From: Acidisarcina polymorpha
GTDB lineage: Bacteria > Acidobacteriota > Terriglobia > Terriglobales > Acidobacteriaceae
Reading direction: 5' to 3'
Assembly (NCBI RefSeq): GCF_003330725.1
Contig: NZ_CP030840.1
Coordinates: forward strand, 3,844,001 to 3,908,000
Length of the DNA: 64,000 bases
Below the pieces are notes generated by a model that was not told the origin of the DNA, ran no database searches, and saw only the letters and a list, made by a program, of their open reading frames with translations. Shown one piece after another: positions 1 to 64,000 of this stretch. Every line of letters begins with the position of its first letter. The stretch's first letter is position 1. The position numbers and the translations under genes were made by a program.

Positions 1-1
1 C

Positions 2-466
2 ATGCCGCCGTTGTTTACGAAGTTGCTGGCCGATCGGCTGAATGATCAGTGCTCGCTTGAAGTGATGGAGGCCTCGGCGGGCTTGCCGGTGAAGGCGGGA
101 CGCGTGGTGATCGCACCAGGTGACTTTCACATGCGACTGCGCCGCTCCACATCGAAGGAGGTGTCCGTGGTGCTCGATCAGGGGCCACAGGAGAATTCCT
201 GCCGCCCGGCCGTCGATGTGCTCTTTCGTTCCGTCGGCGAGCTCTATGACGGAGCGGCGATCGGCGTGATCTTGACGGGGATGGGACAGGACGGTCTTCA
301 CGGAGTCGAGCAACTGAAAAGCAAAGGTGCCTATATAGTCGCCCAGGACCGCAGTTCGAGCGTGGTCTGGGGCATGCCCGGAGCGGTCGTCGAGGCAGGA
401 TTGGCGGATGCGGTTCTGGGACTTCGCGAGGTCGTCCCCGAGATTTTCAGGCAGGTGGCCCGATGA
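2..466 (+). CDS. cheB: CheB protein-glutamate methylesterase, C-terminal part (5' cut by window)
   Basis: This is the C-terminal 154 residues of the CheB methylesterase domain, which removes methyl groups from chemoreceptor glutamates (and deamidates glutamines) during adaptation. The visible part begins at MPPLFTKLLADRL, which in the family directly follows the active-site His; that His and the nucleophile Ser would lie just upstream of base 1. The motif ILTGMGQDG (about residues 90-98) carries the expected catalytic Asp. The receiver domain, if present, is outside the window. The stop overlaps the cheR start (ATGA at 463-466), so the two are translationally coupled. The true start is not in the window; the ATG at base 2 is internal. 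Confidence 0.93.
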   Translation: MPPLFTKLLADRLNDQCSLEVMEASAGLPVKAGRVVIAPGDFHMRLRRSTSKEVSVVLDQGPQENSCRPAVDVLFRSVGELYDGAAIGVILTGMGQDGLHGVEQLKSKGAYIVAQDRSSSVVWGMPGAVVEAGLADAVLGLREVVPEIFRQVAR

Positions 467-1341
467 GTGTGACTAGCGTAAAAAGTTCGGCGGTAGGACC
501 GCCGGTTCCCCAATCCGTCTCAGCCGTCAAGAACATTGCGATCTCCTCGGAAAACTATAAGTATCTGCAGCAGGAGATTTACCGCGAATCGGGCATTGTG
601 CTCGATGAGGATAAGCACTATCTGCTGGAATCGCGGCTGATGCCGGTTGCGAGGGCGGCCCAGATGTCGTCCCTCGATGAGCTTTGCACCCGGCTGCGGG
701 CCAAGACGAGCCCCGGTCTGGCCCGTTCAGTCATCGAAGCCTTGACCACCAACGAGACGCTCTTCTTTCGCGACATGGCTCCTTTTGAAGCGTTGCGGCT
801 GCACATGCTGCCGGAGCTTTTGGCCAAGAAGCCGCAGAAGCTCGCGATCTGGTCGGCTGCCGCCTCTTCAGGCCAAGAAGCTTACAGCATTGCCATGTTG
901 ATCAAGGAGTACGGGATAGGCGGCTGCCCGGTCGATATCCTGGGCACCGATCTCTCCGAACAGATCCTCGAGCGCGCCCGAGAGGCGAAGTATGTGCAGT
1001 TTGAAGTCAACCGGGGATTGCCGGCGGCGTACCTGGTCAAATACTTCAAAAGGGAAGGCCTCGATTGGCAGTTGAAAGCGGATTTGCGCGCGATGGTGAA
1101 ATTCAAGCGCTTCGATCTTCGCCAGTCAATGCTGGGGCTGGGCAAGTTCGACATTGTTTTCTGTCGCAATGTGCTCATCTACTTCGACGTCGACACCAAG
1201 GTCAAGATCCTGACGCAGATTTTGAGCGTGTTGAACCCAGGCGGGTTTCTGCTCCTGGGGGGCGCGGAAACAACACTGAACTTGCACGACAAGTTTGAGC
1301 GTATCGCGGTCGGTTCGACGGTCGTGTACCGGAAGGGTTAG
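463..1341 (+). CDS. cheR: CheR chemotaxis protein-glutamate O-methyltransferase
   Basis: A 292-residue SAM-dependent methyltransferase that methylates glutamates of chemoreceptors, opposing CheB. The N-terminal helical domain carries the family motif NETLFFRD (97-104). The SAM-binding segment IWSAAASSGQEAYS (129-142) follows, then ILGTDLS and the late motif FCRNVLIYFD. About 30 residues precede the usual N-terminus and may be a flexible extension. It overlaps cheB by 4 bases and is followed 10 bases downstream by the CheX-like gene, so the three form one operon. Confidence 0.95.
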   Translation: MSVTSVKSSAVGPPVPQSVSAVKNIAISSENYKYLQQEIYRESGIVLDEDKHYLLESRLMPVARAAQMSSLDELCTRLRAKTSPGLARSVIEALTTNETLFFRDMAPFEALRLHMLPELLAKKPQKLAIWSAAASSGQEAYSIAMLIKEYGIGGCPVDILGTDLSEQILERAREAKYVQFEVNRGLPAAYLVKYFKREGLDWQLKADLRAMVKFKRFDLRQSMLGLGKFDIVFCRNVLIYFDVDTKVKILTQILSVLNPGGFLLLGGAETTLNLHDKFERIAVGSTVVYRKG

Positions 1342-1351
1342 GGCATCCACG

Positions 1352-1819
1352 ATGATGGCAGATATGCAGATCGATGAGCACATTGCCGAGCAAGTGCGAA
1401 TCACAAGTGAAGTCTTTGGCGTGATGGCGGATATCGTGATTGAGCCGATCTCGACCTCCTGGCCGCCCAGCGAGGAGTTAGTGACCGCGGCCATCTACTT
1501 CACCGCGCCCTGGAAAGGAGCGATGATGATCGAGTGTGTGCTGCCGCTGGCCTTTGGATTCACCTCCAGGCTGATGTCGGTGCCGCTGCCGGGGTCAGTC
1601 AATGCCGATGTGTGCGATTCTCTCGGCGAGCTGGTGAACATGATTGCCGGCAACTTCAAGGCGCTTCTGCCGGCGGAGACGGGGATTTCCATCCCTTCTG
1701 TGGTACGAGGAAGGGATTACATTCTGCAGCTGCGCGGAAGCACTACTTTGAGCCAAGTGGTCTTTGGGTCGGAACTTGGAAACTGCTGTGTGACGCTGGT
1801 CGGAGTCAAATTGAAGTAG
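1352..1819 (+). CDS. CheX-like chemotaxis protein
   Basis: A 155-residue protein resembling the CheX/CheC-like phosphatase fold: an alpha/beta protein with a central segment reading CDSLGELVNMIAGNFKALL. The E..NM..GN core corresponds to the family signature (E-x3-N) used to dephosphorylate CheY-P. I place the start at ATG 1352 (MMADMQ...) rather than at an upstream in-frame GTG at 1295, because 1295 lies inside cheR. The position at the end of a cheB-cheR operon supports a role in ending the chemotactic signal. Convergent with sucD, only 17 bases away. Confidence 0.82.
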   Translation: MMADMQIDEHIAEQVRITSEVFGVMADIVIEPISTSWPPSEELVTAAIYFTAPWKGAMMIECVLPLAFGFTSRLMSVPLPGSVNADVCDSLGELVNMIAGNFKALLPAETGISIPSVVRGRDYILQLRGSTTLSQVVFGSELGNCCVTLVGVKLK

Positions 1820-1836
1820 GACAGACTCTACTCGCA

Positions 1837-2712
1837 CTATGATTTCCCGATCACCCTCGCCAATGTTTCCCCAATTTCCGCCGGCGACTGCACTACATGG
1901 ATGCCGGCATCGGTCAGCGCTCTCATCTTGTCTGCCGCGGTGCCCTGGCCGCCCGAGATAATGGCGCCCGCGTGGCCCATGCGGCGGCCGGGAGGCGCAG
2001 TCTGGCCGGCGATGAAGCCGACCACTGGCTTCTTGACATGGTCCTTCACATAGGCGGCGGCAGCCTCTTCGGCGGTACCGCCGATCTCCCCGATGAGGAT
2101 GATCGACTCCGTGCCTTGATCCTCATTGAGCAGCTTCAATCCGTCAATATGGTTAGTGCCGATGATTGGATCGCCGCCAATTCCGATCGCGGTAGACTGG
2201 CCGATGCCGCGCTGGGTGAGCTGATAGACGGCTTCGTAGGTCAGCGTTCCGGAACGGGAGACGATGCCGACCGAGCCTTCCTTATGGATGCGGCCCGGCA
2301 TAATTCCGATCTTGGCCTTGCCCGGCGAGATGACCCCGGGGCAGTTGGGGCCGATCAGCCGGGATGTGGAGTGTTTGAGCACGCTCCAGACGCGCACCAT
2401 GTCGATGGTGGGAATGCCTTCTGTGATGCATACGATCAATGGCAGCCCGGCATCTTCTGCTTCGAGAATGGCGTCAGCCGCAAAAGGCGGCGGCACAAAA
2501 ATGACAGTAGCATTGGCGCCGGTTGCGGAGACTGCCTGCTCAACGGTATCGAAGACTGGCCAGCCTTCGTGCGTGGTCCCGCCCTTGCCTGGGGTCACGC
2601 CGCCCACCACCTTGGTGCCGTATTCAGCACACCCCTTGGCGTGGAAAGTGCCCTCTTTGCCGGTGATTCCCTGGACAATCAAACGTGTGTCGTTACCAAC
2701 CAGAACTGACAT
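1837..2712 (-). CDS. sucD: Succinyl-CoA synthetase, alpha subunit
   Basis: A 291-residue subunit of succinyl-CoA synthetase, which interconverts succinyl-CoA plus NDP/Pi and succinate plus NTP in the TCA cycle. The N-terminal CoA-binding Rossmann domain contains VQGITGKEG. The C-terminal domain has the phosphorylated His in RMGHAGAII (about residue 247), the position expected for the family. Its start shares one base with the sucC stop (TGATG on the minus strand), so sucC-sucD is a coupled operon. Length and motifs are complete. Confidence 0.97.
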
Positions 2713-3890
2713 CAGTTGCTCCCCTTTGCTGCTGCGACGACCTTCGCGGCGGCGTCCTGCATGGTTTCGCCGACGATGAAGTTCAGCCCGGAATCCTTCA
2801 AAATCTTTCGGCCCTCTTCTACATTCGTGCCCTCGAGGCGAAGCACGATGGGGACTTTAACGTCGAGGTTCTTGGCCGCCTGGACGACTCCGTTGGCCAG
2901 CACGTCAACCCGAAGGATGCCGCCGAAGATGTTGATGAAGATTGCCTTGACATTCCTGTCGGAGAGCAGGATGGCGAAGGCTTGCTCAATCTGCTGCTGG
3001 TTGGCGCCCCCGCCTACATCGAGGAAGTTGGCGGGCGAGCCGCCGGCGTACTGGATGATGTCCATGGTGGCCATGGCCAGTCCAGCGCCGTTAACCATAC
3101 AGGCGATATTGCCGTCGAGCTTGATGTAGTTGAGGGCGAATTTCGATGCTTCGACCTCGAGCGGGTCTTCCTCGGCGATGTCGCGCAGTTCCTTCAACTC
3201 CTTATGGCGGAAGATTGCGTTGTCGTCGAAGTTGATCTTGCAATCGAGGGCAAACAGCTTATCGTCTTTCGTCGTGATGAAGGGGTTGATCTCAAGCAGC
3301 GAAGAATCGGTATCGACAAAAGCGTTGTAGAGTCCCTGCATGAATTTGACCGCTTCGTTGATCTGAGTCGGCTTGAGGCCGAGGGCGAAGGCCAACTTGC
3401 GCGCCTGGTAGGGCTGGAAACCAATTGCGGGATCAATGTACGCCTTGACGATCGCGTCAGGGTCCTTGGCGGCAACCTCTTCGATCTCCATACCCCCAGC
3501 CTTTGAAGCCATGAAGACCAGCTTCGCGGCAGCGCGATCCAGCACAATTCCGAGGTAGAGCTCACGGTCGATTGCAGCCGTCTCTTCGATGAGGAGGCGT
3601 TGGACCTTCTGACCTTGAGGACCGGTTTGATGAGTGATCAGCTGCATCCCGAGGATCTGCTTGGCGTACTCCTCGGCCTGATCAATGGTCTTGGCGACCT
3701 TGACGCCGCCACCCTTACCGCGGCCGCCGGCGTGGATCTGCGCCTTGACCACGAGGCCTGTGGCTCCGTTAGCCAGCAATCGCTTGCCAACGATAATGGC
3801 TTCGTCGAGGGTATTGGCGACCTCCCCCCGGGGAACGGCGACACCGTACTTCGCAAGAATGTCTTTTGCCTGGTACTCGTGAATTTTCAT
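2712..3890 (-). CDS. sucC: Succinyl-CoA synthetase (ADP-forming), beta subunit
   Basis: A 392-residue beta subunit with an ATP-grasp domain (begins [17 protein letters not shown]; nucleotide-binding stretch [18 protein letters not shown] around residues 47-65) and a C-terminal ligase domain containing [12 protein letters not shown] and GTNVEEG. It supplies the nucleotide site for the SucCD complex. First gene of the sucCD operon, divergent from trpD across a 166-base gap that must hold both promoters. Full family length with no damage seen. Confidence 0.97.
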
Positions 3891-4056
3891 AGTAGGTTCG
3901 TCTGCCGCTCGAAATGCTTTTAGGCGGAAAGTCCATACTAGAGCACAGACTAGGAAAAGGAAATCGGCGCCAGGGTCGCGACGAGTGGTTGCGGCCGCCA
4001 GATCGTTTCGGGCTGGCTGGCGCGGCCTCGCTTCGGTAGGCTGTCTTGAGTGAGTA

Positions 4057-5136
4057 ATGGCTGATTTTAAAGATCATCTGGAACAGGTTCGGGATCTCGG
4101 CACTTCGCTCACGCGTTCCGATGCCAGTTTGGCATTGCAGCAGATGCTGACCGGCGAGGCCCAGGACGACGAAATCGCCGCGTTGTTGACGGCGATGACG
4201 AAGCGCGGCGAAACCGTGGCCGAACTGACCGGCTTTGCCGAAGCGATGCGATCGCTCTCTGTTCCCGTGCCATTGACAAACGAAGAACGAAGCCAGCTCG
4301 TCGATACTTGTGGAACTGGAGGAGACGGCAAAGGGACGTTCAATATATCGACCGTATCGGCGCTCGTCGCCGCCGGAGCAGGGGCGAAGATCGCCAAGCA
4401 TGGAAATCGCGGAGTGACATCCAAGTGCGGTTCGGCGGACGTGCTCGAAGCACTTGGCGTCCCAGTGTCCCTCCCCGTCGAGGCAGCGGCCGAATGCCTG
4501 CGAACAACGGGTTTTACGTTTCTCTACGCTCCGCTGCTGCATCCAGCCCTCAAGCGTGTTCAGGCGGTCCGAAAGGCGCTCGGTTTTCGGACGATCTTTA
4601 ATCTAGCCGGGCCGTTATCGAATCCTGCCGAAGCGCGCCAGCAAGTGATGGGTGTTTTTGCGGCCGACAGGGTCGGCCTGGTCGCAGAGTCGATGGCCAA
4701 CCTTGGCGTTCGCCATGCTTTTGTAGTTCACGGGCTCGATGGACTGGACGAGTTGACGCTTTCCGGAGAGACTCTGCTGGCCGAGGTTCTGGGAACGGAG
4801 AAATCCACACAAGAACACGAATCCACCTCCAAGGTGAAGCACTACCGGGTAAGCCCTGCCGATGCGGGACTCACGCCTTCCTCGCTGAGCGAGTTGCACG
4901 CTGCTCCTACTGCGCTCGAGAATGCCTCCATACTGGAAGCGATCCTGCTGGGGGATAAAGGGCCAAAGCGGGATATCGTCCTGTTCAATGCCGGGGCAGC
5001 GCTGGTGGTCGCGGGGATTGCCGGAGACTTTCGCGAAGGCGCGGAACGGGCGGCCGAGGCAATCGATTCGGGGGCGGCCTTGCAGACGCTTGCGGGGCTT
5101 AGAAATTTCAGTAAGATGGCTGCGCGGGCGTTCTGA
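4057..5136 (+). CDS. trpD: Anthranilate phosphoribosyltransferase
   Basis: A 359-residue enzyme transferring phosphoribose from PRPP to anthranilate, the second step of tryptophan synthesis. Diagnostic motifs are GTGGDG (86-91, PRPP pyrophosphate binding) and KHGNRG followed by [14 protein letters not shown] (114-134). The helical N-terminal and alpha/beta C-terminal halves are both present. No other trp biosynthesis gene lies beside it; trpS, 5 kb away, is a tRNA synthetase. Transcribed alone or with the following SIMPL gene, whose start is 28 bases beyond this stop. Confidence 0.96.
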
Positions 5137-5164
5137 AGCCTGTTGCGCTAGCGGAGGTGAATTC

Positions 5165-5902
5165 GTGCGGAAGACCTGCCTGGGGATTACATTTGCGGTC
5201 CTTGCGATGATTACTGCCAACTCGCTCTCGTACGCGCAGCAGATCGAGGTCAACAAAACCAATCGCACCATTGCCGTGACCGCGACCGATAAGGCCACAG
5301 CGGACGCTGAGGTTGCCACCGTTCATATCGGATTTCAGATATACGCGGCCGATTCGGCTGGCGCGTATGCGTTGGGATCGAAGACGTCCAATGCCATCTT
5401 CACTGCGCTGAAGAAGGCTGGGGTGGAAGAGAGTGCGATTCAAAGCGACGCCCAGAGCGTAGCGCCGGTGCAGCCTTACGAAATGCAGAATCTTCCGGAG
5501 GGAGAGAAGGCGCAACGAAAGTTTCAGGTCTCACAAAGTTGGAGTGTGAAGACCCCAGCGAAGAGTGCCGCTTCGGTGCTGGATACGGCGGTGCAAGCCG
5601 GCGCGAACCAGAGCGGCCAAATCGAGTGGGATGTTGCGGACCCAAATGCGCTCGAGTCGCAAGCGGCGGAGAGCGCCTTGAAGCGGGCGCATGCCATTGC
5701 CGATCAGATGGCCAAGGGACTCGCCGCAACGCTCGGACCGCTTGTCTACGCCAGCAATCAGGTTGCCGAGCGTCCGATGCCGATGATCGCCCGGGCGGGG
5801 GCAGGAATGATGATGAAGGCCGACGCTCCCGCTCCGCTGGCCATCAGCTCGCAGAAAGTTACTCGTTCCGCAACGGTGTATGCAGTTTTCGCGATTGAAT
5901 GA
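5165..5902 (+). CDS. Periplasmic SIMPL-domain (DUF541) protein
   Basis: A 245-residue exported protein of the SIMPL/DUF541 family, whose biochemical role is poorly defined (oxidative-stress and outer-membrane links have been reported for members). I chose GTG 5165 because GGAGG lies at 5153-5157 with good spacing and because it gives a clean signal peptide (RKTCLGITFAVLAMITANSLSYA, cut after about residue 25). The mature part starts with the typical IAVTATDKATADAEVATVHIGF strand pattern and ends with VTRSATVYAVFAIE. A longer in-frame reading begins inside trpD and is not credible. Confidence 0.85.
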   Translation: MRKTCLGITFAVLAMITANSLSYAQQIEVNKTNRTIAVTATDKATADAEVATVHIGFQIYAADSAGAYALGSKTSNAIFTALKKAGVEESAIQSDAQSVAPVQPYEMQNLPEGEKAQRKFQVSQSWSVKTPAKSAASVLDTAVQAGANQSGQIEWDVADPNALESQAAESALKRAHAIADQMAKGLAATLGPLVYASNQVAERPMPMIARAGAGMMMKADAPAPLAISSQKVTRSATVYAVFAIE

Positions 5903-6001
5903 GTTGCTTGAAGCCAAGCCGTATCCTGGCGCATCGTAGAGATGTTCAGCGTATTCTGAATTTTGCGCGCGGTGTTTGCTTGGCCTCGCCTAGGACATTG
6001 A

Positions 6002-6826
6002 ATGCCTGTTTATCCATATCGCGATTTGCATCCGACCGCCGAAGCTGAAGAACTTTACCGCCGCTGGCTGAAGTACCTTGACGAAGAATTCACCAAACAC
6101 AAGCAGCCGGCACTCCGCGCCGAGATTGTTCGAGACAATCTGCACCAACTGTACCTGGGCCGGCCCCACGGCGGTAAATTGAACTTTACGCTTACTTCGG
6201 AGCTGCCGGGAAACGTATTACAGCTTTCGCTCGATCCGGCCAACATTACTCTCGAGCCGGAATACTACGGCGATATCGACGTTGAAAAATATGCGGAGCG
6301 TAAGCCTCTCATCTATTTCTGGCAGATGTTCGATCGGTCGCCGGTCGGCTTGAACCACTGGCTCGGCTTTCGTTTTCGCTGCATGTTGGGGCGACACATC
6401 TTCAAGAGCCTCGGCAAAGGAGTCAAGATTTTCCATGGCGTCGAGTTTAGCTACGGCTACAACTTGACCGTCGAGGATAATGTCGTCATCCACAAATACG
6501 TGATGCTCGACGACCGGGGCGAGATCATCCTGCGTAAAGGAACATCATTATCCGATTACGCGGCTGTGTACTCCCACACCCACCACCCGATCAACTCCTC
6601 CGATGTGACCAACAAAACAACGGAGATAGGTCCGGACGCGCGAATCACCTATCATGCCTCCGTCATGGCGGGTCAAAAGGTGGGCGAGGATGCAATTGTC
6701 GGCGCACAAGCGGTCGTCACCCACACGGTCGAGCCACATTCTATCGTCGGCGGTGTTCCGGCAAGGACGATCAAAAGCAAGGACGATCTCAGGGGCGAAA
6801 ACGCGGATACTAAACCTGCACAGTAG
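6002..6826 (+). CDS. Hexapeptide-repeat (left-handed beta-helix) acyltransferase
   Basis: A 274-residue protein with a C-terminal left-handed beta-helix of the maltose/galactoside O-acetyltransferase type. Imperfect hexapeptide turns are visible from about residue 140 (GVEFSYGYNLTVEDNVVIHK) through GTSLSDYAAVYSHTHH and GEDAIVGAQAVVTHTVEPHSIVGGVPAR. The motif SHTHH is in the place of the catalytic His region of the family, and GGVPAR is the usual terminal signature. About 135 N-terminal residues are not recognised. The acceptor is unknown; acetylation of a sugar or glycolipid is likely but unproven. Confidence 0.8.
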   Translation: MPVYPYRDLHPTAEAEELYRRWLKYLDEEFTKHKQPALRAEIVRDNLHQLYLGRPHGGKLNFTLTSELPGNVLQLSLDPANITLEPEYYGDIDVEKYAERKPLIYFWQMFDRSPVGLNHWLGFRFRCMLGRHIFKSLGKGVKIFHGVEFSYGYNLTVEDNVVIHKYVMLDDRGEIILRKGTSLSDYAAVYSHTHHPINSSDVTNKTTEIGPDARITYHASVMAGQKVGEDAIVGAQAVVTHTVEPHSIVGGVPARTIKSKDDLRGENADTKPAQ

Positions 6827-6984
6827 GCTTGTGGTAGCCCAGCGATTCGAGGGCTGCCATAGAAACTGCGTTCTCCACCGGTTATGCCGGATAAAGTGTT
6901 CTGAATGTCCATCCTGTAGCCGGCTGGCATTCCTGATAGCATCTCCTCATTCTGCTGTCCATCCTGTCTGATTGAGGAGAAATA

Positions 6985-9237
6985 TTGCGACTGGCCGCTC
7001 TGTCCCTGTCCGCTCTATGCATGGTGCCTGTGGTTTCTGCCCAGCAGCCCGTCGCCTCCACGCTGTTGGGATTTAGTGCGGGTAACGCGAAGAACGAGCT
7101 CGATCTCGAAAAACGCTTCCTTGCAATTCCCGATCCCGAACGGATGCGCGTCAGTATGCAGCTGCTTAGCGCTCGACCGCATCATGTCGGATCTCCGTAT
7201 GACAAGCAGAATGCCGAATGGATCCTGGCGCAGTACAAGCAATGGGGCTGGGACGCGCATATCGAGACATTTCAGGTCCTTTTTCCTACGCCTAAGACGC
7301 GAGTAGTGGAGATGGGAGCCTTTCGCGCCAAGCTGCAAGAACCGGCAGTGGCCAGTGACCCCACCAGCAATCAGCGAGACGAGCAACTGCCGAGCTATAA
7401 CGCCTATTCTCCTGATGGCGATGTAACCGCGCCTCTCATCTACGTGAACTATGGCCTGGCTGAGGATTATGAGCAGCTCGCCCGCTATGGCATTTCTGTG
7501 AAGGGCGCGATCGTCATTGCTCGTTATGGACACTCCTGGCGCGGCATCAAGCCAAAATTAGCCGCCGAGCATGGGGCGATCGGGTGCATCATCTACTCCG
7601 ATCCGGCAGATGATGGCTATACCTATGACGATGTTTTTCCAAAAGGACCGATGCGGCCGTCGGAGGGAGTCCAACGTGGCAGCGTGCTCGATGCCCCCCT
7701 CTATCCCGGAGATCCATTGACGCCTGGAATCGGCGCCACCGCGGACGCCAAGCGCTTAAAGCGCGAGGATGCACAATCGCTGGCCAAGATACCGGTGCTT
7801 CCCATCTCGTACGGAGACGCCCAACCTTTACTCGCGGCTCTCCAAGGCCCGGTCGCTCCCGAAAATTGGCGTGGCGCGCTCCCCTTGACTTACCGCATCG
7901 GGCCAACCGCGGAAAAGGTCCACCTGGAGTTGGCGTTTAACTGGGACTTGAAGCCGGTCTACGACGTCATTGCCACCATGCGCGGCTCCGAAGAGCCGGA
8001 TGTCTGGATACTTCGCGCCAATCATCACGATGGCTGGGTTAATGGAGCGGATGATCCGATATCAGGACAGGTGGCTTTGCTGGAGGAGGCCCGCGCGATC
8101 GGCCAACTAGCTGCATCCGGATGGAAGCCGAAACGGACGATTATCTATTGTTCATGGGATGGCGAGGAACCGATGTTGCTGGGCTCGACGGAGTGGGCCG
8201 AGCAACATGCCGAGGAGCTTCGCGAGCATGCCGCTGTGTATATCAACAGCGACGGCAATGAGCGCGGTTACCTCTCCGCTCAAGGATCTCATTCTCTCGA
8301 GCCACTCGTGAACGAGGTCGCGCGCGGGATTGCCGATCCGGAAACCAAGGCTTCCGTTTGGCAGCGGCTGCAGGCTTATGAGCTCCTCCACGGAACAGCC
8401 GATGAACGCAAGGATGCCGCCAGCCGCTCCGATTTGCGAATCGGCGCGTTGGGCTCCGGGTCGGATTTCGCCGCTTTTCTCGATCACCTCGGCATCGCCT
8501 CGCTCGACCTCGGTTATAGCGGCGAGGACGACGAGGGAGTCTACCACTCCATCTACGACGACTTTTATTGGTACACCCACTTCGCCGATACGACCTTCGT
8601 GTACGGCCGGGCGCTGGCGCAGACCAACGGCACCCTGGTTTTGAGGATGGCGGAGTCGGACTTATTGCCGTATGACTTTGCGGCGCTTGCCGATACTCTG
8701 CACGTCTATGCCACCGAAGTGAAGGCGCTGCTCGAAACGCTCCGTACTGAGGCGAAAGAGCGTCAGGCGGCGCTAAGTCTGAATGCTTACGTGCTGACCA
8801 ACGATCCTAAGCACCCGATGGTGGCTCCGCCGTCGCTCGAAACCCCGCCATTCCTCAATTTTGCCCCGCTCGACAATGCCCTGGCTTCGTTGGACAAGGC
8901 TTCCGGCGATTACGCGAAGGCACGCTCCGACGCCAGCGGCAAGGCTCTTTTCAGCGCGAGCCTGAAGGCGCTGAACGCGCAGCTCACCCAGGCCGAGCGT
9001 CAACTGACGAGTCCGCAGGGGCTGCCGCGGCGCCCCTGGATGGAGCATTTGATCTATGCTCCGGGCTGGTATACCGGCTATGGCGCGAAGACGCTGCCTG
9101 GCATCCGCGAGGCGATCGAGGAGCGGAGGTATGCCGATGCCGATGCCCAGATCGTGCTGGTCGCCCAAGCTATCGAGAATGAGGCCAGGTTCGTGGAGCT
9201 TCTTACTGGGGAATTAAAGGCCGTCGCGCGGCAATGA
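6985..9237 (+). CDS. Exported M28 metallopeptidase, glutamate-carboxypeptidase-II-like
   Basis: A 750-residue secreted zinc peptidase. The TTG start at 6985 follows GAGGAGA at 6974-6980 and gives a signal peptide (LAALSLSALCMVPVVSA). A PA-domain-like insert lies at about 140-270. The M28 core has NHHDGWVNGADDP (about 346-358), the Glu-Glu pair in WDGEEPMLLGSTEW (about 394-395), YINSDGNE, and a distal His in GVYHSIYDD (about 521); these match the dizinc ligands of glutamate carboxypeptidase II. The last about 150 residues resemble the transferrin-receptor-like dimerisation domain. It probably trims C-terminal acidic residues from peptides outside the cytoplasm. Confidence 0.93.
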   Translation: MRLAALSLSALCMVPVVSAQQPVASTLLGFSAGNAKNELDLEKRFLAIPDPERMRVSMQLLSARPHHVGSPYDKQNAEWILAQYKQWGWDAHIETFQVLFPTPKTRVVEMGAFRAKLQEPAVASDPTSNQRDEQLPSYNAYSPDGDVTAPLIYVNYGLAEDYEQLARYGISVKGAIVIARYGHSWRGIKPKLAAEHGAIGCIIYSDPADDGYTYDDVFPKGPMRPSEGVQRGSVLDAPLYPGDPLTPGIGATADAKRLKREDAQSLAKIPVLPISYGDAQPLLAALQGPVAPENWRGALPLTYRIGPTAEKVHLELAFNWDLKPVYDVIATMRGSEEPDVWILRANHHDGWVNGADDPISGQVALLEEARAIGQLAASGWKPKRTIIYCSWDGEEPMLLGSTEWAEQHAEELREHAAVYINSDGNERGYLSAQGSHSLEPLVNEVARGIADPETKASVWQRLQAYELLHGTADERKDAASRSDLRIGALGSGSDFAAFLDHLGIASLDLGYSGEDDEGVYHSIYDDFYWYTHFADTTFVYGRALAQTNGTLVLRMAESDLLPYDFAALADTLHVYATEVKALLETLRTEAKERQAALSLNAYVLTNDPKHPMVAPPSLETPPFLNFAPLDNALASLDKASGDYAKARSDASGKALFSASLKALNAQLTQAERQLTSPQGLPRRPWMEHLIYAPGWYTGYGAKTLPGIREAIEERRYADADAQIVLVAQAIENEARFVELLTGELKAVARQ

Positions 9238-9349
9238 ACCTTCACTATCTAGCGGCTGCTGGCTGGATAACCGTGGGTGGCATGGGCTGAGGCAGCGCAA
9301 CTGAAAGCCAGGCGGTCTATATCCTGCTACCATCGAATGAAGTGCGTTT

Positions 9350-10036
9350 ATGAGTCCACAAGAGATCGTCATCAAGCTGTTTCAATTTGCAATTCTCCTG
9401 TTCGCGTTGAGCCTCCATGAGGCTTCGCACGCCTGGATGGCTTCGCGGTTGGGCGATCAGACGGCGCGCATGCTTGGCCGAGTCACCCTGAATCCAATCA
9501 AGCATATCGATCCGATCGGCACGCTTCTTTTCCCCTTAATTGCGATGTTCTCTGGAATTCCTCTGCTCGGTTGGGCGAAGCCGACGCCGGTAACCGGACG
9601 TAATTTCAGGAATTATAAGCGTGACGATATTCTGGTGACGCTCGCCGGCCCGTGCAGCAATCTGCTGGCGGCCTTTGCCTTCGTAATCCTGCTGGTGGTG
9701 ATCGCGAAGACCTCGCAGCTTGGCAATGATGTCGTGCACCAGGTGGCATCGGGCCAAATTAACGTCTTTCAAAGCACCATCATGCTGCCGGTCGTGCTGT
9801 TCTGCTACTTTGGCATCATCATCAATCTCTTCCTGACGGCCTTCAACCTGCTGCCGCTTCCGCCGCTCGACGGCAGCCACATCTTCCGGCACATGCTGCC
9901 GTATAGCTGGACGGCGATGTACGATCGGCTCGGCATGATCAGCCTCTTCCTGATGATCTTCTTCGGGGGCCGGGTGGTCGGATTCGTGGTGAGCCCAGTG
10001 CTCTTCGCAATTCGATCCATGTTGTTTTCGCTCTAG
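9350..10036 (+). CDS. M50-family (site-2 protease-like) membrane metallopeptidase
   Basis: A 228-residue integral membrane zinc protease of the short M50 type. The first helix carries the HExxH motif (HEASH, residues 23-27), and the later LPLPPLDGSHIF supplies the third zinc ligand Asp in the NPDG-like motif. At least five hydrophobic segments are visible and there is no PDZ domain. Such proteins cleave membrane-embedded substrates, but the target here is unknown. It lies 142 bases before trpS in the same direction. Confidence 0.9.
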   Translation: MSPQEIVIKLFQFAILLFALSLHEASHAWMASRLGDQTARMLGRVTLNPIKHIDPIGTLLFPLIAMFSGIPLLGWAKPTPVTGRNFRNYKRDDILVTLAGPCSNLLAAFAFVILLVVIAKTSQLGNDVVHQVASGQINVFQSTIMLPVVLFCYFGIIINLFLTAFNLLPLPPLDGSHIFRHMLPYSWTAMYDRLGMISLFLMIFFGGRVVGFVVSPVLFAIRSMLFSL

Positions 10037-10177
10037 GCTGGTCGTCCAGGGTTAGTGAACTCGGCGGTGCTTCGCGAACCTGGGGCGCCCGCTCCGATTC
10101 CGTACAATAGGACGAGTGCCAGAGGCCAGAATCCTTTCTCTGGGCGCGGTGACTTTCTTGTGGTTGCAAGGACTTGA

Positions 10178-11269
10178 GTGACGACTTCTTCTGAAACATC
10201 TTTGAGCGATGCAAGCCTGGCGGCTGAATCCGGTAACAGAAAGCGCGTGCTGAGTGGCATGCGGCCGACCGGCAAGCTGCACCTGGGCAACTATATGGGC
10301 GCGCTGCATAACTGGGTCGGCATGCAGGACGAGTACGAATGCTACTTCTTCATCGCCGACTATCATGCGCTCACGACCGACTATGCTGATCCCTCCAGCG
10401 TAAAGCAGAACACGCTTGAAGTGGGCATGGACTTTCTGGCCGCCGGCCTCGATCCCGAGCGCAGCGCACTGTTTATTCAGAGCCACGTCGTGCAGCATGC
10501 CGAACTGCACTTGCTATTGTCCATGATCACCTCTCTGGGATGGTTGGAGCGCGTTCCTTCTTATAAGGAGCAGCAGGAGAACATTGTCGGCAAGGACCTG
10601 ACGACTTATGGATTTCTCGGTTATCCGCTATTGCAGTCGGCAGACATTCTTGTGTATCAGCCGCAATTTGTGCCGGTCGGACAGGATCAGGCCGCGCACG
10701 TCGAGCTGACACGGGAGATTGCGAGGCGGTTTAACGGCTACTACTGTGGAAAGAAATCCGAAGATTTGAGTGAGGTTCTTCCCGAACCACAAGCCCTGCT
10801 GACTCCATCCCCAAAGCTTCCTGGCACGGATGGCCGCAAGATGTCCAAGAGCTACGGAAATTTCATTCTGCTCACCGATCCCGAAGATGAAATCCGCAAG
10901 AAACTGAAGACCATGGTGACCGACCCGGCGCGAGTGCGGCGGAGCGATCCCGGCAATCCCGACAAGTGTCCGGTTGGCGACCTGCATAAGGTCTTTTCGA
11001 GTCCGGAGACACTCGCTAAAGTGTACGAAGGCTGCACCACTGCCGGCATCGGCTGTATCGAGTGCAAAGGCTGGGCCGCCGATTCGATCGTGGCCGCGTT
11101 GAGGCCAATTCAGGAACGGCGTAGACCTTTTGAAGAGAATCCCGAGCTGGTTTGGGAGATCCTCGAAGATGGGGGAGCCAAGGCAAGAAAGCGCGCCGAG
11201 CAGACGATGGTTGAGGTCCGCGAGGTGATGGGGCTTTCGCCGCGGCGCCGAGGCTCGATCGGCACATGA
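10178..11269 (+). CDS. trpS: Tryptophanyl-tRNA synthetase
   Basis: A 363-residue class I synthetase charging tRNA-Trp. The HIGH-type motif is PTGKLHLGN (30-38) and the KMSKS loop is DGRKMSKSYGN (KMSKS at 221-225). The GTG start at 10178 has AAGGA at 10168-10172. The N-terminus carries about 22 residues before the fold, so a start further in cannot be excluded. The C-terminal segment includes the CPVGDLHKVF and GCIECKGWAAD stretches typical of one TrpS subgroup. The stop overlaps scpA (ATGA at 11266-11269). Confidence 0.96.
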   Translation: MTTSSETSLSDASLAAESGNRKRVLSGMRPTGKLHLGNYMGALHNWVGMQDEYECYFFIADYHALTTDYADPSSVKQNTLEVGMDFLAAGLDPERSALFIQSHVVQHAELHLLLSMITSLGWLERVPSYKEQQENIVGKDLTTYGFLGYPLLQSADILVYQPQFVPVGQDQAAHVELTREIARRFNGYYCGKKSEDLSEVLPEPQALLTPSPKLPGTDGRKMSKSYGNFILLTDPEDEIRKKLKTMVTDPARVRRSDPGNPDKCPVGDLHKVFSSPETLAKVYEGCTTAGIGCIECKGWAADSIVAALRPIQERRRPFEENPELVWEILEDGGAKARKRAEQTMVEVREVMGLSPRRRGSIGT

Positions 11270-12153
11270 CCGAAGCAAACGCCAACCCGAATGCGGCTGC
11301 CAGAGTAGACGCGAAAGCGCCCTATGAGAAGACCGCCTCCGACCTGAAGAAGGAGGCAGCGAACGTTTCGCCGTTTTCGGTGAGCGTGGGTCAGGTCTAC
11401 GACGGTCCTCTCGATCTGCTGCTGGACCTCATTCGCAAGCAAGACATCGACATCTACGACATACCCATCGCGAAGATTACTGCGCAGTTCCTCTCCTACG
11501 TCGAAGGATTGAAGCAGACCGACATCGATGTTGCCGGCGAGTTCATCTACACCGCCTCGCTGCTGATTCATATCAAGAGCAAGATGCTGCTGCCGCGATC
11601 ACCAGCGGAATCGGGCGACGCCGAGACTGAAGATCCTCGCCGTGAACTGGTGGAGCGGCTGCTTGAACACGAACGCTTCAAGAATGCGGCGCAGATGCTG
11701 GCGCAAAAGCAGCAGATCGAGAACGCGACCTGGAGCAACCCGCAGATGCGCGAGTTCCTCAACGCTGATGGCCCAGGGCAGGACATTGTCCAGGAGATCG
11801 CCGCTGACACCGTGGATCTGGTCCGCGTCTTTCGGCAAGTCCTGGAGCGGGCGCGAACTCGCCCTGTCCTCGATGTCGAGGAAGACACGGTGACCGTGGG
11901 AAAGATGATCGAGGTTGTGCGCAGGCGATTAGTTATGGAGGACAAGCCCATAGCGCTGCGGCGGCTGCTGGCGAACACCCGCTCTGAGCGCGCCTTGATC
12001 TGCATGTTCCTGGCGCTGCTGGAACTCGTGCGGCTGCAGGCGATTCTACTCAGGCAGGAACAGAACTTCAGTGACATCCTGATCAAGAAGCACGCTGATT
12101 TCGAAAGTGTACTCAACGCGCGCATGGCCGACGCTCGCGAAGAATGGGATTAG
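11266..12153 (+). CDS. scpA: Segregation and condensation protein A
   Basis: A 295-residue kleisin that bridges the SMC heads in the bacterial condensin complex. The N-terminal family signature is visible at about 38-75 (VYDGPLDLLLDLIRKQDIDIYDIPIAKITAQFL, read in parts), followed by YTASLLIHIKSKMLLPR. The C-terminal winged-helix region includes FLALLELVRLQAILLRQEQNF. About 35 residues rich in Ala/Lys precede the conserved domain. Translation is coupled to trpS. The usual partner scpB is not next to it; the following gene is a transporter, so scpB must be elsewhere. Confidence 0.94.
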   Translation: MTEANANPNAAARVDAKAPYEKTASDLKKEAANVSPFSVSVGQVYDGPLDLLLDLIRKQDIDIYDIPIAKITAQFLSYVEGLKQTDIDVAGEFIYTASLLIHIKSKMLLPRSPAESGDAETEDPRRELVERLLEHERFKNAAQMLAQKQQIENATWSNPQMREFLNADGPGQDIVQEIAADTVDLVRVFRQVLERARTRPVLDVEEDTVTVGKMIEVVRRRLVMEDKPIALRRLLANTRSERALICMFLALLELVRLQAILLRQEQNFSDILIKKHADFESVLNARMADAREEWD

Positions 12154-12260
12154 CAGGGCTTTCAGTCGCTGCTCAGGCAGTATTTCATGAGGATCGATCG
12201 CCATTGCGGTTTTTCTTGAACGAAGACCCAAGTAAGCGCTTCCTGTGTTGCAATTGAGCT

Positions 12261-13481
12261 ATGGCAGAGTCTGTACAGAGTCTTCCCCGGAAGAATATTC
12301 TGACGCACACCCCTTTGATGGCGCTGGCAGTCGCCGCCTTCGGCATTGGAACTTCGGAATTCATCATCATGGGACTGCTGCCGAACTTGGCGGACAGCTT
12401 TCAGGTGAGCATCCCCAAGGCCGGCATATTGGTCACGGCTTATGCGCTGAGCGTCACCGTGGGATCGCCGGTGGTGGCGTTGGCGACTGCGAGGTTAGAG
12501 CGCAAACGGGCTCTACTCCTGCTGCTGGGCGTCTTCATCCTGGGTAATCTCGCCTGTGCAGCGGCTCCGACGTACAACATGTTGTTTTTAGCGCGGGTGT
12601 TGACGGCGCTTTCGCACGGCGCGTTCTTTGGCATTGGCAGCGTGGTCGCTTCGAACCTGGTCGCGAGCAACCAGCGGGCGCAAGCCATCGCGATAATGTT
12701 TTCGGGGCTGACGTTGGCCAATGTCCTGGGAGTGCCGGCGGGAACCGCTCTGGGACAGGCATTTGGTTGGCGGGCTTCCTTCTGGGCGATTGTGCCGATT
12801 GGGTTGATCGCTGCCGTGGCGGTTTTCTGGCTGGTTCCAAGGCAGCCAAAGGTCAGCAGTGAACTCATCCACGAATTTCGTGTCTTGCGGAATCCGCGAG
12901 TGCTGCTGGTGCTGGCGATGAGCGTCCTCGGCTCGGCGTCGCTGTTCTGCGTCTTCACTTACATCGCGCCCACGCTCGAGAAGGTTACGGCGATCTCTCC
13001 CCATGGGGTGACGCTGGTGCTCCTGCTCTTTGGCATCGGCATCACGGTTGGTAACCTGGCGGGTGGCGCGTTAAGCGACTGGCGGCCGATGCGTTTCCTG
13101 GTGATGTCGCTCCTGGCGCTCTTGCTGGCGCTAACCTGTCTCTATTTCGCCGAGCCATTCGCGGTGCCGATGGTGGTCTCGGTCCTGGTTTGGGGGGCGC
13201 TGGTGTTTGCGGCGGGAACCCCGCTGCAGGCGCGTATCGTCGAACAAGCATCGGCTGCGCCAAACCTCGCCTCGACGCTAAACCAGGGCGCGTTCAACCT
13301 GGGCAATGCGAGTGGAGCGACCTTGGGCGGCGCGCTGCTCACGGCGGGGTTCAGCTATCGGCAACTCCCGATTGCGAGCGGGATCGTGACCGTCTGCATG
13401 CTCGTGCTGGCGCTATGGTCGGCCCATCTGGATCGAAAGCATCGGGTGGCGTTGGAAGCCGGCGAATTGACGCTTGGCTAG
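12261..13481 (+). CDS. MFS exporter of the DHA1/AraJ type
   Basis: A 406-residue major-facilitator transporter with about 12 membrane segments. The opening segment FGIGTSEFIIMGLLPNLA and ILVTAYALSVTVGSPVVAL are characteristic of the sugar/purine/drug efflux subgroup (AraJ, NepI, YdhP-like). The loop 2-3 region carries ARLERKRALL in place of the canonical GxLaDrxGrr motif. The substrate cannot be told from sequence. It stands alone, 107 bases after scpA. Confidence 0.87.
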   Translation: MAESVQSLPRKNILTHTPLMALAVAAFGIGTSEFIIMGLLPNLADSFQVSIPKAGILVTAYALSVTVGSPVVALATARLERKRALLLLLGVFILGNLACAAAPTYNMLFLARVLTALSHGAFFGIGSVVASNLVASNQRAQAIAIMFSGLTLANVLGVPAGTALGQAFGWRASFWAIVPIGLIAAVAVFWLVPRQPKVSSELIHEFRVLRNPRVLLVLAMSVLGSASLFCVFTYIAPTLEKVTAISPHGVTLVLLLFGIGITVGNLAGGALSDWRPMRFLVMSLLALLLALTCLYFAEPFAVPMVVSVLVWGALVFAAGTPLQARIVEQASAAPNLASTLNQGAFNLGNASGATLGGALLTAGFSYRQLPIASGIVTVCMLVLALWSAHLDRKHRVALEAGELTLG

Positions 13482-13552
13482 AACACCCAAATCGGAGTGA
13501 GTCGGAACTCAAAGCCGATTCTTTCTCGATGAGTGACTCTGCGGCTGTATTA

Positions 13553-13566
13553 TCCCGCTTGCGGGA
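13553..13566. promoter_or_regulatory. Perfect dyad upstream of exported unknown
   Basis: TCCCGC-TT-GCGGGA forms a perfect 14-base dyad 88 bases before the GTG of the exported unknown. It could be an operator or part of a leader hairpin. No regulator beside it suggests which. Confidence 0.25.
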
Positions 13567-13653
13567 CACCGACAGCGATGCGGCCAAAAGAGTGGCTGTA
13601 TCCCGGTAGCCTTTGCGGTAAACTTTCGCTGACTCTTGCTTGCGGAGGCGCCT

Positions 13654-14391
13654 GTGCGAAGAGTTGTGATTCTTTCCAGTGTATTGTGGCTCGGTGCTTT
13701 GATGTCCGCGCCCGTTTCTTACGGGCAGGTGGCGCAGGGATCGATCGAGCATCCTTATCGAGGTGTTCAGACGAGAGTGCCGGGAGTCTTTGTGACGCCG
13801 GTTCCCAACGCACCGTTCTCGGCGGTCGTCGACATCCAGACGACGGTGGAACTGGACAACGGCCAGACTGCGATGCGCAAGACGACGAACCGGATCGCCC
13901 GCGACGCGCAGGGACGAATTTACAATGAGCGGCGGCAGTTGGTGCCGGTTACATTTGCAGGGGAGCCGTCCTTGTTGTCCGTTCATCTCTACGATCCGCA
14001 GACGCGGATGAGCGTCTTTCTCATTCCTTCTACCCATCTCGCCCATGAGATGGTGCTTCAACAGAGACCTCAAGAGCCGTCGCATCCATTGTCTCCAGAG
14101 ATAAAGGAGGAAGATCTGGGCAGCAGCGTGATGGAAGCGGTCGCGGTCCACGGCATCCTGCAGACGAAGACGGTGACCGCCGCAGTGAGCACCACCGGCA
14201 AGCCGTTGATGATCAAGGACCAATACTGGTATTCCGAGGATCTGCACTTAAACATGCTCATGAAGCATGAAGACCCTCGCACCGGCGCGCAGATTATTTC
14301 GGTGACCCAAGTGAAGCGTGGCGAGCCGGATCCAAAGTTGTTCGAGGTGCCTGCGGGGTATAAGGCGGTCGATGAGACTCCGGTGCAGTGA
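13654..14391 (+). CDS. Exported protein of unknown function
   Basis: A 245-residue protein with a clear signal peptide (RRVVILSSVLWLGALMSAPVSYG) and a mature region rich in beta-type sequence. I chose GTG 13654 because GGAGG sits at 13644-13648; an in-frame TTG at 13636 is a poorer alternative. No catalytic motif or known domain is recognised. The middle part (residues 55-110) contains a TTVELDNGQTAMRKTTNRIARDA-like strand pattern seen in some acidobacterial exported unknowns. Convergent with the methylmalonyl-CoA mutase gene, 16 bases away. Confidence 0.75.
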   Translation: MRRVVILSSVLWLGALMSAPVSYGQVAQGSIEHPYRGVQTRVPGVFVTPVPNAPFSAVVDIQTTVELDNGQTAMRKTTNRIARDAQGRIYNERRQLVPVTFAGEPSLLSVHLYDPQTRMSVFLIPSTHLAHEMVLQQRPQEPSHPLSPEIKEEDLGSSVMEAVAVHGILQTKTVTAAVSTTGKPLMIKDQYWYSEDLHLNMLMKHEDPRTGAQIISVTQVKRGEPDPKLFEVPAGYKAVDETPVQ

Positions 14392-14407
14392 GCGACCTTG
14401 CAGCAGA

Positions 14408-15970
14408 CTAGACAACCACACTCTCCCGGTATTCGCCGAACACCTTCCGCATCGCCCCAGCGATCTCGCCAACGGTAGCGCAGCTTTCTACGGCTTCTAG
14501 AATCGCCGGCATCAGGTTGGCTCCATTGCGGGCGGCATCTGTCACAGCGTCGATTGCAGATTGACAACGCTGCTGGTTCCGGCGAAGCCGCAGGGCGCGA
14601 ACTCTATCCACCTGCTGGCGTTCCAGGTTCTCGTCAATTGTTTGTGTGGGGATGTCCGGGTCTTCTTCTTGGGAGTAGCGATTGACTCCGACGACGACTA
14701 CTTCTCCGGAGTCGACTTGTTGCTGGTGACGATAAGCGGCGTTCTGGATCTCCTGCTGCACCCAGCCTCGTTCGATCGCCTTTAACATGCCGCTCATGGC
14801 TTCTATCTGGGCAAAGTACTCCTGCACCTGGCGCTCAATGTCGTTAGTTAACGACTCGAGGAAATAAGAGCCGGCGAGGGGATCGATGCTTTGCGCGACT
14901 CCGGACTCGTGGGCGAGGATCTGCTGAGTGCGGAGGGCGATGCGGGCGGCCTCCTCGGTAGGGAGGGCCAGGGCTTCGTCGTAGCCATTGGTGTGCAGGG
15001 ATTGCGTGCCTCCAAGCACCGCCGCAAGCGCTTGCAGCGTGGTGCGGACGATGTTGTTCTCAGGTTGCTGTGCGGTGAGTGTCGAACCGGCCGTCTGGGT
15101 GTGGAAGCGGAGCATCCAGGAGCGCGGATTCTTGGCGGCGAAGCGGTCGCGCATGATGTGCGCCCAGAGGCGGCGAGCGGCGCGGAACTTGGCTATCTCT
15201 TCGAAAAGATCGTTATGCGCATTAAAGAAGAAGGAGAGGCGCGGCGCAAAAGCGTCGATCTCCATGCCGGCATCGAGGGCGGTTTGGACGTAGGCGATCG
15301 CGTTGGCCAGGGTGAAGGCGAGTTCTTGCGCGGCGGTCGAGCCAGCTTCGCGCATGTGGTAGCCGGAGATGGAGATGGTGTTCCATTCAGGCACGTTTGT
15401 CGTGGTCCAGGCGAGCATGTCGGTGACGATGCGCAGCGCGTGATGTACCGGGTAGATGTAGGTGCCGCGAGCGATGTATTCCTTCAAGACGTCATTTTGT
15501 ACAGTACCGGAGAGTTTTCCGAGGGGGATGTTGTGTCGTCTAGCAACAGCAACGTAGAGAGCAAGCAGGATGCTGGCCGTCGAGTTGATGGTCATCGAGG
15601 TGGAGATTTTGTCCAGGGGGATGCCGGCGAAGAGCCGCTCCATGTCTTCGATGGAGTCAATAGCGACGCCGACTTTGCCGACTTCGCCGAGCGCCATCGG
15701 ATCATCGGAGTCGTACCCGATCTGGGTGGGGAGATCGAATGCCACGGAGAGCCCGGCGGTGCCGTTGGCGAGCAAAAACTTGTAGCGTAGGTTCGAGGCC
15801 TCGGCATCGCCCATTCCGGCATATTGGCGCATGGTCCACAGCCGGCCGCGGTACATGGTGGGCTGGATGCCACGTGTGTAGGGAAATTGACCCGGCTCCC
15901 CTAAATCCCGGTGTGGATCGAAATTAGCGTCGTCAAGATCTTGCTGGGTGAAGAAGGGCTGGTCACGCAT
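14408..15970 (-). CDS. Methylmalonyl-CoA mutase, catalytic (large) subunit without B12-binding domain
   Basis: A 520-residue acyl-CoA mutase catalytic chain that isomerises methylmalonyl-CoA and succinyl-CoA through a B12 radical mechanism. The N-terminal signature [23 protein letters not shown] appears as [18 protein letters not shown] (about 33-50). [22 protein letters not shown] and [17 protein letters not shown] follow. The protein ends at about 520, before the C-terminal cobalamin-binding DxHxxG domain of single-chain enzymes, so that domain must be a separate subunit elsewhere. ATG 15970 is preferred; a GTG directly before it is also in frame. It links to succinate metabolism (compare sucCD), but is not in the same operon. 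Confidence 0.92.
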
Positions 15971-15984
15971 CACCGCGCACCATA

Positions 15985-15998
15985 GCAGATTTATCTGC
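15985..15998. promoter_or_regulatory. Perfect dyad just upstream of the mutase gene
   Basis: GCAGAT-TT-ATCTGC, a perfect 14-base dyad, lies 14 bases before the mutase ATG (read on the minus strand), where a repressor or leader structure could act. No Shine-Dalgarno-like sequence is evident there. Confidence 0.25.
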
Positions 15999-16012
15999 GA
16001 CTTAAAACCGAG

Positions 16013-16492
16013 CTACCGCTCTGCTCGGCGTGCGCGATTCTTCTGCTCTTTGCGCCGGGCCTTGAAGAACTGGCTGAACGTGAAGGCGGCAAAGAGGACG
16101 GTCAAGACCGAATAGATGAGAAAGTGGGTGTGGTCGGGGCCGCTTTTGTAAGAAAAACGAAATTTGTAGACGTTCTGCGCGAAGAAAAGGAAAAACAAGG
16201 CGAAGAACAAGCCAGTGATCTCCAGCCAAAGGACGCCGCCGGTATGGGCCATTGGCCCCCAGACCGCCTCGCCGAACCGTTTGGCGCCGCGAGCTACTCC
16301 TTTTGCCTTGGCTGCAGCCTGGATTGTGGCTGGAGTTGAGATGGGTTGTTTTCTCGAGTATGACCCCTGACCGACTGATGCCGGGGCGTTCACCGCTGAA
16401 GGCGCAGGGGTTGCGGTAGCCCGCTGCTGGACTGCTTTTGCGGCAAGTCGAAGGCCAATCCCTAATTTTCGCCCAAAAGTTTCCGCAGCCAT
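16013..16492 (-). CDS. Small membrane protein of unknown function
   Basis: A 159-residue protein. The first about 85 residues are Ala/Pro/Thr-rich and probably disordered. They are followed by two hydrophobic helices (about 85-106, ITGLFFALFFLFFAQNVYKF, and 122-140, FLIYSVLTVLFAAFTFSQFF) and a strongly basic tail (RRKEQKNRARRAER) that should remain in the cytoplasm. No family is recognised. A longer minus-strand reading in another frame over the same bases (16002-16820) lacks any such organisation. Confidence 0.7.
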   Translation of the reverse strand: MAAETFGRKLGIGLRLAAKAVQQRATATPAPSAVNAPASVGQGSYSRKQPISTPATIQAAAKAKGVARGAKRFGEAVWGPMAHTGGVLWLEITGLFFALFFLFFAQNVYKFRFSYKSGPDHTHFLIYSVLTVLFAAFTFSQFFKARRKEQKNRARRAER

Positions 16493-16630
16493 GTGGGAAT
16501 TTTATCAGTGGGACAGGATTCTTTTCTGGTGAGGACGATTCGGATTGCGGTGCTGGATCATCAGAAGTAAGGTAGTGAAAATATATGTCTGTCCGGGGTC
16601 GCGCCCGGCAGGCGGAAATGGGGCTGGCCA

Positions 16631-16984
16631 TTGAATAAGCGCCTGCGGGGTTTGATTCAAAAACTGGGGGAGGCGATCCATGAAACCGTTTCGGAATCAG
16701 AGGACATTGCCAGCGTCGTGCAGGATATCCGCAAGCAGGGATTTGACGTGCTCCTGATGTTAGAGGCGACCATCGGCCTGAACGAAGTGGAGCAGCAACC
16801 CGGCGCGATCCTGCCGCCATCCAAGCGTCTTGGCTCAGGCAATACCACGCCGGCTGAGGGCGAGGGCGCGGACGGAGAAGTAGTGAACGTGGGTGAGTTC
16901 ACACTTCAGGATGTAAGCTTCCTGCGTTCCCTCCGGATCGCGGTTGAGGGTGAGAGTGCGGGAGACTCCCAGACCGAGGCATAG
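16631..16984 (+). CDS. Small conserved-looking hypothetical protein
   Basis: A 117-residue acidic cytoplasmic protein with a TTG start. The first about 50 residues are amphipathic helix (LRGLIQKLGEAIHETVSES and VVQDIRKQGFDVLLMLEATI), and the rest is low-complexity Gly/Glu-rich followed by a short helical stretch. No domain is recognised. It is kept because the frame is open, has coding-like third-position GC and lies between the divergent membrane protein and glgC without competing frames. The start is uncertain. Confidence 0.55.
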   Translation: MNKRLRGLIQKLGEAIHETVSESEDIASVVQDIRKQGFDVLLMLEATIGLNEVEQQPGAILPPSKRLGSGNTTPAEGEGADGEVVNVGEFTLQDVSFLRSLRIAVEGESAGDSQTEA

Positions 16985-17067
16985 CGGTCCGGGTGAAAGA
17001 AATCTGGGGATGTGGTCCGATGCGTGAAGCCATGCATTGACCGTACATGATACGGGTTGCATTCGTG

Positions 17068-17076
17068 TGCTACACT
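17068..17076 (+). promoter_or_regulatory. Possible extended -10 promoter of glgC
   Basis: TGC-TACACT resembles an extended -10 box, about 64 bases before the glgC ATG. A short dyad CCGTA-CATGA-TACGG (17041-17055) lies just upstream and could bind a regulator. No good -35 box is visible. Confidence 0.25.
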
Positions 17077-17139
17077 CGCTCGTTCCGTAAGAGAACGAGA
17101 ATGTCTGGCGGAAATCGAATTTTCGAATAGTGAGCAGAT

Positions 17140-18414
17140 ATGCAGGGGCGTGGCAACAGCATGAGGGATACGCTTGGAGTTCTATTAGCTGGCGGCGCTG
17201 GAGAACGGCTATTTCCGTTGACTCGCGACCGGGCGAAGCCAGCCGTCCCGTTTGGCGGACACTATCGAATCATCGACATCACGCTCTCTAACTGCATCAA
17301 CTCGGGTCTGCGGCGGGTTTATATTCTCACGCAGTACAAAGCGCTTTCGCTGAATCGCCACATCCGCGAAGGCTGGACGGGAATCGTGGCCCAGGAACTC
17401 GGTGAGTTCATCGAGATCTTGCCGCCTATGCAGCGAGTGAGCGCCAACTGGTACATGGGCACGGCAGATGCTGTCTACCAGAATATTTACTCGATCGGAG
17501 CTGAGCAGCCCAAGCACGTGCTCATTCTTTCCGGCGACCACATCTACAAAATGGATTACAGCAAGATGCTGGAGCACCACGTCGACTCCGGCGCGGACGT
17601 GACCCTGGCGACGTTGCCGGTTCGACCAGACGAAGTGAAACGATTTGGCGTAGTGGAAGTCGGCAAGAACGGCGAGGTGGTTGGCTTCTTAGAGAAGCCG
17701 ACGAGTACCGAGCTGCGTTCACCGTTCAATCCAGAAATGGTCGATGCGTCGATGGGCATCTACATCTTCAACACGGATGTCCTGTTGCCCGCCCTGATCA
17801 AAGATTCCGAGGACCCCGACTCGAAACATGATTTTGGCCATAACATCCTGCCGGCGATCTTAGGCCAGTACAAGATGACGGCCTACAATTTCGTCGATGA
17901 AAATAAAAAAGAGACCCTCTATTGGCGGGATGTAGGCACACTCGATGCCTATTACGATGCGAATATGGATGTGTCTTCGGTCTCGCCAATGTTCAACTTG
18001 TATGACGCGAGTTGGCCGATGCGGACGCGGGTACGGCAATATCCGCCGGCGAAATTTGTCTTTGGCGAGCCGGGGCGCACGGGAATGGCGATCAACTCCA
18101 CGATCTCCGCGGGCTGCATTGTTTCAGGAGCGGTGGTGCGGAACAGCGTGCTTTCTCAGGATGTCCGCATCAACTCATTCTCGGAAGTCGATTCGAGCAT
18201 TATCTTCTCGCATGTCGACATCGGACGGCATTGCCGCATCAAGCGGGCGATCATCGATCGCGACGTCCATATTCCGGAAGGAACGGTGATCGGCTATGAC
18301 CAGAACGAGGATCGGCGGAATTATTTTGTGACGCCCTCGGGACTGACCGTGGTCGCTCGGGATTACTCGCTCTACGAGAGTCCGGTTTCTCCGGAATTCA
18401 TGCGGCAGGGCTAA
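17140..18414 (+). CDS. glgC: Glucose-1-phosphate adenylyltransferase
   Basis: A 424-residue ADP-glucose pyrophosphorylase, the committed step of glycogen synthesis. The nucleotidyltransferase motif LLAGGAGERLFPLTRDRAKP appears at about 13-32, followed by RIIDITLSNCINSG. The effector and sugar-phosphate sites are represented by FLEKP and WRDVGTLDAYYDANMD. The C-terminal part is a left-handed beta-helix (ISAGCIVSGAVVRNSVLSQ). ATG 17140 or ATG 17161 (MRDTLG) could be used. No other glg gene is adjacent. Confidence 0.96.
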   Translation: MQGRGNSMRDTLGVLLAGGAGERLFPLTRDRAKPAVPFGGHYRIIDITLSNCINSGLRRVYILTQYKALSLNRHIREGWTGIVAQELGEFIEILPPMQRVSANWYMGTADAVYQNIYSIGAEQPKHVLILSGDHIYKMDYSKMLEHHVDSGADVTLATLPVRPDEVKRFGVVEVGKNGEVVGFLEKPTSTELRSPFNPEMVDASMGIYIFNTDVLLPALIKDSEDPDSKHDFGHNILPAILGQYKMTAYNFVDENKKETLYWRDVGTLDAYYDANMDVSSVSPMFNLYDASWPMRTRVRQYPPAKFVFGEPGRTGMAINSTISAGCIVSGAVVRNSVLSQDVRINSFSEVDSSIIFSHVDIGRHCRIKRAIIDRDVHIPEGTVIGYDQNEDRRNYFVTPSGLTVVARDYSLYESPVSPEFMRQG

Positions 18415-18807
18415 GGCTTTCGGCAGAGGCAGCAGTTTAGCTCAGGCATGTTGAGGGAGCTTAGAATTTCTTTCTACCGCTATCGCCACCGAGGCCAACT
18501 CGGTGCTGCTGCAGACTTAAGGGTTCGACGGGCGAAACCATAAGACTTACCTGTTCATTCGTTGCCGATCGATCCTACGCCCCGGCGACATCTCGCTCTT
18601 CGTGGAATCGAGGCCGCACAGTGCGATAGTGCCGCGTAGCCGCCTCTCTGGGCTACGTGTGCGGATGAAACTTCGAACCTCATAGCTTCGAACAATTCAT
18701 GCTTATACGAATTCATGATTGACAACAAGTGAGTCTCTTCGCGACAGATGCGAATCCATTGTGACAGCTAATCGCGCTACACCGAATTACGTTCAAGGAG
18801 CGAAGCC
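18415..18807. other. Intergenic region upstream of the catalase gene
   Basis: A 393-base gap. No coding frame is convincing. The right-hand part contains two overlapping sets of direct repeats (18671-18717) and a TTGACA hexamer (18719-18724) without an obvious matching -10 box; the left part shows no recognisable feature. Confidence 0.6.
18671..18717. repeat. Paired direct repeats, candidate operator of the catalase gene
   Basis: CTTCGAAC occurs at 18671-18678 and 18686-18693 (period 15), immediately followed by AATTCATG at 18694-18701 and 18710-18717 (period 16). CTTCGAAC contains the palindromic core TTCGAA. The array ends just before TTGACA at 18719, so a protein bound here could control the mini-catalase promoter. 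Confidence 0.45.
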
Positions 18808-19761
18808 ATGCCACTACCCAATGATGAGAAATTACTAGCGCTGAGCCATGACTTGATCCAACAGTTCGACGCCATCTTTGGTGAACATCCGGGCTTTCGA
18901 CCGGCACACGCCAAGGGCACGATGTTTACTGGGACATTCACTCCTTCGCCAGGGGCCGCCACCTTGACTCGTGCTCCCCACATCGCTCGCAGCTCTACGC
19001 CGGTAACTGTCCGTTTTTCCAACTCCACGGGAGTTCCCCTCATTCCGGACAACGATCCGAATGCCAATCCTCGCGGCATGGCCATCCGCTTCAACTTGGC
19101 CGCCCACGTTCACACCGACATTGTGAGTCACTCATCGGACGGCTTTCCGACGCACACCGGCCAGGAGTTTTTGGAGCTTTTACGGGCGATCGCGACCAGC
19201 GATGTGACCAACATTCCGGCTTCTCCGCTGGGGGCATTCTTAGCGTCACACCCAGCCGCGCTTGCGTACGTGCAGACGCCGAAGCCGGCGCCGGTGAGCT
19301 TTGCGACTGAGACATATTATGGCGTAACTGCCTTCCGCTTCATCAACGCCGACGGCGCCTCCCGCTTTGGCCGCTACCGAATAGTTCCCGCAGCCGGCAA
19401 CCAACACCTTGACGATGCAGTTGTTGCTTCCAAAGGTCCAGACTACCTGTTCGACGAGATTAAGAGCAGGATTGGCTCGGGACCGGTCGAGTACAAGATC
19501 CTGGTGCAGCTTGCTAACGACGGAGATACCGTCGATGACGCAACGATTCACTGGCCGGAAGATCGAACGTTGCTCGAGTTGGGAACGATTGCCCTGACCG
19601 CACCAGTAGCTGATAGCGACCACGAACAGAAGCAGATCATCTTCGATCCCATACCCAGGATTGAGGGAATTGAGCCGTCGGGGGACCCTCTGCTGGAAGT
19701 GCGAGCGGCCGTTTACCTCATCAGTGGACGTCGTCGCCGGGCAGCTCCCGAGGCGGGATAG
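18808..19761 (+). CDS. Mini-catalase / catalase-related peroxidase (SrpA-like)
   Basis: A 317-residue heme protein of the small catalase-related group. The distal catalytic His lies in RPAHAKG (31-37, His34), matching the RxxHAKG motif of catalases. The proximal heme Tyr is in RAAVY (299-303), matching R-x3-Y. The Asn-containing distal segment of large catalases is replaced by HSSDGFPTHTG, as in SrpA-type proteins, which favours peroxidase over strong catalase activity. No signal peptide is seen. ATG 18808 has AAGGAG 12 bases upstream. Possibly controlled by the repeats upstream. Confidence 0.9.
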   Translation: MPLPNDEKLLALSHDLIQQFDAIFGEHPGFRPAHAKGTMFTGTFTPSPGAATLTRAPHIARSSTPVTVRFSNSTGVPLIPDNDPNANPRGMAIRFNLAAHVHTDIVSHSSDGFPTHTGQEFLELLRAIATSDVTNIPASPLGAFLASHPAALAYVQTPKPAPVSFATETYYGVTAFRFINADGASRFGRYRIVPAAGNQHLDDAVVASKGPDYLFDEIKSRIGSGPVEYKILVQLANDGDTVDDATIHWPEDRTLLELGTIALTAPVADSDHEQKQIIFDPIPRIEGIEPSGDPLLEVRAAVYLISGRRRRAAPEAG

Positions 19762-19981
19762 AACTTCCTAGACATTTCTTCGACGTTCTTTCGATTGCCA
19801 TAGCGGTTTTTCCTCCAGAAAACGGCTGTCGGGGTCTTCGCTAATATGGCACGTCGACTTGAACTGTGGACCCGTTCGATTTCGCGCCGAGATGAGCACT
19901 TGTCCGCCGTTCCCTTAAGACTTGCTTCCTTGTATTACTCACTGAGAGCAAATTTTGTTTGAAGAGGCCTAGAAATTCTCG

Positions 19982-20022
19982 AACACTGTGCATATAGGTA
20001 ACAGTGTTTAGTGAACAGTGTT
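19982..20022. promoter_or_regulatory. Candidate TetR operator (AACACTGT / ACAGTGTT repeats)
   Basis: AACACTGT (19982-19989) and ACAGTGTT (20001-20008) form an 8-base inverted repeat with an 11-base spacer. ACAGTGTT recurs as a direct copy at 20015-20022, 12 bases before the ATG of the TetR gene. The arrangement is typical of an autoregulatory TetR operator controlling the efflux operon that follows. Confidence 0.6.
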
Positions 20023-20034
20023 AAGCAGGGGATC

Positions 20035-20694
20035 ATGACAGTCCAAGAGCGGCGAGCGCGGGAGCGAGTGGAGATTCGGGAGTTGATTCTGGATGCGGCC
20101 CGCGAGTTATTCGTCGAGCAGGGGTATGAAGGTGTATCGATGCGCAAAGTGGCGCGCAGGATTGACTATTCGCCTACCGCCATCTATCTCCATTTCGCAG
20201 ATAAAGAGGCGCTTTTTAAGGAACTATGTGGGCGAGACTTTGCCGCACTGGCGGCCGTTTTTCAAGAGCTCTCGACGATTCGCAATCCGAAGGAACGCCT
20301 CACAGCCTGTGGGCGAGCGTACATCGAGTTTGCCGTTGCGCACCCCAACCACTACCGATTGATGTTCATGACGCCGATGAACCTTCCGGTCGGCGAGGAA
20401 GAACTGAAGAATAGGGGCAATCCCGATCAGAACGCCTATGCCTACGTGCGGTCGCTTCTGGTCGAATGCATGCGGGAGGGGTTGTTCCGCTTGGAACTGA
20501 CGGATGCCGATCTCATGGCCCAGACAATCTGGGCGGCAGTGCACGGAGTGGCAGCACTCGAAATAACGCAGTGCAAGGCAGACGCCATCGATTGGCGTTC
20601 GCTCCGGGAGCGCAGCGATCTTATGCTGGAGGCGATCATGCATGGCATGGCCCGCACCAGTGAGCACTTGCCCGACCTCACGAAGACGCCCTAA
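20035..20694 (+). CDS. TetR/AcrR-family transcriptional regulator
   Basis: A 219-residue repressor with an N-terminal TetR helix-turn-helix (about 12-60: LILDAARELFVEQGYEG, then SMRKVARRIDYSPTAIYLHF) and a C-terminal ligand domain of the WHG type. ATG 20035 is chosen because AGGGG precedes it and because the putative operator lies directly upstream; GTG 20011 would place the start inside the operator. It is the first gene of a run with a permease (18 bases after its stop), ATPase, membrane-fusion protein and DUF4260 gene, so it probably represses that operon and itself. Confidence 0.9.
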   Translation: MTVQERRARERVEIRELILDAARELFVEQGYEGVSMRKVARRIDYSPTAIYLHFADKEALFKELCGRDFAALAAVFQELSTIRNPKERLTACGRAYIEFAVAHPNHYRLMFMTPMNLPVGEEELKNRGNPDQNAYAYVRSLLVECMREGLFRLELTDADLMAQTIWAAVHGVAALEITQCKADAIDWRSLRERSDLMLEAIMHGMARTSEHLPDLTKTP

Positions 20695-20712
20695 GGGAAA
20701 GTGAAGTGAGCC

Positions 20713-21837
20713 ATGCCCCCGATCGCAAGACGGAACCTCTTTCACGATAAAGTCCGACTTATTGTCACCCTAACGGGTATCACCTTTGCCGTGGTGCTGA
20801 TGGTCGTGGAGCTGGGGCTGTTCCTCGGATTTAGTACTACTACGACGGGCCTGATCGATCATTCGGGCGCCGATCTTTGGGTCGCGTCGCAGCGCATTCC
20901 CTACATCGAACAGGGCGGCATTTTCAGCGAACGCAAGCTTTACCAGGTGCGGGCAACGCCGGGTGTCTCGTCGGCAGAGAAGTACATTGCACGATTCGGC
21001 AGCTGAAAACGGCCAGATGGCGGCCTCGAGAGCGTGCAAGTAGTGGGCTTCAATGTAGATCAGAAGATGGGGGCGCCATGGAACGTTGTCAGCGGGAATA
21101 CTGCAGACCTGAAGGCTCCGGACGCGGCGATGATCGATGAGCTTTATAAGGACAAGCTCGGTCTGAAGCAGCTAGGACAGGTCGTCGAGATCAATGGCCA
21201 TCGCGTGCGAGTGGTCGGGTTCACTCATGGCATCCGGTCATTTACGACTTCGCCGTATGTGTTCATGACCTTCAAGAACGCGCAGCAGGTAGCCAACTTG
21301 AAGGAGCCGGATACAGTCTTCATTCTCATCAAGGCGGCTCCCGGCATTGGCCTTGAAGCCCTGCGGGAGAGCTTGCAGCGGAGATTGCGCGACGTAGACG
21401 TGCTGACCACGAAACGGTTTAGTGCGATGACGCGAGGATATTGGATGTTCACCACAGGAGCGGGGGTTTCGGTGCTGATCGCCGCGGCGCTCGGACTCGT
21501 AGTTGGCATTGTGGTCGTCACCCAGACCATCTATGCAACGACCGTGGATCATCTGCGCGAGTACGGGACGCTGAAGGCGATGGGCGCGCCGAACAGCTAT
21601 ATCTACCGGATCATTCTGGAGCAGGCCGCAATTGCGGCGGTGCTCGGCTACGCGCAGGGAATGATGGTGAGCCTGGTGGTGGTGCATGGCGGAACGACCG
21701 GCGGCGCGGCAATCATCCTGACATGGCAATCGGCCTTGGTGATGTTTTTTCTTACCGGAGCCATGTGCCTGATTGCGGCGACGGTCTCGATTCAGAAGGT
21801 GCTGACGATCGATCCGGCAATGGTGTTCAAGAACTGA
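20713..21837 (+). pseudogene. ABC exporter permease (DevC/FtsX-type) interrupted by an in-frame TGA
   Basis: Read through, this is a 374-residue permease of the DevC/MacB-type: N-terminal helix (LIVTLTGITFAVVLMVVELGLFLGF), periplasmic domain and three C-terminal helices (TGAGVSVLIAAALGLVVGIVVVT, then LEQAAIAAVLGYAQGMM and MFFLTGAMCLIAATVSI). TGA at 21004-21006 (codon 98) stops the frame between ARFGS and KRPDGGLESVQVVGF, where relatives have Trp (TGG). The frame is otherwise undamaged on both sides, and ATPase, fusion protein and regulator are intact. It may be a recent nonsense mutation, a base error, or readthrough. If translated from an internal start, a 267-residue fragment from GTG 21034 would lack the first helix. 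Confidence 0.75.
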
Positions 21838-21868
21838 GTGACGTATCCCGTAACAGAAAGAGTTGGCT

Positions 21869-22636
21869 ATGCAACCAGCGATTCGGGTTCGAGGAGTCAG
21901 CAAGGTCTATTCCGAGGGATCAATGCGTGTATCGGCGCTAGAGGAGATTGATCTCGACGTCTGCAGCGGAGAAGTGCTGCTTCTCATGGGTCCCTCGGGC
22001 AGCGGCAAGACCACGCTCTTGTCGATCATGGGCTGCATTCTGCGGCCGACTTCAGGAAGTGTGCGGGTCGCTGGAATCGAAACGACAACGATGAGCCAGC
22101 GAGACTTGCCGGCGGTCCGGCTGCAGCATATTGGTTTTGTCTTCCAGGCCTTCAATCTTTTTCCGACGTTGACGGTGAGTGAAAACGTCGAAGTGGCCCT
22201 CGATTTAAAGGGCATCCGAGGGCAACGGGCTAGAAGGCAGGCTCGAGAGCTGCTCGCGGAAGTCGGGCTTTCAGAGAAAGTCAATACGCTACCCGCCGAT
22301 TTGAGCGGCGGACAGAAGCAGCGGGTCGCATTGGCACGGGCCTTGGCCGGAGACCCGGAAGTGCTGCTGGCTGACGAACCGACAGCGGCGCTGGATTCTC
22401 ATACCGGGCGGACGGTGATGCAATTGATGTGCGATCTGGCTCACCAGCGGGATAGAGCTGTCGCGATCGTGACCCACGATAACCGAATTCTGGACATGGG
22501 CGACCGGATCGTCCGCATCGAGGACGGGCGGATCGTGGCTACTCAGAACGTGCAAGGTCTTCTGTCACAGTGTTCGTCACAAACATCGAATACGCATTCG
22601 GAGAGCGCGGATGCCGCTTATACGGGGGCAGTATGA
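21869..22636 (+). CDS. ABC exporter ATP-binding protein (DevA/LolD/MacB-type)
   Basis: A 255-residue ATPase that powers the adjacent permease. Walker A is GPSGSGKTT (41-49), Q-loop FVFQAFNLFP, signature LSGGQKQR (about 145-152), Walker B LLADEPTAALD (about 166-176), and switch His in VTHDNR. ATG 21869 is favoured over TTG 21863. The last about 30 residues are a Ser/Thr/Ala tail. The stop overlaps the start of the membrane-fusion gene (ATGA at 22633-22636). Confidence 0.94.
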   Translation: MQPAIRVRGVSKVYSEGSMRVSALEEIDLDVCSGEVLLLMGPSGSGKTTLLSIMGCILRPTSGSVRVAGIETTTMSQRDLPAVRLQHIGFVFQAFNLFPTLTVSENVEVALDLKGIRGQRARRQARELLAEVGLSEKVNTLPADLSGGQKQRVALARALAGDPEVLLADEPTAALDSHTGRTVMQLMCDLAHQRDRAVAIVTHDNRILDMGDRIVRIEDGRIVATQNVQGLLSQCSSQTSNTHSESADAAYTGAV

Positions 22637-23697
22637 AAAGACAATATTGGATGTTAGGGGGGGTCGGCTTGGTTGCGGCTGCAGTTGCGGTCAATGGCTT
22701 TCAGCGGTCAGGACAAGTCAAGGCCGCTTCCGTCAAAAGTGGACAGCATGCAGAAGTCAGTATGGCGGGAAGCCGGTATGTTGCTGGGCCGGGGAAGGTC
22801 GAGCCAGTCTCCGAAGACATCAAGGTTGGATCGGAGTTGAGTGGAAAACTGAAGCAGGTCTTGGTTGAAGAGGGCGACCTCGTTCACCGCGGCCAGATAG
22901 TGGCGGAGCTAGAGAATGCTGACTATCGGGCAGCGATTTTGTCCGCCGAAGCAACCGTTGAGCAACGTGAGGCCGAATTGCGGAAGGTGATCAATGGCGC
23001 CCGCACGCAGGAGCGGAGAGAGGCTTATGCCACGGTCGAACAGAACAAGGCGGTCATGGAAAATGCTAAGGCGGAGATGGACCGTCGCAACCAGCTTTTC
23101 GACGCCGGCATTGTCTCCCGCGAGGATCAGGAGCGATATGTCCGCCAATATGACGTAGCGCTGGCGAATTACAACGAAGCTTTTCAACATCACTCGCTGG
23201 TCGACGATAAGCCCCGCGAAGAAGACCGGGCGGCAGCGGAGGCGGCGCTGGCGCTTACCAAAGCAGAGGCTTCGGAAGCGCGGGCGAAATATGAGAAGAC
23301 GTTGATCCGGTCGCCGATTGATGGAGTTGTATTGCGCAAGCACCATCGTTCGGGAGAGAGCGTGAGTAATTCTTCAACCGTGCCCGATCCTATCGTGACG
23401 ATTGGAGATAACTCCGTCCTCCGGGTTCGAATGGATGTGGACGAGACCGATGTCGCCAAAGTGAAGGTTGGGCAACCTGCTTATGTCACCGCCGACGCTT
23501 ATGGAGGAGAAAGATTTCAGGGCCATGTCATTCGGGTCGGCAAGGAGTTAGGAAGAAAGAACGTGCAGACCGATGAACCTACAGAGAAGGTCGATACAAA
23601 GATCCTGGAAACGCTCATCCAGTTAGATTCGGGGGCAGATCTGCCGGTCGGTCTACGGGTGGACGCTTTTGTGCATACAGGAGGGAATGCACAATGA
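22633..23697 (+). CDS. HlyD/DevB-type membrane fusion protein
   Basis: A 354-residue periplasmic adaptor that links the ABC exporter to the cell envelope. It has an N-terminal anchor (WMLGGVGLVAAAVAVNGF), a lipoyl/barrel part (SGKLKQVLVEEGDLVHRGQIVAELENADY), a long coiled coil with Glu/Ala-rich helices (about 100-215), and a C-terminal barrel (RSPIDGVVLRKHHRSGESV). ATG 22633 follows GGGGG and overlaps the ATPase stop; an upstream reading from 22570 would lie inside the ATPase. It overlaps the next gene by 4 bases. Confidence 0.92.
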   Translation: MKRQYWMLGGVGLVAAAVAVNGFQRSGQVKAASVKSGQHAEVSMAGSRYVAGPGKVEPVSEDIKVGSELSGKLKQVLVEEGDLVHRGQIVAELENADYRAAILSAEATVEQREAELRKVINGARTQERREAYATVEQNKAVMENAKAEMDRRNQLFDAGIVSREDQERYVRQYDVALANYNEAFQHHSLVDDKPREEDRAAAEAALALTKAEASEARAKYEKTLIRSPIDGVVLRKHHRSGESVSNSSTVPDPIVTIGDNSVLRVRMDVDETDVAKVKVGQPAYVTADAYGGERFQGHVIRVGKELGRKNVQTDEPTEKVDTKILETLIQLDSGADLPVGLRVDAFVHTGGNAQ

Positions 23698-24095
23698 ATA
23701 CGGAGACTGCCGGGATGCGCGTCGATGTTCTTCTCCGCGGCGAAGGCTTGATCGCTTTGGTGGTGAGTTGCGTGGCCTTTGGTTCTTTATATCCCGGCAA
23801 ATGGTGGCTCTTTTTCTTATGGTTCCTTGCTCCGGATATCGCCTTGCTTGGATATCTTGGACAAAAGAAGGAAGCGACTTCGCGGCCCGCTGCGGTGATT
23901 TTTTATAACATCGTACACACCTACATCTTGCCGCTCTTGCTCGGGCTGTTGGCGTGGAAGTATCAATCCGGGGTCGCGGGACAGGCATCTTTGATCTGGC
24001 TCTCGCATATCAGTTTCGACCGGCTACTGGGATATGGTTTGAAGTCCCCGGGCAATTTTAGCCGGACCCACATCCAAGCGTCAGCTATGTCTTGA
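23694..24095 (+). CDS. DUF4260 small membrane protein
   Basis: A 133-residue membrane protein of the DUF4260 family. Helices are visible at about 15-35, 37-55 (KWWLFFLWFLAPDIALLGYL) and 65-90 (AAVIFYNIVHTYILPLLLGLL). The motifs APDI..LGY and NxxHxY-like FYNIVHTY are characteristic. Function is unknown. The 4-base overlap with the fusion-protein stop places it in the TetR-ABC-HlyD operon, so it may assist export or respond to the same signal. Confidence 0.85.
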   Translation: MNTETAGMRVDVLLRGEGLIALVVSCVAFGSLYPGKWWLFFLWFLAPDIALLGYLGQKKEATSRPAAVIFYNIVHTYILPLLLGLLAWKYQSGVAGQASLIWLSHISFDRLLGYGLKSPGNFSRTHIQASAMS

Positions 24096-24148
24096 CTGCA
24101 GGGCAAGCGGGCGAGTCCGCGGGGACTTTGTGATAGGCTGACGCCAGC

Positions 24149-24697
24149 ATGGACAATCGACCCGAATCCCCACTGACGCGCGGCTACAACGCGCGTAGAG
24201 AAAACCGCCTTGAGGACGCGAAAGAAGCCTTCACGGAGGCAGTTTCTCTTTACCGAAAGTCCAACAACCCGCGTCTGCTCGCGCAATCGTTGACCAATCT
24301 GGGAGCAACGGAAAGAGACCTGGGAGCGACCGAAGGTGCGCGGGAATGCTACGAAGAAGCGACGGCGCTCTTTCGCACGGTGAACGATCCGTTGAGCCTT
24401 GCGCAGACGGTGCGCCATGTGGGCGACATCCTTCGCGAGGAAGGAAGGTTGGCGCCGGCGGAACCCCATTACCGGGAAGCCCTTGATATTTACTGCGGCC
24501 AGGAAGATACGCCTCCGCTCGATTTGGCAAATGCGATTCGCGGATTTGCGCTTCTTCAACAAGAGACTGGGCACCGGGAAGAAGCGCTCGAACTCTGGCA
24601 AGAGGCGCGGGAGCTTTATGCGTATGTGGAAGTGGACGCCGGTGTAGCGGAGAGCGATGAGCAAATAGGCAAGCTGACAGTGGCTGAAACGCGCTGA
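24149..24697 (+). CDS. Tetratricopeptide-repeat protein
   Basis: A 182-residue soluble protein made of about four TPR helical hairpins. Repeats begin near residues 7 (LTRGYNARRENRLEDAKEAF), 46 (LAQSLTNLGATERDLG), 88 (LAQTVRHVGDILREEG) and 128 (LANAIRGFALLQQETG). Such proteins are protein-protein scaffolds; no enzyme motif is present and the partner is not visible from context. It starts 54 bases after the DUF4260 gene and precedes tRNA-Ser. Confidence 0.85.
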   Translation: MDNRPESPLTRGYNARRENRLEDAKEAFTEAVSLYRKSNNPRLLAQSLTNLGATERDLGATEGARECYEEATALFRTVNDPLSLAQTVRHVGDILREEGRLAPAEPHYREALDIYCGQEDTPPLDLANAIRGFALLQQETGHREEALELWQEARELYAYVEVDAGVAESDEQIGKLTVAETR

Positions 24698-24784
24698 GTT
24701 CTCAAGAGGCGCATGCCAGCGATTGCCGGCGATGTTGCTTGCTGGTTGCTTCGACGGTAGACTGAAAAGAGTGTCGGCGACCGC

Positions 24785-24876
24785 GGAGAGGTGGCAGAGC
24801 CCGGTTGAATGCAGCTGACTCGAAATCAGCCATACCTTTACGGGTATCGGGAGTTCGAATCTCCCCCTCTCCGCCA
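24785..24876 (+). tRNA. tRNA-Ser (anticodon CGA)
   Basis: A 92-base tRNA including an encoded CCA. The acceptor stem GGAGAGG pairs with CCTCTCC. The anticodon arm GCTGA-CTCGAAA-TCAGC gives anticodon CGA, reading UCG Ser codons. A long variable arm is present between the anticodon and T arms (ACCTTTACGGGT region), as expected for serine tRNA, and the T loop reads TTCGAAT. Confidence 0.95.
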
Positions 24877-25142
24877 ATCAATCAGTTTTAGTGTTCTCGA
24901 CCTACCGACACCAACCACCTTCCAGATGTGGTCGTTGAGCAGCGGTCTACAACGCACACTCGTGCGTAAACCGAATTCTAAGCACCCCGCCGCAGAGCGG
25001 GCTTACGGTTGACATTCGACGCGAATCAGCGCATCGTTTCTCCACGCTTCGAGAGCCGTCGACTACAACGGCCAAATCCTTCCGGTAACAACCCATTGCG
25101 AGGCAGTCGCGCAGCGTTTCGCTGCCGCTCTCCTTAACCCCC

Positions 25143-25150
25143 AAAAGGAG
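25143..25150 (+). promoter_or_regulatory. Ribosome-binding site deciding GTG start of SBBP protein
   Basis: AAAAGGAG lies 5 bases before GTG 25156 and supports that non-ATG start. Confidence 0.6.
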
Positions 25151-25155
25151 CTATT

Positions 25156-28100
25156 GTGAAATCTTCTCTTCCAGTCGCGTTCACTCTCTTAGCCATCAGC
25201 CAGATTGCAGCCTCCGGACAGGGGACCGATCCCTCCGCGGCAAGCTCCGGACAAAGCCATATTCAAACCTCTGGCGGAGTGTCTACGCCGGCCACCAACT
25301 ACGGCAAGTTGCCATTAAGTTTTGAAGGGAATCAGGGACAGACCGATTCTCAGGTTCGGTTCCTCTCCCGCGGCCAAGGATATTCGTTGTTTCTCACCGA
25401 CACATCTGCGGTCCTCGCCTTGACCAAAAGAGATCCGGCCAGCCCGAAGCTGGATCGCCTTCACGGCCAGCTTCGGAACGTGCCAGCCAAGGCGAAAGCC
25501 GCTGAAACCGATGTGGTGCGGATGGAGCTTGCCGGCGTTGCACATGGATTGCGGGTCGATGGAGCAGATCCGTTGCCGGGGAAAAACAACTATTTCCTCA
25601 GTAGCGACCGGACAAAATGGCGGACGGATGTGCCAACTTACGCCAAGGTCAAGTACAGCGGCGTCTATCCGGGCGTCGATCTGGTCTACTACGGCAACCA
25701 CCAGCAGCTGGAATTCGACTTCGTAGTCGCGCCACTTGCAGACGTTAAGCCAGTGCGGCTGCATTTTGAGGGGGCTGAAAAGCTCCAGATCGATGCAGAC
25801 GGTAACTTGACGATCCGCGCGAAGAACGGTGAAGTTGCCTTCCATAAACCGGTGGTCTACCAGTTGAAAGGTGGCCAGCGGGAGGCCGTGGATGGACGGT
25901 TCAAATTACTGACGACGAATGATGTGGGCTTCGATCTAAGCCAATATGACCATAGCCGGGAACTGGTGATCGACCCGACATTGGCGTATTCGACCTACTT
26001 TGGCGGGAGTGGCTTTACCGAACTCGAGGCTCCGATTACGGCCGACGCGATCGGCAACGTTTACGCTGCCGGGATTACGTACTCGACCGACTTTCCTGCG
26101 CAATCCGGTGCGCTTGGAGGCTCGCTGAGTCGCAAATCGGGAGTGATCTTCGTCACCAAGGTGAATCAGGCTGGCTCGGCGATTGACTATACGGCATTTT
26201 TCCCTTCCGATGGCGGCACCTATCCTTCTGCGCTTGCGATCGACCCGGCAAGCAATGTCTATGTCACCGGGGGCGCCTCTGCCGGCTTTCCGACAACTGC
26301 TGGAGCCTACCAAGAGTGCCCCAACGTAGAGAGCTACTTCGTCCTCAAGCTAAATGCCACGGGGAATGCTTTGGATTATTCGACCTGTTTCACCGCCCAA
26401 ATCAACGGAGTTGCTGTAGACGGAGCAGGCAATGCTTACCTTACCGGATTGGCAAATGGACAATTCTATCCGCCGAGTTACGTTCCCACGACTCCAGGCG
26501 CCTTTCAAACTGCGGCCAAGAATAACGGTGCGAATTCCGCCTTTGTCACTAAGTTGAATCCTGAAGGAACGAATCTCTTGTATTCGACTTACCTCGGAGG
26601 CAGTCCTGTGAAGGGGGCAGATTACCGGGGAGACTATGGCCTTGCCATTACCGTAGATGGCGTGGGGCACGCTTTCGTCTGCGGCGGTACCTCGGGCACA
26701 CACTTTCCGACAACCCCCGGTGCGCTACAAACGACCAATCGCGCTGTCTCCACGGGTGCTAGCTATAGCGGCCAGAACGCCTTTGTCTCTAAATTCAATC
26801 TCACGGGCACCGAGCTGATCTACTCCACCTATCTTGGTGGTTCCGCTTCATTCATTGCGCAGTCGCTGTTGTCCGGTGATGTTGCCCATGCCATCGCGGT
26901 GGACCAGCAAGGCTACGCTTACGTTGCCGGCGACGCGGTCTCTACAGACTTTCCCGTAACCTCTACTGCATTCCAGAAAGTAAACGATGGCACCGTAGTT
27001 GGATTTGTCAGCAAGCTGAATCCGGCGGGCACGGCGCTGGCATACTCTACCTACCTAGGCGGTTCGGAGTTTGCTCCTAAGTCGAGCCTTATCGGTGCAC
27101 ACATCGATGATCTCGGCATTGACGCCCAAGGGGATGCTTTTGTGACTGGGTTCACAACCGCAACGAACTTCCCGGTAACTCCTGACGCCTTCCAGAGTGT
27201 CAACCACAGCTCCGGAGGGAACGTCTACTTGACCGGTCTTAATCCGACCGGCTCCTCGCTGGTCTATTCGACTTATCTCGGAGGGAGCGCTAGCGGCTAT
27301 GACGGGGATTCCCGCTACGGGGTCGGCATCGATGGACTAGGGAATGTGTATCTTGGGGCATTCGCAATCTCGAACGACTTCCCGATTACCAAGGGTGTCT
27401 TGGAAACGGAACCGGGCGTTGCGTTCCTCGCGAAATTTGCTCTTCACGGCGCCACAACGACCACGCTCAGCTCCAGTAGCAACCCGGCTCCAGCCGGCAG
27501 GAGCGTCACACTGACTGCTGCGGTCGCTCCGGTCGACGGAACCGGAACCCCCACCGGACTGGTGAGCTTCATCGTGGATGGCGTCAATGTGGCGCACGTC
27601 CCCCTTGACGGCTCCGGCACTGCTGCCTATGAAACCAGCAGCCTCGTCGTGGGTACTCACCTCGTCAGCGCCAGCTATCTTGGAGACCCGAAGGCCTACT
27701 CCTCCAGCGGCGATGGGCTGACCGAGAACATCACCGGCCAGATCGCAGCCCCAACCTTCCCGAAATTAGGCGGCACCTATATCACTCCACTCTCCGTAGC
27801 TATTGAGAGTTCTTCGCCGGGCGCGGTCATTCACTACACCACCGATGGAACTCCGCCAACCAGTTCCTCGGCGATATACAAATCCCCGTTCTCTATCGTC
27901 TCTACGACTACCGTCAAAGCGATTGCAGTGGAGAGCGGAGATACACAGAGTGCGGTCGCGACGGCCACCTACACCATTGCGCCGGGTAGCATTGCGACGA
28001 CGACCACGCTTACTTCCTCGAGTAACCCTTCCACCGTTGGAGAATCCGTGAAGTTCACGGCCACGGTTACGGCGGCATCCGGGCCCCCTACCGGCAGCGT

Positions 28101-28272
28101 GTCCTTTAAGAATGGAAGCGTGATTGTCGGCACGGCTCCGCTGGTCCATGGTGTAGCCAGCTTCAGTATTTCGGGTTTGACGCCGGATGCCCATGCCATC
28201 GCTGCTATCTATACCGGCAGCGCTACCGATGCGGCGAGCGGAATGGGCATCACTCAGGAGGTCAACCAGTAA
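25156..28272 (+). CDS. Large exported SBBP-repeat protein with Ig-like and chitobiase-like domains
   Basis: A 1038-residue exported protein. After a signal peptide (about 1-22) there is an N-terminal domain opening LPLSFEGNQGQTDSQVRFLS, seen in many SBBP proteins. Residues about 270-770 hold seven-bladed-propeller-type SBBP repeats, each built on YSTYLGGS...DAxGNAYVTG...FPTTPGAFQ. Then come an Ig-like domain (about 765-860, TTLSSSSNPAPAGRSVTLTA), a chitobiase/hexosaminidase C-terminal-like domain (about 864-945, YTTDGTPPTSSSAIY) and a second Ig-like domain (about 947-1038). It is probably a surface or secreted structural/adhesive protein; no catalytic residues are recognised. Confidence 0.9.
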   Translation: MKSSLPVAFTLLAISQIAASGQGTDPSAASSGQSHIQTSGGVSTPATNYGKLPLSFEGNQGQTDSQVRFLSRGQGYSLFLTDTSAVLALTKRDPASPKLDRLHGQLRNVPAKAKAAETDVVRMELAGVAHGLRVDGADPLPGKNNYFLSSDRTKWRTDVPTYAKVKYSGVYPGVDLVYYGNHQQLEFDFVVAPLADVKPVRLHFEGAEKLQIDADGNLTIRAKNGEVAFHKPVVYQLKGGQREAVDGRFKLLTTNDVGFDLSQYDHSRELVIDPTLAYSTYFGGSGFTELEAPITADAIGNVYAAGITYSTDFPAQSGALGGSLSRKSGVIFVTKVNQAGSAIDYTAFFPSDGGTYPSALAIDPASNVYVTGGASAGFPTTAGAYQECPNVESYFVLKLNATGNALDYSTCFTAQINGVAVDGAGNAYLTGLANGQFYPPSYVPTTPGAFQTAAKNNGANSAFVTKLNPEGTNLLYSTYLGGSPVKGADYRGDYGLAITVDGVGHAFVCGGTSGTHFPTTPGALQTTNRAVSTGASYSGQNAFVSKFNLTGTELIYSTYLGGSASFIAQSLLSGDVAHAIAVDQQGYAYVAGDAVSTDFPVTSTAFQKVNDGTVVGFVSKLNPAGTALAYSTYLGGSEFAPKSSLIGAHIDDLGIDAQGDAFVTGFTTATNFPVTPDAFQSVNHSSGGNVYLTGLNPTGSSLVYSTYLGGSASGYDGDSRYGVGIDGLGNVYLGAFAISNDFPITKGVLETEPGVAFLAKFALHGATTTTLSSSSNPAPAGRSVTLTAAVAPVDGTGTPTGLVSFIVDGVNVAHVPLDGSGTAAYETSSLVVGTHLVSASYLGDPKAYSSSGDGLTENITGQIAAPTFPKLGGTYITPLSVAIESSSPGAVIHYTTDGTPPTSSSAIYKSPFSIVSTTTVKAIAVESGDTQSAVATATYTIAPGSIATTTTLTSSSNPSTVGESVKFTATVTAASGPPTGSVSFKNGSVIVGTAPLVHGVASFSISGLTPDAHAIAAIYTGSATDAASGMGITQEVNQ

Positions 28273-28423
28273 ACCCGGCTATCGCAGGTCACTGTGGGTA
28301 TTCAGCCACGGTGGTCCGGGCGGTTGAAACCGAACACAAGTTAAACAGGACTTATGTGAGCATCGTTATGCGCTTTCAGAAACCGGAGAAGGCGGGCTGA
28401 ATGCCTAGGGCCGCCCGGAGCGG

Positions 28424-29362
28424 CTAATTCTTAAAAAAGTTTTTGGCCAGGAAGAGCACATTGGCCGGGCGTTCGGCCAATCGGCGCATGAAGTAGGGAT
28501 ACCATTCGCGGCCGAAGGGGATGTACACGCGGACGCGGTAGCCCTGATCAACCAGGGCGCGCTGGAGGTCGCGGCGAACTCCGTAGAGCATCTGAAACTC
28601 GAAGCTGGTTGGATCGATCTTGCGTTCGCGGACGAACTGGCGAGTTGCTTCGATCATGGCCTCATCGTGCGTCGCGATGCCGTGATAGATGCCGCTTCTG
28701 ACCAGGATCCGCATCAATCGAACGAAGTTGGCGTCGACATCGGCTTTCGAGGGAAAGGCGACTTGGGCCGGTTCCTGGTAAGCGCCCTTGCACAGACGAA
28801 TGCGAATGCCATCGGCGATCAATTCACAAATGTCCTTTTCGCTGCGGTAGAGGTAGGCCTGAATGACAACGCCGACGTGTCCGGCGTGGGGGCCAGTCGA
28901 ACTCTGACCCGCATGCAATCCTCGCACGATGTCGAGGGTTGCCTGGGTAAGAGCTGAGCCTTCCATGTCGATGCGAACGAAATTATCGGTCTGAACGGCA
29001 TGGCCTACGAGTTCTGCTGTGATCCCGGAGGCGAGATCGGGATTGAGTTCGAGCCCCATCTGGGTGAGTTTGACGCTCACATTGGCGTTCAAGCCGCGCT
29101 TGCGAATCGCATCCAGAAGTTGGTGATAGATTTCGGCGCTGCGCCTCGCCGCATCCGGGTTTTCTACGTTCTCGCCGAGACTATCGAGGGTGGCGGCAAT
29201 GCCTTGAGCGTTCAGGGTCTCGGTTGCGCGTAGAGCGTCCTCGATCTCCAGGCCGGCAACGAAGCGGGAGGACAGACGTTGGCCGATGGGCGAAGATTCG
29301 GAAAAGCTGCGTAGCCCGGAGTTTCTAGATAGAGCGATAAAGGCAGAGCGAAGGACAGGCAT
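28424..29362 (-). CDS. Proline dehydrogenase
   Basis: A 312-residue FAD-dependent TIM-barrel enzyme oxidising proline to pyrroline-5-carboxylate. Motifs include RIDMEGSALTQATLDI, the late RIRLCKGAYQEP, FEFQMLYGVRRDLQ, and the substrate-binding GYRVRVYIPFGREWYPYFMRRLAERP near the C-terminus. It is the stand-alone form without the P5C dehydrogenase domain. ATG 29362 (MPVLRSAF) fits the family N-terminus; an in-frame upstream start at 29413 would add 17 residues. No partner gene is adjacent. Confidence 0.93.
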   Translation of the reverse strand: MPVLRSAFIALSRNSGLRSFSESSPIGQRLSSRFVAGLEIEDALRATETLNAQGIAATLDSLGENVENPDAARRSAEIYHQLLDAIRKRGLNANVSVKLTQMGLELNPDLASGITAELVGHAVQTDNFVRIDMEGSALTQATLDIVRGLHAGQSSTGPHAGHVGVVIQAYLYRSEKDICELIADGIRIRLCKGAYQEPAQVAFPSKADVDANFVRLMRILVRSGIYHGIATHDEAMIEATRQFVRERKIDPTSFEFQMLYGVRRDLQRALVDQGYRVRVYIPFGREWYPYFMRRLAERPANVLFLAKNFFKN

Positions 29363-29699
29363 GAATCTCGAAGAACGGCTCCAGCTATTTTCGCATAAGG
29401 AAGGGATGGCCATGGCCGATACCTTCCGACGGGAAGAAAACTCCCGCGGCTTGTTTTAGGACAGAAAAAGGGAAGATTCACTGCCGCTCGGCAATGGTCG
29501 ATAGATGGATGAGAAGCCACTACAGAATTGTCCTTAGAAGTGGGACAAATTGTCCTTAGAGTGGGACAACCCGGGCCTCGCGAAACGTAATCCCATACCA
29601 TGGTTCTCTCACCAAATCGGTGAATTCCTAGGGTTCGCAAGGAGATATCTTGTAAGGGCCACAGGAACTGGAGCCAGGCGCGGAATGGAGGGTAGGTCT
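29363..29699. other. Short intergenic region
   Basis: A 337-base gap between the divergent proline dehydrogenase and small Cys-rich genes. A short direct repeat GTGGGACAA occurs twice (29541-29549 and 29562-29570) within TTGTCCTTAGA-containing copies. Nothing else is recognised. Confidence 0.4.
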
Positions 29700-29969
29700 A
29701 TGGTTGACTATTGCGCGAATCCGAAGTGTATGAAGCCGTTGCATTACTTACGGGAAGGCACAGTGTATATCTTTGATGTGGTTGATTCCGGGATGGACGG
29801 CAGCAATCTTCGCGGCCATCGGTTGGAGCATTATTGGCTTTGCGGTGACTGCTGCGAGACGCATTTGCTGGAACGAACTCCCGAGAAGGAGCTCCGGCTT
29901 ATTCCGAAGCAGTCTTTGCGATATGTGAAGCGTCCGGTAGCGATCAACGAACGTGCTATAGCATCGTAA
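29700..29969 (+). CDS. Small Cys-rich (probable zinc-ribbon) protein
   Basis: An 89-residue protein starting MVDYCANPKC, with GGAGGG 8 bases upstream (29686-29691) deciding the start. Cys pairs C5-x4-C10 and C-x2-C-C (in LCGDCCETH) are arranged like a zinc ribbon or knuckle. The intervening region has EGTVYIFDV and a His-rich RGHRLEHYW. No family name is recognised. An upstream in-frame extension from 29550 has no supporting ribosome site. Confidence 0.65.
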   Translation: MVDYCANPKCMKPLHYLREGTVYIFDVVDSGMDGSNLRGHRLEHYWLCGDCCETHLLERTPEKELRLIPKQSLRYVKRPVAINERAIAS

Positions 29970-29998
29970 ACGCACGACTGGGCTGGGCTCTTGTGGAT

Positions 29999-30075
29999 TG
30001 GTGGCGGCGGATGGAATCGAACCATCGACCTACGGGTTATGAGTCCGTCGCTCTAACCATCTGAGCTACGCCGCC
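29999..30075 (-). tRNA. tRNA-Met (anticodon CAT, elongator type)
   Basis: A 77-base tRNA with encoded CCA. Acceptor GGCGGCG pairs with CGCCGCC. The anticodon loop CTCATAA gives CAT, and the D arm GTAGCTCAGATGGTTAGAGC and T loop TTCGATT are normal. The 1-72 G-C pair fits an elongator rather than initiator Met tRNA, although a tRNA-Ile with modified C34 cannot be excluded from sequence alone. Confidence 0.93.
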
Positions 30076-30143
30076 GGGTCGCGGTACCAAGATTATCGGC
30101 TACGTGCGACGCAACTCTTATCTTACGAATGCCAGCTTTAACC

Positions 30144-30176
30144 GTCAACGCGCGCCAGCATTCGGCGCGCGTTGAC
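30144..30176. terminator. Perfect 13-bp hairpin, transcription terminator
   Basis: GTCAACGCGCGCC (30144-30156), loop AGCATTC, and GGCGCGCGTTGAC (30164-30176) form a perfect 13-pair stem, followed on the plus strand by TTTT. It sits 25 bases beyond the stop of the first lectin-type gene (minus strand) and probably ends that transcript; the T run favours plus-strand reading, so it may act both ways. Confidence 0.7.
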
Positions 30177-30201
30177 TTTTGGGGCATGGTTGTGATTCCG
30201 G

Positions 30202-33200
30202 TTAGGGGTTGGTCACCGTCCAGTTCAGGATGTTCTGAATCGCCGTCTCGCCGCCGCTGGCCCCAGTGAATCCCACATAGGCGGTATTGCTACCGATCGT
30301 GTGAGGGATATCGATGGCGACTCGCTCGGTAATCTGACCGCGCGTCGATTGAGTGAGATTGAATATCGTCCACTCAAGAGTTGTGCCGTCATAGTCAATT
30401 TGTGCTCCGATTAGATCGCCGTCATTCACGAGAAAACCGGTGGGCGCGAGGTTGATGCAAGGCAGCGTTGGCATGGCGCCGTTCACATAGACGCCTGTCG
30501 AATCATTTCCTTCGCCGGCGTTGTTAAAGAAGTCCCATTTGATGGCGACGCTATTGGGAATTGATGCGTATCCCAAACCACCGCCGCCCGTGCCGATTGC
30601 GTGCGGGCCCGCATTCTGGATGACAAAAGCGAAACCGTCGGCTGTTGCTTTGGTGAGCAGGAATTGAAAGTTGCTGGTAAAGGATTCAACACCGACCGGG
30701 ATTGCGTAGAAGGCGCTGGTGGTCTCCTTCAGGCCTCCATTGGTGAGTTGCAGGCTGGTTCCGGAAAGACCGCCGGTTCCGTTGATGACCATGTTGGTTG
30801 GGTGGAATCCGGTTGGATAGTTCGGATAGGGGGGCTGACCCGTGAAATAGGTCCAGGAGGTCACCTTTTGGCTGGAGCTTAAGCCTCCAGAACCGCCCGT
30901 GAATCCGACATAGGCGGTATTGCCGCCGACGATCGCAGGAATGTTCACGGCAAAGGAATGAGACCAGGTGCCGAGGGTGATGGTGTCGGTAAGGGTGATG
31001 GTTAGATTGGTTCCGTCATAGGTGATGTGAGCGGTCGTATAGTCGGCGCTGTGGAGGTTAATCGGGGTGTTGACGAGGCTGACTGCTGGAGCGGTGGGCT
31101 GAGCGCCGTTGATGTAAAGGCCGGTGGAGTTGGGTCCTTCTCCCGAGTTGCTGAAGAGGTCGAACTTGATGGCGACACTTTTGCCAATGCCTGCATACCC
31201 CAACGAACCTCCGTCACCGCCCAGGGCAGCGGCGCTATTGTTCTGAATGGTGAAGGTGAAGCCATCGCCATTCGGGTTCGATTGTTGGAAGGTGAAGTCA
31301 GTGGTAAATGACTGGATATTGACGGGCTTTGTGTAAAACGCACTCCCTGCCTCGCTGAACCCGCCGTTGGTCAGTTGCAGCCGGAAGTCGTCCAGATCGG
31401 TGCTTCCGTTGAATTGCATCTGGCCGAGCGCCTGGGCTTGGGCAAATCCCTGGTTGAAGTTGAAAAGGTAGGGAGGATCAATATCGTAGAAGGCGGTCAC
31501 GATGGAACTCGGCTGGAGTCCGGGCGCGGTGGCCAGGGCCTGCACGGTCTCCGTGACGGGGACGTGGATTGGCGTGGTGTAGACGGCGGATGCGGTAGTT
31601 GGGGTTGAACCGTCGACGGTGTAATGGATGACGGCGTTCTTCGATCTATCGGTGATGGCGACCGACTGGGATCCTGAGTAAGTTCCACCCGCGAGCGAGA
31701 AGACGGGATTTGCTGCGTTCGCCGCTGAATAAAAAGTGGCGGTGGCTGGCTGGCCTTGCAGATACCCGGTTGCGTTCGCAATAGCAGTGATGGTTTCGGT
31801 TTCGGTGACGGTGAGCGGACCGGTATAAATGTGGGAATTGATCGTGGGAGTGGTTCCGTCAGTGGTGTAATAAATTTGTGCGCCAGGAGTTGCCGAAGTA
31901 ATCGACACACGTTGAGATCCGTTGAAGGTATCCCCTGGGGGGGTGATGACCGGCGTGGCGACGGTTGGAATCGTTCCCAGCAGCCCGAAAGTGCTAAACG
32001 AGCCCCACTCAGCGACGTAAACTTTGCCATTGGCGATCGTGGGTACAGCGAACTTCAAGGCAAGTCCGGGATTATCGCGTTCCAGGTTGGTGTTCGAGGA
32101 GTAGAGCAGATCTGTGACGTTATTGGCGTTGAACGCCAGCAAGACGGCTGGACCGCTACCGTTGGCGTCGTTCTTTAATGCCCAAACAATGCCATTCGAC
32201 GCGCCATTCGCAGAAATGGAAGGGGTAGGGCCGGGATAGGCAAATTGCTCGGTCGTCTGGCTGGTCGGGGCACTCGAAAGCACACCATTGACGTAGGAGT
32301 AGGCGGCCAGTCCGTTGGTGACTCCCGGGTTGATCCCTCCGAAATAGATGTGCTGATTGTAATAAGCAGAGGCGCCCCAGACCCCGGCCCCCCAGTTCTG
32401 CTCTCCGGACTGCGGCGTCTGCAATGCTTGCACGACGTTATCGGATGTGGGGCTATATCCGCCCAGATTGTTACGATTCAGAATATAAATCTTTCCGCTC
32501 TTGCCGATCGCGACCAAGGAATTCAGCGTTGTGCCGGACGCCTGCTTCTCGGCGGGCAACAGTACCGTTCCGCCGGCGCCGAGATCTGCATCCTGCGCGC
32601 TCAACGCTGCCCAGTTGTGGGGAGTAAACGAATCTTTGACCGTCATCATGCCGCCGGTCAAGTCAAGATCGAGGACGCTCATTCCGAAGCTCATCCCGTT
32701 GCTATAAGGAACGCTGCCGGCGTAAGCGCCATTCCCAGTTGAAAAGAACATCCTTCCGTATGGCTTGGCAGGGTCGTCGACCTCCGCGGCCAGAGCGGCG
32801 CCCCCCATCCAAATGCCAGCCGCGGTTCCATTCGGCGAGGTGCAGAAAGTGTCGATCAGCGCCAGGGTGGCGGCATTGTAGGAGAATATCCAGCCATGCC
32901 AGGGACCATTGTCGTTGACCGAACCGAAAGGCACATAGAGCACCCCGTTGAGGAGCAGCAATCCCGCCCGCTGGCGGTGATAGCCCGGGTCAAAGGTGAG
33001 AAGTCCATTTGCACTACCGCTGCCCGTGCCGTCGACCCGGCCGACAATAGGTTCGGGACCGCCAAACTTTTCTTTGCCGGTGGTTATGTCCAGAGCGTGG
33101 AGACGGAAGACATCCGGCTCTTCGGAACTGACCAAATACATCGTCTTGGTAGCAGGATCGATGACCGGCGTTCCCTGGATGCCAAATTCTTGCGTGTAGG

Positions 33201-33660
33201 TTCCGGCCGGAGCGGTATTTGTCAGCACGAAAGTTGACCACAGAGGAGCGGCGTTAGCGCCGCCGTTGTTGTCGGCATCGAAGGCATACACGTAGTCGGC
33301 GCTGGTAACTACGTAGACGACATTGTGTACGCCCTTACCAGGAATTGCGACCTGAGGGACATACAGAGGTTGGGCAAACGGCTGGCCGGAGATGGGGTGA
33401 GTAAATAGCTTCCCAAATTGATTCGAGTTCACATTCGCCGGAGTCAAGATGGTCTCATTCAGATTTTGCCCGGTACGGGCGATGTCGTTGTGCGCGGTCA
33501 CGACGCTTACTTGCGCAACAACTGGAGTCACAGCCAACAGGCTGGCTAAGAAAATGCTAGGGCTGGAGTGCCGAAGGGAAAAGACCTTCCCACGGTTGGG
33601 TCCGACGAATGCCTCACCTAGCGCACGAATGACACGGCTCAGTTCTGTCAAGTTCTGCAT
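30202..33660 (-). CDS. Exported propeller / chitobiase-like / L-type-lectin-like protein, paralog 1
   Basis: An 1152-residue exported protein. After a signal region (about 25-50) a PQQ-like beta-propeller spans about 52-560, starting with TAHNDIARTGQNLNETILTP and rich in NVVYVVTSADYVYAFDAD-type blades. Two chitobiase/hexosaminidase C-terminal-like domains follow (about 566-645 and 647-728; YYTTDGTTPT and HYTVDGSTPT). Two L-type (legume) lectin-like domains end the chain (about 729-945 and 947-1152; VAIKFDLFSNSGEGPNSTGLYING and AHITYDGTNLTITL). ATG 33660 is chosen because the GGAG of the shared leader element lies just upstream. It presumably binds glycans at or outside the outer membrane; no catalytic site is seen. 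Confidence 0.87.
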   Translation of the reverse strand: MQNLTELSRVIRALGEAFVGPNRGKVFSLRHSSPSIFLASLLAVTPVVAQVSVVTAHNDIARTGQNLNETILTPANVNSNQFGKLFTHPISGQPFAQPLYVPQVAIPGKGVHNVVYVVTSADYVYAFDADNNGGANAAPLWSTFVLTNTAPAGTYTQEFGIQGTPVIDPATKTMYLVSSEEPDVFRLHALDITTGKEKFGGPEPIVGRVDGTGSGSANGLLTFDPGYHRQRAGLLLLNGVLYVPFGSVNDNGPWHGWIFSYNAATLALIDTFCTSPNGTAAGIWMGGAALAAEVDDPAKPYGRMFFSTGNGAYAGSVPYSNGMSFGMSVLDLDLTGGMMTVKDSFTPHNWAALSAQDADLGAGGTVLLPAEKQASGTTLNSLVAIGKSGKIYILNRNNLGGYSPTSDNVVQALQTPQSGEQNWGAGVWGASAYYNQHIYFGGINPGVTNGLAAYSYVNGVLSSAPTSQTTEQFAYPGPTPSISANGASNGIVWALKNDANGSGPAVLLAFNANNVTDLLYSSNTNLERDNPGLALKFAVPTIANGKVYVAEWGSFSTFGLLGTIPTVATPVITPPGDTFNGSQRVSITSATPGAQIYYTTDGTTPTINSHIYTGPLTVTETETITAIANATGYLQGQPATATFYSAANAANPVFSLAGGTYSGSQSVAITDRSKNAVIHYTVDGSTPTTASAVYTTPIHVPVTETVQALATAPGLQPSSIVTAFYDIDPPYLFNFNQGFAQAQALGQMQFNGSTDLDDFRLQLTNGGFSEAGSAFYTKPVNIQSFTTDFTFQQSNPNGDGFTFTIQNNSAAALGGDGGSLGYAGIGKSVAIKFDLFSNSGEGPNSTGLYINGAQPTAPAVSLVNTPINLHSADYTTAHITYDGTNLTITLTDTITLGTWSHSFAVNIPAIVGGNTAYVGFTGGSGGLSSSQKVTSWTYFTGQPPYPNYPTGFHPTNMVINGTGGLSGTSLQLTNGGLKETTSAFYAIPVGVESFTSNFQFLLTKATADGFAFVIQNAGPHAIGTGGGGLGYASIPNSVAIKWDFFNNAGEGNDSTGVYVNGAMPTLPCINLAPTGFLVNDGDLIGAQIDYDGTTLEWTIFNLTQSTRGQITERVAIDIPHTIGSNTAYVGFTGASGGETAIQNILNWTVTNP

Positions 33661-33668
33661 TGGATCTC

Positions 33669-33679
33669 CGCTCCGCATA
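33669..33679 (-). promoter_or_regulatory. Shared leader element TATGCGGAGCG (copy 1)
   Basis: The 11 bases read TATGCGGAGCG on the minus strand, ending 9 bases before ATG 33660. The inner GGAG is a Shine-Dalgarno sequence. The same 11 bases occur before both paralogs. Confidence 0.55.
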
Positions 33680-33750
33680 CATAAAGGTGGTCGCATCACT
33701 TGCATGTGACTTCAAGGCCATTGCCCAGATGTTGGACATATTTAAGAATG

Positions 33751-33785
33751 CAACGCCAGACCGGGGATGAACCGGCCTGACGTTG
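33751..33785 (-). terminator. Hairpin between lectin-type paralogs 2 and 1
   Basis: CAACG..CAG..CCGG pairs with CCGG..CTG..CGTTG around a GGATGAA loop, forming a stem with small internal loops. It lies downstream of paralog 2 and upstream of paralog 1 on the minus strand, where it may end the paralog-2 transcript; an AT-rich stretch follows. Confidence 0.45.
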
Positions 33786-33930
33786 AATATTCAGGGAATA
33801 AAACTGGAGCTTGTGTCGACGACATCGGGGGAACTGTCTAGCTAGAGCGAAGCAACTTTATTGTCAAGTGTTTGGCAGATGGTTTTGTTTTCTACAACAA
33901 GCAGTTTCCTTAGAGACGCTCTGGCGAGCT

Positions 33931-36900
33931 CTAGTTAGTGGCGCTGGCAAATGTCCAATCGAGAATGCTCTGAATGGAAGTAGCCCCCCCGCTGCCGCCA
34001 GTGAAGCCGACGTAACCGACGTTCCCACCCAAGATGTGCGGAATATTGATCACCTGGCTATTGGTGGCGCTCGGTTTGGATGGAAGTGTGTTGTCGGTGA
34101 TTGTCCAAGTAAGCGTCGTTCCGTCGTAGGCTATGTGCGCATGGAGAGAGTCGCCACTGGAGAGCACGACGCGATGGGGGGTAAGGTTGATGGCCGGGAG
34201 GGTTGGGGTCGCTCCATCGATGTAAACGCCGGTCGAGTCATTGCCTTCTCCTGCATTGTTGTAGGTGTCGAACTTGATGGCTACGCTCGCGGGCATGCCA
34301 CCGTAGCCGAGCAGACCACCCGAGCCCTGTATCGCCTTGACGCTGTCATTCTGCATCACGAAAGTAAAACCATCGCCGATAGTCGAAGAGCTCCCGTGAG
34401 TCAGAACGAAGTCAAAATCGCTGGTAAACGAGGTGAGATTGACGGCAGTTGGGAAGAAGGCACTTCCACTCTCATTGGGTCCGCCGTTCGTGATATGCAA
34501 GGCGGTGCCTGCCAGGGCGGCCACTCCATTCAAGGCGAGAGAACGAGCATCGAAGCCGGCTGGATTATTCGGGACCAGCGGAGCGCCGGGCAGGTAAGTC
34601 CAGTAAGTGACCTTCTGGCTTGACGAGAAACCACCCGATCCTCCGGTGAAGCCGACATAAGCCGTTGGCCCGCCAACGATCGCCGGGATGTTGATATTGG
34701 TGAAGGTGTGCGACCACGATGCCAGTGTGGTGCCATCGGTAATCGTCAGAACCAGGTTGGTGCCATCGTAGGTGATATGGACGAGTTGATAATCGCCATC
34801 ATGCAAGTTGATACCAGTGCCGACCAGACTGATGGACGGCAACGTGGGCTCCGCACCATTGATGTAAAGGCCGGTAGAGTTCGGTCCCTCTCCTGCGTTG
34901 CTAAACAAATCGAACTTAATGGCGAGGCTTTTGCCGATCGAGTTGTACCCCAGTCCGCCACCATCCCCGCCGAGGGCGCCTGCTCCGACGTTCTGGATCG
35001 TAAACGTCATGCCATCGGCGACCGGATTGGATAGCTGCAGGGTGAAATCGGTGGTGAACGATTGGATATTGACTGGCGTCTCATAGAACGCGCTACCCGC
35101 TTGGTTGGTGCCTCCATTCGTCAGTTGCAGGCGGAAGTCGTCAAGCGAAGTACTGCCGTTGAACTGCATGGGTGCTTGCGAATCCGCGAATCCCTGGCTG
35201 AAATCGATGACGTAGGGGGGATTGATGGTGTAGGTCGTGGAAACCACCTGACTGGGAGGCAGGTGCGGCGAGATGGCCATCGCTCGAACCGTCTCGGTGA
35301 CCGAAATAATGAGGGGAAAGCCGGCGGTATAGTGCTGCGAAGAGGTCGTGGGGGTCGAACCGTCCACGGTGTAGAAGATGGTCGCGTTCGCAGTAGTGTC
35401 GACTAAATTCAAGTATTGAGTGCCTGAATAGGTACCGGCGGTCAACGAGAAGATTGGATTTCCTGTAACTGTCGAGTCGGTGTAAGTTGCCGAGACTGCG
35501 GCGCTCTGCAGGTAATGATTCGCGTTCGCGATGGCGGTAATAGTTTCGTCGGAGTTGACGTTGATAGGGCCGGTGTAGAGGTGAGACTCGGTCGATGGAG
35601 TGCTGCCATCCGTTGTGTAGTAAATCTGAGCGTTGGGAGTAGCGGAAGTCAATGAGACCATTTCGCTGCCATTGAAGGTGCCACCAGGAGGATTGAAGAT
35701 GGGAGCGGCCGCCGTGGGACTATTGAGTAGCCCATATACGGAGAACTGAAATGCCTGGCCTACATAGACCTTGCCGTTGGCAACAGTTGGGACGGTAAAC
35801 TCGACCGCGCCGCCTGGATTGTCCCGGCTCAGGTTGTCATTGCTGGAGTAGAGCGTATTTCCCAGGTTAGTGGCGTCATAGGCGTACAAGACTCCTGGTC
35901 CCACGTGATACTGACTATTGTCGATGACCCAAACAATGCCGTTCTGGCCGCCATTGGAAGAAACGGAAGGAGTTGGGCCTGGATAGGCGAAGGTCTCATG
36001 ACTCTGGCTGGTGGGGCCCGCGGACATCTGGCCATTCCTGAACGAATACGCGATAAGAGGATTCGCCGCGCCGGGGTTGTGACCACCGTAATAGATGTTT
36101 TGATTCCAGTAAGCGCTGCTGCCCCAGATACCTGCGCCCCATTGCTGCTCGCCCGACTCCGGGGTTTGGAGCTCCTGGACGATCTGGTTGCTATTGGCGT
36201 TGTATCCGCCGAGATGATTGCGATCGAGTACGTAAAATGTGCCTACTTTTCCGATCTGGACCAAAGTGCTAACGGTCTTCCCGGAGGCCAGCGTTTGAGT
36301 AGGGAGAAGAACCGGACCGGCTGACCCCAAGTCGCCGTCCTGGCCATTACGCCGCGCCCAGTCGGATTGCGTGAATTGGTCGGTGACGTTCATGACGCCG
36401 CCGGTAAGGTCAAGATCGACTACGCTCATCCCATAACTCATCGAGTTGTTGTAGGGAGGAGCGGCTGCCGAGTTGGAACCGTTGCCGACCGCAAAGAACA
36501 TGCGCCCGTAGGGCTTGCTCGGGTCGTTGACTTCGGCCGCTAATCCCGACCCTCCCATCCAGATGCCGGCTCCGCTGCCATTCGGGGCAGTGGAGTATAC
36601 ATCGATGGGAGACAAATTCGCGGCATTATAGGAGAAGATCCAGCCATGCCATGGGCCAGTGTCGTTGACCGATCCGAAGGCTGCGTAGACGACCCCGTTC
36701 AGAAGCAACAGACTTGGCCTTTGTCTTTCATAGACGCCGTCAAACGCCAGCCAGCCGTTGACGCTGCCGCTGCCAGTTCCCGGAACCCCGCCTTGCACCT
36801 GCAGCGGACCTCCAAACTTCTCTGCACCGGTGGTGATGTCGAGCGCATGAATCCGGAAAGGATAGGTACTGTTCGAGACCTTCTCTTCGGAGCTGACGAG

Positions 36901-37419
36901 ATACATCGTGTTTGTGGATAGATCGATAACCGGCGTCCCGCAGATTCCATAGACCGGCGTATAGGTGCCGGCCGGAGTAGTGTTGGTCAGCAACGATACC
37001 TGCCACAATGGAACCGAGTTGGCTCCCCCGTTACTGTCCGCGTCAAACGCATAGACGCTGTCGTGAGTTGTTCCCACATAGACGACGTTGTGAACACCTT
37101 TGCCGGGAATGGTGAGATGGGAGACGTACAGGGGCTGAGGGTAGACGCCTCCGTCGACAGGCCATGAAAACAGCTTGCCAAACTGGCTGGAGTTTACAGT
37201 GGAGGGAGTAAGGATCGTTTCGTTCAGATTTTGCCCAGTGCGGCCAATATCGTTGTGGCCGGTCAAGACATTCACCTGCGCAGCGGCGGGATAGCCAAGC
37301 GAGAACAGGGCAACGAGCAGCATGCCAGTGAGAGGCTGCCGGAGATGCCGGGACTTCATGCTGAAGGTGGTTCGCTGGACACGGCACAAAAGGGCAAGGG
37401 TCTGCTGCAAAATGCTCAT
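33931..37419 (-). CDS. Exported propeller / chitobiase-like / L-type-lectin-like protein, paralog 2
   Basis: An 1162-residue paralog of its neighbour with the same domain order: signal peptide (GMLLVALFSLGYPAAAQ, about 33-49), propeller opening TGHNDIGRTGQNLNETILTP, two chitobiase-like domains (YYTTDGSTPS, FYTVDGSTPT), then two lectin-like domains (VDFDLFSNAGEGPNSTGLYI-type calcium/sugar loop; second copy FDTYNNAGEGNDSTGVYI). ATG 37419 follows the shared leader element. Tandem with paralog 1 in the same direction but separated by a hairpin and its own leader, so probably separate transcripts. Confidence 0.87.
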   Translation of the reverse strand: MSILQQTLALLCRVQRTTFSMKSRHLRQPLTGMLLVALFSLGYPAAAQVNVLTGHNDIGRTGQNLNETILTPSTVNSSQFGKLFSWPVDGGVYPQPLYVSHLTIPGKGVHNVVYVGTTHDSVYAFDADSNGGANSVPLWQVSLLTNTTPAGTYTPVYGICGTPVIDLSTNTMYLVSSEEKVSNSTYPFRIHALDITTGAEKFGGPLQVQGGVPGTGSGSVNGWLAFDGVYERQRPSLLLLNGVVYAAFGSVNDTGPWHGWIFSYNAANLSPIDVYSTAPNGSGAGIWMGGSGLAAEVNDPSKPYGRMFFAVGNGSNSAAAPPYNNSMSYGMSVVDLDLTGGVMNVTDQFTQSDWARRNGQDGDLGSAGPVLLPTQTLASGKTVSTLVQIGKVGTFYVLDRNHLGGYNANSNQIVQELQTPESGEQQWGAGIWGSSAYWNQNIYYGGHNPGAANPLIAYSFRNGQMSAGPTSQSHETFAYPGPTPSVSSNGGQNGIVWVIDNSQYHVGPGVLYAYDATNLGNTLYSSNDNLSRDNPGGAVEFTVPTVANGKVYVGQAFQFSVYGLLNSPTAAAPIFNPPGGTFNGSEMVSLTSATPNAQIYYTTDGSTPSTESHLYTGPINVNSDETITAIANANHYLQSAAVSATYTDSTVTGNPIFSLTAGTYSGTQYLNLVDTTANATIFYTVDGSTPTTSSQHYTAGFPLIISVTETVRAMAISPHLPPSQVVSTTYTINPPYVIDFSQGFADSQAPMQFNGSTSLDDFRLQLTNGGTNQAGSAFYETPVNIQSFTTDFTLQLSNPVADGMTFTIQNVGAGALGGDGGGLGYNSIGKSLAIKFDLFSNAGEGPNSTGLYINGAEPTLPSISLVGTGINLHDGDYQLVHITYDGTNLVLTITDGTTLASWSHTFTNINIPAIVGGPTAYVGFTGGSGGFSSSQKVTYWTYLPGAPLVPNNPAGFDARSLALNGVAALAGTALHITNGGPNESGSAFFPTAVNLTSFTSDFDFVLTHGSSSTIGDGFTFVMQNDSVKAIQGSGGLLGYGGMPASVAIKFDTYNNAGEGNDSTGVYIDGATPTLPAINLTPHRVVLSSGDSLHAHIAYDGTTLTWTITDNTLPSKPSATNSQVINIPHILGGNVGYVGFTGGSGGATSIQSILDWTFASATN

Positions 37420-37426
37420 AGGTCTT

Positions 37427-37437
37427 CGCTCCGCATA
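37427..37437 (-). promoter_or_regulatory. Shared leader element TATGCGGAGCG (copy 2)
   Basis: Identical 11 bases on the minus strand, ending 7 bases before ATG 37419; GGAG inside serves as ribosome-binding site. Confidence 0.55.
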
Positions 37438-38974
37438 AAAGGACATCGAAAATCAGACAACAGGTCGAACGATTGCTTGCGCCGCCAAGTCGCCGAACTC
37501 CGAGCCTACACATGCACGGAAATGATCGGCAAAAAAGACGGTTTAGTGAGATGGAGTGGCTGATAGAGCCAGCCGCCGCATGCGTAAAGCCAGGCACATG
37601 CGGACACTTTGTTGCATTTTGAAGCTAAACCTGATGCTGCGCCAGGAATCTATTCATGAGGCTTCGGTAAACTTCAGCTAGACATCCGGTGGGAAACAGA
37701 AAGCTCTACAAGTTAAGACAAAATACACTCTTTCGAAAAGCCGAAGAATGCTCGATTACCGACTACCTAATGTCAAATTTGCTACTGAGAGTATGAGTTC
37801 TGTAGATCGTTTCGATACGAGCAAGATACCACAAATCCAATAAAATGAAAGATATTTTATAGCGATTCTAGGTAAATTTTGCGCTTTGCGGCGCGCCGGA
37901 AAACAGTCACGCCAAGGCTATCGAAATCTCCTCCGTTTCCAGTGGATTGGTGGCGTTGCGGCACATCGCCAATGCCGGAACATTGAGTCTGACTCGGCGT
38001 AGCGCCTGGTAGGTCTTGCGGTCTCATCCCTGGGCGATTCGGGTTCGTCCTTCGTGGATTGATCTGTCTGTTATTGGAACACCGGTTAGTAATCTCCCCC
38101 TTCGACTTCGGCTTTCGCCGCCCGGCCGGATCTGCCCAGCCGGAGGAGAAGATGCAGCAAGGTCCAACCGCGAGAGATGTCAAGAGAAATGGATGTCGAT
38201 GCGGAGCGCATCTCTCGAATGGCTCGAACCCAGAGACTCTCTCGCCACGTTGATTCCACAGAAAAAAGGAAGAAGCCAACATCAAGGAGCCGGACGCGAG
38301 GCTGGCCTTTTCTCTGAATGTGCAGCTCTCGGATCATCCGTAGGCAACGCGCCGGCGGTCTTCCATTTAGGGCGCACAGCGATTTCCAGATGATCAAGTA
38401 ACCATCGTAACTGGAATGCTGAGGAGAAGGCCGAAATATCAATATGGTCTAGCTAATCTCGACGTCAGCGCTCTTGATCTTAGATGCCTTCATGTTTATA
38501 AGAATTTAATCAAAGATAGGGGGGAAGATATTCCAGTTAGATTTCACCGGGATTTCCAATTAAGGAATCCATCCTTAAACTCAGCCCCGGAGACAGTCAT
38601 CTTTAGCGATAAAGTCTCGATTTAATAGAGTTATTTGCGTCGTCATTTGAGGTCAAAACATTACCTTTGTCATTAACACTCAATAATCAAGATCACAAAA
38701 GTGACGCTGTGTAACTTCTAACTGTTGAAGAAACTCCGGTCTCAATGTAGGCTCATCTCAACATACATTTTGAACGAAGCTGTGCAAACAACTTATCCGT
38801 TTTTTGACGGATTTGAGCGGGATCATTTCTGTGGTCCGCGCTCTTGCTATTACCGTGTCTAGGGACACTGCCCGGGTTAACGCTGAACAATTCACTGCCG
38901 AATAGGCGAGAGAAGCCTTTGCTTCTTCGTGCGCGGAGTCGTGCGCAGAAGTGGGGCGTAATCAGGGGTGTCCG
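37438..38974. other. Long non-coding region between divergent exported-protein genes
   Basis: About 1.5 kb without a convincing gene. The outer parts (37,620-37,860 and 38,400-38,760) are AT-rich and probably hold the divergent promoters. The middle (about 37,860-38,400) is GC-richer and has overlapping open frames on both strands (for example 37857-38285 minus), none with a ribosome site or recognisable domain; it may be remnant DNA of a lost gene. A small stem AGAAGC-CTTT-GCTTCT and a repeated GTGCGC lie close to the DUF1800 gene. Confidence 0.5.
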
Positions 38975-41900
38975 ATGATAGACCGCAAGAGTTCGCGCCA
39001 GAAGTTTCTTACCGTTCGTACTCTTCTCATCCTGTTGATGATTCATTGTGGCGCTCCTGTCCGTTGTTTATGGGCGAGCGTCTCCTCGACTCCAGCCGCG
39101 ACCCGCCAGACGATTCGACTTGTGGCCGATGACGTGGACGGAACCAATACGGGAACTGGCCGGCTGGGAGTGGCAATCACTCTCTCGGCGATCGTCACCG
39201 GCACAGCTCATCAGGTTGTGGCTTGGCGAGTTGAGGGGGGCGGAAGTCTCGCCGCTTCAGGATCCGATGCCGAGCATGCGATCTACACGCCGCCGCTCAC
39301 GATGCCGACTGGTCAGACTGTTACGATCACTGCTTATTTGAAAACGCTGCCCTCCGTAACCACGTCGTATACGATCACTCTTCTGAATCCTGTCCCGAGC
39401 ATTGCGGCCTCACGCGGTGTGACGCCGACTACACTCCTGGTCGGCGGGACACAGAAGGTCTTTCTTGCGGGCTCCGGCTTCGTCCCCGGGATGACAGCGC
39501 TGGCGGGCGGCACGGTTCTTCCGGTCACCTACAAGGACTATAACGACGCCAGCGTCGAAGTGCCGGTGTCAGCAACCGCAAGTGGAACGCTTTCACTCCA
39601 GGTAGAAAATCCAAGTCCCGGCGGAGGTAGAGGGACTGCCGTTGCCGTGCCAGTGGCCACACCGGCGATCACGTTGACGGCGCGCGACGGCGACGGGACA
39701 AATACCGGCACAGCGGATTTGACTGAAAATGTGGATATGGCTGCGGCGGTTAGCGGCTCGCTTTCCACGGCGGTTACATGGGCGGTTACGGGGAGCGGGT
39801 CGATCTCGACGGCAGGCATCTATATGCCGCCCAGCCTCATGCCCACCGATCGCGTCGTCACCATTCGGGCATCGCTCGCCGTCAATCCGGCGATCACTGC
39901 CACGTATACGTTGAGCCTGGTCAACCCGGCTCCAACGATCAGCGCCTCATTGCCCGCCCAGACTCCAGCCGGCACTACGACGACACTGAATTTGACCGGC
40001 ACCGGATTTGTCCCTGGAACAACGGTGGCGACCAGCCAGGGCACGGTAACGGCAACCTATCAATCCCCGACGTCCATGGTGGCTCAACTTACAGTGCCAG
40101 AGACTGCTTCTGGAACGGTTCTCTTGCGGGCGCAGAATCCCGCTCCCGGCGGGGGCACGGGCGCCGCTCTTCAGGTCTCTGTTTGGATCGTTCGACTCAC
40201 CGCCACGAACTCAGATGGAGTCAACAGCGGTACCGCCCGGCTAGGGGTGCCGGTCAATCTCACTGCCACTTCAAAGTCGGGTACACACAAAGTCATCGCG
40301 TGGGTGTTGCACGGGCCGGGTACTCTGACCCCGAGCGGCTCTGACGCAAATTACGCGGTCTACGTCCCGCCAGTGATCATGCCGGCGAATGCAAACGTAA
40401 GCATAGGCGTCTCCATGCTTTCCTATCCAAGCGTAGATGCTTCCTACTCGATGACTCTGATCAATCCTGTCCCCGGCATTTCCGCGGCGAATGGAGTTAC
40501 ACCGAGCCAACTGTTGACTGGCGGTACGCAACCGGTCGCCCTTCTGGGTACCGGATTTGTTCCCGGGATGACAGTAGCGGTGAACGGTACGACCACCGTG
40601 CCAACCGCGTTCACCGATTATAACCACGCCTCCGCGCAGATACCGGTGGCGGCCAATGCAACAGGGAGCGTGTTCATTCAGTTACAGAATCCAGGGCCGG
40701 GCGGCGGGGCTGGCGCTGGCTTTAATGTTGCCGTCGCCCAGAATACCATTGCGTTGACTGCCTCGAACGCCGTTGGGGAGAACACCGTGACCGCAGCTCT
40801 CGGCACGACTGTGACGATGACGGCTATGGTCGCCGGATCGGAACAGACGGCGGTGACCTGGAGCGTCAACGGCGCGGGCTCGATCTCGAGCGGTGGCATT
40901 TACTCCGCGCCTGCCGCCCTGCCCACCGCGACGTTGGTGACGGTCAACGCGGCATTGACCTCAAATCCTGCAATCACGGCCTCCTATCAGCTGAGCGTAA
41001 TCAATCCCACGCCGGTCATTAGCTCGATGGCCCCCTATGAGATTCCAGCAGGGGAGACGACAGCGGTAACTCTCAACGGCAGTGGCTTTGTTCCGAGCAC
41101 GGTGATCTTTGTAAACAACACCGCCGTGAATGCAACTTATCTATCCGCCACGACAATGATTGCGCAGATGGCACTTCCAGCGGGCGCTTCTGGCAATATC
41201 TCGGTCCAGGGCCAGAATCCGCTTCCTGGTGGAGGCGCTGGGCCTCAGACGCAAGAGGCGATCGTTTCGCCCATCAGCGCAACGGCAGCGGCACGGATTC
41301 TCGATCAGACGACCTTCGGGCCAACCGCTGCATTGATTGGTCACGTTCAGCAGAAAGGCGTCGCCGCGTGGCTGGAAGAGCAATTCAATACCCCAATGAC
41401 ATCGCTGGCAGATGTCCCTCTTCCAACTCCTGTTTATTGCATTGATGCTGATATCTGTGCCGAGTCGGAATGGTGGAGGGCGGTGCTCACCGGCAACGAT
41501 CAATTGCGACAGAGGGTTGCCTTCGCGCTAAGTGAACTATTCGTCGTCTCGACTAACAACGTCGAGGGGCGCGGTATCACTAACTATGCCAATATCTTCG
41601 CCAACGATGCCTTTGGCAATTGGTCCACGATCATGCGCGATGTTACCCTCTCGCCGGCGATGTCGATCTACTTGAACATGCTCAACAGTCGTAAGGCTAT
41701 AGGAACCCAAATCGCGAACGAGAATTTTGCCCGGGAGAACATGCAGTTATTCAACCTGGGACTCTATCTTCTCAATCAGGACGGAAGTCAGCAGCTGGAT
41801 GGGAGCGGAAATCCAATCCCAACCTATACAGAGGCCGAAGTTCAGGCCTTCGCAAGAATTTTTACCGGTTGGACCTTTGCGAATCCCGATGGGTCGATTC

Positions 41901-42778
41901 CCGGCGATTTGATTGGCACGGCGAACTACTATCATCCGTTGGTTCCAATCGAGCGTTGGCACGACACCTCTGCAAAGACGCTCTTGAACGGGGAGCCCGT
42001 GAACGCCGGACAGTCAGCAGAGCAGGATCTCGCGCAGGGGCTCGCTAATGTATTTGAGCACCCCAACCTACCGCCTTTCGTATGCACTCAACTGATCAAA
42101 CATCTGGTAACCAGTAATCCTAGCCCTGGCTATATCTCTCGAGTTGCGGCCGTATTCATCAACAATGGCAACAATGTTCGAGGCGATATGAAGGCGGTCT
42201 TGACGGCCATTTTGACTGACCCGGAAGCTCGGGCCGGGGACAGCGAACCTGCAGTTGATGGCGGTCATCTGCGGGAGCCCATCCTCTGGATGACAGCGGT
42301 CATGAGGGGGCTGGGAGTTGTCAGTATAGATCCCAACGACGACTACCATCGGCTGTCCGATTATTCGTTGGCTTTGAGCGAAGTGCCATACAGCGCGTCG
42401 AGCGTTTTCAACTTCTATCCTCCGAGCTACACAATTGCAGACCCACTCGTCACCAACGCTCGATTAAGCGCGCCAGAATTCGCGCTCGAAAACACAGGCA
42501 GCGTGATGGATAGGCTCACCCTGGCCGACCATCTGCTGAACAACCGAATTATCAGCTTCAACGTGGATCTGAGTGCCACAAGCCCACTGGGCCACCTGGC
42601 CTCCAACCCCGATGCGCTTATCGATCGCCTTAGTTTGATCTTTCTGCATGCCAACATAGATAGCTATTCTCACACCACTATCAAGAATGCCATCAGTTCA
42701 CTCAAGGATATGTCGCAGCGCGTAAGGATAGCCGCATTTCTGGTCATTGGTTCTTCATCGTACAAAATCTTGAACTAA
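38975..42778 (+). CDS. Exported DUF1800 protein with four Ig/TIG composite modules, copy 1
   Basis: A 1267-residue exported protein. Following a signal peptide (LTVRTLLILLMIHCGAPV), residues about 49-765 contain four modules. Each joins an Ig-like part (DGTNTGTARLG...TWxVxGxGSI...YTPPxxMPT) to a TIG/IPT-like part (LTGxGFVPGT...QNPxPGGGxG). Residues about 770-1267 are the DUF1800 domain, starting AARILDQTTFGPT, with QLRQRVAFALSELFVVS and FARENMQLFNLGLYLLNQDG. DUF1800 has no established function. ATG 38975 has AGGGGTG just upstream. It is followed by a DUF1501 gene 78 bases away, the usual partner. Confidence 0.9.
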   Translation: MIDRKSSRQKFLTVRTLLILLMIHCGAPVRCLWASVSSTPAATRQTIRLVADDVDGTNTGTGRLGVAITLSAIVTGTAHQVVAWRVEGGGSLAASGSDAEHAIYTPPLTMPTGQTVTITAYLKTLPSVTTSYTITLLNPVPSIAASRGVTPTTLLVGGTQKVFLAGSGFVPGMTALAGGTVLPVTYKDYNDASVEVPVSATASGTLSLQVENPSPGGGRGTAVAVPVATPAITLTARDGDGTNTGTADLTENVDMAAAVSGSLSTAVTWAVTGSGSISTAGIYMPPSLMPTDRVVTIRASLAVNPAITATYTLSLVNPAPTISASLPAQTPAGTTTTLNLTGTGFVPGTTVATSQGTVTATYQSPTSMVAQLTVPETASGTVLLRAQNPAPGGGTGAALQVSVWIVRLTATNSDGVNSGTARLGVPVNLTATSKSGTHKVIAWVLHGPGTLTPSGSDANYAVYVPPVIMPANANVSIGVSMLSYPSVDASYSMTLINPVPGISAANGVTPSQLLTGGTQPVALLGTGFVPGMTVAVNGTTTVPTAFTDYNHASAQIPVAANATGSVFIQLQNPGPGGGAGAGFNVAVAQNTIALTASNAVGENTVTAALGTTVTMTAMVAGSEQTAVTWSVNGAGSISSGGIYSAPAALPTATLVTVNAALTSNPAITASYQLSVINPTPVISSMAPYEIPAGETTAVTLNGSGFVPSTVIFVNNTAVNATYLSATTMIAQMALPAGASGNISVQGQNPLPGGGAGPQTQEAIVSPISATAAARILDQTTFGPTAALIGHVQQKGVAAWLEEQFNTPMTSLADVPLPTPVYCIDADICAESEWWRAVLTGNDQLRQRVAFALSELFVVSTNNVEGRGITNYANIFANDAFGNWSTIMRDVTLSPAMSIYLNMLNSRKAIGTQIANENFARENMQLFNLGLYLLNQDGSQQLDGSGNPIPTYTEAEVQAFARIFTGWTFANPDGSIPGDLIGTANYYHPLVPIERWHDTSAKTLLNGEPVNAGQSAEQDLAQGLANVFEHPNLPPFVCTQLIKHLVTSNPSPGYISRVAAVFINNGNNVRGDMKAVLTAILTDPEARAGDSEPAVDGGHLREPILWMTAVMRGLGVVSIDPNDDYHRLSDYSLALSEVPYSASSVFNFYPPSYTIADPLVTNARLSAPEFALENTGSVMDRLTLADHLLNNRIISFNVDLSATSPLGHLASNPDALIDRLSLIFLHANIDSYSHTTIKNAISSLKDMSQRVRIAAFLVIGSSSYKILN
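39119..41262 (+). repeat. A-B-A-B array of Ig+TIG modules in DUF1800 copy 1
   Basis: Equivalent Leu codons at 39119, 39674, 40196 and 40754 give module lengths of 185, 174 and 186 residues before the fourth. Modules 1 and 3 share GGTQ and GFVPGMT features with AxYxPP; modules 2 and 4 share GSIS..GIY and PAGxTT. The array is therefore a duplicated two-module unit of about 360 residues. Confidence 0.8.
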
Positions 42779-42856
42779 AGACATGAGAGTGAGTATCGCG
42801 AGCCACTCGGCTCGCACTCCGCAAAGCCAAGCTACACCCAGGAAGAGAGGAAACCC

Positions 42857-44239
42857 ATGAGTCTCAATCGTCGCACTTTCATTCGATCCGCCGCGCTGGC
42901 AGCTACCGGGCACTTCGCCGGTCTGCGTCCGTTCGGCGCCATGAACGCGCTTGCGCAAGGGGCATTTCCGGACTACAAGGCACTTGTTTGCATTTTCCTC
43001 TTTGGTGGCAACGACGCCAATAATACCGTCATTCCCCTTGGCTCGGGCGACAATGGGTACGCCAACTATGCAAGCATCCGGGGATCGCTTGCATTATCCG
43101 CCAGCTCGCTGTTGCCGCTCGGCCTCGGCGCGAATGGAGAATTTGGCCTGCATCCAAGTCTCAACAATCCTACCTATGGCGGCTTACAATCATTATTCAA
43201 CAGCGGCAAGGCGGCCATTGTCGCAAATGTCGGAACATTGGTCGCTCCAACCACTCCCGCGTCCTTTCAAAACCAATCGGTTCCGGTTCCTAACAATCTT
43301 TTTTCCCACCCTGATCAACAGCTCGAATGGCAGAATGCCGAACAGAATGGGGCATACCCTTCGGGTTGGGCAGGGCGACTGGCCGATACCTGGGGAAGCA
43401 CCTATGGAACTAATCCCCAGATACCGCTAATCACATCCCTGGCCGGGGACAGCCTGTTTTGTAATGGCAGTCTCACCTCCCCAGTCGCCGTGGCCCCTGG
43501 AAATCTCTCTGGTGCGTCTTGTTCAGAAGGCGCGGCGTGCAATGTACGCAACTCGGCAGCGCAACTACTGGCCAACTTTCAGAGCGGGTTTTCGCTGGTT
43601 CAAGCGGACATGGGCATAACCAGGAATGCATATACCTATATGAAGCACATGGCATCTGCCGTGCAGTCAGCTCCCGTAGTGAACACCCCCTTCCCGCCAG
43701 CAAACCCCCTGGCCGCCCAACTGCAACAGATTGCCCAGATTATTGCTGCGCGTTCGGCGCTCGGGGTGCAGAGGCAGATCTTCTTTGCCAGCCTGGGAAA
43801 TTTTGACACTCACGCTAACCAACTCTCAATCCAGAGTCAGCTATTATCCTTCGTCGGCCCAGCCATGGCTTCGTTCTACGCGGCTACAGAGGAGTTAGGG
43901 CTTGCAAATTCGGTGACCAGTTTCACTATGTCGGATTTTAGCCGCGCCTTCGAGCCAAATTCTAATTACGGAACCGATCATGCCTGGGGCAGCCACCACT
44001 TTGTCGTCGGAGGCGCAGTGGCGGGCGGTCAAATCTATGGCACCTTCCCGACTTTGGCTTTAGGTGGCCCGAACGACTCGGGAACCAACGGACGGTGGGT
44101 GCCGACGACTGCCTCCTTCCAATACGCGGCGCAGCTGGCCTCCTGGTTTGGCGTGACTTCCGCGCAACTTCCAATACTCTTCCCGTACCTTCAACCGAAT
44201 ATTTTCCCGCCCCCAGCTAATCTCGCGTTTATGGGCTGA
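42857..44239 (+). CDS. DUF1501 protein with Tat signal, copy 1
   Basis: A 460-residue DUF1501 protein, a family distantly related to the alkaline phosphatase/sulfatase fold but with no proven reaction. The N-terminus RRTFIRSAALAATGHFAG is a twin-arginine signal, implying export of a folded, possibly metal-containing protein. Family motifs are CIFLFGGNDANNTVIP (about 37-52), NFDTHANQLS, SDFSRAF and the late GTDHAWGSHHFVVGGAV. It pairs with the preceding DUF1800 gene. RBS AGGAAGAGAGG precedes ATG 42857. Confidence 0.9.
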   Translation: MSLNRRTFIRSAALAATGHFAGLRPFGAMNALAQGAFPDYKALVCIFLFGGNDANNTVIPLGSGDNGYANYASIRGSLALSASSLLPLGLGANGEFGLHPSLNNPTYGGLQSLFNSGKAAIVANVGTLVAPTTPASFQNQSVPVPNNLFSHPDQQLEWQNAEQNGAYPSGWAGRLADTWGSTYGTNPQIPLITSLAGDSLFCNGSLTSPVAVAPGNLSGASCSEGAACNVRNSAAQLLANFQSGFSLVQADMGITRNAYTYMKHMASAVQSAPVVNTPFPPANPLAAQLQQIAQIIAARSALGVQRQIFFASLGNFDTHANQLSIQSQLLSFVGPAMASFYAATEELGLANSVTSFTMSDFSRAFEPNSNYGTDHAWGSHHFVVGGAVAGGQIYGTFPTLALGGPNDSGTNGRWVPTTASFQYAAQLASWFGVTSAQLPILFPYLQPNIFPPPANLAFMG

Positions 44240-45003
44240 GGTGTCGTAATCAAGTAGGAGTGGCTTTGCGGTCGCAGACGCCACTCCGTTGTTCCCTGCG
44301 CATGATTGTCCACGTCACCCGATGCACCCCGCGCATTTGCCTCCTCGGCGCAGAAGATAGCAGCGCCCGCTCTGGCAGCCCTACACGTCAGCGTCTCTGA
44401 GCGCCCCTTCCAGATTTCCCTCCTGTTTAGCCTCATATATGTATGGTTTAGCAAGCCGAGTGAGCAATCCAGCTATCGCCTTAAATTGCTTATGCCAGCG
44501 AATGATGGTCTGCCCCTTAGCCAATGCTCAACAGCAGGTTGGCATGACTTTCGTAACGTAAACACGGCCTCGGGCACGAACCGAACTCCCTCTCGCTGCA
44601 TCAAATTCGCCTCCATAACAAGAGTCTTATCTCCATAAGACTAGTTAGTAACATTAGATATAAAATCCATTACCTTGGTAATTTTATTATTTATTGAAAC
44701 ACTCCTGTGAGCCGAAAATTACTTCATAGTTGACAGTAAAGAACGCTGTCGATCGCTAATAAAGATTTTATCAAGTAAGTGGCACTTTGAGTTATATAAC
44801 ATGACCGGTGTACCTCTGTCTTTGGTCCGCCGGGATTGATATAACTTGGTGTTTTTGTTGCCGACTGCTTGTTGATCCGCCTGGTGCGACGGTTAAGCCA
44901 ATTCCAAACTTGAACATTCGGTGATCCCCCGTCTCAGAGCTGTGCGTGCTGGGGTCATGGGGACCTCGTGTCCGAAAACCTAATTAAGCTGAGGGAGTAC
45001 ATC
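44240..45003. other. AT-rich gap between the two DUF1800-DUF1501 pairs
   Basis: 764 bases. The left end holds a terminator-like hairpin (44257-44287). From 44,640 the DNA is strongly AT-rich and contains the perfect dyad ATTACC-TT-GGTAAT (44669-44682) and a TTGACA hexamer near 44737. No gene is supported. It probably contains the promoter of the second pair. Confidence 0.5.
44257..44287 (+). terminator. Hairpin after DUF1501 copy 1
   Basis: GGAGTGGC (44257-44264) pairs perfectly with GCCACTCC (44280-44287), and the loop contains a second small stem TGCG-GT-CGCA. It lies 17 bases after the stop and is followed by GTTGTT, a weak T run. Confidence 0.6.
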
Positions 45004-48000
45004 GTGCAGTCAAACAAGTATACGTCCAATCTGCCCAGAATCATTGCAAGGCTGTCTTTGCTTGCAGTTGCACTTACAATGTTAGTAACAACGATGTACT
45101 CCCAGGGGCAGCAAACAATTCAGATCACCGCGACGAATCCGGATGGAACGAACACCGGAACCGCCCGGGTCGGAGTGCCGGTCAGCCTCGTGGCAACGGT
45201 ATCCGCGGGTCCATACCAAGTGGTCAATTGGAGTATTACCGGCGGCGGTAGTGTCTCCGCGACCAGTAACTCGGCTGCGACCTATACGCCGCCTCTAACT
45301 ATGCCCTCAAGCACCAGCGTCACGATTACGGCATATCTGCATTCGGCGCCATCGGTGACGCAATCTTATGCGCTGTCGCTGATCTACCCGGTACCCTCGG
45401 TCACTTCAACCGCCATTCCGCAGGCGGAGCCGGGCTACACCTATACCAACACAAATGTGAACGGAGTCGGCTTTGTTCCGGGCACCGTAGTGAGCGCCAA
45501 TGGGGCTGCGCTGACGACGACCTACAAGGATTGGAACCACGTATCGGTTACGCTTCCGACACCGGCGACTGCGAGCGGCTTCCTCACTCTCCAGGCCGCT
45601 AACCCAACTCCGGGAGGAGGATCGGGGGCAAGCTACAATCAGCCGGTTCAGCCCACATCGATCGTACTTACGGCCACGAATCCGGATGGCACGAACACCG
45701 GAACGGCCAGATTAGGCGTGAATGTCAATGTGGCTGCAGTGGTATCCGGATCGGTTTCGAAGACCGTCACCTGGAGTGTTACTGGATCCGGTTCTATTTC
45801 AGGTAGTGGGGTGTACACTCCACCGAGTTCCATGCCTACCAATGGAAACGTCACTATTACGGCGACCCTGACCTCAAATCCCGCGGTCTCAACTCCCTAT
45901 CCGCTGACGCTTGTCAATCCGGCGCCGGTAATCACGAGCATGAGCCCGCTGAATGCTCCTGCGGGTTCGACGATAGCGGTAACGCTGACCGGTCATGGGT
46001 TCGTTCCCGGAACCACGATCGTCTCGAACGTCGGTTCCATCGGAAGCACGACCTATCAATCGCCGACCTCAGTAGTCGCTCAATTGACTCTTCCTGCCTC
46101 GGCAACGGGCAATCTTTCGTTGCAGGCGCAGAACCCCGCTCCCGGCGGCGGTCTGGGAGCAGCTTTGCAGTCGGCGATCTCCACTTTGCAGATCACGGCG
46201 ACGAATGCTGCCGGCACTAATACCGGTACGGCCCAACTGGGTGTGCCCGTGAATCTGACGGCGACGGTGGCGAACTCGCAATATGCGGTCATTTCCTGGA
46301 CGCTGCAAGGCGCCGGAACGCTAGTCCGGAGTGGCAATAATGGTCAATACGCGACCTACACCGCTCCAACTACAATGCCTTCGAATACGAACGTTTCAAT
46401 CACTGCATCTTTGTCGTCGTATTCAGCGTTGGCAACCACTTACGCAATCAGTCTTGGCAATCCCATCCCTTCGGTAGCATCGGCAACTCCGACACAACTA
46501 TTGACGGGCGGAACGCAGTCGGTTGCGTTAGCTGGATCTGGATTCATGCCTGGAACCGTGGTCCTCTTCAACGGAGCCTCGCTGCCGACAACTTATACGA
46601 ATTACAACTCGGCGACAGTCCAAGTACCGGTAGCGGCGAATGCAACGGGCACGCTGAGCCTTCAAGTGCAAAATCCGAGCCCCGGTGGGGGTACCGGCAA
46701 CACGTTTACTGAATCCGTGATGCCTAACACCATTAGCCTTACGGCGACCGATGCCGACGGCACCAACACCGGCACGGCGGAGCTGAGCACCAACGTCTCA
46801 ATGGTTGCGGCTGTGAGCGGGTCCGAACAGACGGCAGTGAACTGGAGTGTGGCCGGAGCTGGCTCTATCTCGAGCAACGGGGTCTACACCGCGCCGGCGG
46901 CGCTTCCAACCAACACCGCAGTGACCATCACTGCTGCGCTGGCGTCCAACCCCGCAATTACGGCGAGCTATTCATTGAACGTTATTAATCCCATCGCGGT
47001 CATCAGCGGCTCCAGTCCGTCTCTTGCTCCTGCCGGAGAGTCGACGGCCATCACCTTCACCGGTACCGGATTCGTCCCGAGCACGGTGGTCCTGGTGAAC
47101 AATACGCCGGTGCCGACGACCTATCAGTCGGCGACATCGGTGGTTGCCGAGGTGACGGTATCGCCAAGCGACACCGGAAACCTCTCCATCACCGCCCAAA
47201 ATCCCGCGCCTGGGGGTGGCACGAGCCTCTTCTATCTGGAGTCGATCTCGGCGTCGCTCGGCGTCAGAGCAGCGGCCCGGATCCTCGATCAGACGACGTT
47301 TGGACCTACCAGCGCATTGATCTCGCATGTTCAGCAAGAGGGGATCGATGCCTGGCTATCGGAGCAGTTCAACACCCCACAGACAGTATTGGCTCCGGTT
47401 TATTCAACCCACCCTTCTTATTGCAGCGCAGCTGAATACTGCACCGAGTCAGAGTGGTACCAGGCGGTGCTAACGGGCAACGATCAACTCCGCCAGAGAG
47501 TAGCCTTCGCACTGAGCGAGCTCTATGTCATCTCGGCGTTCCCGATCACCGGAGTCGGGGTCACTCCGTACATCAACATGCTGGCGGCCGACGCCTTCAC
47601 CAACTGGCACCAGATCATGACCGACGTGACGTTGTCGCCGGCCATGGGCATTTACCTGGACATGCTGGACAGCCACTCGCCGACCGGAACTGAGATAGCC
47701 GACGAGAACTACGCGCGGGAGTTCATGCAGTTATTCAACATGGGAATCTACCTTCTGAACCAGGACGGCAGCTTGCAGCTGGATGGCAACGGAAATCCGA
47801 TCCCTGCCTACACCGAAGCCCAGGTGGAGGCGTTCGCCCGGGCCTTTACCGGCTGGACCTACGCCAATGCGGATGGTTCTACGCCATCTTCTCTGATCGG
47901 CGTGCCCAACTACTTTCATCCCATGGTGGCCGTCGAGGCCGACCATGATACGAATCCCAAAACACTCTTGAACGATACGGATCCCACGTCGTACAAAGGG

Positions 48001-48771
48001 ACGACCTTGCCGTCAGGCCAGACTGCGGAGCAAGACGTGCAGGATGCGATCACTAACGTCTTCAACCATCCCAACGTTCCTCCTTTCGTCTCCAAGCAGC
48101 TCATTCAACACCTGGTCACCAGTATGCCGAGCCCCGGCTATATCTCCCGCGTGGCCTCGGTCTTCACCAACGATGGCAATGGCGTCCGCGGGAATATGAC
48201 CGCGGTGCTGAATGCGATCTTTACCGATCCTGAAGCCAGGGCAGGAGACACGGATGCTTCCGCCGACGTAGGGAAGCTGCGCGAGCCGATTCTCTGGCTG
48301 ACGGCGGTGATGCGCGGCCTCGGCGTCACCAACACCGACCCCAACAACTATTACGATCAGTTGTCCACCTATCTGGTACCGCTTGGGGAACGGCCGTTTG
48401 CCGCGTCGAGCGTCTTCAATTTCTTCTCGCCCAGCTACGTGATTCCGGGAACGACCTTGAACGCGCCGGAGTTCGGGATCGAGAACACCGCCAGTGTCGC
48501 CACCCTGCTCACTCTGGCCGACAGGCTGATGATGAACAAGTTCGTCAGCTTCAATGTGGACCTGAGCGCCACCAGTTCTTGGGGACAGATGGCGTCCACC
48601 CCCTCGGTTCTGGTCGATGCTCTCGGCACCCTCTTCATGCATGCGGAGATGGATCCGAATATCCGCGCATCGATCATCAGCGAAGTCAGCTCGGTGACCG
48701 ATTTAGGGCAACGCGTCAGGCTGGCTGTCTACCTGGTCATCACCGCGTCGCAGTACAAGGTCTCCCACTAA
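45004..48771 (+). CDS. Exported DUF1800 protein with four Ig/TIG composite modules, copy 2
   Basis: A 1255-residue paralog of DUF1800 copy 1. GTG 45004 is preferred because GAGGGAG lies 6 bases upstream (44991-44997); GTG 44968 would add 12 residues. A signal peptide (IIARLSLLAVALTMLVTTMYS, about 11-32) is followed by four Ig+TIG modules (about 41-745) and the DUF1800 domain (from about 753; AAARILDQTTFGPTSALISH, RQRVAFALSELYVIS, REFMQLFNMGIYLLNQDG). The domain order and module count match copy 1 exactly, so this is a gene duplication. It is followed by its own DUF1501 partner 96 bases downstream. Confidence 0.9.
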   Translation: MQSNKYTSNLPRIIARLSLLAVALTMLVTTMYSQGQQTIQITATNPDGTNTGTARVGVPVSLVATVSAGPYQVVNWSITGGGSVSATSNSAATYTPPLTMPSSTSVTITAYLHSAPSVTQSYALSLIYPVPSVTSTAIPQAEPGYTYTNTNVNGVGFVPGTVVSANGAALTTTYKDWNHVSVTLPTPATASGFLTLQAANPTPGGGSGASYNQPVQPTSIVLTATNPDGTNTGTARLGVNVNVAAVVSGSVSKTVTWSVTGSGSISGSGVYTPPSSMPTNGNVTITATLTSNPAVSTPYPLTLVNPAPVITSMSPLNAPAGSTIAVTLTGHGFVPGTTIVSNVGSIGSTTYQSPTSVVAQLTLPASATGNLSLQAQNPAPGGGLGAALQSAISTLQITATNAAGTNTGTAQLGVPVNLTATVANSQYAVISWTLQGAGTLVRSGNNGQYATYTAPTTMPSNTNVSITASLSSYSALATTYAISLGNPIPSVASATPTQLLTGGTQSVALAGSGFMPGTVVLFNGASLPTTYTNYNSATVQVPVAANATGTLSLQVQNPSPGGGTGNTFTESVMPNTISLTATDADGTNTGTAELSTNVSMVAAVSGSEQTAVNWSVAGAGSISSNGVYTAPAALPTNTAVTITAALASNPAITASYSLNVINPIAVISGSSPSLAPAGESTAITFTGTGFVPSTVVLVNNTPVPTTYQSATSVVAEVTVSPSDTGNLSITAQNPAPGGGTSLFYLESISASLGVRAAARILDQTTFGPTSALISHVQQEGIDAWLSEQFNTPQTVLAPVYSTHPSYCSAAEYCTESEWYQAVLTGNDQLRQRVAFALSELYVISAFPITGVGVTPYINMLAADAFTNWHQIMTDVTLSPAMGIYLDMLDSHSPTGTEIADENYAREFMQLFNMGIYLLNQDGSLQLDGNGNPIPAYTEAQVEAFARAFTGWTYANADGSTPSSLIGVPNYFHPMVAVEADHDTNPKTLLNDTDPTSYKGTTLPSGQTAEQDVQDAITNVFNHPNVPPFVSKQLIQHLVTSMPSPGYISRVASVFTNDGNGVRGNMTAVLNAIFTDPEARAGDTDASADVGKLREPILWLTAVMRGLGVTNTDPNNYYDQLSTYLVPLGERPFAASSVFNFFSPSYVIPGTTLNAPEFGIENTASVATLLTLADRLMMNKFVSFNVDLSATSSWGQMASTPSVLVDALGTLFMHAEMDPNIRASIISEVSSVTDLGQRVRLAVYLVITASQYKVSH
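45124..47241 (+). repeat. A-B-A-B array of Ig+TIG modules in DUF1800 copy 2
   Basis: Equivalent codons at 45124, 45667, 46192 and 46738 give module lengths of 181, 175 and 182 residues before the fourth. The same alternation of types as in copy 1 is seen, so the internal duplication predates the gene duplication. Confidence 0.8.
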
Positions 48772-48867
48772 CCCGCATCAGCCAGAACCTGCGTCCTGCT
48801 GCTCGTGCCTTCCACGGCCGGGCAGCAGCAGTCCGAATTGTGCTTCATCCAGAGAGGAATTACGACC

Positions 48868-50205
48868 ATGAATCGTCGCAGCTTTATTCGCACCGCATCG
48901 TTAGCAGCCGCCGGACACGCCGCCGGCTTACGTCCCTTCGGCATGATGAACGCTTTCGCTCAAGGCTCCTCCGACTACAAGGCGCTCGTCTGCATCTTCC
49001 TGTTCGGGGGAAATGACGCCAACAATACCATCATCCCCTTCGACACCGCCGACTATGCCAGCTATGCGAAAATTCGCGGCCCCCTGGCGCTTGCCCAGAA
49101 CACGCTGCTGCCGCTGACGCCCCTGCCGAACTACGCCCTCAATCCGAATTTGCCCGACATTCAGTCGCTCTTCAATAATGGAAAGGCCGCGATCGTGGCC
49201 AACGTCGGCACCCTGGTGCAGCCGCTGACCCGCACCCAATACCTGGCCTCGCAGTCGCTTGCGCCGAGCAGCCTGTTCTCGCATCCCGACCAGCAATTGC
49301 AGTGGCAGAACTATCCTCAGTCGGGGGCGACGCCCACCGGCTGGGCCGGCCGCATCGCCGACTACATGGCCCCCATCTACAATCCGAACGGGCAAGTTCC
49401 GATGGTCACCTCCTGTGACGGGGACACCTTGTTCTGCGACGGCGCGTCCACTTCGCCGGTTGCGGTGATTCCTGGAAGCGTACAAACGGGTAAGTGCTCC
49501 GAGACCGCCTCCATGTGCACTTCCAGACAGGCCACTGCCCAGCAGATCCTTAGTTTTGAGAGCGGCGTTTCGCTCGTCCAGGCCGACAACAACATCACCG
49601 CCAATGCCTATAAATACGATGGAATTCTGGCCACCGCCCTGCAGTCGGCCACTCTCCAAACTCAATTTCCGAACGACGGAGCGCTCGGATCGCAGCTTCA
49701 ACAGATTGCGCAGATGATTAAGGTCGGACCCTCTTTGGGCATCAGCCGGCAGATCTTCTTTGCCGGTGTCGGGAACTTCGACACCCATGCCGCCCAGCTT
49801 TCGGTCCAGAGCAGCCTGCTCGCCATGATCAGCCCGGCCATCGGGGCTTTCTACGCGGCCACCCAGGAGCTGGGAGTCGCCAACCAGGTCACGACCTTCA
49901 CCATGTCGGACTTCAACCGGGCCTATCAGCCCAACGGCAACAACGGGAGCGACCACGCCTGGGGAAGCAGCCTCTTCGTGCTTGGCGGCGCCGTGAAAGG
50001 CGGAAAGGTCTATGGAACCATGCCCACTCTCGCTCTCGGCGGACCGGACGACTCCGGCAGCAACGGCCGCTGGGTCCCCACCACAGCTTCCGTACAATAC
50101 GCCGCCACCCTGGCTTCCTGGTTCGGCGTACCGGCCGCTGAGCTGGCGAGCATCTTTCCTAATATCAGCAATTTCCCCACCGCCAATCTCGGCTTCTTAG
50201 GGTAG
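48868..50205 (+). CDS. DUF1501 protein with Tat signal, copy 2
   Basis: A 445-residue paralog of DUF1501 copy 1. ATG 48868 gives the twin-arginine signal RRSFIRTASLAAAGHAAG; the GAGGA upstream (48854-48858) supports it over an in-frame GTG at 48805. Family motifs are conserved: VCIFLFGGNDANNTIIP, GNFDTHAAQLS, SDFNRAY and GSDHAWGSSLFVLGGAV. The pattern of paired Cys (CDGDTLFCDG) also matches copy 1. It ends with a terminator-like hairpin 9 bases after the stop, closing the second pair as an operon. Confidence 0.9.
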   Translation: MNRRSFIRTASLAAAGHAAGLRPFGMMNAFAQGSSDYKALVCIFLFGGNDANNTIIPFDTADYASYAKIRGPLALAQNTLLPLTPLPNYALNPNLPDIQSLFNNGKAAIVANVGTLVQPLTRTQYLASQSLAPSSLFSHPDQQLQWQNYPQSGATPTGWAGRIADYMAPIYNPNGQVPMVTSCDGDTLFCDGASTSPVAVIPGSVQTGKCSETASMCTSRQATAQQILSFESGVSLVQADNNITANAYKYDGILATALQSATLQTQFPNDGALGSQLQQIAQMIKVGPSLGISRQIFFAGVGNFDTHAAQLSVQSSLLAMISPAIGAFYAATQELGVANQVTTFTMSDFNRAYQPNGNNGSDHAWGSSLFVLGGAVKGGKVYGTMPTLALGGPDDSGSNGRWVPTTASVQYAATLASWFGVPAAELASIFPNISNFPTANLGFLG

Positions 50206-50214
50206 CCGCGAAGC

Positions 50215-50252
50215 GCGCAGGGAGATTCGAACGCCCGGATTTGTCCCTGCGC
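50215..50252 (+). terminator. Hairpin after DUF1501 copy 2
   Basis: GCGCAGGGA (50215-50223) pairs perfectly with TCCCTGCGC (50244-50252) across a 20-base loop. Its position just after the stop suggests a terminator, and it covers an upstream TTG (50241) of the next open frame, arguing against that start. Confidence 0.55.
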
Positions 50253-50339
50253 GGCAAAGGCGCCCTTTTGACTGCAACCTATTCGATTTACAGTGGCTTT
50301 GTTGAACGATTGCCAGGCATAGTCTATGTTAAGGAGTGG

Positions 50340-51203
50340 ATGACAGCTCACGGAACCCAATGGATTGGCGAAGATGCTGAACCACGCGGAAACCACCAAG
50401 AAGTCTCACCCGAGAGGCAGGCTCCTAGCGCGAAACCTGTGGTCTTCGTGCTTCCTGGACTTGGGGGGGAAGAAGATCCAGAGCTTGAAAAATTCTGGGC
50501 TCCTTCTCGAGACAAGCTGGAGATTTTATCGCTCCGGTACGTTGACTGGACGGACCTAGTCAGAGAGAACTGCGACTTCTCCTCGGTCGTCACCCATGTG
50601 AAGAGACAAATCGAGAACCGGCTGCCGGCCGGGCCAGTGAGGATGGCGGGGTATTCAATCGGAGGTCATCTCGCGTACGCGCTGGCCGTCAGTTTCCAGG
50701 CAGAAGGCAGACCGGTTGTGTGTGTCGTGCTTCTTGACTCTCCGGCAGAGCTCAGCAGCCTTACCCCTCCGTTTCGCAAAAGGATGAAGGCGCGCCTGGA
50801 CGGACTTCTTGCCTTCAACCCAAGAGCGTCACTTGCATCGCTTTTCGCGAAAGTACTTATTCGAGAACAGATGCACCCTTTGTTGCGCCGCTTCTCCCAC
50901 TACCGAAGCAAGCACCTACCATTCCGTTTTGACACCTTTCTTCACCGAAAAATAACGATGCAGCTCATACGGCGGATCTTCCCTGCTTGGTGGGGCTCGT
51001 TGACATCGCAAGGAATACCGCTAACGATGCCTACCTTCTTATTTCGGTCAGGAGAACACGAACCGTATGAGGCGGATGATCTCGGATGGCAGAAATATTG
51101 CCCAGATCTAAAGGTCATTCCGGTACCCGGCACGCATCGTGGAATGCTGGATCCTTCCATCAATGGTCCCCTTCGAGCAGCGTTCCTTCAAGCGATGAAG
51201 TAA
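50340..51203 (+). CDS. Thioesterase-like alpha/beta hydrolase
   Basis: A 287-residue alpha/beta hydrolase resembling the thioesterase domains of polyketide and non-ribosomal peptide synthases. The nucleophile is in GYSIGGH (Ser106), Asp133 in VVLLDSPAE and His266 in GTHRGM complete a plausible triad. The oxyanion strand is FVLPGLGGEEDPE. No synthase is nearby, so the substrate is unknown. ATG 50340 has AAGGAG only 3 bases upstream, a short spacing; an in-frame TTG at 50241 lies inside the terminator hairpin. It stands between the DUF1501 gene and the third lectin-type gene. Confidence 0.8.
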   Translation: MTAHGTQWIGEDAEPRGNHQEVSPERQAPSAKPVVFVLPGLGGEEDPELEKFWAPSRDKLEILSLRYVDWTDLVRENCDFSSVVTHVKRQIENRLPAGPVRMAGYSIGGHLAYALAVSFQAEGRPVVCVVLLDSPAELSSLTPPFRKRMKARLDGLLAFNPRASLASLFAKVLIREQMHPLLRRFSHYRSKHLPFRFDTFLHRKITMQLIRRIFPAWWGSLTSQGIPLTMPTFLFRSGEHEPYEADDLGWQKYCPDLKVIPVPGTHRGMLDPSINGPLRAAFLQAMK

Positions 51204-51495
51204 GAAAAGCCTAAGCAGCGAAGTAAGAGAGCCCTAAAACCTTCAGGGCCGGGCCCTAAATACACCTCGGCACGCTGCTCCTTCGCTGCGAACACATAAA
51301 GAAAATAATGGGAATTTGCTGACGCGATCAAGAAATTGGTCGCGAAGAAAGTCACGTACGCTTGGTTACTGTGATACGTTATAGTCCAAATAGTACATAA
51401 CACATGGGTAAAAGTCACTAGCGTCGATTGGTTGAGGCACCGTTGTCGCTTCAGTTATCTCAACCTTTAACTTAAACAGAGCTTTGTCCGTGCAG

Positions 51496-51511
51496 AACTG
51501 TCAGGACAGTT
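51496..51511. promoter_or_regulatory. Perfect 16-base dyad, candidate operator
   Basis: AACTGTC (51496-51502) and GACAGTT (51505-51511) are perfect inverted halves separated by AG, about 355 bases before the paralog-3 start. The half-site spacing fits a dimeric regulator; which one is not known. Confidence 0.3.
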
Positions 51512-51846
51512 TGGTTACATTTCTGTTTGTCAAAGTTCAGACAGCTCGGTCGAGTCGCAGCAAAGCCGCCAATTGCCGGGCTCCGGAAGCTACTACATTG
51601 CGTTGTGAGACGGCCTCTCTGATGCGGTCAAACTATCATCCCCATTGGGCTTGAAGTGTTAGTACCCATGGCGCAGTCCATATTCAATTTACCGCTTTGC
51701 GAAAAGATTATTAACAGCACTGGAAATGTGACTATAGTGATCCGTACTGATGTAAATTGGGAAACTAAGTTATCAGCCTGGTAACGTAATCAGGCTATTG
51801 TGTCTCAAGAGTTATTTCGAACTTCGATATTCTTGCGGTCATTTTC

Positions 51847-51857
51847 TATGCGGAGCG
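51847..51857 (+). promoter_or_regulatory. Shared leader element TATGCGGAGCG (copy 3)
   Basis: Identical 11 bases, ending 10 bases before ATG 51868 of paralog 3, with GGAG as ribosome-binding site. Confidence 0.55.
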
Positions 51858-51867
51858 AGTGTGTTTT

Positions 51868-54800
51868 ATGGGAATGTATGGGTGGTTTGCCTCTGGAGTT
51901 GCGTGTTTACGAAGCTGCGTCTCTACCGCCAAGAATGTATCAATCCGGTATGCAGTTTATAACCTCCTGGCGATACTAGGATTAGTGGCCTTTGGCGCAG
52001 GTGCAGAAGCTCAGCTTGCGGTGACTACCGCGCACAACGACATTGCCCGGACGGGACAGAACCTGAGTGAGACGATCCTCACCCCCGCAAATGTGAACAC
52101 AACCCAGTTTGGCAGGCTGTTCTCGCAACCGGTCTCAGGGCTGGTTTACGCACAGCCGCTCTATGTATCGCAGGTGGCAATTCCCAACAAAGGTACTCAC
52201 AATGTCGTTTACGTGGCGACCACGCGGAACAACGTCTACGCGTTCGACGCAGATGACAACGGCGGCGTGGATGCGACTCCGTTATGGTCGAAGAACCTTA
52301 CGGCGAGTGGCTTTCAGGCTAACTTCGGAGTCGTAGGCACGCCGGTTATCGACCTTCCTTCCAGCACGATCTACATGGTCAGTTCGGAGGCCTCCACTTC
52401 GAGTTCGACAGACCAGTTTCGTCTGCACGCCCTGGATATCACGACGGGCGCAGAGAAACTTGGCGGGCCGGTCGTCATCCAGGCATCCGTTACTGGTTCG
52501 GGCAGTGGCAGCGCCGGGGGAGTTCTGGCATTCAATCCGGCTTCTCACTATCAGCGTCCGGGGCTTCTGCTGCTGAATGGCGTCCTGTACATTGCTTTCG
52601 GTTCAGTGAACGACAATGGCGCATGGCACGGCTGGATCTTGTCGTATAAGGGAGCGAACTTACAGCAAATCGATGCATTTTGTACTACGCCGAACGGCGC
52701 CTCGGGCGGCATCTGGATGGGAGGAGCTGGATTGGCGGCGGAGGTAAACAGTTCGACCAGCGCGTATGGCAGGATGTTTCTTACGACTGGGAACGGCACC
52801 TTTTCGGCGAACTCTCCTTATACAAGTGCGATGAGTTATGGGATGTCTGTCCTGAACCTCGATCTCACCGGCGGGGTGATGACCGTGAAGGACGAGTTCA
52901 CCCCTTTCAATGAGGCGAAGCTCGATGGGGAAGACGGGGACATTGGCTCAGGCGGCCTTGTGCTTCTGCCTGCTCAAACCCTCCAGTCAGGAGGCACCCT
53001 GAATCCACTTGTGCAAATGGGGAAGTCCGGGATGATCTATATACTCAATCGCAACAATCTTGGCGGCTTCAATGCTTCGGGTGATCGGGTGGTTCAGGAG
53101 GTGCAGACGCCGGAGTCCGGCTCTGAGAACTGGGGTACTGGCATCTGGGGACAGCCTGCTTTTTGGAACAACAATATCTACTTCGGAGGAGTTCAATACG
53201 CTGGTTCTTCCTCCGGGACGAATAACAGCCTAACTGCTTATTCCTTCGTCAACGGCTTGCTATCCAATACTCCAGTGAGCACCACCGCCGAGCAGTTCGC
53301 GTATCCCGGGCCGACGCCGTCGGTCTCGGCGAACGGCACATCGAACGGGATTGTCTGGGTGCTGAAGAATGACGCATACACCACTGGAGGCGATGGGGTC
53401 ATGCTTGCCTACGACGCCACCAATCTCGAAAACCTGCTGTATTCAACCAATGCAAATCTCTCTCGCGACGATCCGGGCGGCGCGGTCAAGTTTACGGTGC
53501 CGACGGTCGCTAACGGCAAGGTGTATGTGGGAGCAACGAATCTTATCGATATCTACGGTTTGCTCAGCAGCGAGCCGACTGCACCTGCGCCCAATATTAC
53601 GCCTTCCGCCCGGTTCACCGGATCGCAGAGTGTGTCGATGTCCGATTCAGTAGCCACATGCAACATCTATTACACCACCGACGGCTCGATTCCGACTGCA
53701 TCCTCTACCTTGTACACGGGAACCTTCAAGATCACCGCCAGCGAAACCATAAACGCCATCTGCAGCGCGACCGACTACCTGCAAAGCCCGGTGTCTTCGT
53801 CGACCTTCTCTTCGACCGCCAACGCTGCGAACCCGGTGTTTTCGCTTGCCGGCGGTACATACTCGGGGACACAGATGCTGACCATCACCGATAGCTCGGC
53901 CGGTGCGACCATCTACTACACCGTGAATGGGGCGACTCCGACGACTTCGTCGGCGGTTTACAAAAACCCAATCCCAATTTCGATTTCGGAGACGGTACAA
54001 GCGATGGCGATCGCCCCTGGCCTGCTTTCGAGTTCAACGATCAGCGCTTCCTACACGATCAATCCGGTCTACACGATCGACTTCAGCAATGGCTTCTCCC
54101 AGGCGCAGGGCCCGATGCAGTTCAATGGAAGCACCGATCTTGACGACTTCCGCTTGCAACTAACCAACGGGGGCCAGAATGAAACCGGCAGCGCTTTCTA
54201 TGCGATGCCAGTGAATGTGCAGGCATTTACGACAGATTTCACCTTCCAGCTCTCCAACCCTGCGGGCGACGGCATCACCTTCACCATCCAAAACTCCGGT
54301 CCAACAGCGCTGGGCTCGGCCAAGTCCGATCTCGGATACACAACGATTCAACACAGCATGTGCATCAAGTTCGACCTTGTCGATAAAGCCGGACAAGGTC
54401 CGGATGGCACGGGGCTGTTTACGAACGGCAATACTCCTAGATCAACCGAGATCGATATGACCGGAACCGGCATAGACCTGCACAGCGGCGACTATATCAG
54501 CGCCCACATGACCTATGATGGGCTGAACCTAGTGATGACCCTGACCGACGATTTTACCTTGGCCACCTGGTCTCACTCTTTTCCAATCAATATCCCGGCT
54601 GTGGTGGGCAGCAAGACGGCTTACGTTGGCTTCACCGGATCCACGGGTGGTCAAACGGCAAGCCAGAAGCTCACTTACTGGACATACTTAGCGGGACAAC
54701 CGGTGGTACCGAACTATCCTGTTGGGTTCGATGGGATCGGTCTCGCGTTAAACGGGAACTCTTCAGTTGCGGGAACGGCTTTGCATCTGACCACCAACGC

Positions 54801-55332
54801 AACGAACCAGACATCGAGTGCTTTCTTCGGAGTGCCGGTGAACGTGACGGCTTTCACGAGTGACTTCGATTTCCAATTCAGCAATGCGGTGGCGGAAGGC
54901 TTCGCATTCGTGATCCAAAACGCCAGCCCTACCGCGCTTGGAAGCGGAGGTGGAGGGTTAGGATACGCAACTATCCCAACGAGCACAGCGATCAAGTTCG
55001 ACATCTTCAGCGATGCCGGTGAAGGCACCGACTCCACCGGTGTTTACGCGAATGGCGCAATGCCGACCGTGCCTGCCGTCAACCTCACCCCAACCAACGT
55101 GGTCATTGGAAACGGTGATGTGTTTCACGTGCACGTCACCTACGATGGCAAGACCCTGACCTGGACACTTACCGACATCGGCTCAGCCTCCCATCACGAC
55201 ACTACCCAGAGCACCAGCATCAGCATCCCACAGACGATAGGAAGCAATACTGCTTACATCGGGTTCACGGGCTCGACTGGCTCTAAGACAGCAATCGAGA
55301 ATATTCTGGATTGGACCTACAGCAATCCTTAG
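51868..55332 (+). CDS. Exported propeller / chitobiase-like / L-type-lectin-like protein, paralog 3
   Basis: An 1154-residue third member of the family on the opposite strand. Signal segment NLLAILGLVAFGAGAEA (about 35-52); propeller opening TAHNDIARTGQNLSETILTP (about 56-565). Two chitobiase-like domains follow (about 571-650 and 652-733; YYTTDGSIPT, YYTVNGATPT), then two lectin-like domains (about 734-945, 948-1154; IKFDLVDKAGQGPDGTGLF, IKFDIFSDAGEGTDSTGVY). In the first lectin domain the conserved N-x-G loop of the other paralogs is changed (LVDKAGQGPDG), so its sugar or metal site may differ. ATG 51868 follows the leader element. Confidence 0.87.
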   Translation: MGMYGWFASGVACLRSCVSTAKNVSIRYAVYNLLAILGLVAFGAGAEAQLAVTTAHNDIARTGQNLSETILTPANVNTTQFGRLFSQPVSGLVYAQPLYVSQVAIPNKGTHNVVYVATTRNNVYAFDADDNGGVDATPLWSKNLTASGFQANFGVVGTPVIDLPSSTIYMVSSEASTSSSTDQFRLHALDITTGAEKLGGPVVIQASVTGSGSGSAGGVLAFNPASHYQRPGLLLLNGVLYIAFGSVNDNGAWHGWILSYKGANLQQIDAFCTTPNGASGGIWMGGAGLAAEVNSSTSAYGRMFLTTGNGTFSANSPYTSAMSYGMSVLNLDLTGGVMTVKDEFTPFNEAKLDGEDGDIGSGGLVLLPAQTLQSGGTLNPLVQMGKSGMIYILNRNNLGGFNASGDRVVQEVQTPESGSENWGTGIWGQPAFWNNNIYFGGVQYAGSSSGTNNSLTAYSFVNGLLSNTPVSTTAEQFAYPGPTPSVSANGTSNGIVWVLKNDAYTTGGDGVMLAYDATNLENLLYSTNANLSRDDPGGAVKFTVPTVANGKVYVGATNLIDIYGLLSSEPTAPAPNITPSARFTGSQSVSMSDSVATCNIYYTTDGSIPTASSTLYTGTFKITASETINAICSATDYLQSPVSSSTFSSTANAANPVFSLAGGTYSGTQMLTITDSSAGATIYYTVNGATPTTSSAVYKNPIPISISETVQAMAIAPGLLSSSTISASYTINPVYTIDFSNGFSQAQGPMQFNGSTDLDDFRLQLTNGGQNETGSAFYAMPVNVQAFTTDFTFQLSNPAGDGITFTIQNSGPTALGSAKSDLGYTTIQHSMCIKFDLVDKAGQGPDGTGLFTNGNTPRSTEIDMTGTGIDLHSGDYISAHMTYDGLNLVMTLTDDFTLATWSHSFPINIPAVVGSKTAYVGFTGSTGGQTASQKLTYWTYLAGQPVVPNYPVGFDGIGLALNGNSSVAGTALHLTTNATNQTSSAFFGVPVNVTAFTSDFDFQFSNAVAEGFAFVIQNASPTALGSGGGGLGYATIPTSTAIKFDIFSDAGEGTDSTGVYANGAMPTVPAVNLTPTNVVIGNGDVFHVHVTYDGKTLTWTLTDIGSASHHDTTQSTSISIPQTIGSNTAYIGFTGSTGSKTAIENILDWTYSNP

Positions 55333-55396
55333 AAGGCGGCGTGGATCGCCACGGAATCGCAGTGCTTTCACTAGAGTTGAGTCGACCGTTGCGATT

Positions 55397-55420
55397 GGCC
55401 CCATTCTCACGCATGGGGCC
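55397..55420 (+). terminator. Hairpin after lectin-type paralog 3
   Basis: GGCCCCAT (55397-55404) and ATGGGGCC (55413-55420) form a perfect 8-pair stem with an 8-base loop, 65 bases beyond the stop. The following bases (GATCTCTTGG) have no strong T run. Confidence 0.55.
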
Positions 55421-55557
55421 GATCTCTTGGGAGACAATAAGTCTGCGATCGTGGGGTAAGCCGTGTTTCGAAGCTTCAAAAACATGAGCTTCGATCCCAA
55501 GGCAGGTGAGGTTGATCCAATGAAGTTCTTACGATCTCTACAGCCGCTCGGAAAGGG

Positions 55558-56709
55558 ATGGCATCGACTGCCCGGTCAGGCAAAGGAAATCAATCAAAGA
55601 CTTTCGCCCTACACCAGACTCAAGAAGCCGGGACAGATTTGAGACCCATCTTTATCAATGGGCGTTTTGTGACGCAACGGGTAACGGGAACTCAGCGATA
55701 TGCTCACGAACTTCTGGATCAACTGGATGTTCTGCTGACCCGTTCCGCGTCGCCACCCTCCGTCACTATGCTGGTGCCAAGGTCCAATGGTCCTCTACCT
55801 AGTTATCGCAAGATCCGCTTGTCGCAGGTGGGACGATTTTCTGGCCAGTTGTGGGAGCAGTTCGAACTGCCTTTCTATGCCCGTGGAGGCATACTCGTCA
55901 CGCTCGTGGGCGGTTCTCCTGTTCTTCACCGGCGCAATATTCTAACGATTCATGATGCCGCCGTTTTTGCTTCCCCGCAAAGCTTTTCGCGTGGATTCCG
56001 TCTCTGGTATCAATTCCTTTATCGCCGAATGTGTCACAAGGCGTTGCAGGTATTGACTGTCTCGCACTTTTCCAAAGCGGAACTAATTAAACACTGCAAG
56101 GCCGATCCCGAAAAAATCACAGTGACTTACCTGGGTTCTGAGCATGCTTTGCGGCCCACACCCGAACCCGGTGTGCTCACCTCGAACCGGCTACGTCCTT
56201 TTAAGTACGTGTTAGCGGTGAGTTCAAGAAATCCCAGCAAGAACCTGCCTGGCCTGCTGGGCGCGCTTCCTTACCTTGCCGATACCGACTTCGATGTGGC
56301 AATCGCGGGGCAGAGCTATAAGAAGGTCTTTGGGGAATTGCGGATCTCCGGAGACAGGGTACGGGACCTGGGTTATGTGAACGAATCCGAGTTGCGCAGC
56401 CTTTATGAGCACGCCGCCTGTTTTGCCTTTCCGTCCTTTTACGAAGGGTTTGGTCTACCACCGCTGGAAGCTCTAGCCCTCGGCTGCCCGGCCGTGGTGG
56501 CCAATACCGGGTCCATGGCTGAGGTTTTCGGCCCGGTTGCGTTCCTGTGTGATCCCCATGACTCGTCCACGATAGCGGAGATGATCCGGCTGGCCAGCGA
56601 AACTCCCCAGGAGCAGCGGGAAGGTTACCGCGCATTCGCCAATGGATTTCGTTGGAGCGAATGTGCGACAATCACGTGGTCGGTGATCTTTCAGTATGCT
56701 CAAGATTGA
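55558..56709 (+). CDS. GT4-type (group 1) glycosyltransferase
   Basis: A 383-residue GT-B glycosyltransferase, the first gene of the polysaccharide locus. The N-terminal half has INGRFVTQRVTGTQRYAHELL, the acceptor-side GxGR-like opening of the family. The C-terminal half has VSSRNPSKNLPGLLGAL, and the donor-binding EGFGLPPLE in PSFYEGFGLPPLEALALG, i.e. E-x7-E. It probably adds a sugar to the lipid-linked repeat unit or primes its elongation. Substrate unknown. GGAAAGGG directly abuts ATG 55558, so a later start is possible. Confidence 0.88.
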   Translation: MASTARSGKGNQSKTFALHQTQEAGTDLRPIFINGRFVTQRVTGTQRYAHELLDQLDVLLTRSASPPSVTMLVPRSNGPLPSYRKIRLSQVGRFSGQLWEQFELPFYARGGILVTLVGGSPVLHRRNILTIHDAAVFASPQSFSRGFRLWYQFLYRRMCHKALQVLTVSHFSKAELIKHCKADPEKITVTYLGSEHALRPTPEPGVLTSNRLRPFKYVLAVSSRNPSKNLPGLLGALPYLADTDFDVAIAGQSYKKVFGELRISGDRVRDLGYVNESELRSLYEHAACFAFPSFYEGFGLPPLEALALGCPAVVANTGSMAEVFGPVAFLCDPHDSSTIAEMIRLASETPQEQREGYRAFANGFRWSECATITWSVIFQYAQD

Positions 56710-57208
56710 CCGCGCTTTGCTGAATACGGTCGACGCCACCCCAGATTGCTTCGTACCAGATTTTCCGTTAGTAGTGGTCTTTGAGGACGAAAGGGCCGGG
56801 CGTAACCCTGGATTTCCTTGTGCCCGCCAAGACTAGGGAATTTGTAGGCTGTTGAGAGCCGCGGTCAACCGTTTTCTAGAAGGTTACCTTACGGAAAATT
56901 AACGCCTTGCAGGCGAGATCGCTGAGCGCGACGACTCAGCGCCAGAATATAATTGGCTTGATTGAAATCACCTCCACGAGGTCGCTATTTCTCTATCTTC
57001 TCCGCGGGCATGCCCAGGCCTTACGAAGCGAGCGCCTATTGTATGCGGGGCGAGCAAAGCCATCTGAGTTCCTCCATATTGGCTTCCATGCGGCGGCCTA
57101 TTGATATTGTTGCCGTTTGGCCTCCTCGCTCTAGGGTTTTCTGATATGGTGAAAATGGGTACGTACGGCTAAATGCAGCATAGAATTCAATCAAGGGAGT
57201 GACAACCC
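56710..57208. other. Structured leader region upstream of the Wzc-like gene
   Basis: 499 bases without a supported gene. Two short hairpins are adjacent: CGCCT-TGC-AGGCG (56903-56915) and CGCTGAG-loop-CTCAGCG (56920-56941). A TATAAT hexamer (56948-56953) follows without an evident -35 box. These may be the terminator of the glycosyltransferase gene and the promoter of the kinase gene. Confidence 0.4.
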
Positions 57209-59458
57209 GTGAATACCGTCCCCGAAAAAGACTTGAATCTTCGCGACTTTCTGAAGGTGTTTGATCGCAGAAGGAGCCTGATATTCCGTATCGCTGCCGT
57301 GATCTTCGTAGTGGCTGTGTTGGCGTGTATTTTCATGACCAGAGAGTACACCGCGACTGGTGTCATTCAACTGGATAAGACTGCTTCAGACGGCATGGGT
57401 TTGGAGAATCTCATGGGCAGCGGGTCGGCTGGCGCTGTCGATGCCTTGACATTGAACATTGAGCTGGAGACGACCTCCGATATTTTGCAGTCCGAAGGTT
57501 TGGCGCTCAAGGTAATCAATGATCTCAACCTTGAGAACAATGAGGATTTCAAGCCCCACTTCAACCCGATTGGATGGGTGATGGGGCTGGTTTCGCCCGG
57601 CGGTCCTGCCGATCCGGCGAACGCTTCTTTGGAAAATTCCCCGGGGCGCCGCCGCCGTGTCCTTCGAGTGTGGGCGAAGTATCTGAAGGTCAAAGTCAAT
57701 GCCGGTACCCGGCTGATCGATGTTGGCTTCACCAACCGCGATCCGAAGGTCGCAGCGGCGGTTGTCAACCATCTCACCCAGGCGCTGATGGATTACGAGT
57801 TCCAGACTCGCGTTTCGGCGACCAATGCGGTCTCTCAGGGATTGGAAGGTCAGCTCGCCGGTCTGCGGAAACACAGCGAGGATTTGCAGGCGAAGGTGGT
57901 TGCTCTGCAGCAGACTTCCGGTCTGTTTGGCGTCACCGGAACTGATGCGCAGGGCAACAACACGGTCACCAGCCCGGCGTTGCAAAATCTGGATAAATCG
58001 ACAGCGCAGCTCTCTCAGGCCACAATGAACCGGGTGCTGAAGCAGGCAGTTTATGACGTCGTAAGAACTGGCGACCCGGAGGCGATTTCCCAATTGAGCG
58101 GCACTCAGATGAGCGCAGAGGGCGGCCAGGGCGTGATGAATTCGCTTAGCCTGATCCAAAGCCTCCGGCAGCAAGAGTCTAGCCTGCAAGGCCAGATCGA
58201 GCAGGAATCTACCAAGTTCGGGCCTGCTTATCCGCGGCTCATTCAGGACAAAGCTTCGCTGGCCGCCGTTCAGCAATCGCTCAAGGACGAAATTGCCCGA
58301 ATCGCGGGCCGGGCGAAGGCCGACTATGAAGTTGCGGTCCGGGCTGAAGAAGGTGCCAAGCAGGCCTACGATTCCGATCGAGGCGCGGCGGAGAAACTCA
58401 ACAGTCAGGGGGTTGAGTACCAGATCCTGTCGAAAGAGGCGGATCAAAGCCAGCAACTTTATCAGGACTTACTCAAGCGCTTGAAGGAAGCCGGGATTGT
58501 GCAGGGGCTGCGCTCCTCGGACCTCACGATCGTCGACACGGCCAGCCCTCCAGCAAAACCCAGCAAGCCGAATGTGCCGTTATATCTCGCGCTCGGGTTG
58601 GTAGGGGGATTTTTTCTGGGCGGCTGCGCGGCGCTTCTTATCGATGCGCTGGATGGCAGTATTCAAGGTACCGAAGACATCGAGGCCATGAATCTTCCTG
58701 TGCTCGGTCTCGTTCCTCAGATCAAGCTGGATGAGGCTCAACCGGGAAAGCTGCTGCTTGACTCAGAATATTCGGTGTACGGGGAGGCGGTACGGGGACT
58801 CCGCTCGACGCTGCTCGAATCCCACAGTGGCAAGCAGGCGCAGGTTCTCCTGGTGACCAGCAGCAGTCCCAGGGAAGGGAAGTCGGCACTCGCTCTGAAT
58901 CTGGCAGTCTCGCAGGCGCAATTCAAGAAGAAAGTCCTGCTTGTCGAAGCAGACATGCGGCGTCCGGTGTTGCGAAAGATCCTCGGCCTATCCGGGACGG
59001 AGGGGCTTAGCGACCTGCTGGGCAATCCTGAGGCGACGGTAGCGCCGCAGATCCTCCCCGACCACATGAATCTCCACTGCTTGCCGGCGGGGCCGATCCC
59101 CGCTCACCCGGCGGAGATGCTCGGCTCTGAACGGATGCAGTTTCTGATGCGCGAATGGCGGCGGGACTACGACTTTATCGTGCTCGATTGTCCGCCAGTA
59201 CTTCCCGTTACAGATGCGCAATATCTAGAGGGGATGGCCGACGCCACCTTCCTGGTGGCACGAGCAGGGTCCACATCGAAGATTGCTCTCCAGCGTGCCT
59301 ATCAGCTCTTATACCGGCATGTGAAGGACCCGCAGAATCCCAGGATCGGCGTGGTGCTTAACTTCATCTCGCTGCGCTCGGCTGCCTACTATGGATACTA
59401 TGGCTACCGCGGCGACCCAAAATACGAGTATGAAAAGGTCGGAACTTTGGATAAGTAG
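57209..59458 (+). CDS. Wzc-like chain-length determinant / tyrosine autokinase
   Basis: A 749-residue protein combining a Wzz-type membrane part with a cytoplasmic BY-kinase. Membrane segments are at about 29-48 (IAAVIFVVAVLACIFM) and 452-475 (LYLALGLVGGFFLGGCAALL), enclosing a long periplasmic coiled-coil region. The kinase has Walker A SSSPREGKSA (about 550-559), Walker A' LLVEADMRRP, Walker B FIVLDCPPVLPVTDA (about 655), and a C-terminal Tyr cluster SAAYYGYYGYRGDPKYEYE, the usual autophosphorylation site. It controls polymer length and export of the exopolysaccharide. GTG 57209 has AGGGAG 10 bases upstream. Confidence 0.94.
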   Translation: MNTVPEKDLNLRDFLKVFDRRRSLIFRIAAVIFVVAVLACIFMTREYTATGVIQLDKTASDGMGLENLMGSGSAGAVDALTLNIELETTSDILQSEGLALKVINDLNLENNEDFKPHFNPIGWVMGLVSPGGPADPANASLENSPGRRRRVLRVWAKYLKVKVNAGTRLIDVGFTNRDPKVAAAVVNHLTQALMDYEFQTRVSATNAVSQGLEGQLAGLRKHSEDLQAKVVALQQTSGLFGVTGTDAQGNNTVTSPALQNLDKSTAQLSQATMNRVLKQAVYDVVRTGDPEAISQLSGTQMSAEGGQGVMNSLSLIQSLRQQESSLQGQIEQESTKFGPAYPRLIQDKASLAAVQQSLKDEIARIAGRAKADYEVAVRAEEGAKQAYDSDRGAAEKLNSQGVEYQILSKEADQSQQLYQDLLKRLKEAGIVQGLRSSDLTIVDTASPPAKPSKPNVPLYLALGLVGGFFLGGCAALLIDALDGSIQGTEDIEAMNLPVLGLVPQIKLDEAQPGKLLLDSEYSVYGEAVRGLRSTLLESHSGKQAQVLLVTSSSPREGKSALALNLAVSQAQFKKKVLLVEADMRRPVLRKILGLSGTEGLSDLLGNPEATVAPQILPDHMNLHCLPAGPIPAHPAEMLGSERMQFLMREWRRDYDFIVLDCPPVLPVTDAQYLEGMADATFLVARAGSTSKIALQRAYQLLYRHVKDPQNPRIGVVLNFISLRSAAYYGYYGYRGDPKYEYEKVGTLDK

Positions 59459-59796
59459 GGCCGGCTTTCTCGAGTAGCCATAGCTTGAGTTGGGAGCTCC
59501 TCTTCCTATAGATTGCGGAGCTCCGCGCGACGTGGAAGACTGAATTCTTTGAACGGATCCAGGGTCACGATCAAGGTCAACCGTTCAAAGGTAGTTTGCT
59601 TGACCGTGATTGGCGCGACGTGTACCGTTGAAGAAGCTCAGTAAAACCCACGTTTTACATCAACGCTACGACTGAGCAAGCAGCCAGTTAGCCGCTCCTG
59701 TCTAGGAAGGCACGGATTCGCGAGCGGAACCACCGTTCGCTGTGCTTTAGATCAGCGTAGTCCACATTCTGCATGTCTCTTCGAGGAGAAATCTGA
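59459..59796. other. Gap between the Wzc-like gene and the rhamnose operon
   Basis: 338 bases without a supported gene. GGAGCTCC occurs at 59493-59500 and 59517-59524 and, being self-complementary, can form an 8-pair stem with a 16-base loop, a candidate terminator of the kinase gene. An imperfect inverted repeat around GGTCAA (near 59575) and TTGACC (near 59600) might bear the rfb promoter. Confidence 0.4.
59493..59524 (+). terminator. Possible terminator after the Wzc-like gene
   Basis: Two GGAGCTCC copies separated by 16 bases can pair as a hairpin 34 bases after the stop. No clear T run follows. Confidence 0.4.
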
Positions 59797-60885
59797 ATGC
59801 AAGACAGCTTTGTCTCGAAACAACCTATCCTGGTAACTGGCGGCGCAGGGTTCATAGGCTCCAACTTTGTCCTCGACTGGATACGCAAAGAGTCCGGCCC
59901 CGTCGTCACGCTCGATAAGCTGACTTATGCCGGTAACCTGGGAAATCTGGCAAGTCTCGAGAGTGAACCGCGTCACACCTTCATACGCGGAGACATTCGC
60001 GACGCCGACCTTGTTGCTTCCTTGCTGCAGCGTTACACGCCTCGAGCGGTAGTGCACTTCGCCGCTGAAAGCCACGTCGATCGCTCGATTACCGATCCAG
60101 GCGAGTTTGTGAGCACGAACGTAAATGGAACGCTAAACCTACTGCAGCAGAGCCGCACCTATTGGGAAACACTAAGTGGGGAAGAGCGGGAAGCGTTCAG
60201 GTTCCTTCATGTTTCCACCGACGAGGTCTATGGGACTCTCGGTCCGAACGACCCAGCTTTCACTGAGCAGACTCCCTATGCGCCCAACAGTCCTTATGCA
60301 GCGTCGAAAGCAGGATCGGACCACTTAGTCCGTGCTTATCATCACACCTACGGATTTCCGACTCTGACCACCAACTGCTCTAATAACTATGGGCCTTTCC
60401 AGTTTCCCGAGAAGCTGATCCCACTCGTCCTCTTGAAAGCACTGGATGGCGAGCCACTGCCAGTATATGGCGATGGACAAAATGTCCGCGACTGGCTCTA
60501 TGTGCTCGATCATTGCGAGGGGATACGCACTGTTCTCGAGAAGGGAAAGCTGGGAGAGACTTATAACATCGGTGGAAGCAATGAAAGAAAGAACATCGAT
60601 GTGGTCACGACAATTTGCGACATTCTCGACGAGTTACAGCCGAGCGCATCCATTGGTTCGCGGCGCAAGCTGATTACCTATGTCAAGGACCGGCCAGGCC
60701 ACGACCGGCGCTACGCTATCGACGCCACGAAGATTCGCCGGGAGATTGGTTGGACTCCGAAGACATCTTTCGAGCCCGGGATCCGCGCGACCGTCGAGTG
60801 GTATCTGGCAAACCTTGACTGGGTAAAAGATGTACGCTCCGGCGCCTATATGGATTGGCTGGAGTTGAACTACAAGGAGCGATAA
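59797..60885 (+). CDS. rfbB: dTDP-glucose 4,6-dehydratase
   Basis: A 362-residue short-chain dehydrogenase/reductase-type enzyme making dTDP-4-keto-6-deoxyglucose, second step of dTDP-L-rhamnose synthesis. NAD-binding GGAGFIGS (15-22), YxxxK catalytic pair in YAASK (Tyr167, Lys171), the substrate motifs STDEVYGTL and TTNCSNNYGPFQFPEKLIPL. GAGGAGA before ATG 59797. First gene of the rfbBACD operon; only 3 bases separate it from rfbA. Confidence 0.97.
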   Translation: MQDSFVSKQPILVTGGAGFIGSNFVLDWIRKESGPVVTLDKLTYAGNLGNLASLESEPRHTFIRGDIRDADLVASLLQRYTPRAVVHFAAESHVDRSITDPGEFVSTNVNGTLNLLQQSRTYWETLSGEEREAFRFLHVSTDEVYGTLGPNDPAFTEQTPYAPNSPYAASKAGSDHLVRAYHHTYGFPTLTTNCSNNYGPFQFPEKLIPLVLLKALDGEPLPVYGDGQNVRDWLYVLDHCEGIRTVLEKGKLGETYNIGGSNERKNIDVVTTICDILDELQPSASIGSRRKLITYVKDRPGHDRRYAIDATKIRREIGWTPKTSFEPGIRATVEWYLANLDWVKDVRSGAYMDWLELNYKER

Positions 60886-60888
60886 TCG

Positions 60889-61794
60889 ATGGCGCGAAAG
60901 GGCATTATCCTGGCCGGAGGCTCGGGCACGCGGCTGTATCCGCTGACCCATGCGGTCTCCAAGCAGCTGCTTCCGGTCTACGACAAGCCAATGATCTATT
61001 ATCCGCTCAGCACGCTGATGCTGGCCGGGATTCGTGATGTCTTGATCATCTCGACTCCTGAAGACACGCCTCGTTTTTCGGGGCTGCTCGGGGACGGCAG
61101 TAGGTGGGGATTAAACCTTCAGTATGCAGTTCAGCCAAGCCCGGATGGATTGGCGCAGGCATTTATCATCGGCGACAGCTTCATCGGGGATAGTGCGTGC
61201 TCGCTGGTGCTCGGCGACAACATCTTCTTTGGCTACAAGCTTTCCGATCAGCTCCAGCATGCTTCGGCTCAGTCCGACGGCGCTACGGTTTTCGCCTATC
61301 GCGTCAGCGATCCGGAGCGATATGGCGTAGTCGAGTTCGACCGCAGCGGCAAAGCGCTCAGCATCGAGGAGAAGCCGAAGCGTCCCAAGTCGTCCTTCGC
61401 GATTACCGGACTTTATTTCTACGACAATCAGGTGGTCGATATCGCCAAGGCGGTGAAGCCATCGCCGCGCGGAGAGCTCGAGATCACCGACGTGAATCAG
61501 ACCTACCTCGACCGCGGCTCTCTCGATGTTCAGCACATGGGACGAGGCACGGCTTGGCTCGATACTGGAACGCATGATTCACTCCTCGAAGCGGCCGTCT
61601 TTATTCAGACAATTGAGGGGCGGCAAGGCTTGAAAATTGCCTGTCCCGAAGAGATTGCCTACCGGATGAAGTTCATCACCGCCGAGGCGCTGGCTGAACT
61701 GGCCGCTCCGCTGCGCAAGAGTGGTTACGGCCACTACTTGCTGGCCTTGCTTGAAGAAGCGAAGGAATCACCGATACCGGGAGAGCAAGCATGA
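60889..61794 (+). CDS. rfbA: Glucose-1-phosphate thymidylyltransferase
   Basis: A 301-residue enzyme forming dTDP-glucose from glucose-1-phosphate and dTTP, the first step of dTDP-L-rhamnose synthesis. The nucleotide-binding motif is [13 protein letters not shown] (8-20), followed by [20 protein letters not shown]. Also visible are LGDNIFFG and [15 protein letters not shown] precedes ATG 60889. The stop overlaps rfbC by 4 bases (ATGA at 61791-61794). Confidence 0.97.
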
Positions 61795-62336
61795 AGTTGA
61801 TTGAGACCCCCATCGTGGGGGCCGTAGTCCTGGAGATGCCCATCTTCCGCGATGACCGCGGGCAATTCCAGGAAACCTACAACGAGCGCCGCTTTCTGGA
61901 ACTGGGTCTACCCATCGACTGGAAGCAGGACAACCTTTCGATGTCGCGAAAGAATGTTGTGCGCGGCTTGCATTACCAGCTGATTCAGCCGCAGGGGAAA
62001 TTGGTTCGCGTGATCAGCGGAGCTGTTTTCGATGTGGCCGTGGACTTGCGCCGCCACTCGGCGACCTTCGGAAAGCACGTGTCGGTCGAGTTGAGCGCAG
62101 AGAACGGCTTAGCCTTCTACATCCCCGCCGGCTTTGCGCACGGGTTTACGGCGCTTACCGATGATGCCTGCTTCGCTTACAAGGTCACCGACTTTTATGA
62201 GCCTTCCGGCGACCGCACCTTGCTATGGAACGATCCCGAGTTGGGTATCGAGTGGCCGATCGACGCAGCCCAGGCAATCGTCTCTGCCAAGGACCAACTA
62301 GGAAAATCGTGGAAGGACGCCGAGGTCTTTCCATGA
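61791..62336 (+). CDS. rfbC: dTDP-4-dehydrorhamnose 3,5-epimerase
   Basis: A 181-residue cupin-type epimerase, third step of the dTDP-L-rhamnose pathway. The catalytic His is in RGLHYQ (His61); [18 protein letters not shown] and the later [12 protein letters not shown] are standard. It overlaps rfbA at its start and rfbD at its end (ATGA at 62333-62336), showing tight coupling. Confidence 0.97.
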
Positions 62337-63268
62337 ACGGGGCCGGAAAGGAAAGGCGGGTCCTGCTGCTGGGCGCCAATGGTCAACTAGGTAGCGAATT
62401 CCGGACGCTCCTCCAGGATAAGTGCGAACTCCACGCGTTGACGCGGGCTGAAGCTGACCTCTCGAAGCCGGAGCAGTTGCGGAAGATTGTAGCGGACTTA
62501 GAGCCGAGCATCATCTTGAACGCGGCAGCCTACACTGCGGTCGACAAAGCGGAGTCCGAGCCTGAACTGGCGGAGCTGGTGAATACGAAGACGCCCGCCG
62601 TACTGGCGGCTGAGGCGGCTCGCTATGGCGGTCTCCTGGTGCACTATTCGACTGATTATGTCTTCGACGGCAGCAAGGCCTCGCCGTGGATCGAGGAAGA
62701 TGCGACCGGGCCGCTGAACGTTTATGGAAAGACGAAGCTGGCTGGGGAGCAGGTAATCGCCTCTCAGGGAGGAGCTTATTTAATCTTCCGGACCAGCTGG
62801 GTCTTCGCGCCTCACGGCAAGAATTTTCTATTGACGATCCTCCGTCTGGCTCGAGAGCGCGACCGGCTTACGATTGTGGCCGATCAGAAAGGCGCACCGA
62901 CTTCGGCGCTTGCCATTGCACGCGCAACAGCACAGGTTCTTGACAGGGTGAGCGGTCCAGAGGGCACAAACTCGCGTTCGCCCGATTGGTCGGGCATCTA
63001 CCATTTGACGTGTGCCGGTGAGACGACCTGGCATGGGTTCGCCGAGGCGATCGTCGAAGAGGCCGCTGACCTTCTCGACGGACGCCGCCCGGAGGTAGCG
63101 CCAATTCCCAGCTCTCAGTTCCCAACCCCGGCGCGCCGACCGGCGAATTCCGTCCTCGATAATGGAAAGCTGCGGCATCAATTCGGGGTCGCTCTTCCAC
63201 ACTGGCGCCAAGCACTCGTTGAAGCAATGGCGGGGCTGAGGTTTGGGCAGGAAGTAGCCAGGCCATGA
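62333..63268 (+). CDS. rfbD: dTDP-4-dehydrorhamnose reductase
   Basis: A 311-residue NADPH-dependent reductase completing dTDP-L-rhamnose synthesis. The cofactor motif is GANGQLGSE (14-22), AAYTAVDKAE follows, and the catalytic YxxxK is in YGKTK. ATG 62333 overlaps the rfbC stop; a longer in-frame reading from 62225 runs within rfbC. The complete B-A-C-D set shows the organism makes dTDP-L-rhamnose for its surface polymer. Confidence 0.95.
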   Translation: MNGAGKERRVLLLGANGQLGSEFRTLLQDKCELHALTRAEADLSKPEQLRKIVADLEPSIILNAAAYTAVDKAESEPELAELVNTKTPAVLAAEAARYGGLLVHYSTDYVFDGSKASPWIEEDATGPLNVYGKTKLAGEQVIASQGGAYLIFRTSWVFAPHGKNFLLTILRLARERDRLTIVADQKGAPTSALAIARATAQVLDRVSGPEGTNSRSPDWSGIYHLTCAGETTWHGFAEAIVEEAADLLDGRRPEVAPIPSSQFPTPARRPANSVLDNGKLRHQFGVALPHWRQALVEAMAGLRFGQEVARP

Positions 63269-63348
63269 TCGCAGCATCGAATGGTTGCGGTCGCCTGCAG
63301 ACCAAGTGTCTCTTGCTGGACGCATCAACGGATGGAGGCCTCTTCTAA

Positions 63349-64000
63349 ATGTCGCGTATCACAGACTTTGTGAAGAGGTTGAGGGAACACCAGCTCTCGC
63401 GGAATGCTTCCTGGATTTTGATCGGCCAGGGGGCGAATTTCCTGCTGCAGGCCATCTACTTCGTCTTCCTGGCTCGGCTGCTCGGGGTGACCGAGTATGG
63501 CATATTCGCCGGGGCCTTCGCACTGGTCAGCCTGGTGACCCCTTACAGTTCGCTGGGTGCGGGCATGTTGTTCATGCGCTACGTCAGCGCCGATCATACC
63601 AAGGCTGGCGTTTACTGGGGCAACGCCTTGCTTCTGACGTCGACGGTCAGTGTCCTGATGACGGTAGCTTTCTTCTTCGTGGGACCCCCGATCGCCCATA
63701 TCAACAGCCGGCTGATCTTTGTGGTTCTGGCAATCGCCAACTGCCTCTTCAGCCAGATCTCGGAGTTGGGCAGCCGGGTCTTTCAGACGTTTGAAAAGAT
63801 GCGCTATTCGGCCATGTTGAGTTTTGTGGCCAATCTGTCCAGGGTAGTGCTGCTGCTGTTGATGCGGCTCACGATGAAGCGTGCGACCGCGGTGCAGTGG
63901 TCGATCGGCGTCATGTTAGCCACTGGGGTTGGCGCGGTGCTTGCCATCTATTGGGTGCACAAAGAAGTCGGAAAGTCGGTGGTCGATACCGATCTGTTGC
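63349..64000 (+). CDS. Wzx-type polysaccharide flippase, N-terminal part (3' cut by window)
   Basis: The first about 217 residues of an oligosaccharide flippase (polysaccharide transport / MATE-like superfamily). It opens MSRITDFVKRLREH, then helices SWILIGQGANFLLQAIYFVFL, GIFAGAFALVSLVTP, ALLLTSTVSVLMTVAFFFVG and RLIFVVLAIANCLF, with the family feature LARLLGVTEYGIFAGA (about 43-58). The frame stays open to the window edge, so no stop is seen. GGAGG at 63334-63338 supports ATG 63349. It would move lipid-linked repeat units across the inner membrane for polymerisation. Confidence 0.9.
   Translation, partial: MSRITDFVKRLREHQLSRNASWILIGQGANFLLQAIYFVFLARLLGVTEYGIFAGAFALVSLVTPYSSLGAGMLFMRYVSADHTKAGVYWGNALLLTSTVSVLMTVAFFFVGPPIAHINSRLIFVVLAIANCLFSQISELGSRVFQTFEKMRYSAMLSFVANLSRVVLLLLMRLTMKRATAVQWSIGVMLATGVGAVLAIYWVHKEVGKSVVDTDLL

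Follow-up and report, generated by a model that had tools for sequence, protein, structure and literature searches.

DUF1800-DUF1501 gene pairs in Acidisarcina polymorpha, with probable lineage expansion and gene conversion among the dispersed copies

Adjacent genes for DUF1800 and DUF1501 proteins (PF08811 and PF07394), with the same domains and the same gene order as the two pairs A and B considered here, have been described in linkage with chitin synthase genes, the DUF1501 product carrying a Tat motif and two such pairs lying in tandem in Agrobacterium vitis (PMC5122149). Tandem pairs can furthermore be observed at two Burkholderiales loci (L025, L026). The A/B family differs from these in its long Ig/TIG array and in its five pairs and additional remnants with mosaic copies. 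The PSCyt2-PSD1 (DUF1549-DUF1553) proteins resemble DUF1800 proteins in that a DUF1501 gene may lie directly next to theirs (L154), but A and B lack a cytochrome-type N-terminus in their Pfam matches. In Verrucomicrobia, PSCyt/PSD genes occur near sulfatases and together with carbohydrate-binding modules, and are treated there as genes of unknown function (PMC5615132). DUF1501 itself resembles the hydrolases of the alkaline-phosphatase superfamily (ENPP, sulfatases, PafA) in its fold over most of its length and in its conserved acidic and histidine residues; unlike those hydrolases, it has no sequence match to solved structures, and its hydrolase activity is predicted. Finally, paralogs that are alike at synonymous sites within a genome are known from bacterial concerted evolution, which in the cases set out in PMC6053082 extends along full-length genes, while in the copies described below homogenisation is confined to the 3′ part and one of them is plasmid-borne. 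Among titles and opening abstract lines retrieved for DUF1800, DUF1501, DUF1553/DUF1549 and acidobacterial gene conversion, none describes this locus. DUF1800 and DUF1501 are uncharacterised partners in several phyla. The present analysis assigns a fold to DUF1501 and proposes its active site, provides a lead on the kinship of DUF1800 with PSD1, a domain known from Planctomycetes, and points to a genome that allows copies of different age to be set side by side.

The host is a tundra soil bacterium. The window, a 64,000-nucleotide stretch of its chromosome, harbors two complete DUF1800-DUF1501 pairs, arranged head to tail on the + strand as DUF1800-DUF1501-DUF1800-DUF1501 and encoded by four intact ORFs, with the following features:

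38600..38899, no strand, AT-rich region 5′ of pair A, 41.7% GC
38975..42778, + strand, DUF1800 protein of pair A, with a signal-like start, four Ig+TIG (PGGG) modules and the DUF1800 domain from about 41288
42857..44239, + strand, DUF1501 protein of pair A, with a twin-arginine start
44257..44287, + strand, hairpin 3′ of pair A, arms 44257-44264/44280-44287, without a T-run
44600..44899, no strand, AT-rich region between the pairs, 5′ of B, 38.7% GC
44968..48771, + strand, DUF1800 protein of pair B, with a signal-like start, four Ig+TIG modules and the DUF1800 domain from about 47272
48868..50205, + strand, DUF1501 protein of pair B, with conserved D50, S138, H139, D305, H307, D348 and H363
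50214..50253, + strand, hairpin 3′ of pair B, arms 50214-50223/50244-50253, without a T-run

The DUF1800 ORF of pair A may start at GTG 38951 or at ATG 38975, while GTG 48805 is the opening chosen by the ORF tool for the DUF1501 gene of pair B. The first-pass annotation had described two complete copies of one unit with the same domains, module number and partner order, each followed by a hairpin and preceded by an AT-rich region, and this description holds. The translated products of A and B score 266.2 and 254.6 bits against the Pfam DUF1800 profile (curated cut-off: 26.1), and 121.1 and 92.2 bits against that of DUF1501 (curated cut-off: 27). Both DUF1800 N-termini comprise four modules, each an Ig-like and a TIG stretch with PGGG at its end, matching CoaZ_rpt_PGGG (NCBIfam NF058597; 143.1 bits in A and 166.1 in B; cut-off: 30) in four stretches per protein. 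The hairpins have fold z-scores of -3.04 (after pair A) and -2.55 (after pair B), though no T-run was found in the sequence after either. The GC content within the genes is approximately 49-64%, against 41.7% and 38.7% in the upstream regions, but a comparison of the latter with one another gave no significant match (best E: 0.35). Promoter-like sites (7 found; 6.5 expected) occur at chance level and terminator-like sites (17 found; 13.0 expected) near it.

The genome of strain SBC82T consists of a chromosome and four plasmids, all of them circular (PMC6252331), with replicon sizes of 7,112,011 (the chromosome, C1), 108,812, 196,405, 121,048 and 62,450 bp and a total of 7,600,726 bp; C3, C4 and C5 are plasmids. 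Six DUF1800 and six DUF1501 places were located in this genome, five of which form adjacent pairs, namely A, B, D (C1 at 1.65 Mb, with two modules), E (at the end of C1, the chromosome record opening within its DUF1501 gene) and C3, on the 109-kb plasmid. A lone DUF1800 gene is located at 5.84 Mb and a lone DUF1501 gene at 4.44 Mb of C1. Remnants are also present. A DNA search with pair B identified a 5′ DUF1800 piece on C4 (78.5% identity to B, 55.9% to E and 49.9% to C3), which is a deletion remnant, since it passes directly into a 3′ flank sharing 96% identity with that of C3. The C3 plasmid also holds a 332-bp 3′ piece of DUF1501, while a 224-bp DUF1501 piece lies within an 8.5-kb segment common to C4 and C5 at 99.9% identity. 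Searches of plasmid and phage records with B returned no near match; DUF1501 matches occur in 36 plasmid records, all below 60% identity, and in one phage record.

The first-pass annotation had further interpreted A and B as a tandem duplication. The two share 57% identity over 1237 aa and 60% over 460 aa, far above chance, and by part 63% in the DUF1800 domain, 54% in the N-terminal part and 62% in DUF1501. These values are matched by A and D (60% in the DUF1800 domain; 64% in DUF1501) and by B and D (61% and 65%). Synonymous divergence between A and B amounts to a dS of 2.58 for the DUF1800 gene and is past saturation for DUF1501, with dN values of 0.355 and 0.307, respectively, and no sign of positive selection. 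By contrast with its DNA identity to A (~65%), pair B is 88% identical to E and 84% to C3 over 5 kb, and its DUF1800 domain shares 97% amino acid identity with that of E and 95% with that of C3, against a best match outside its own genome of 61% among 398 family genomes, which were drawn from a larger group with at most three candidates scored per genome. Homologs from other genera reach 55-61% identity in this domain. The neighbours A and B are thus not each other's closest relatives, B being closest to E and C3, and recent tandem duplication was rejected as a full account, given the saturated synonymous sites and the location of B's nearest copies elsewhere. What stands of the earlier claim is that A and B are paralogs of one lineage, which fall in a five-pair clade and share a four-module array, modules 2, 3 and 4 of A matching modules 2, 3 and 4 of B best (57, 54 and 61%) and module 1 of A being level between B1 (49%) and B3 (50%); that B is the sister of A, made by a duplication at this site, is not supported. 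Judged by their sequences, A and B are old relatives and not the products of a recent tandem duplication. Copies that adjoin need not be closest kin, as is seen from B, the nearest relatives of which are located at another chromosomal site (E) and on a plasmid (C3).

It had also been argued that, if the two pairs aligned no better to each other than to distant homologs, they had been acquired separately, and the comparison largely went that way: A and B (63/62%) are about as far apart as each is from D, and the DUF1501 protein of B shares 64, 63 and 68% identity with homologs in three other genomes, above its 62% to A. That A and B each came independently from other bacteria and only happen to adjoin is nevertheless already disfavoured and, in our estimation, most improbable. 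The five pairs of this genome form one clade in the DUF1800 trees (support 100/98 with 37 rows; 97/99 with 15 rows), and more weakly in the DUF1501 trees (95/79 and 87/85), the PGGG modules are absent in 5/5 relatives checked, and 18 of the 20 CoaZ places of the genome fall within the five pair proteins. The 37-row trees were built without those pairs whose DUF1800 part is <=400 aa long, without L036, L040, L041, L042 and L044, and without the second pair of L026, which is beyond the pairing limit; the 15-row trees comprise 14 rows of the larger set together with L020, with a partial DUF1800.

An old tandem duplication in place, with E, C3 and the remnants representing later copies of B moved to a plasmid and to another chromosomal site, is unlikely but has more to commend it. 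Under such a history, the likeness of the 3′ parts described below would be due to copying as well as to conversion. A adjoins B, and both have four modules against two in D. Furthermore, a clade of A, B, E and C3 is recovered at 87/50 when DUF1800 is analysed with 37 rows, and is neither shown nor rejected by AU tests (p: 0.516 for DUF1800; 0.131 for DUF1501). However, A groups weakly with D in the DUF1501 trees (93/61 with 37 rows; 82/79 with 15 rows), the two upstream regions are unrelated, and plain copying of B cannot yield the dS of approximately 1 or more observed between B and its nearest copies in the 5′ half of the gene.

The alignment of B, E and C3 is almost gapless, and can be divided as follows:

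45097..46750, + strand, N-terminal module region of B, which diverged long ago from E and C3 (dS about 1 or higher for the most part), E being nearest to C3
46750..48453, + strand, transition, B and E mutually nearest, with B-E dS falling from 0.78 to 0.04
48454..49149, + strand, 696-bp stretch without substitution among B, E and C3, comprising the DUF1800 end, the spacer and the DUF1501 start, its exact identity being subject to the assembly caveat discussed below

In successive blocks of 60 codons, the B-E dS is 1.37, 1.51, 0.96, 1.00, 1.35, 1.46, 1.01, 2.10, 1.63 and saturated over blocks 1-10, and 0.34, 0.51, 0.11, 0.78, 0.14, 0.05, 0.09, 0.05, 0.04, 0, 0 and 0 thereafter, reaching 0 among all three copies at the DUF1800 3′ end and the DUF1501 start. 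On the 3′ side of the 696-bp stretch, divergence between B and C3 resumes (dS in DUF1501: 0.08-0.75). The last two B-E and E-C3 blocks of DUF1501 were excluded from use, their high dN being attributable to the broken frame of E at the record join. Sites at which two copies agree against the third change partner along the same alignment, from 357 E=C3, 130 B=E and 129 B=C3 sites before 46750 to 53, 154 and 37, respectively, between 46750 and 48400. For the switch of E near 46750 (357:130 versus 53:154) a Fisher p of 1e-31 was obtained, with a breakpoint picked after inspection and neighbouring sites that are not independent. The longest E=C3 run comprises 17 sites (shuffles: <=15; 0/2000) and the longest B=E run 87 sites (shuffles: <=14; 0/2000), while B=C3-specific runs are no longer than expected by chance (161/2000 shuffles). 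Synonymous divergence and nearest copy thus both change along one near-gapless alignment, as in gene-converted paralogs, the identical tract carrying the assembly caveat. Protein constraint cannot act in this way on synonymous sites, and the falling dS is therefore not its effect. Positive selection on the modules was also rejected, as omega is <0.5 in all DUF1800 blocks for which a value was obtained. The dS gradient together with the partner switch points to recombination (gene conversion) among the dispersed B, E and C3 copies within the one strain compared, SBC82T.

The SBC82T genome was assembled with Newbler from 454 reads with a mean length of 549 nt, finished with MinION reads and corrected with Pilon (PMC6252331), and near-identical repeats may be collapsed in such an assembly. 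The likeness of the 3′ ends could accordingly be an artefact, with a single collapsed repeat assigned to three sites, since Newbler contigs were scaffolded by MinION reads (PMC6252331) and the B-E identity, which extends over 1711 bp, stops at the end of the record with two bases missing at the join, the next 128 bp being 92% identical. This we hold to be very unlikely. The fall in dS and the partner switch are located in parts that are 60-99% identical, in which the copies are distinct, and C3 lacks 12 bp of the spacer within the otherwise identical 696-bp stretch, a deletion of its own. Assembly may have inflated the exactly identical tracts; the dS gradient, as read here, is not explained by it, and the case rests on the gradient and the partner switch because the copies are distinct in those parts.

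We consider it moderately probable, taking all parts together, that the locus belongs to a family expanded within this lineage, in which the 3′ ends of B, E and C3 were gene-converted and a predicted DUF1501 hydrolase is matched with an Ig/TIG-bearing DUF1800 partner. The five pairs would have arisen inside this acidobacterial lineage, on chromosome and plasmid, with A separating from the B/E/C3 group long ago and B, E and C3 being old in their N-terminal modules. Later homologous recombination, the direction and date of which we infer, would have rewritten the 3′ parts of B, E and C3 across the DUF1800 domain, the spacer and the DUF1501 start, such that each copy keeps its own Ig/TIG array joined to a near-common enzyme end.

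The structural model of DUF1501 is of moderate confidence (pLDDT: 74.7; pTM: 0.80), and its best match to the alkaline-phosphatase superfamily has a Z of 17.6 (rmsd: 3.4; 247 residues), with ENPP, choline sulfatase and PafA among the structural matches. The fold is that of the superfamily, with 490 of 1000 aligned chains reaching Z >=8, while Foldseek TM-scores are low (0.18-0.40) and a search of the DUF1501 sequence against solved structures gave no match. D50, S138, H139, D305, H307, D348 and H363 are invariant or nearly so in the alignment, and we take these residues to be candidate metal ligands and nucleophile from what is known of the superfamily. DUF1501 is accordingly modelled as a putative metal-dependent hydrolase of alkaline-phosphatase fold. 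The protein is furthermore predicted to be Tat-exported, and would be so in the folded state, its twin-arginine start showing RR in 28 of 28 aligned proteins and, under a loose pattern, in 59 of 65 ORFs. For DUF1800, a good model was obtained (86.1; 0.88), but it yielded no Foldseek match at E 0.001 and no VIA match at Z >=5, which does not imply a novel fold. A strict-pattern lipobox is found in 23 of 60 complete DUF1800 ORFs, a count that excludes repeated sequences and two ORFs truncated at a contig end, and is distributed over 22 of 31 family relatives, one of 24 others and none of the five Acidisarcina copies. The latter may be secreted free. DUF1800 would represent a secreted helical partner, the Ig/TIG stalk of which putatively attaches the pair to a surface or polymer, several copies providing several stalks for one enzyme. 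Cellulose has been reported in the saccular envelope of Acidisarcina polymorpha (PMC9693552), and any link between it and the pair genes is speculation.

Three PSCyt2-PSD1 proteins from two other Acidobacteriota genomes, two of them close relatives of each other, match the Pfam DUF1800 profile collinearly with their PSD1 domain, below the cut-off (E: 1.6e-4, 3.4e-4 and 1.3e-4); one of the corresponding genes directly precedes a DUF1501 gene (L154), and each of the two genomes holds at least 37 PSD1 places. In an hhalign comparison of 105 DUF1800 with 20 PSD1 rows, none of the three matched proteins being included, a score of 45.4 was obtained (P: 1.7e-4; probability: 49%; 124 columns), against at most 20.0 for 40 column-shuffled decoys and 28.7 for the reversed alignment. 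Smaller DUF1800 and PSD1 alignments gave P values of 0.026 and 0.037, profiles of our own construction matched in neither direction, and PSD1 (PF07587) did not match the DUF1800 domains of A and B at E <=1. As a lead, DUF1800 may be distantly akin to PSD1/DUF1553, and the profile similarity suggests that both DUF1501 neighbours may share an origin. A wider reading, which leans on this distant kinship, would make the DUF1501 hydrolases one system with a common helical partner and exchangeable stalks, and B, E, C3 and the remnants on three plasmids a constant-and-variable display system. Though quite unlikely, it would mean that recombination keeps the enzyme end common while joining different Ig/TIG arrays to it, and that the cell can vary the binding target of its surface hydrolase.

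Downstream of the pairs, the window contains genes for a glycosyltransferase and a Wzz protein and rml genes, and L021 looks similar. Linkage to exopolysaccharide synthesis was dropped as a candidate because relative loci resemble shifted controls: in 20 relative loci from 18 genomes, a set separate from the window and L021, and 20 shifted controls, respectively, glycosyltransferase genes were found at one and one, Wzz at one and none, rmlA at none and one, and rmlB at none and one. The association of the two families with each other is conserved, DUF1800 being present at 32 and DUF1501 at 31 of 33 loci, against 0/20 controls for either; these comprise 20 relatives, 12 further loci and the window, with at least one locus (L083/L018) counted twice. 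The next most common neighbour family occurs at 8 of the 33 loci and at 5 of the 20 controls.

Pairs A and B, the two DUF1800-DUF1501 gene units of the window, are flanked by genes for three large proteins, each of which contains two legume-lectin and two CHB_HEX_C domains. The three proteins are paralogs, with their genes sharing 63-65% DNA identity, and the surroundings of the pairs further include a multi-domain protein and an exopolysaccharide locus:

25156-28272: DUF7948/SBBP/Big_3_5/CHB_HEX_C protein, near pairs A and B
30202-33705, minus strand: legume-lectin/CHB_HEX_C protein 1, left of the pairs
33931-37446, minus strand: legume-lectin/CHB_HEX_C protein 2, left of the pairs
51859-55332, plus strand: legume-lectin/CHB_HEX_C protein 3, right of the pairs
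55558-63268: exopolysaccharide locus adjoining the pairs (glycosyltransferase, Wzz-like chain-length protein, rmlB, rmlA, rmlC, rmlD)

A protein with the same DUF7948/SBBP/Big_3_5/CHB_HEX_C architecture is encoded at L016:112-3369, near the copy on plasmid C3. Linkage of exopolysaccharide genes to DUF1800-DUF1501 pairs was not enriched in relatives when 20 relative loci were compared with 20 shifted controls.

A strict lipobox pattern was matched by 22 of the 31 DUF1800 proteins from family relatives and by none of the five own-genome copies (A, B, D, E and C3); the loci compared with these copies were L018, L019, L021, L047, L048, L050-L054, L056, L057 and L084-L102.

The DUF1800 profile also gives a weak yet collinear match to three PSCyt2-PSD1 (DUF1549-DUF1553) proteins, the last of which is encoded ahead of a DUF1501 gene:

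L152:1097-3250
L153:219-2372
L154:3-2864

Tandem DUF1800-DUF1501 pairs, one short and one long, were observed on two Burkholderiales contigs (L025 and L026).

The published chromosome record starts within the DUF1501 gene of copy E (end of locus L014, start of L058). At this join the sequence is two bases short relative to B, so that the copy E DUF1501 reading frame is broken on paper.

On the plasmids, a recurrent set of GGDEF-GAF, CRP-like (assigned by eye) and small-protein genes adjoins pair copies and remnants, and is partly present beside copy E:

L060: plasmid C4
L016 and L059: plasmid C3
L058: chromosome start

Plasmids C5 (L061) and C4 (L062) furthermore have in common an 8.5-kb segment, at 99.9% identity, that includes a DUF1501 gene fragment of 224 bp.
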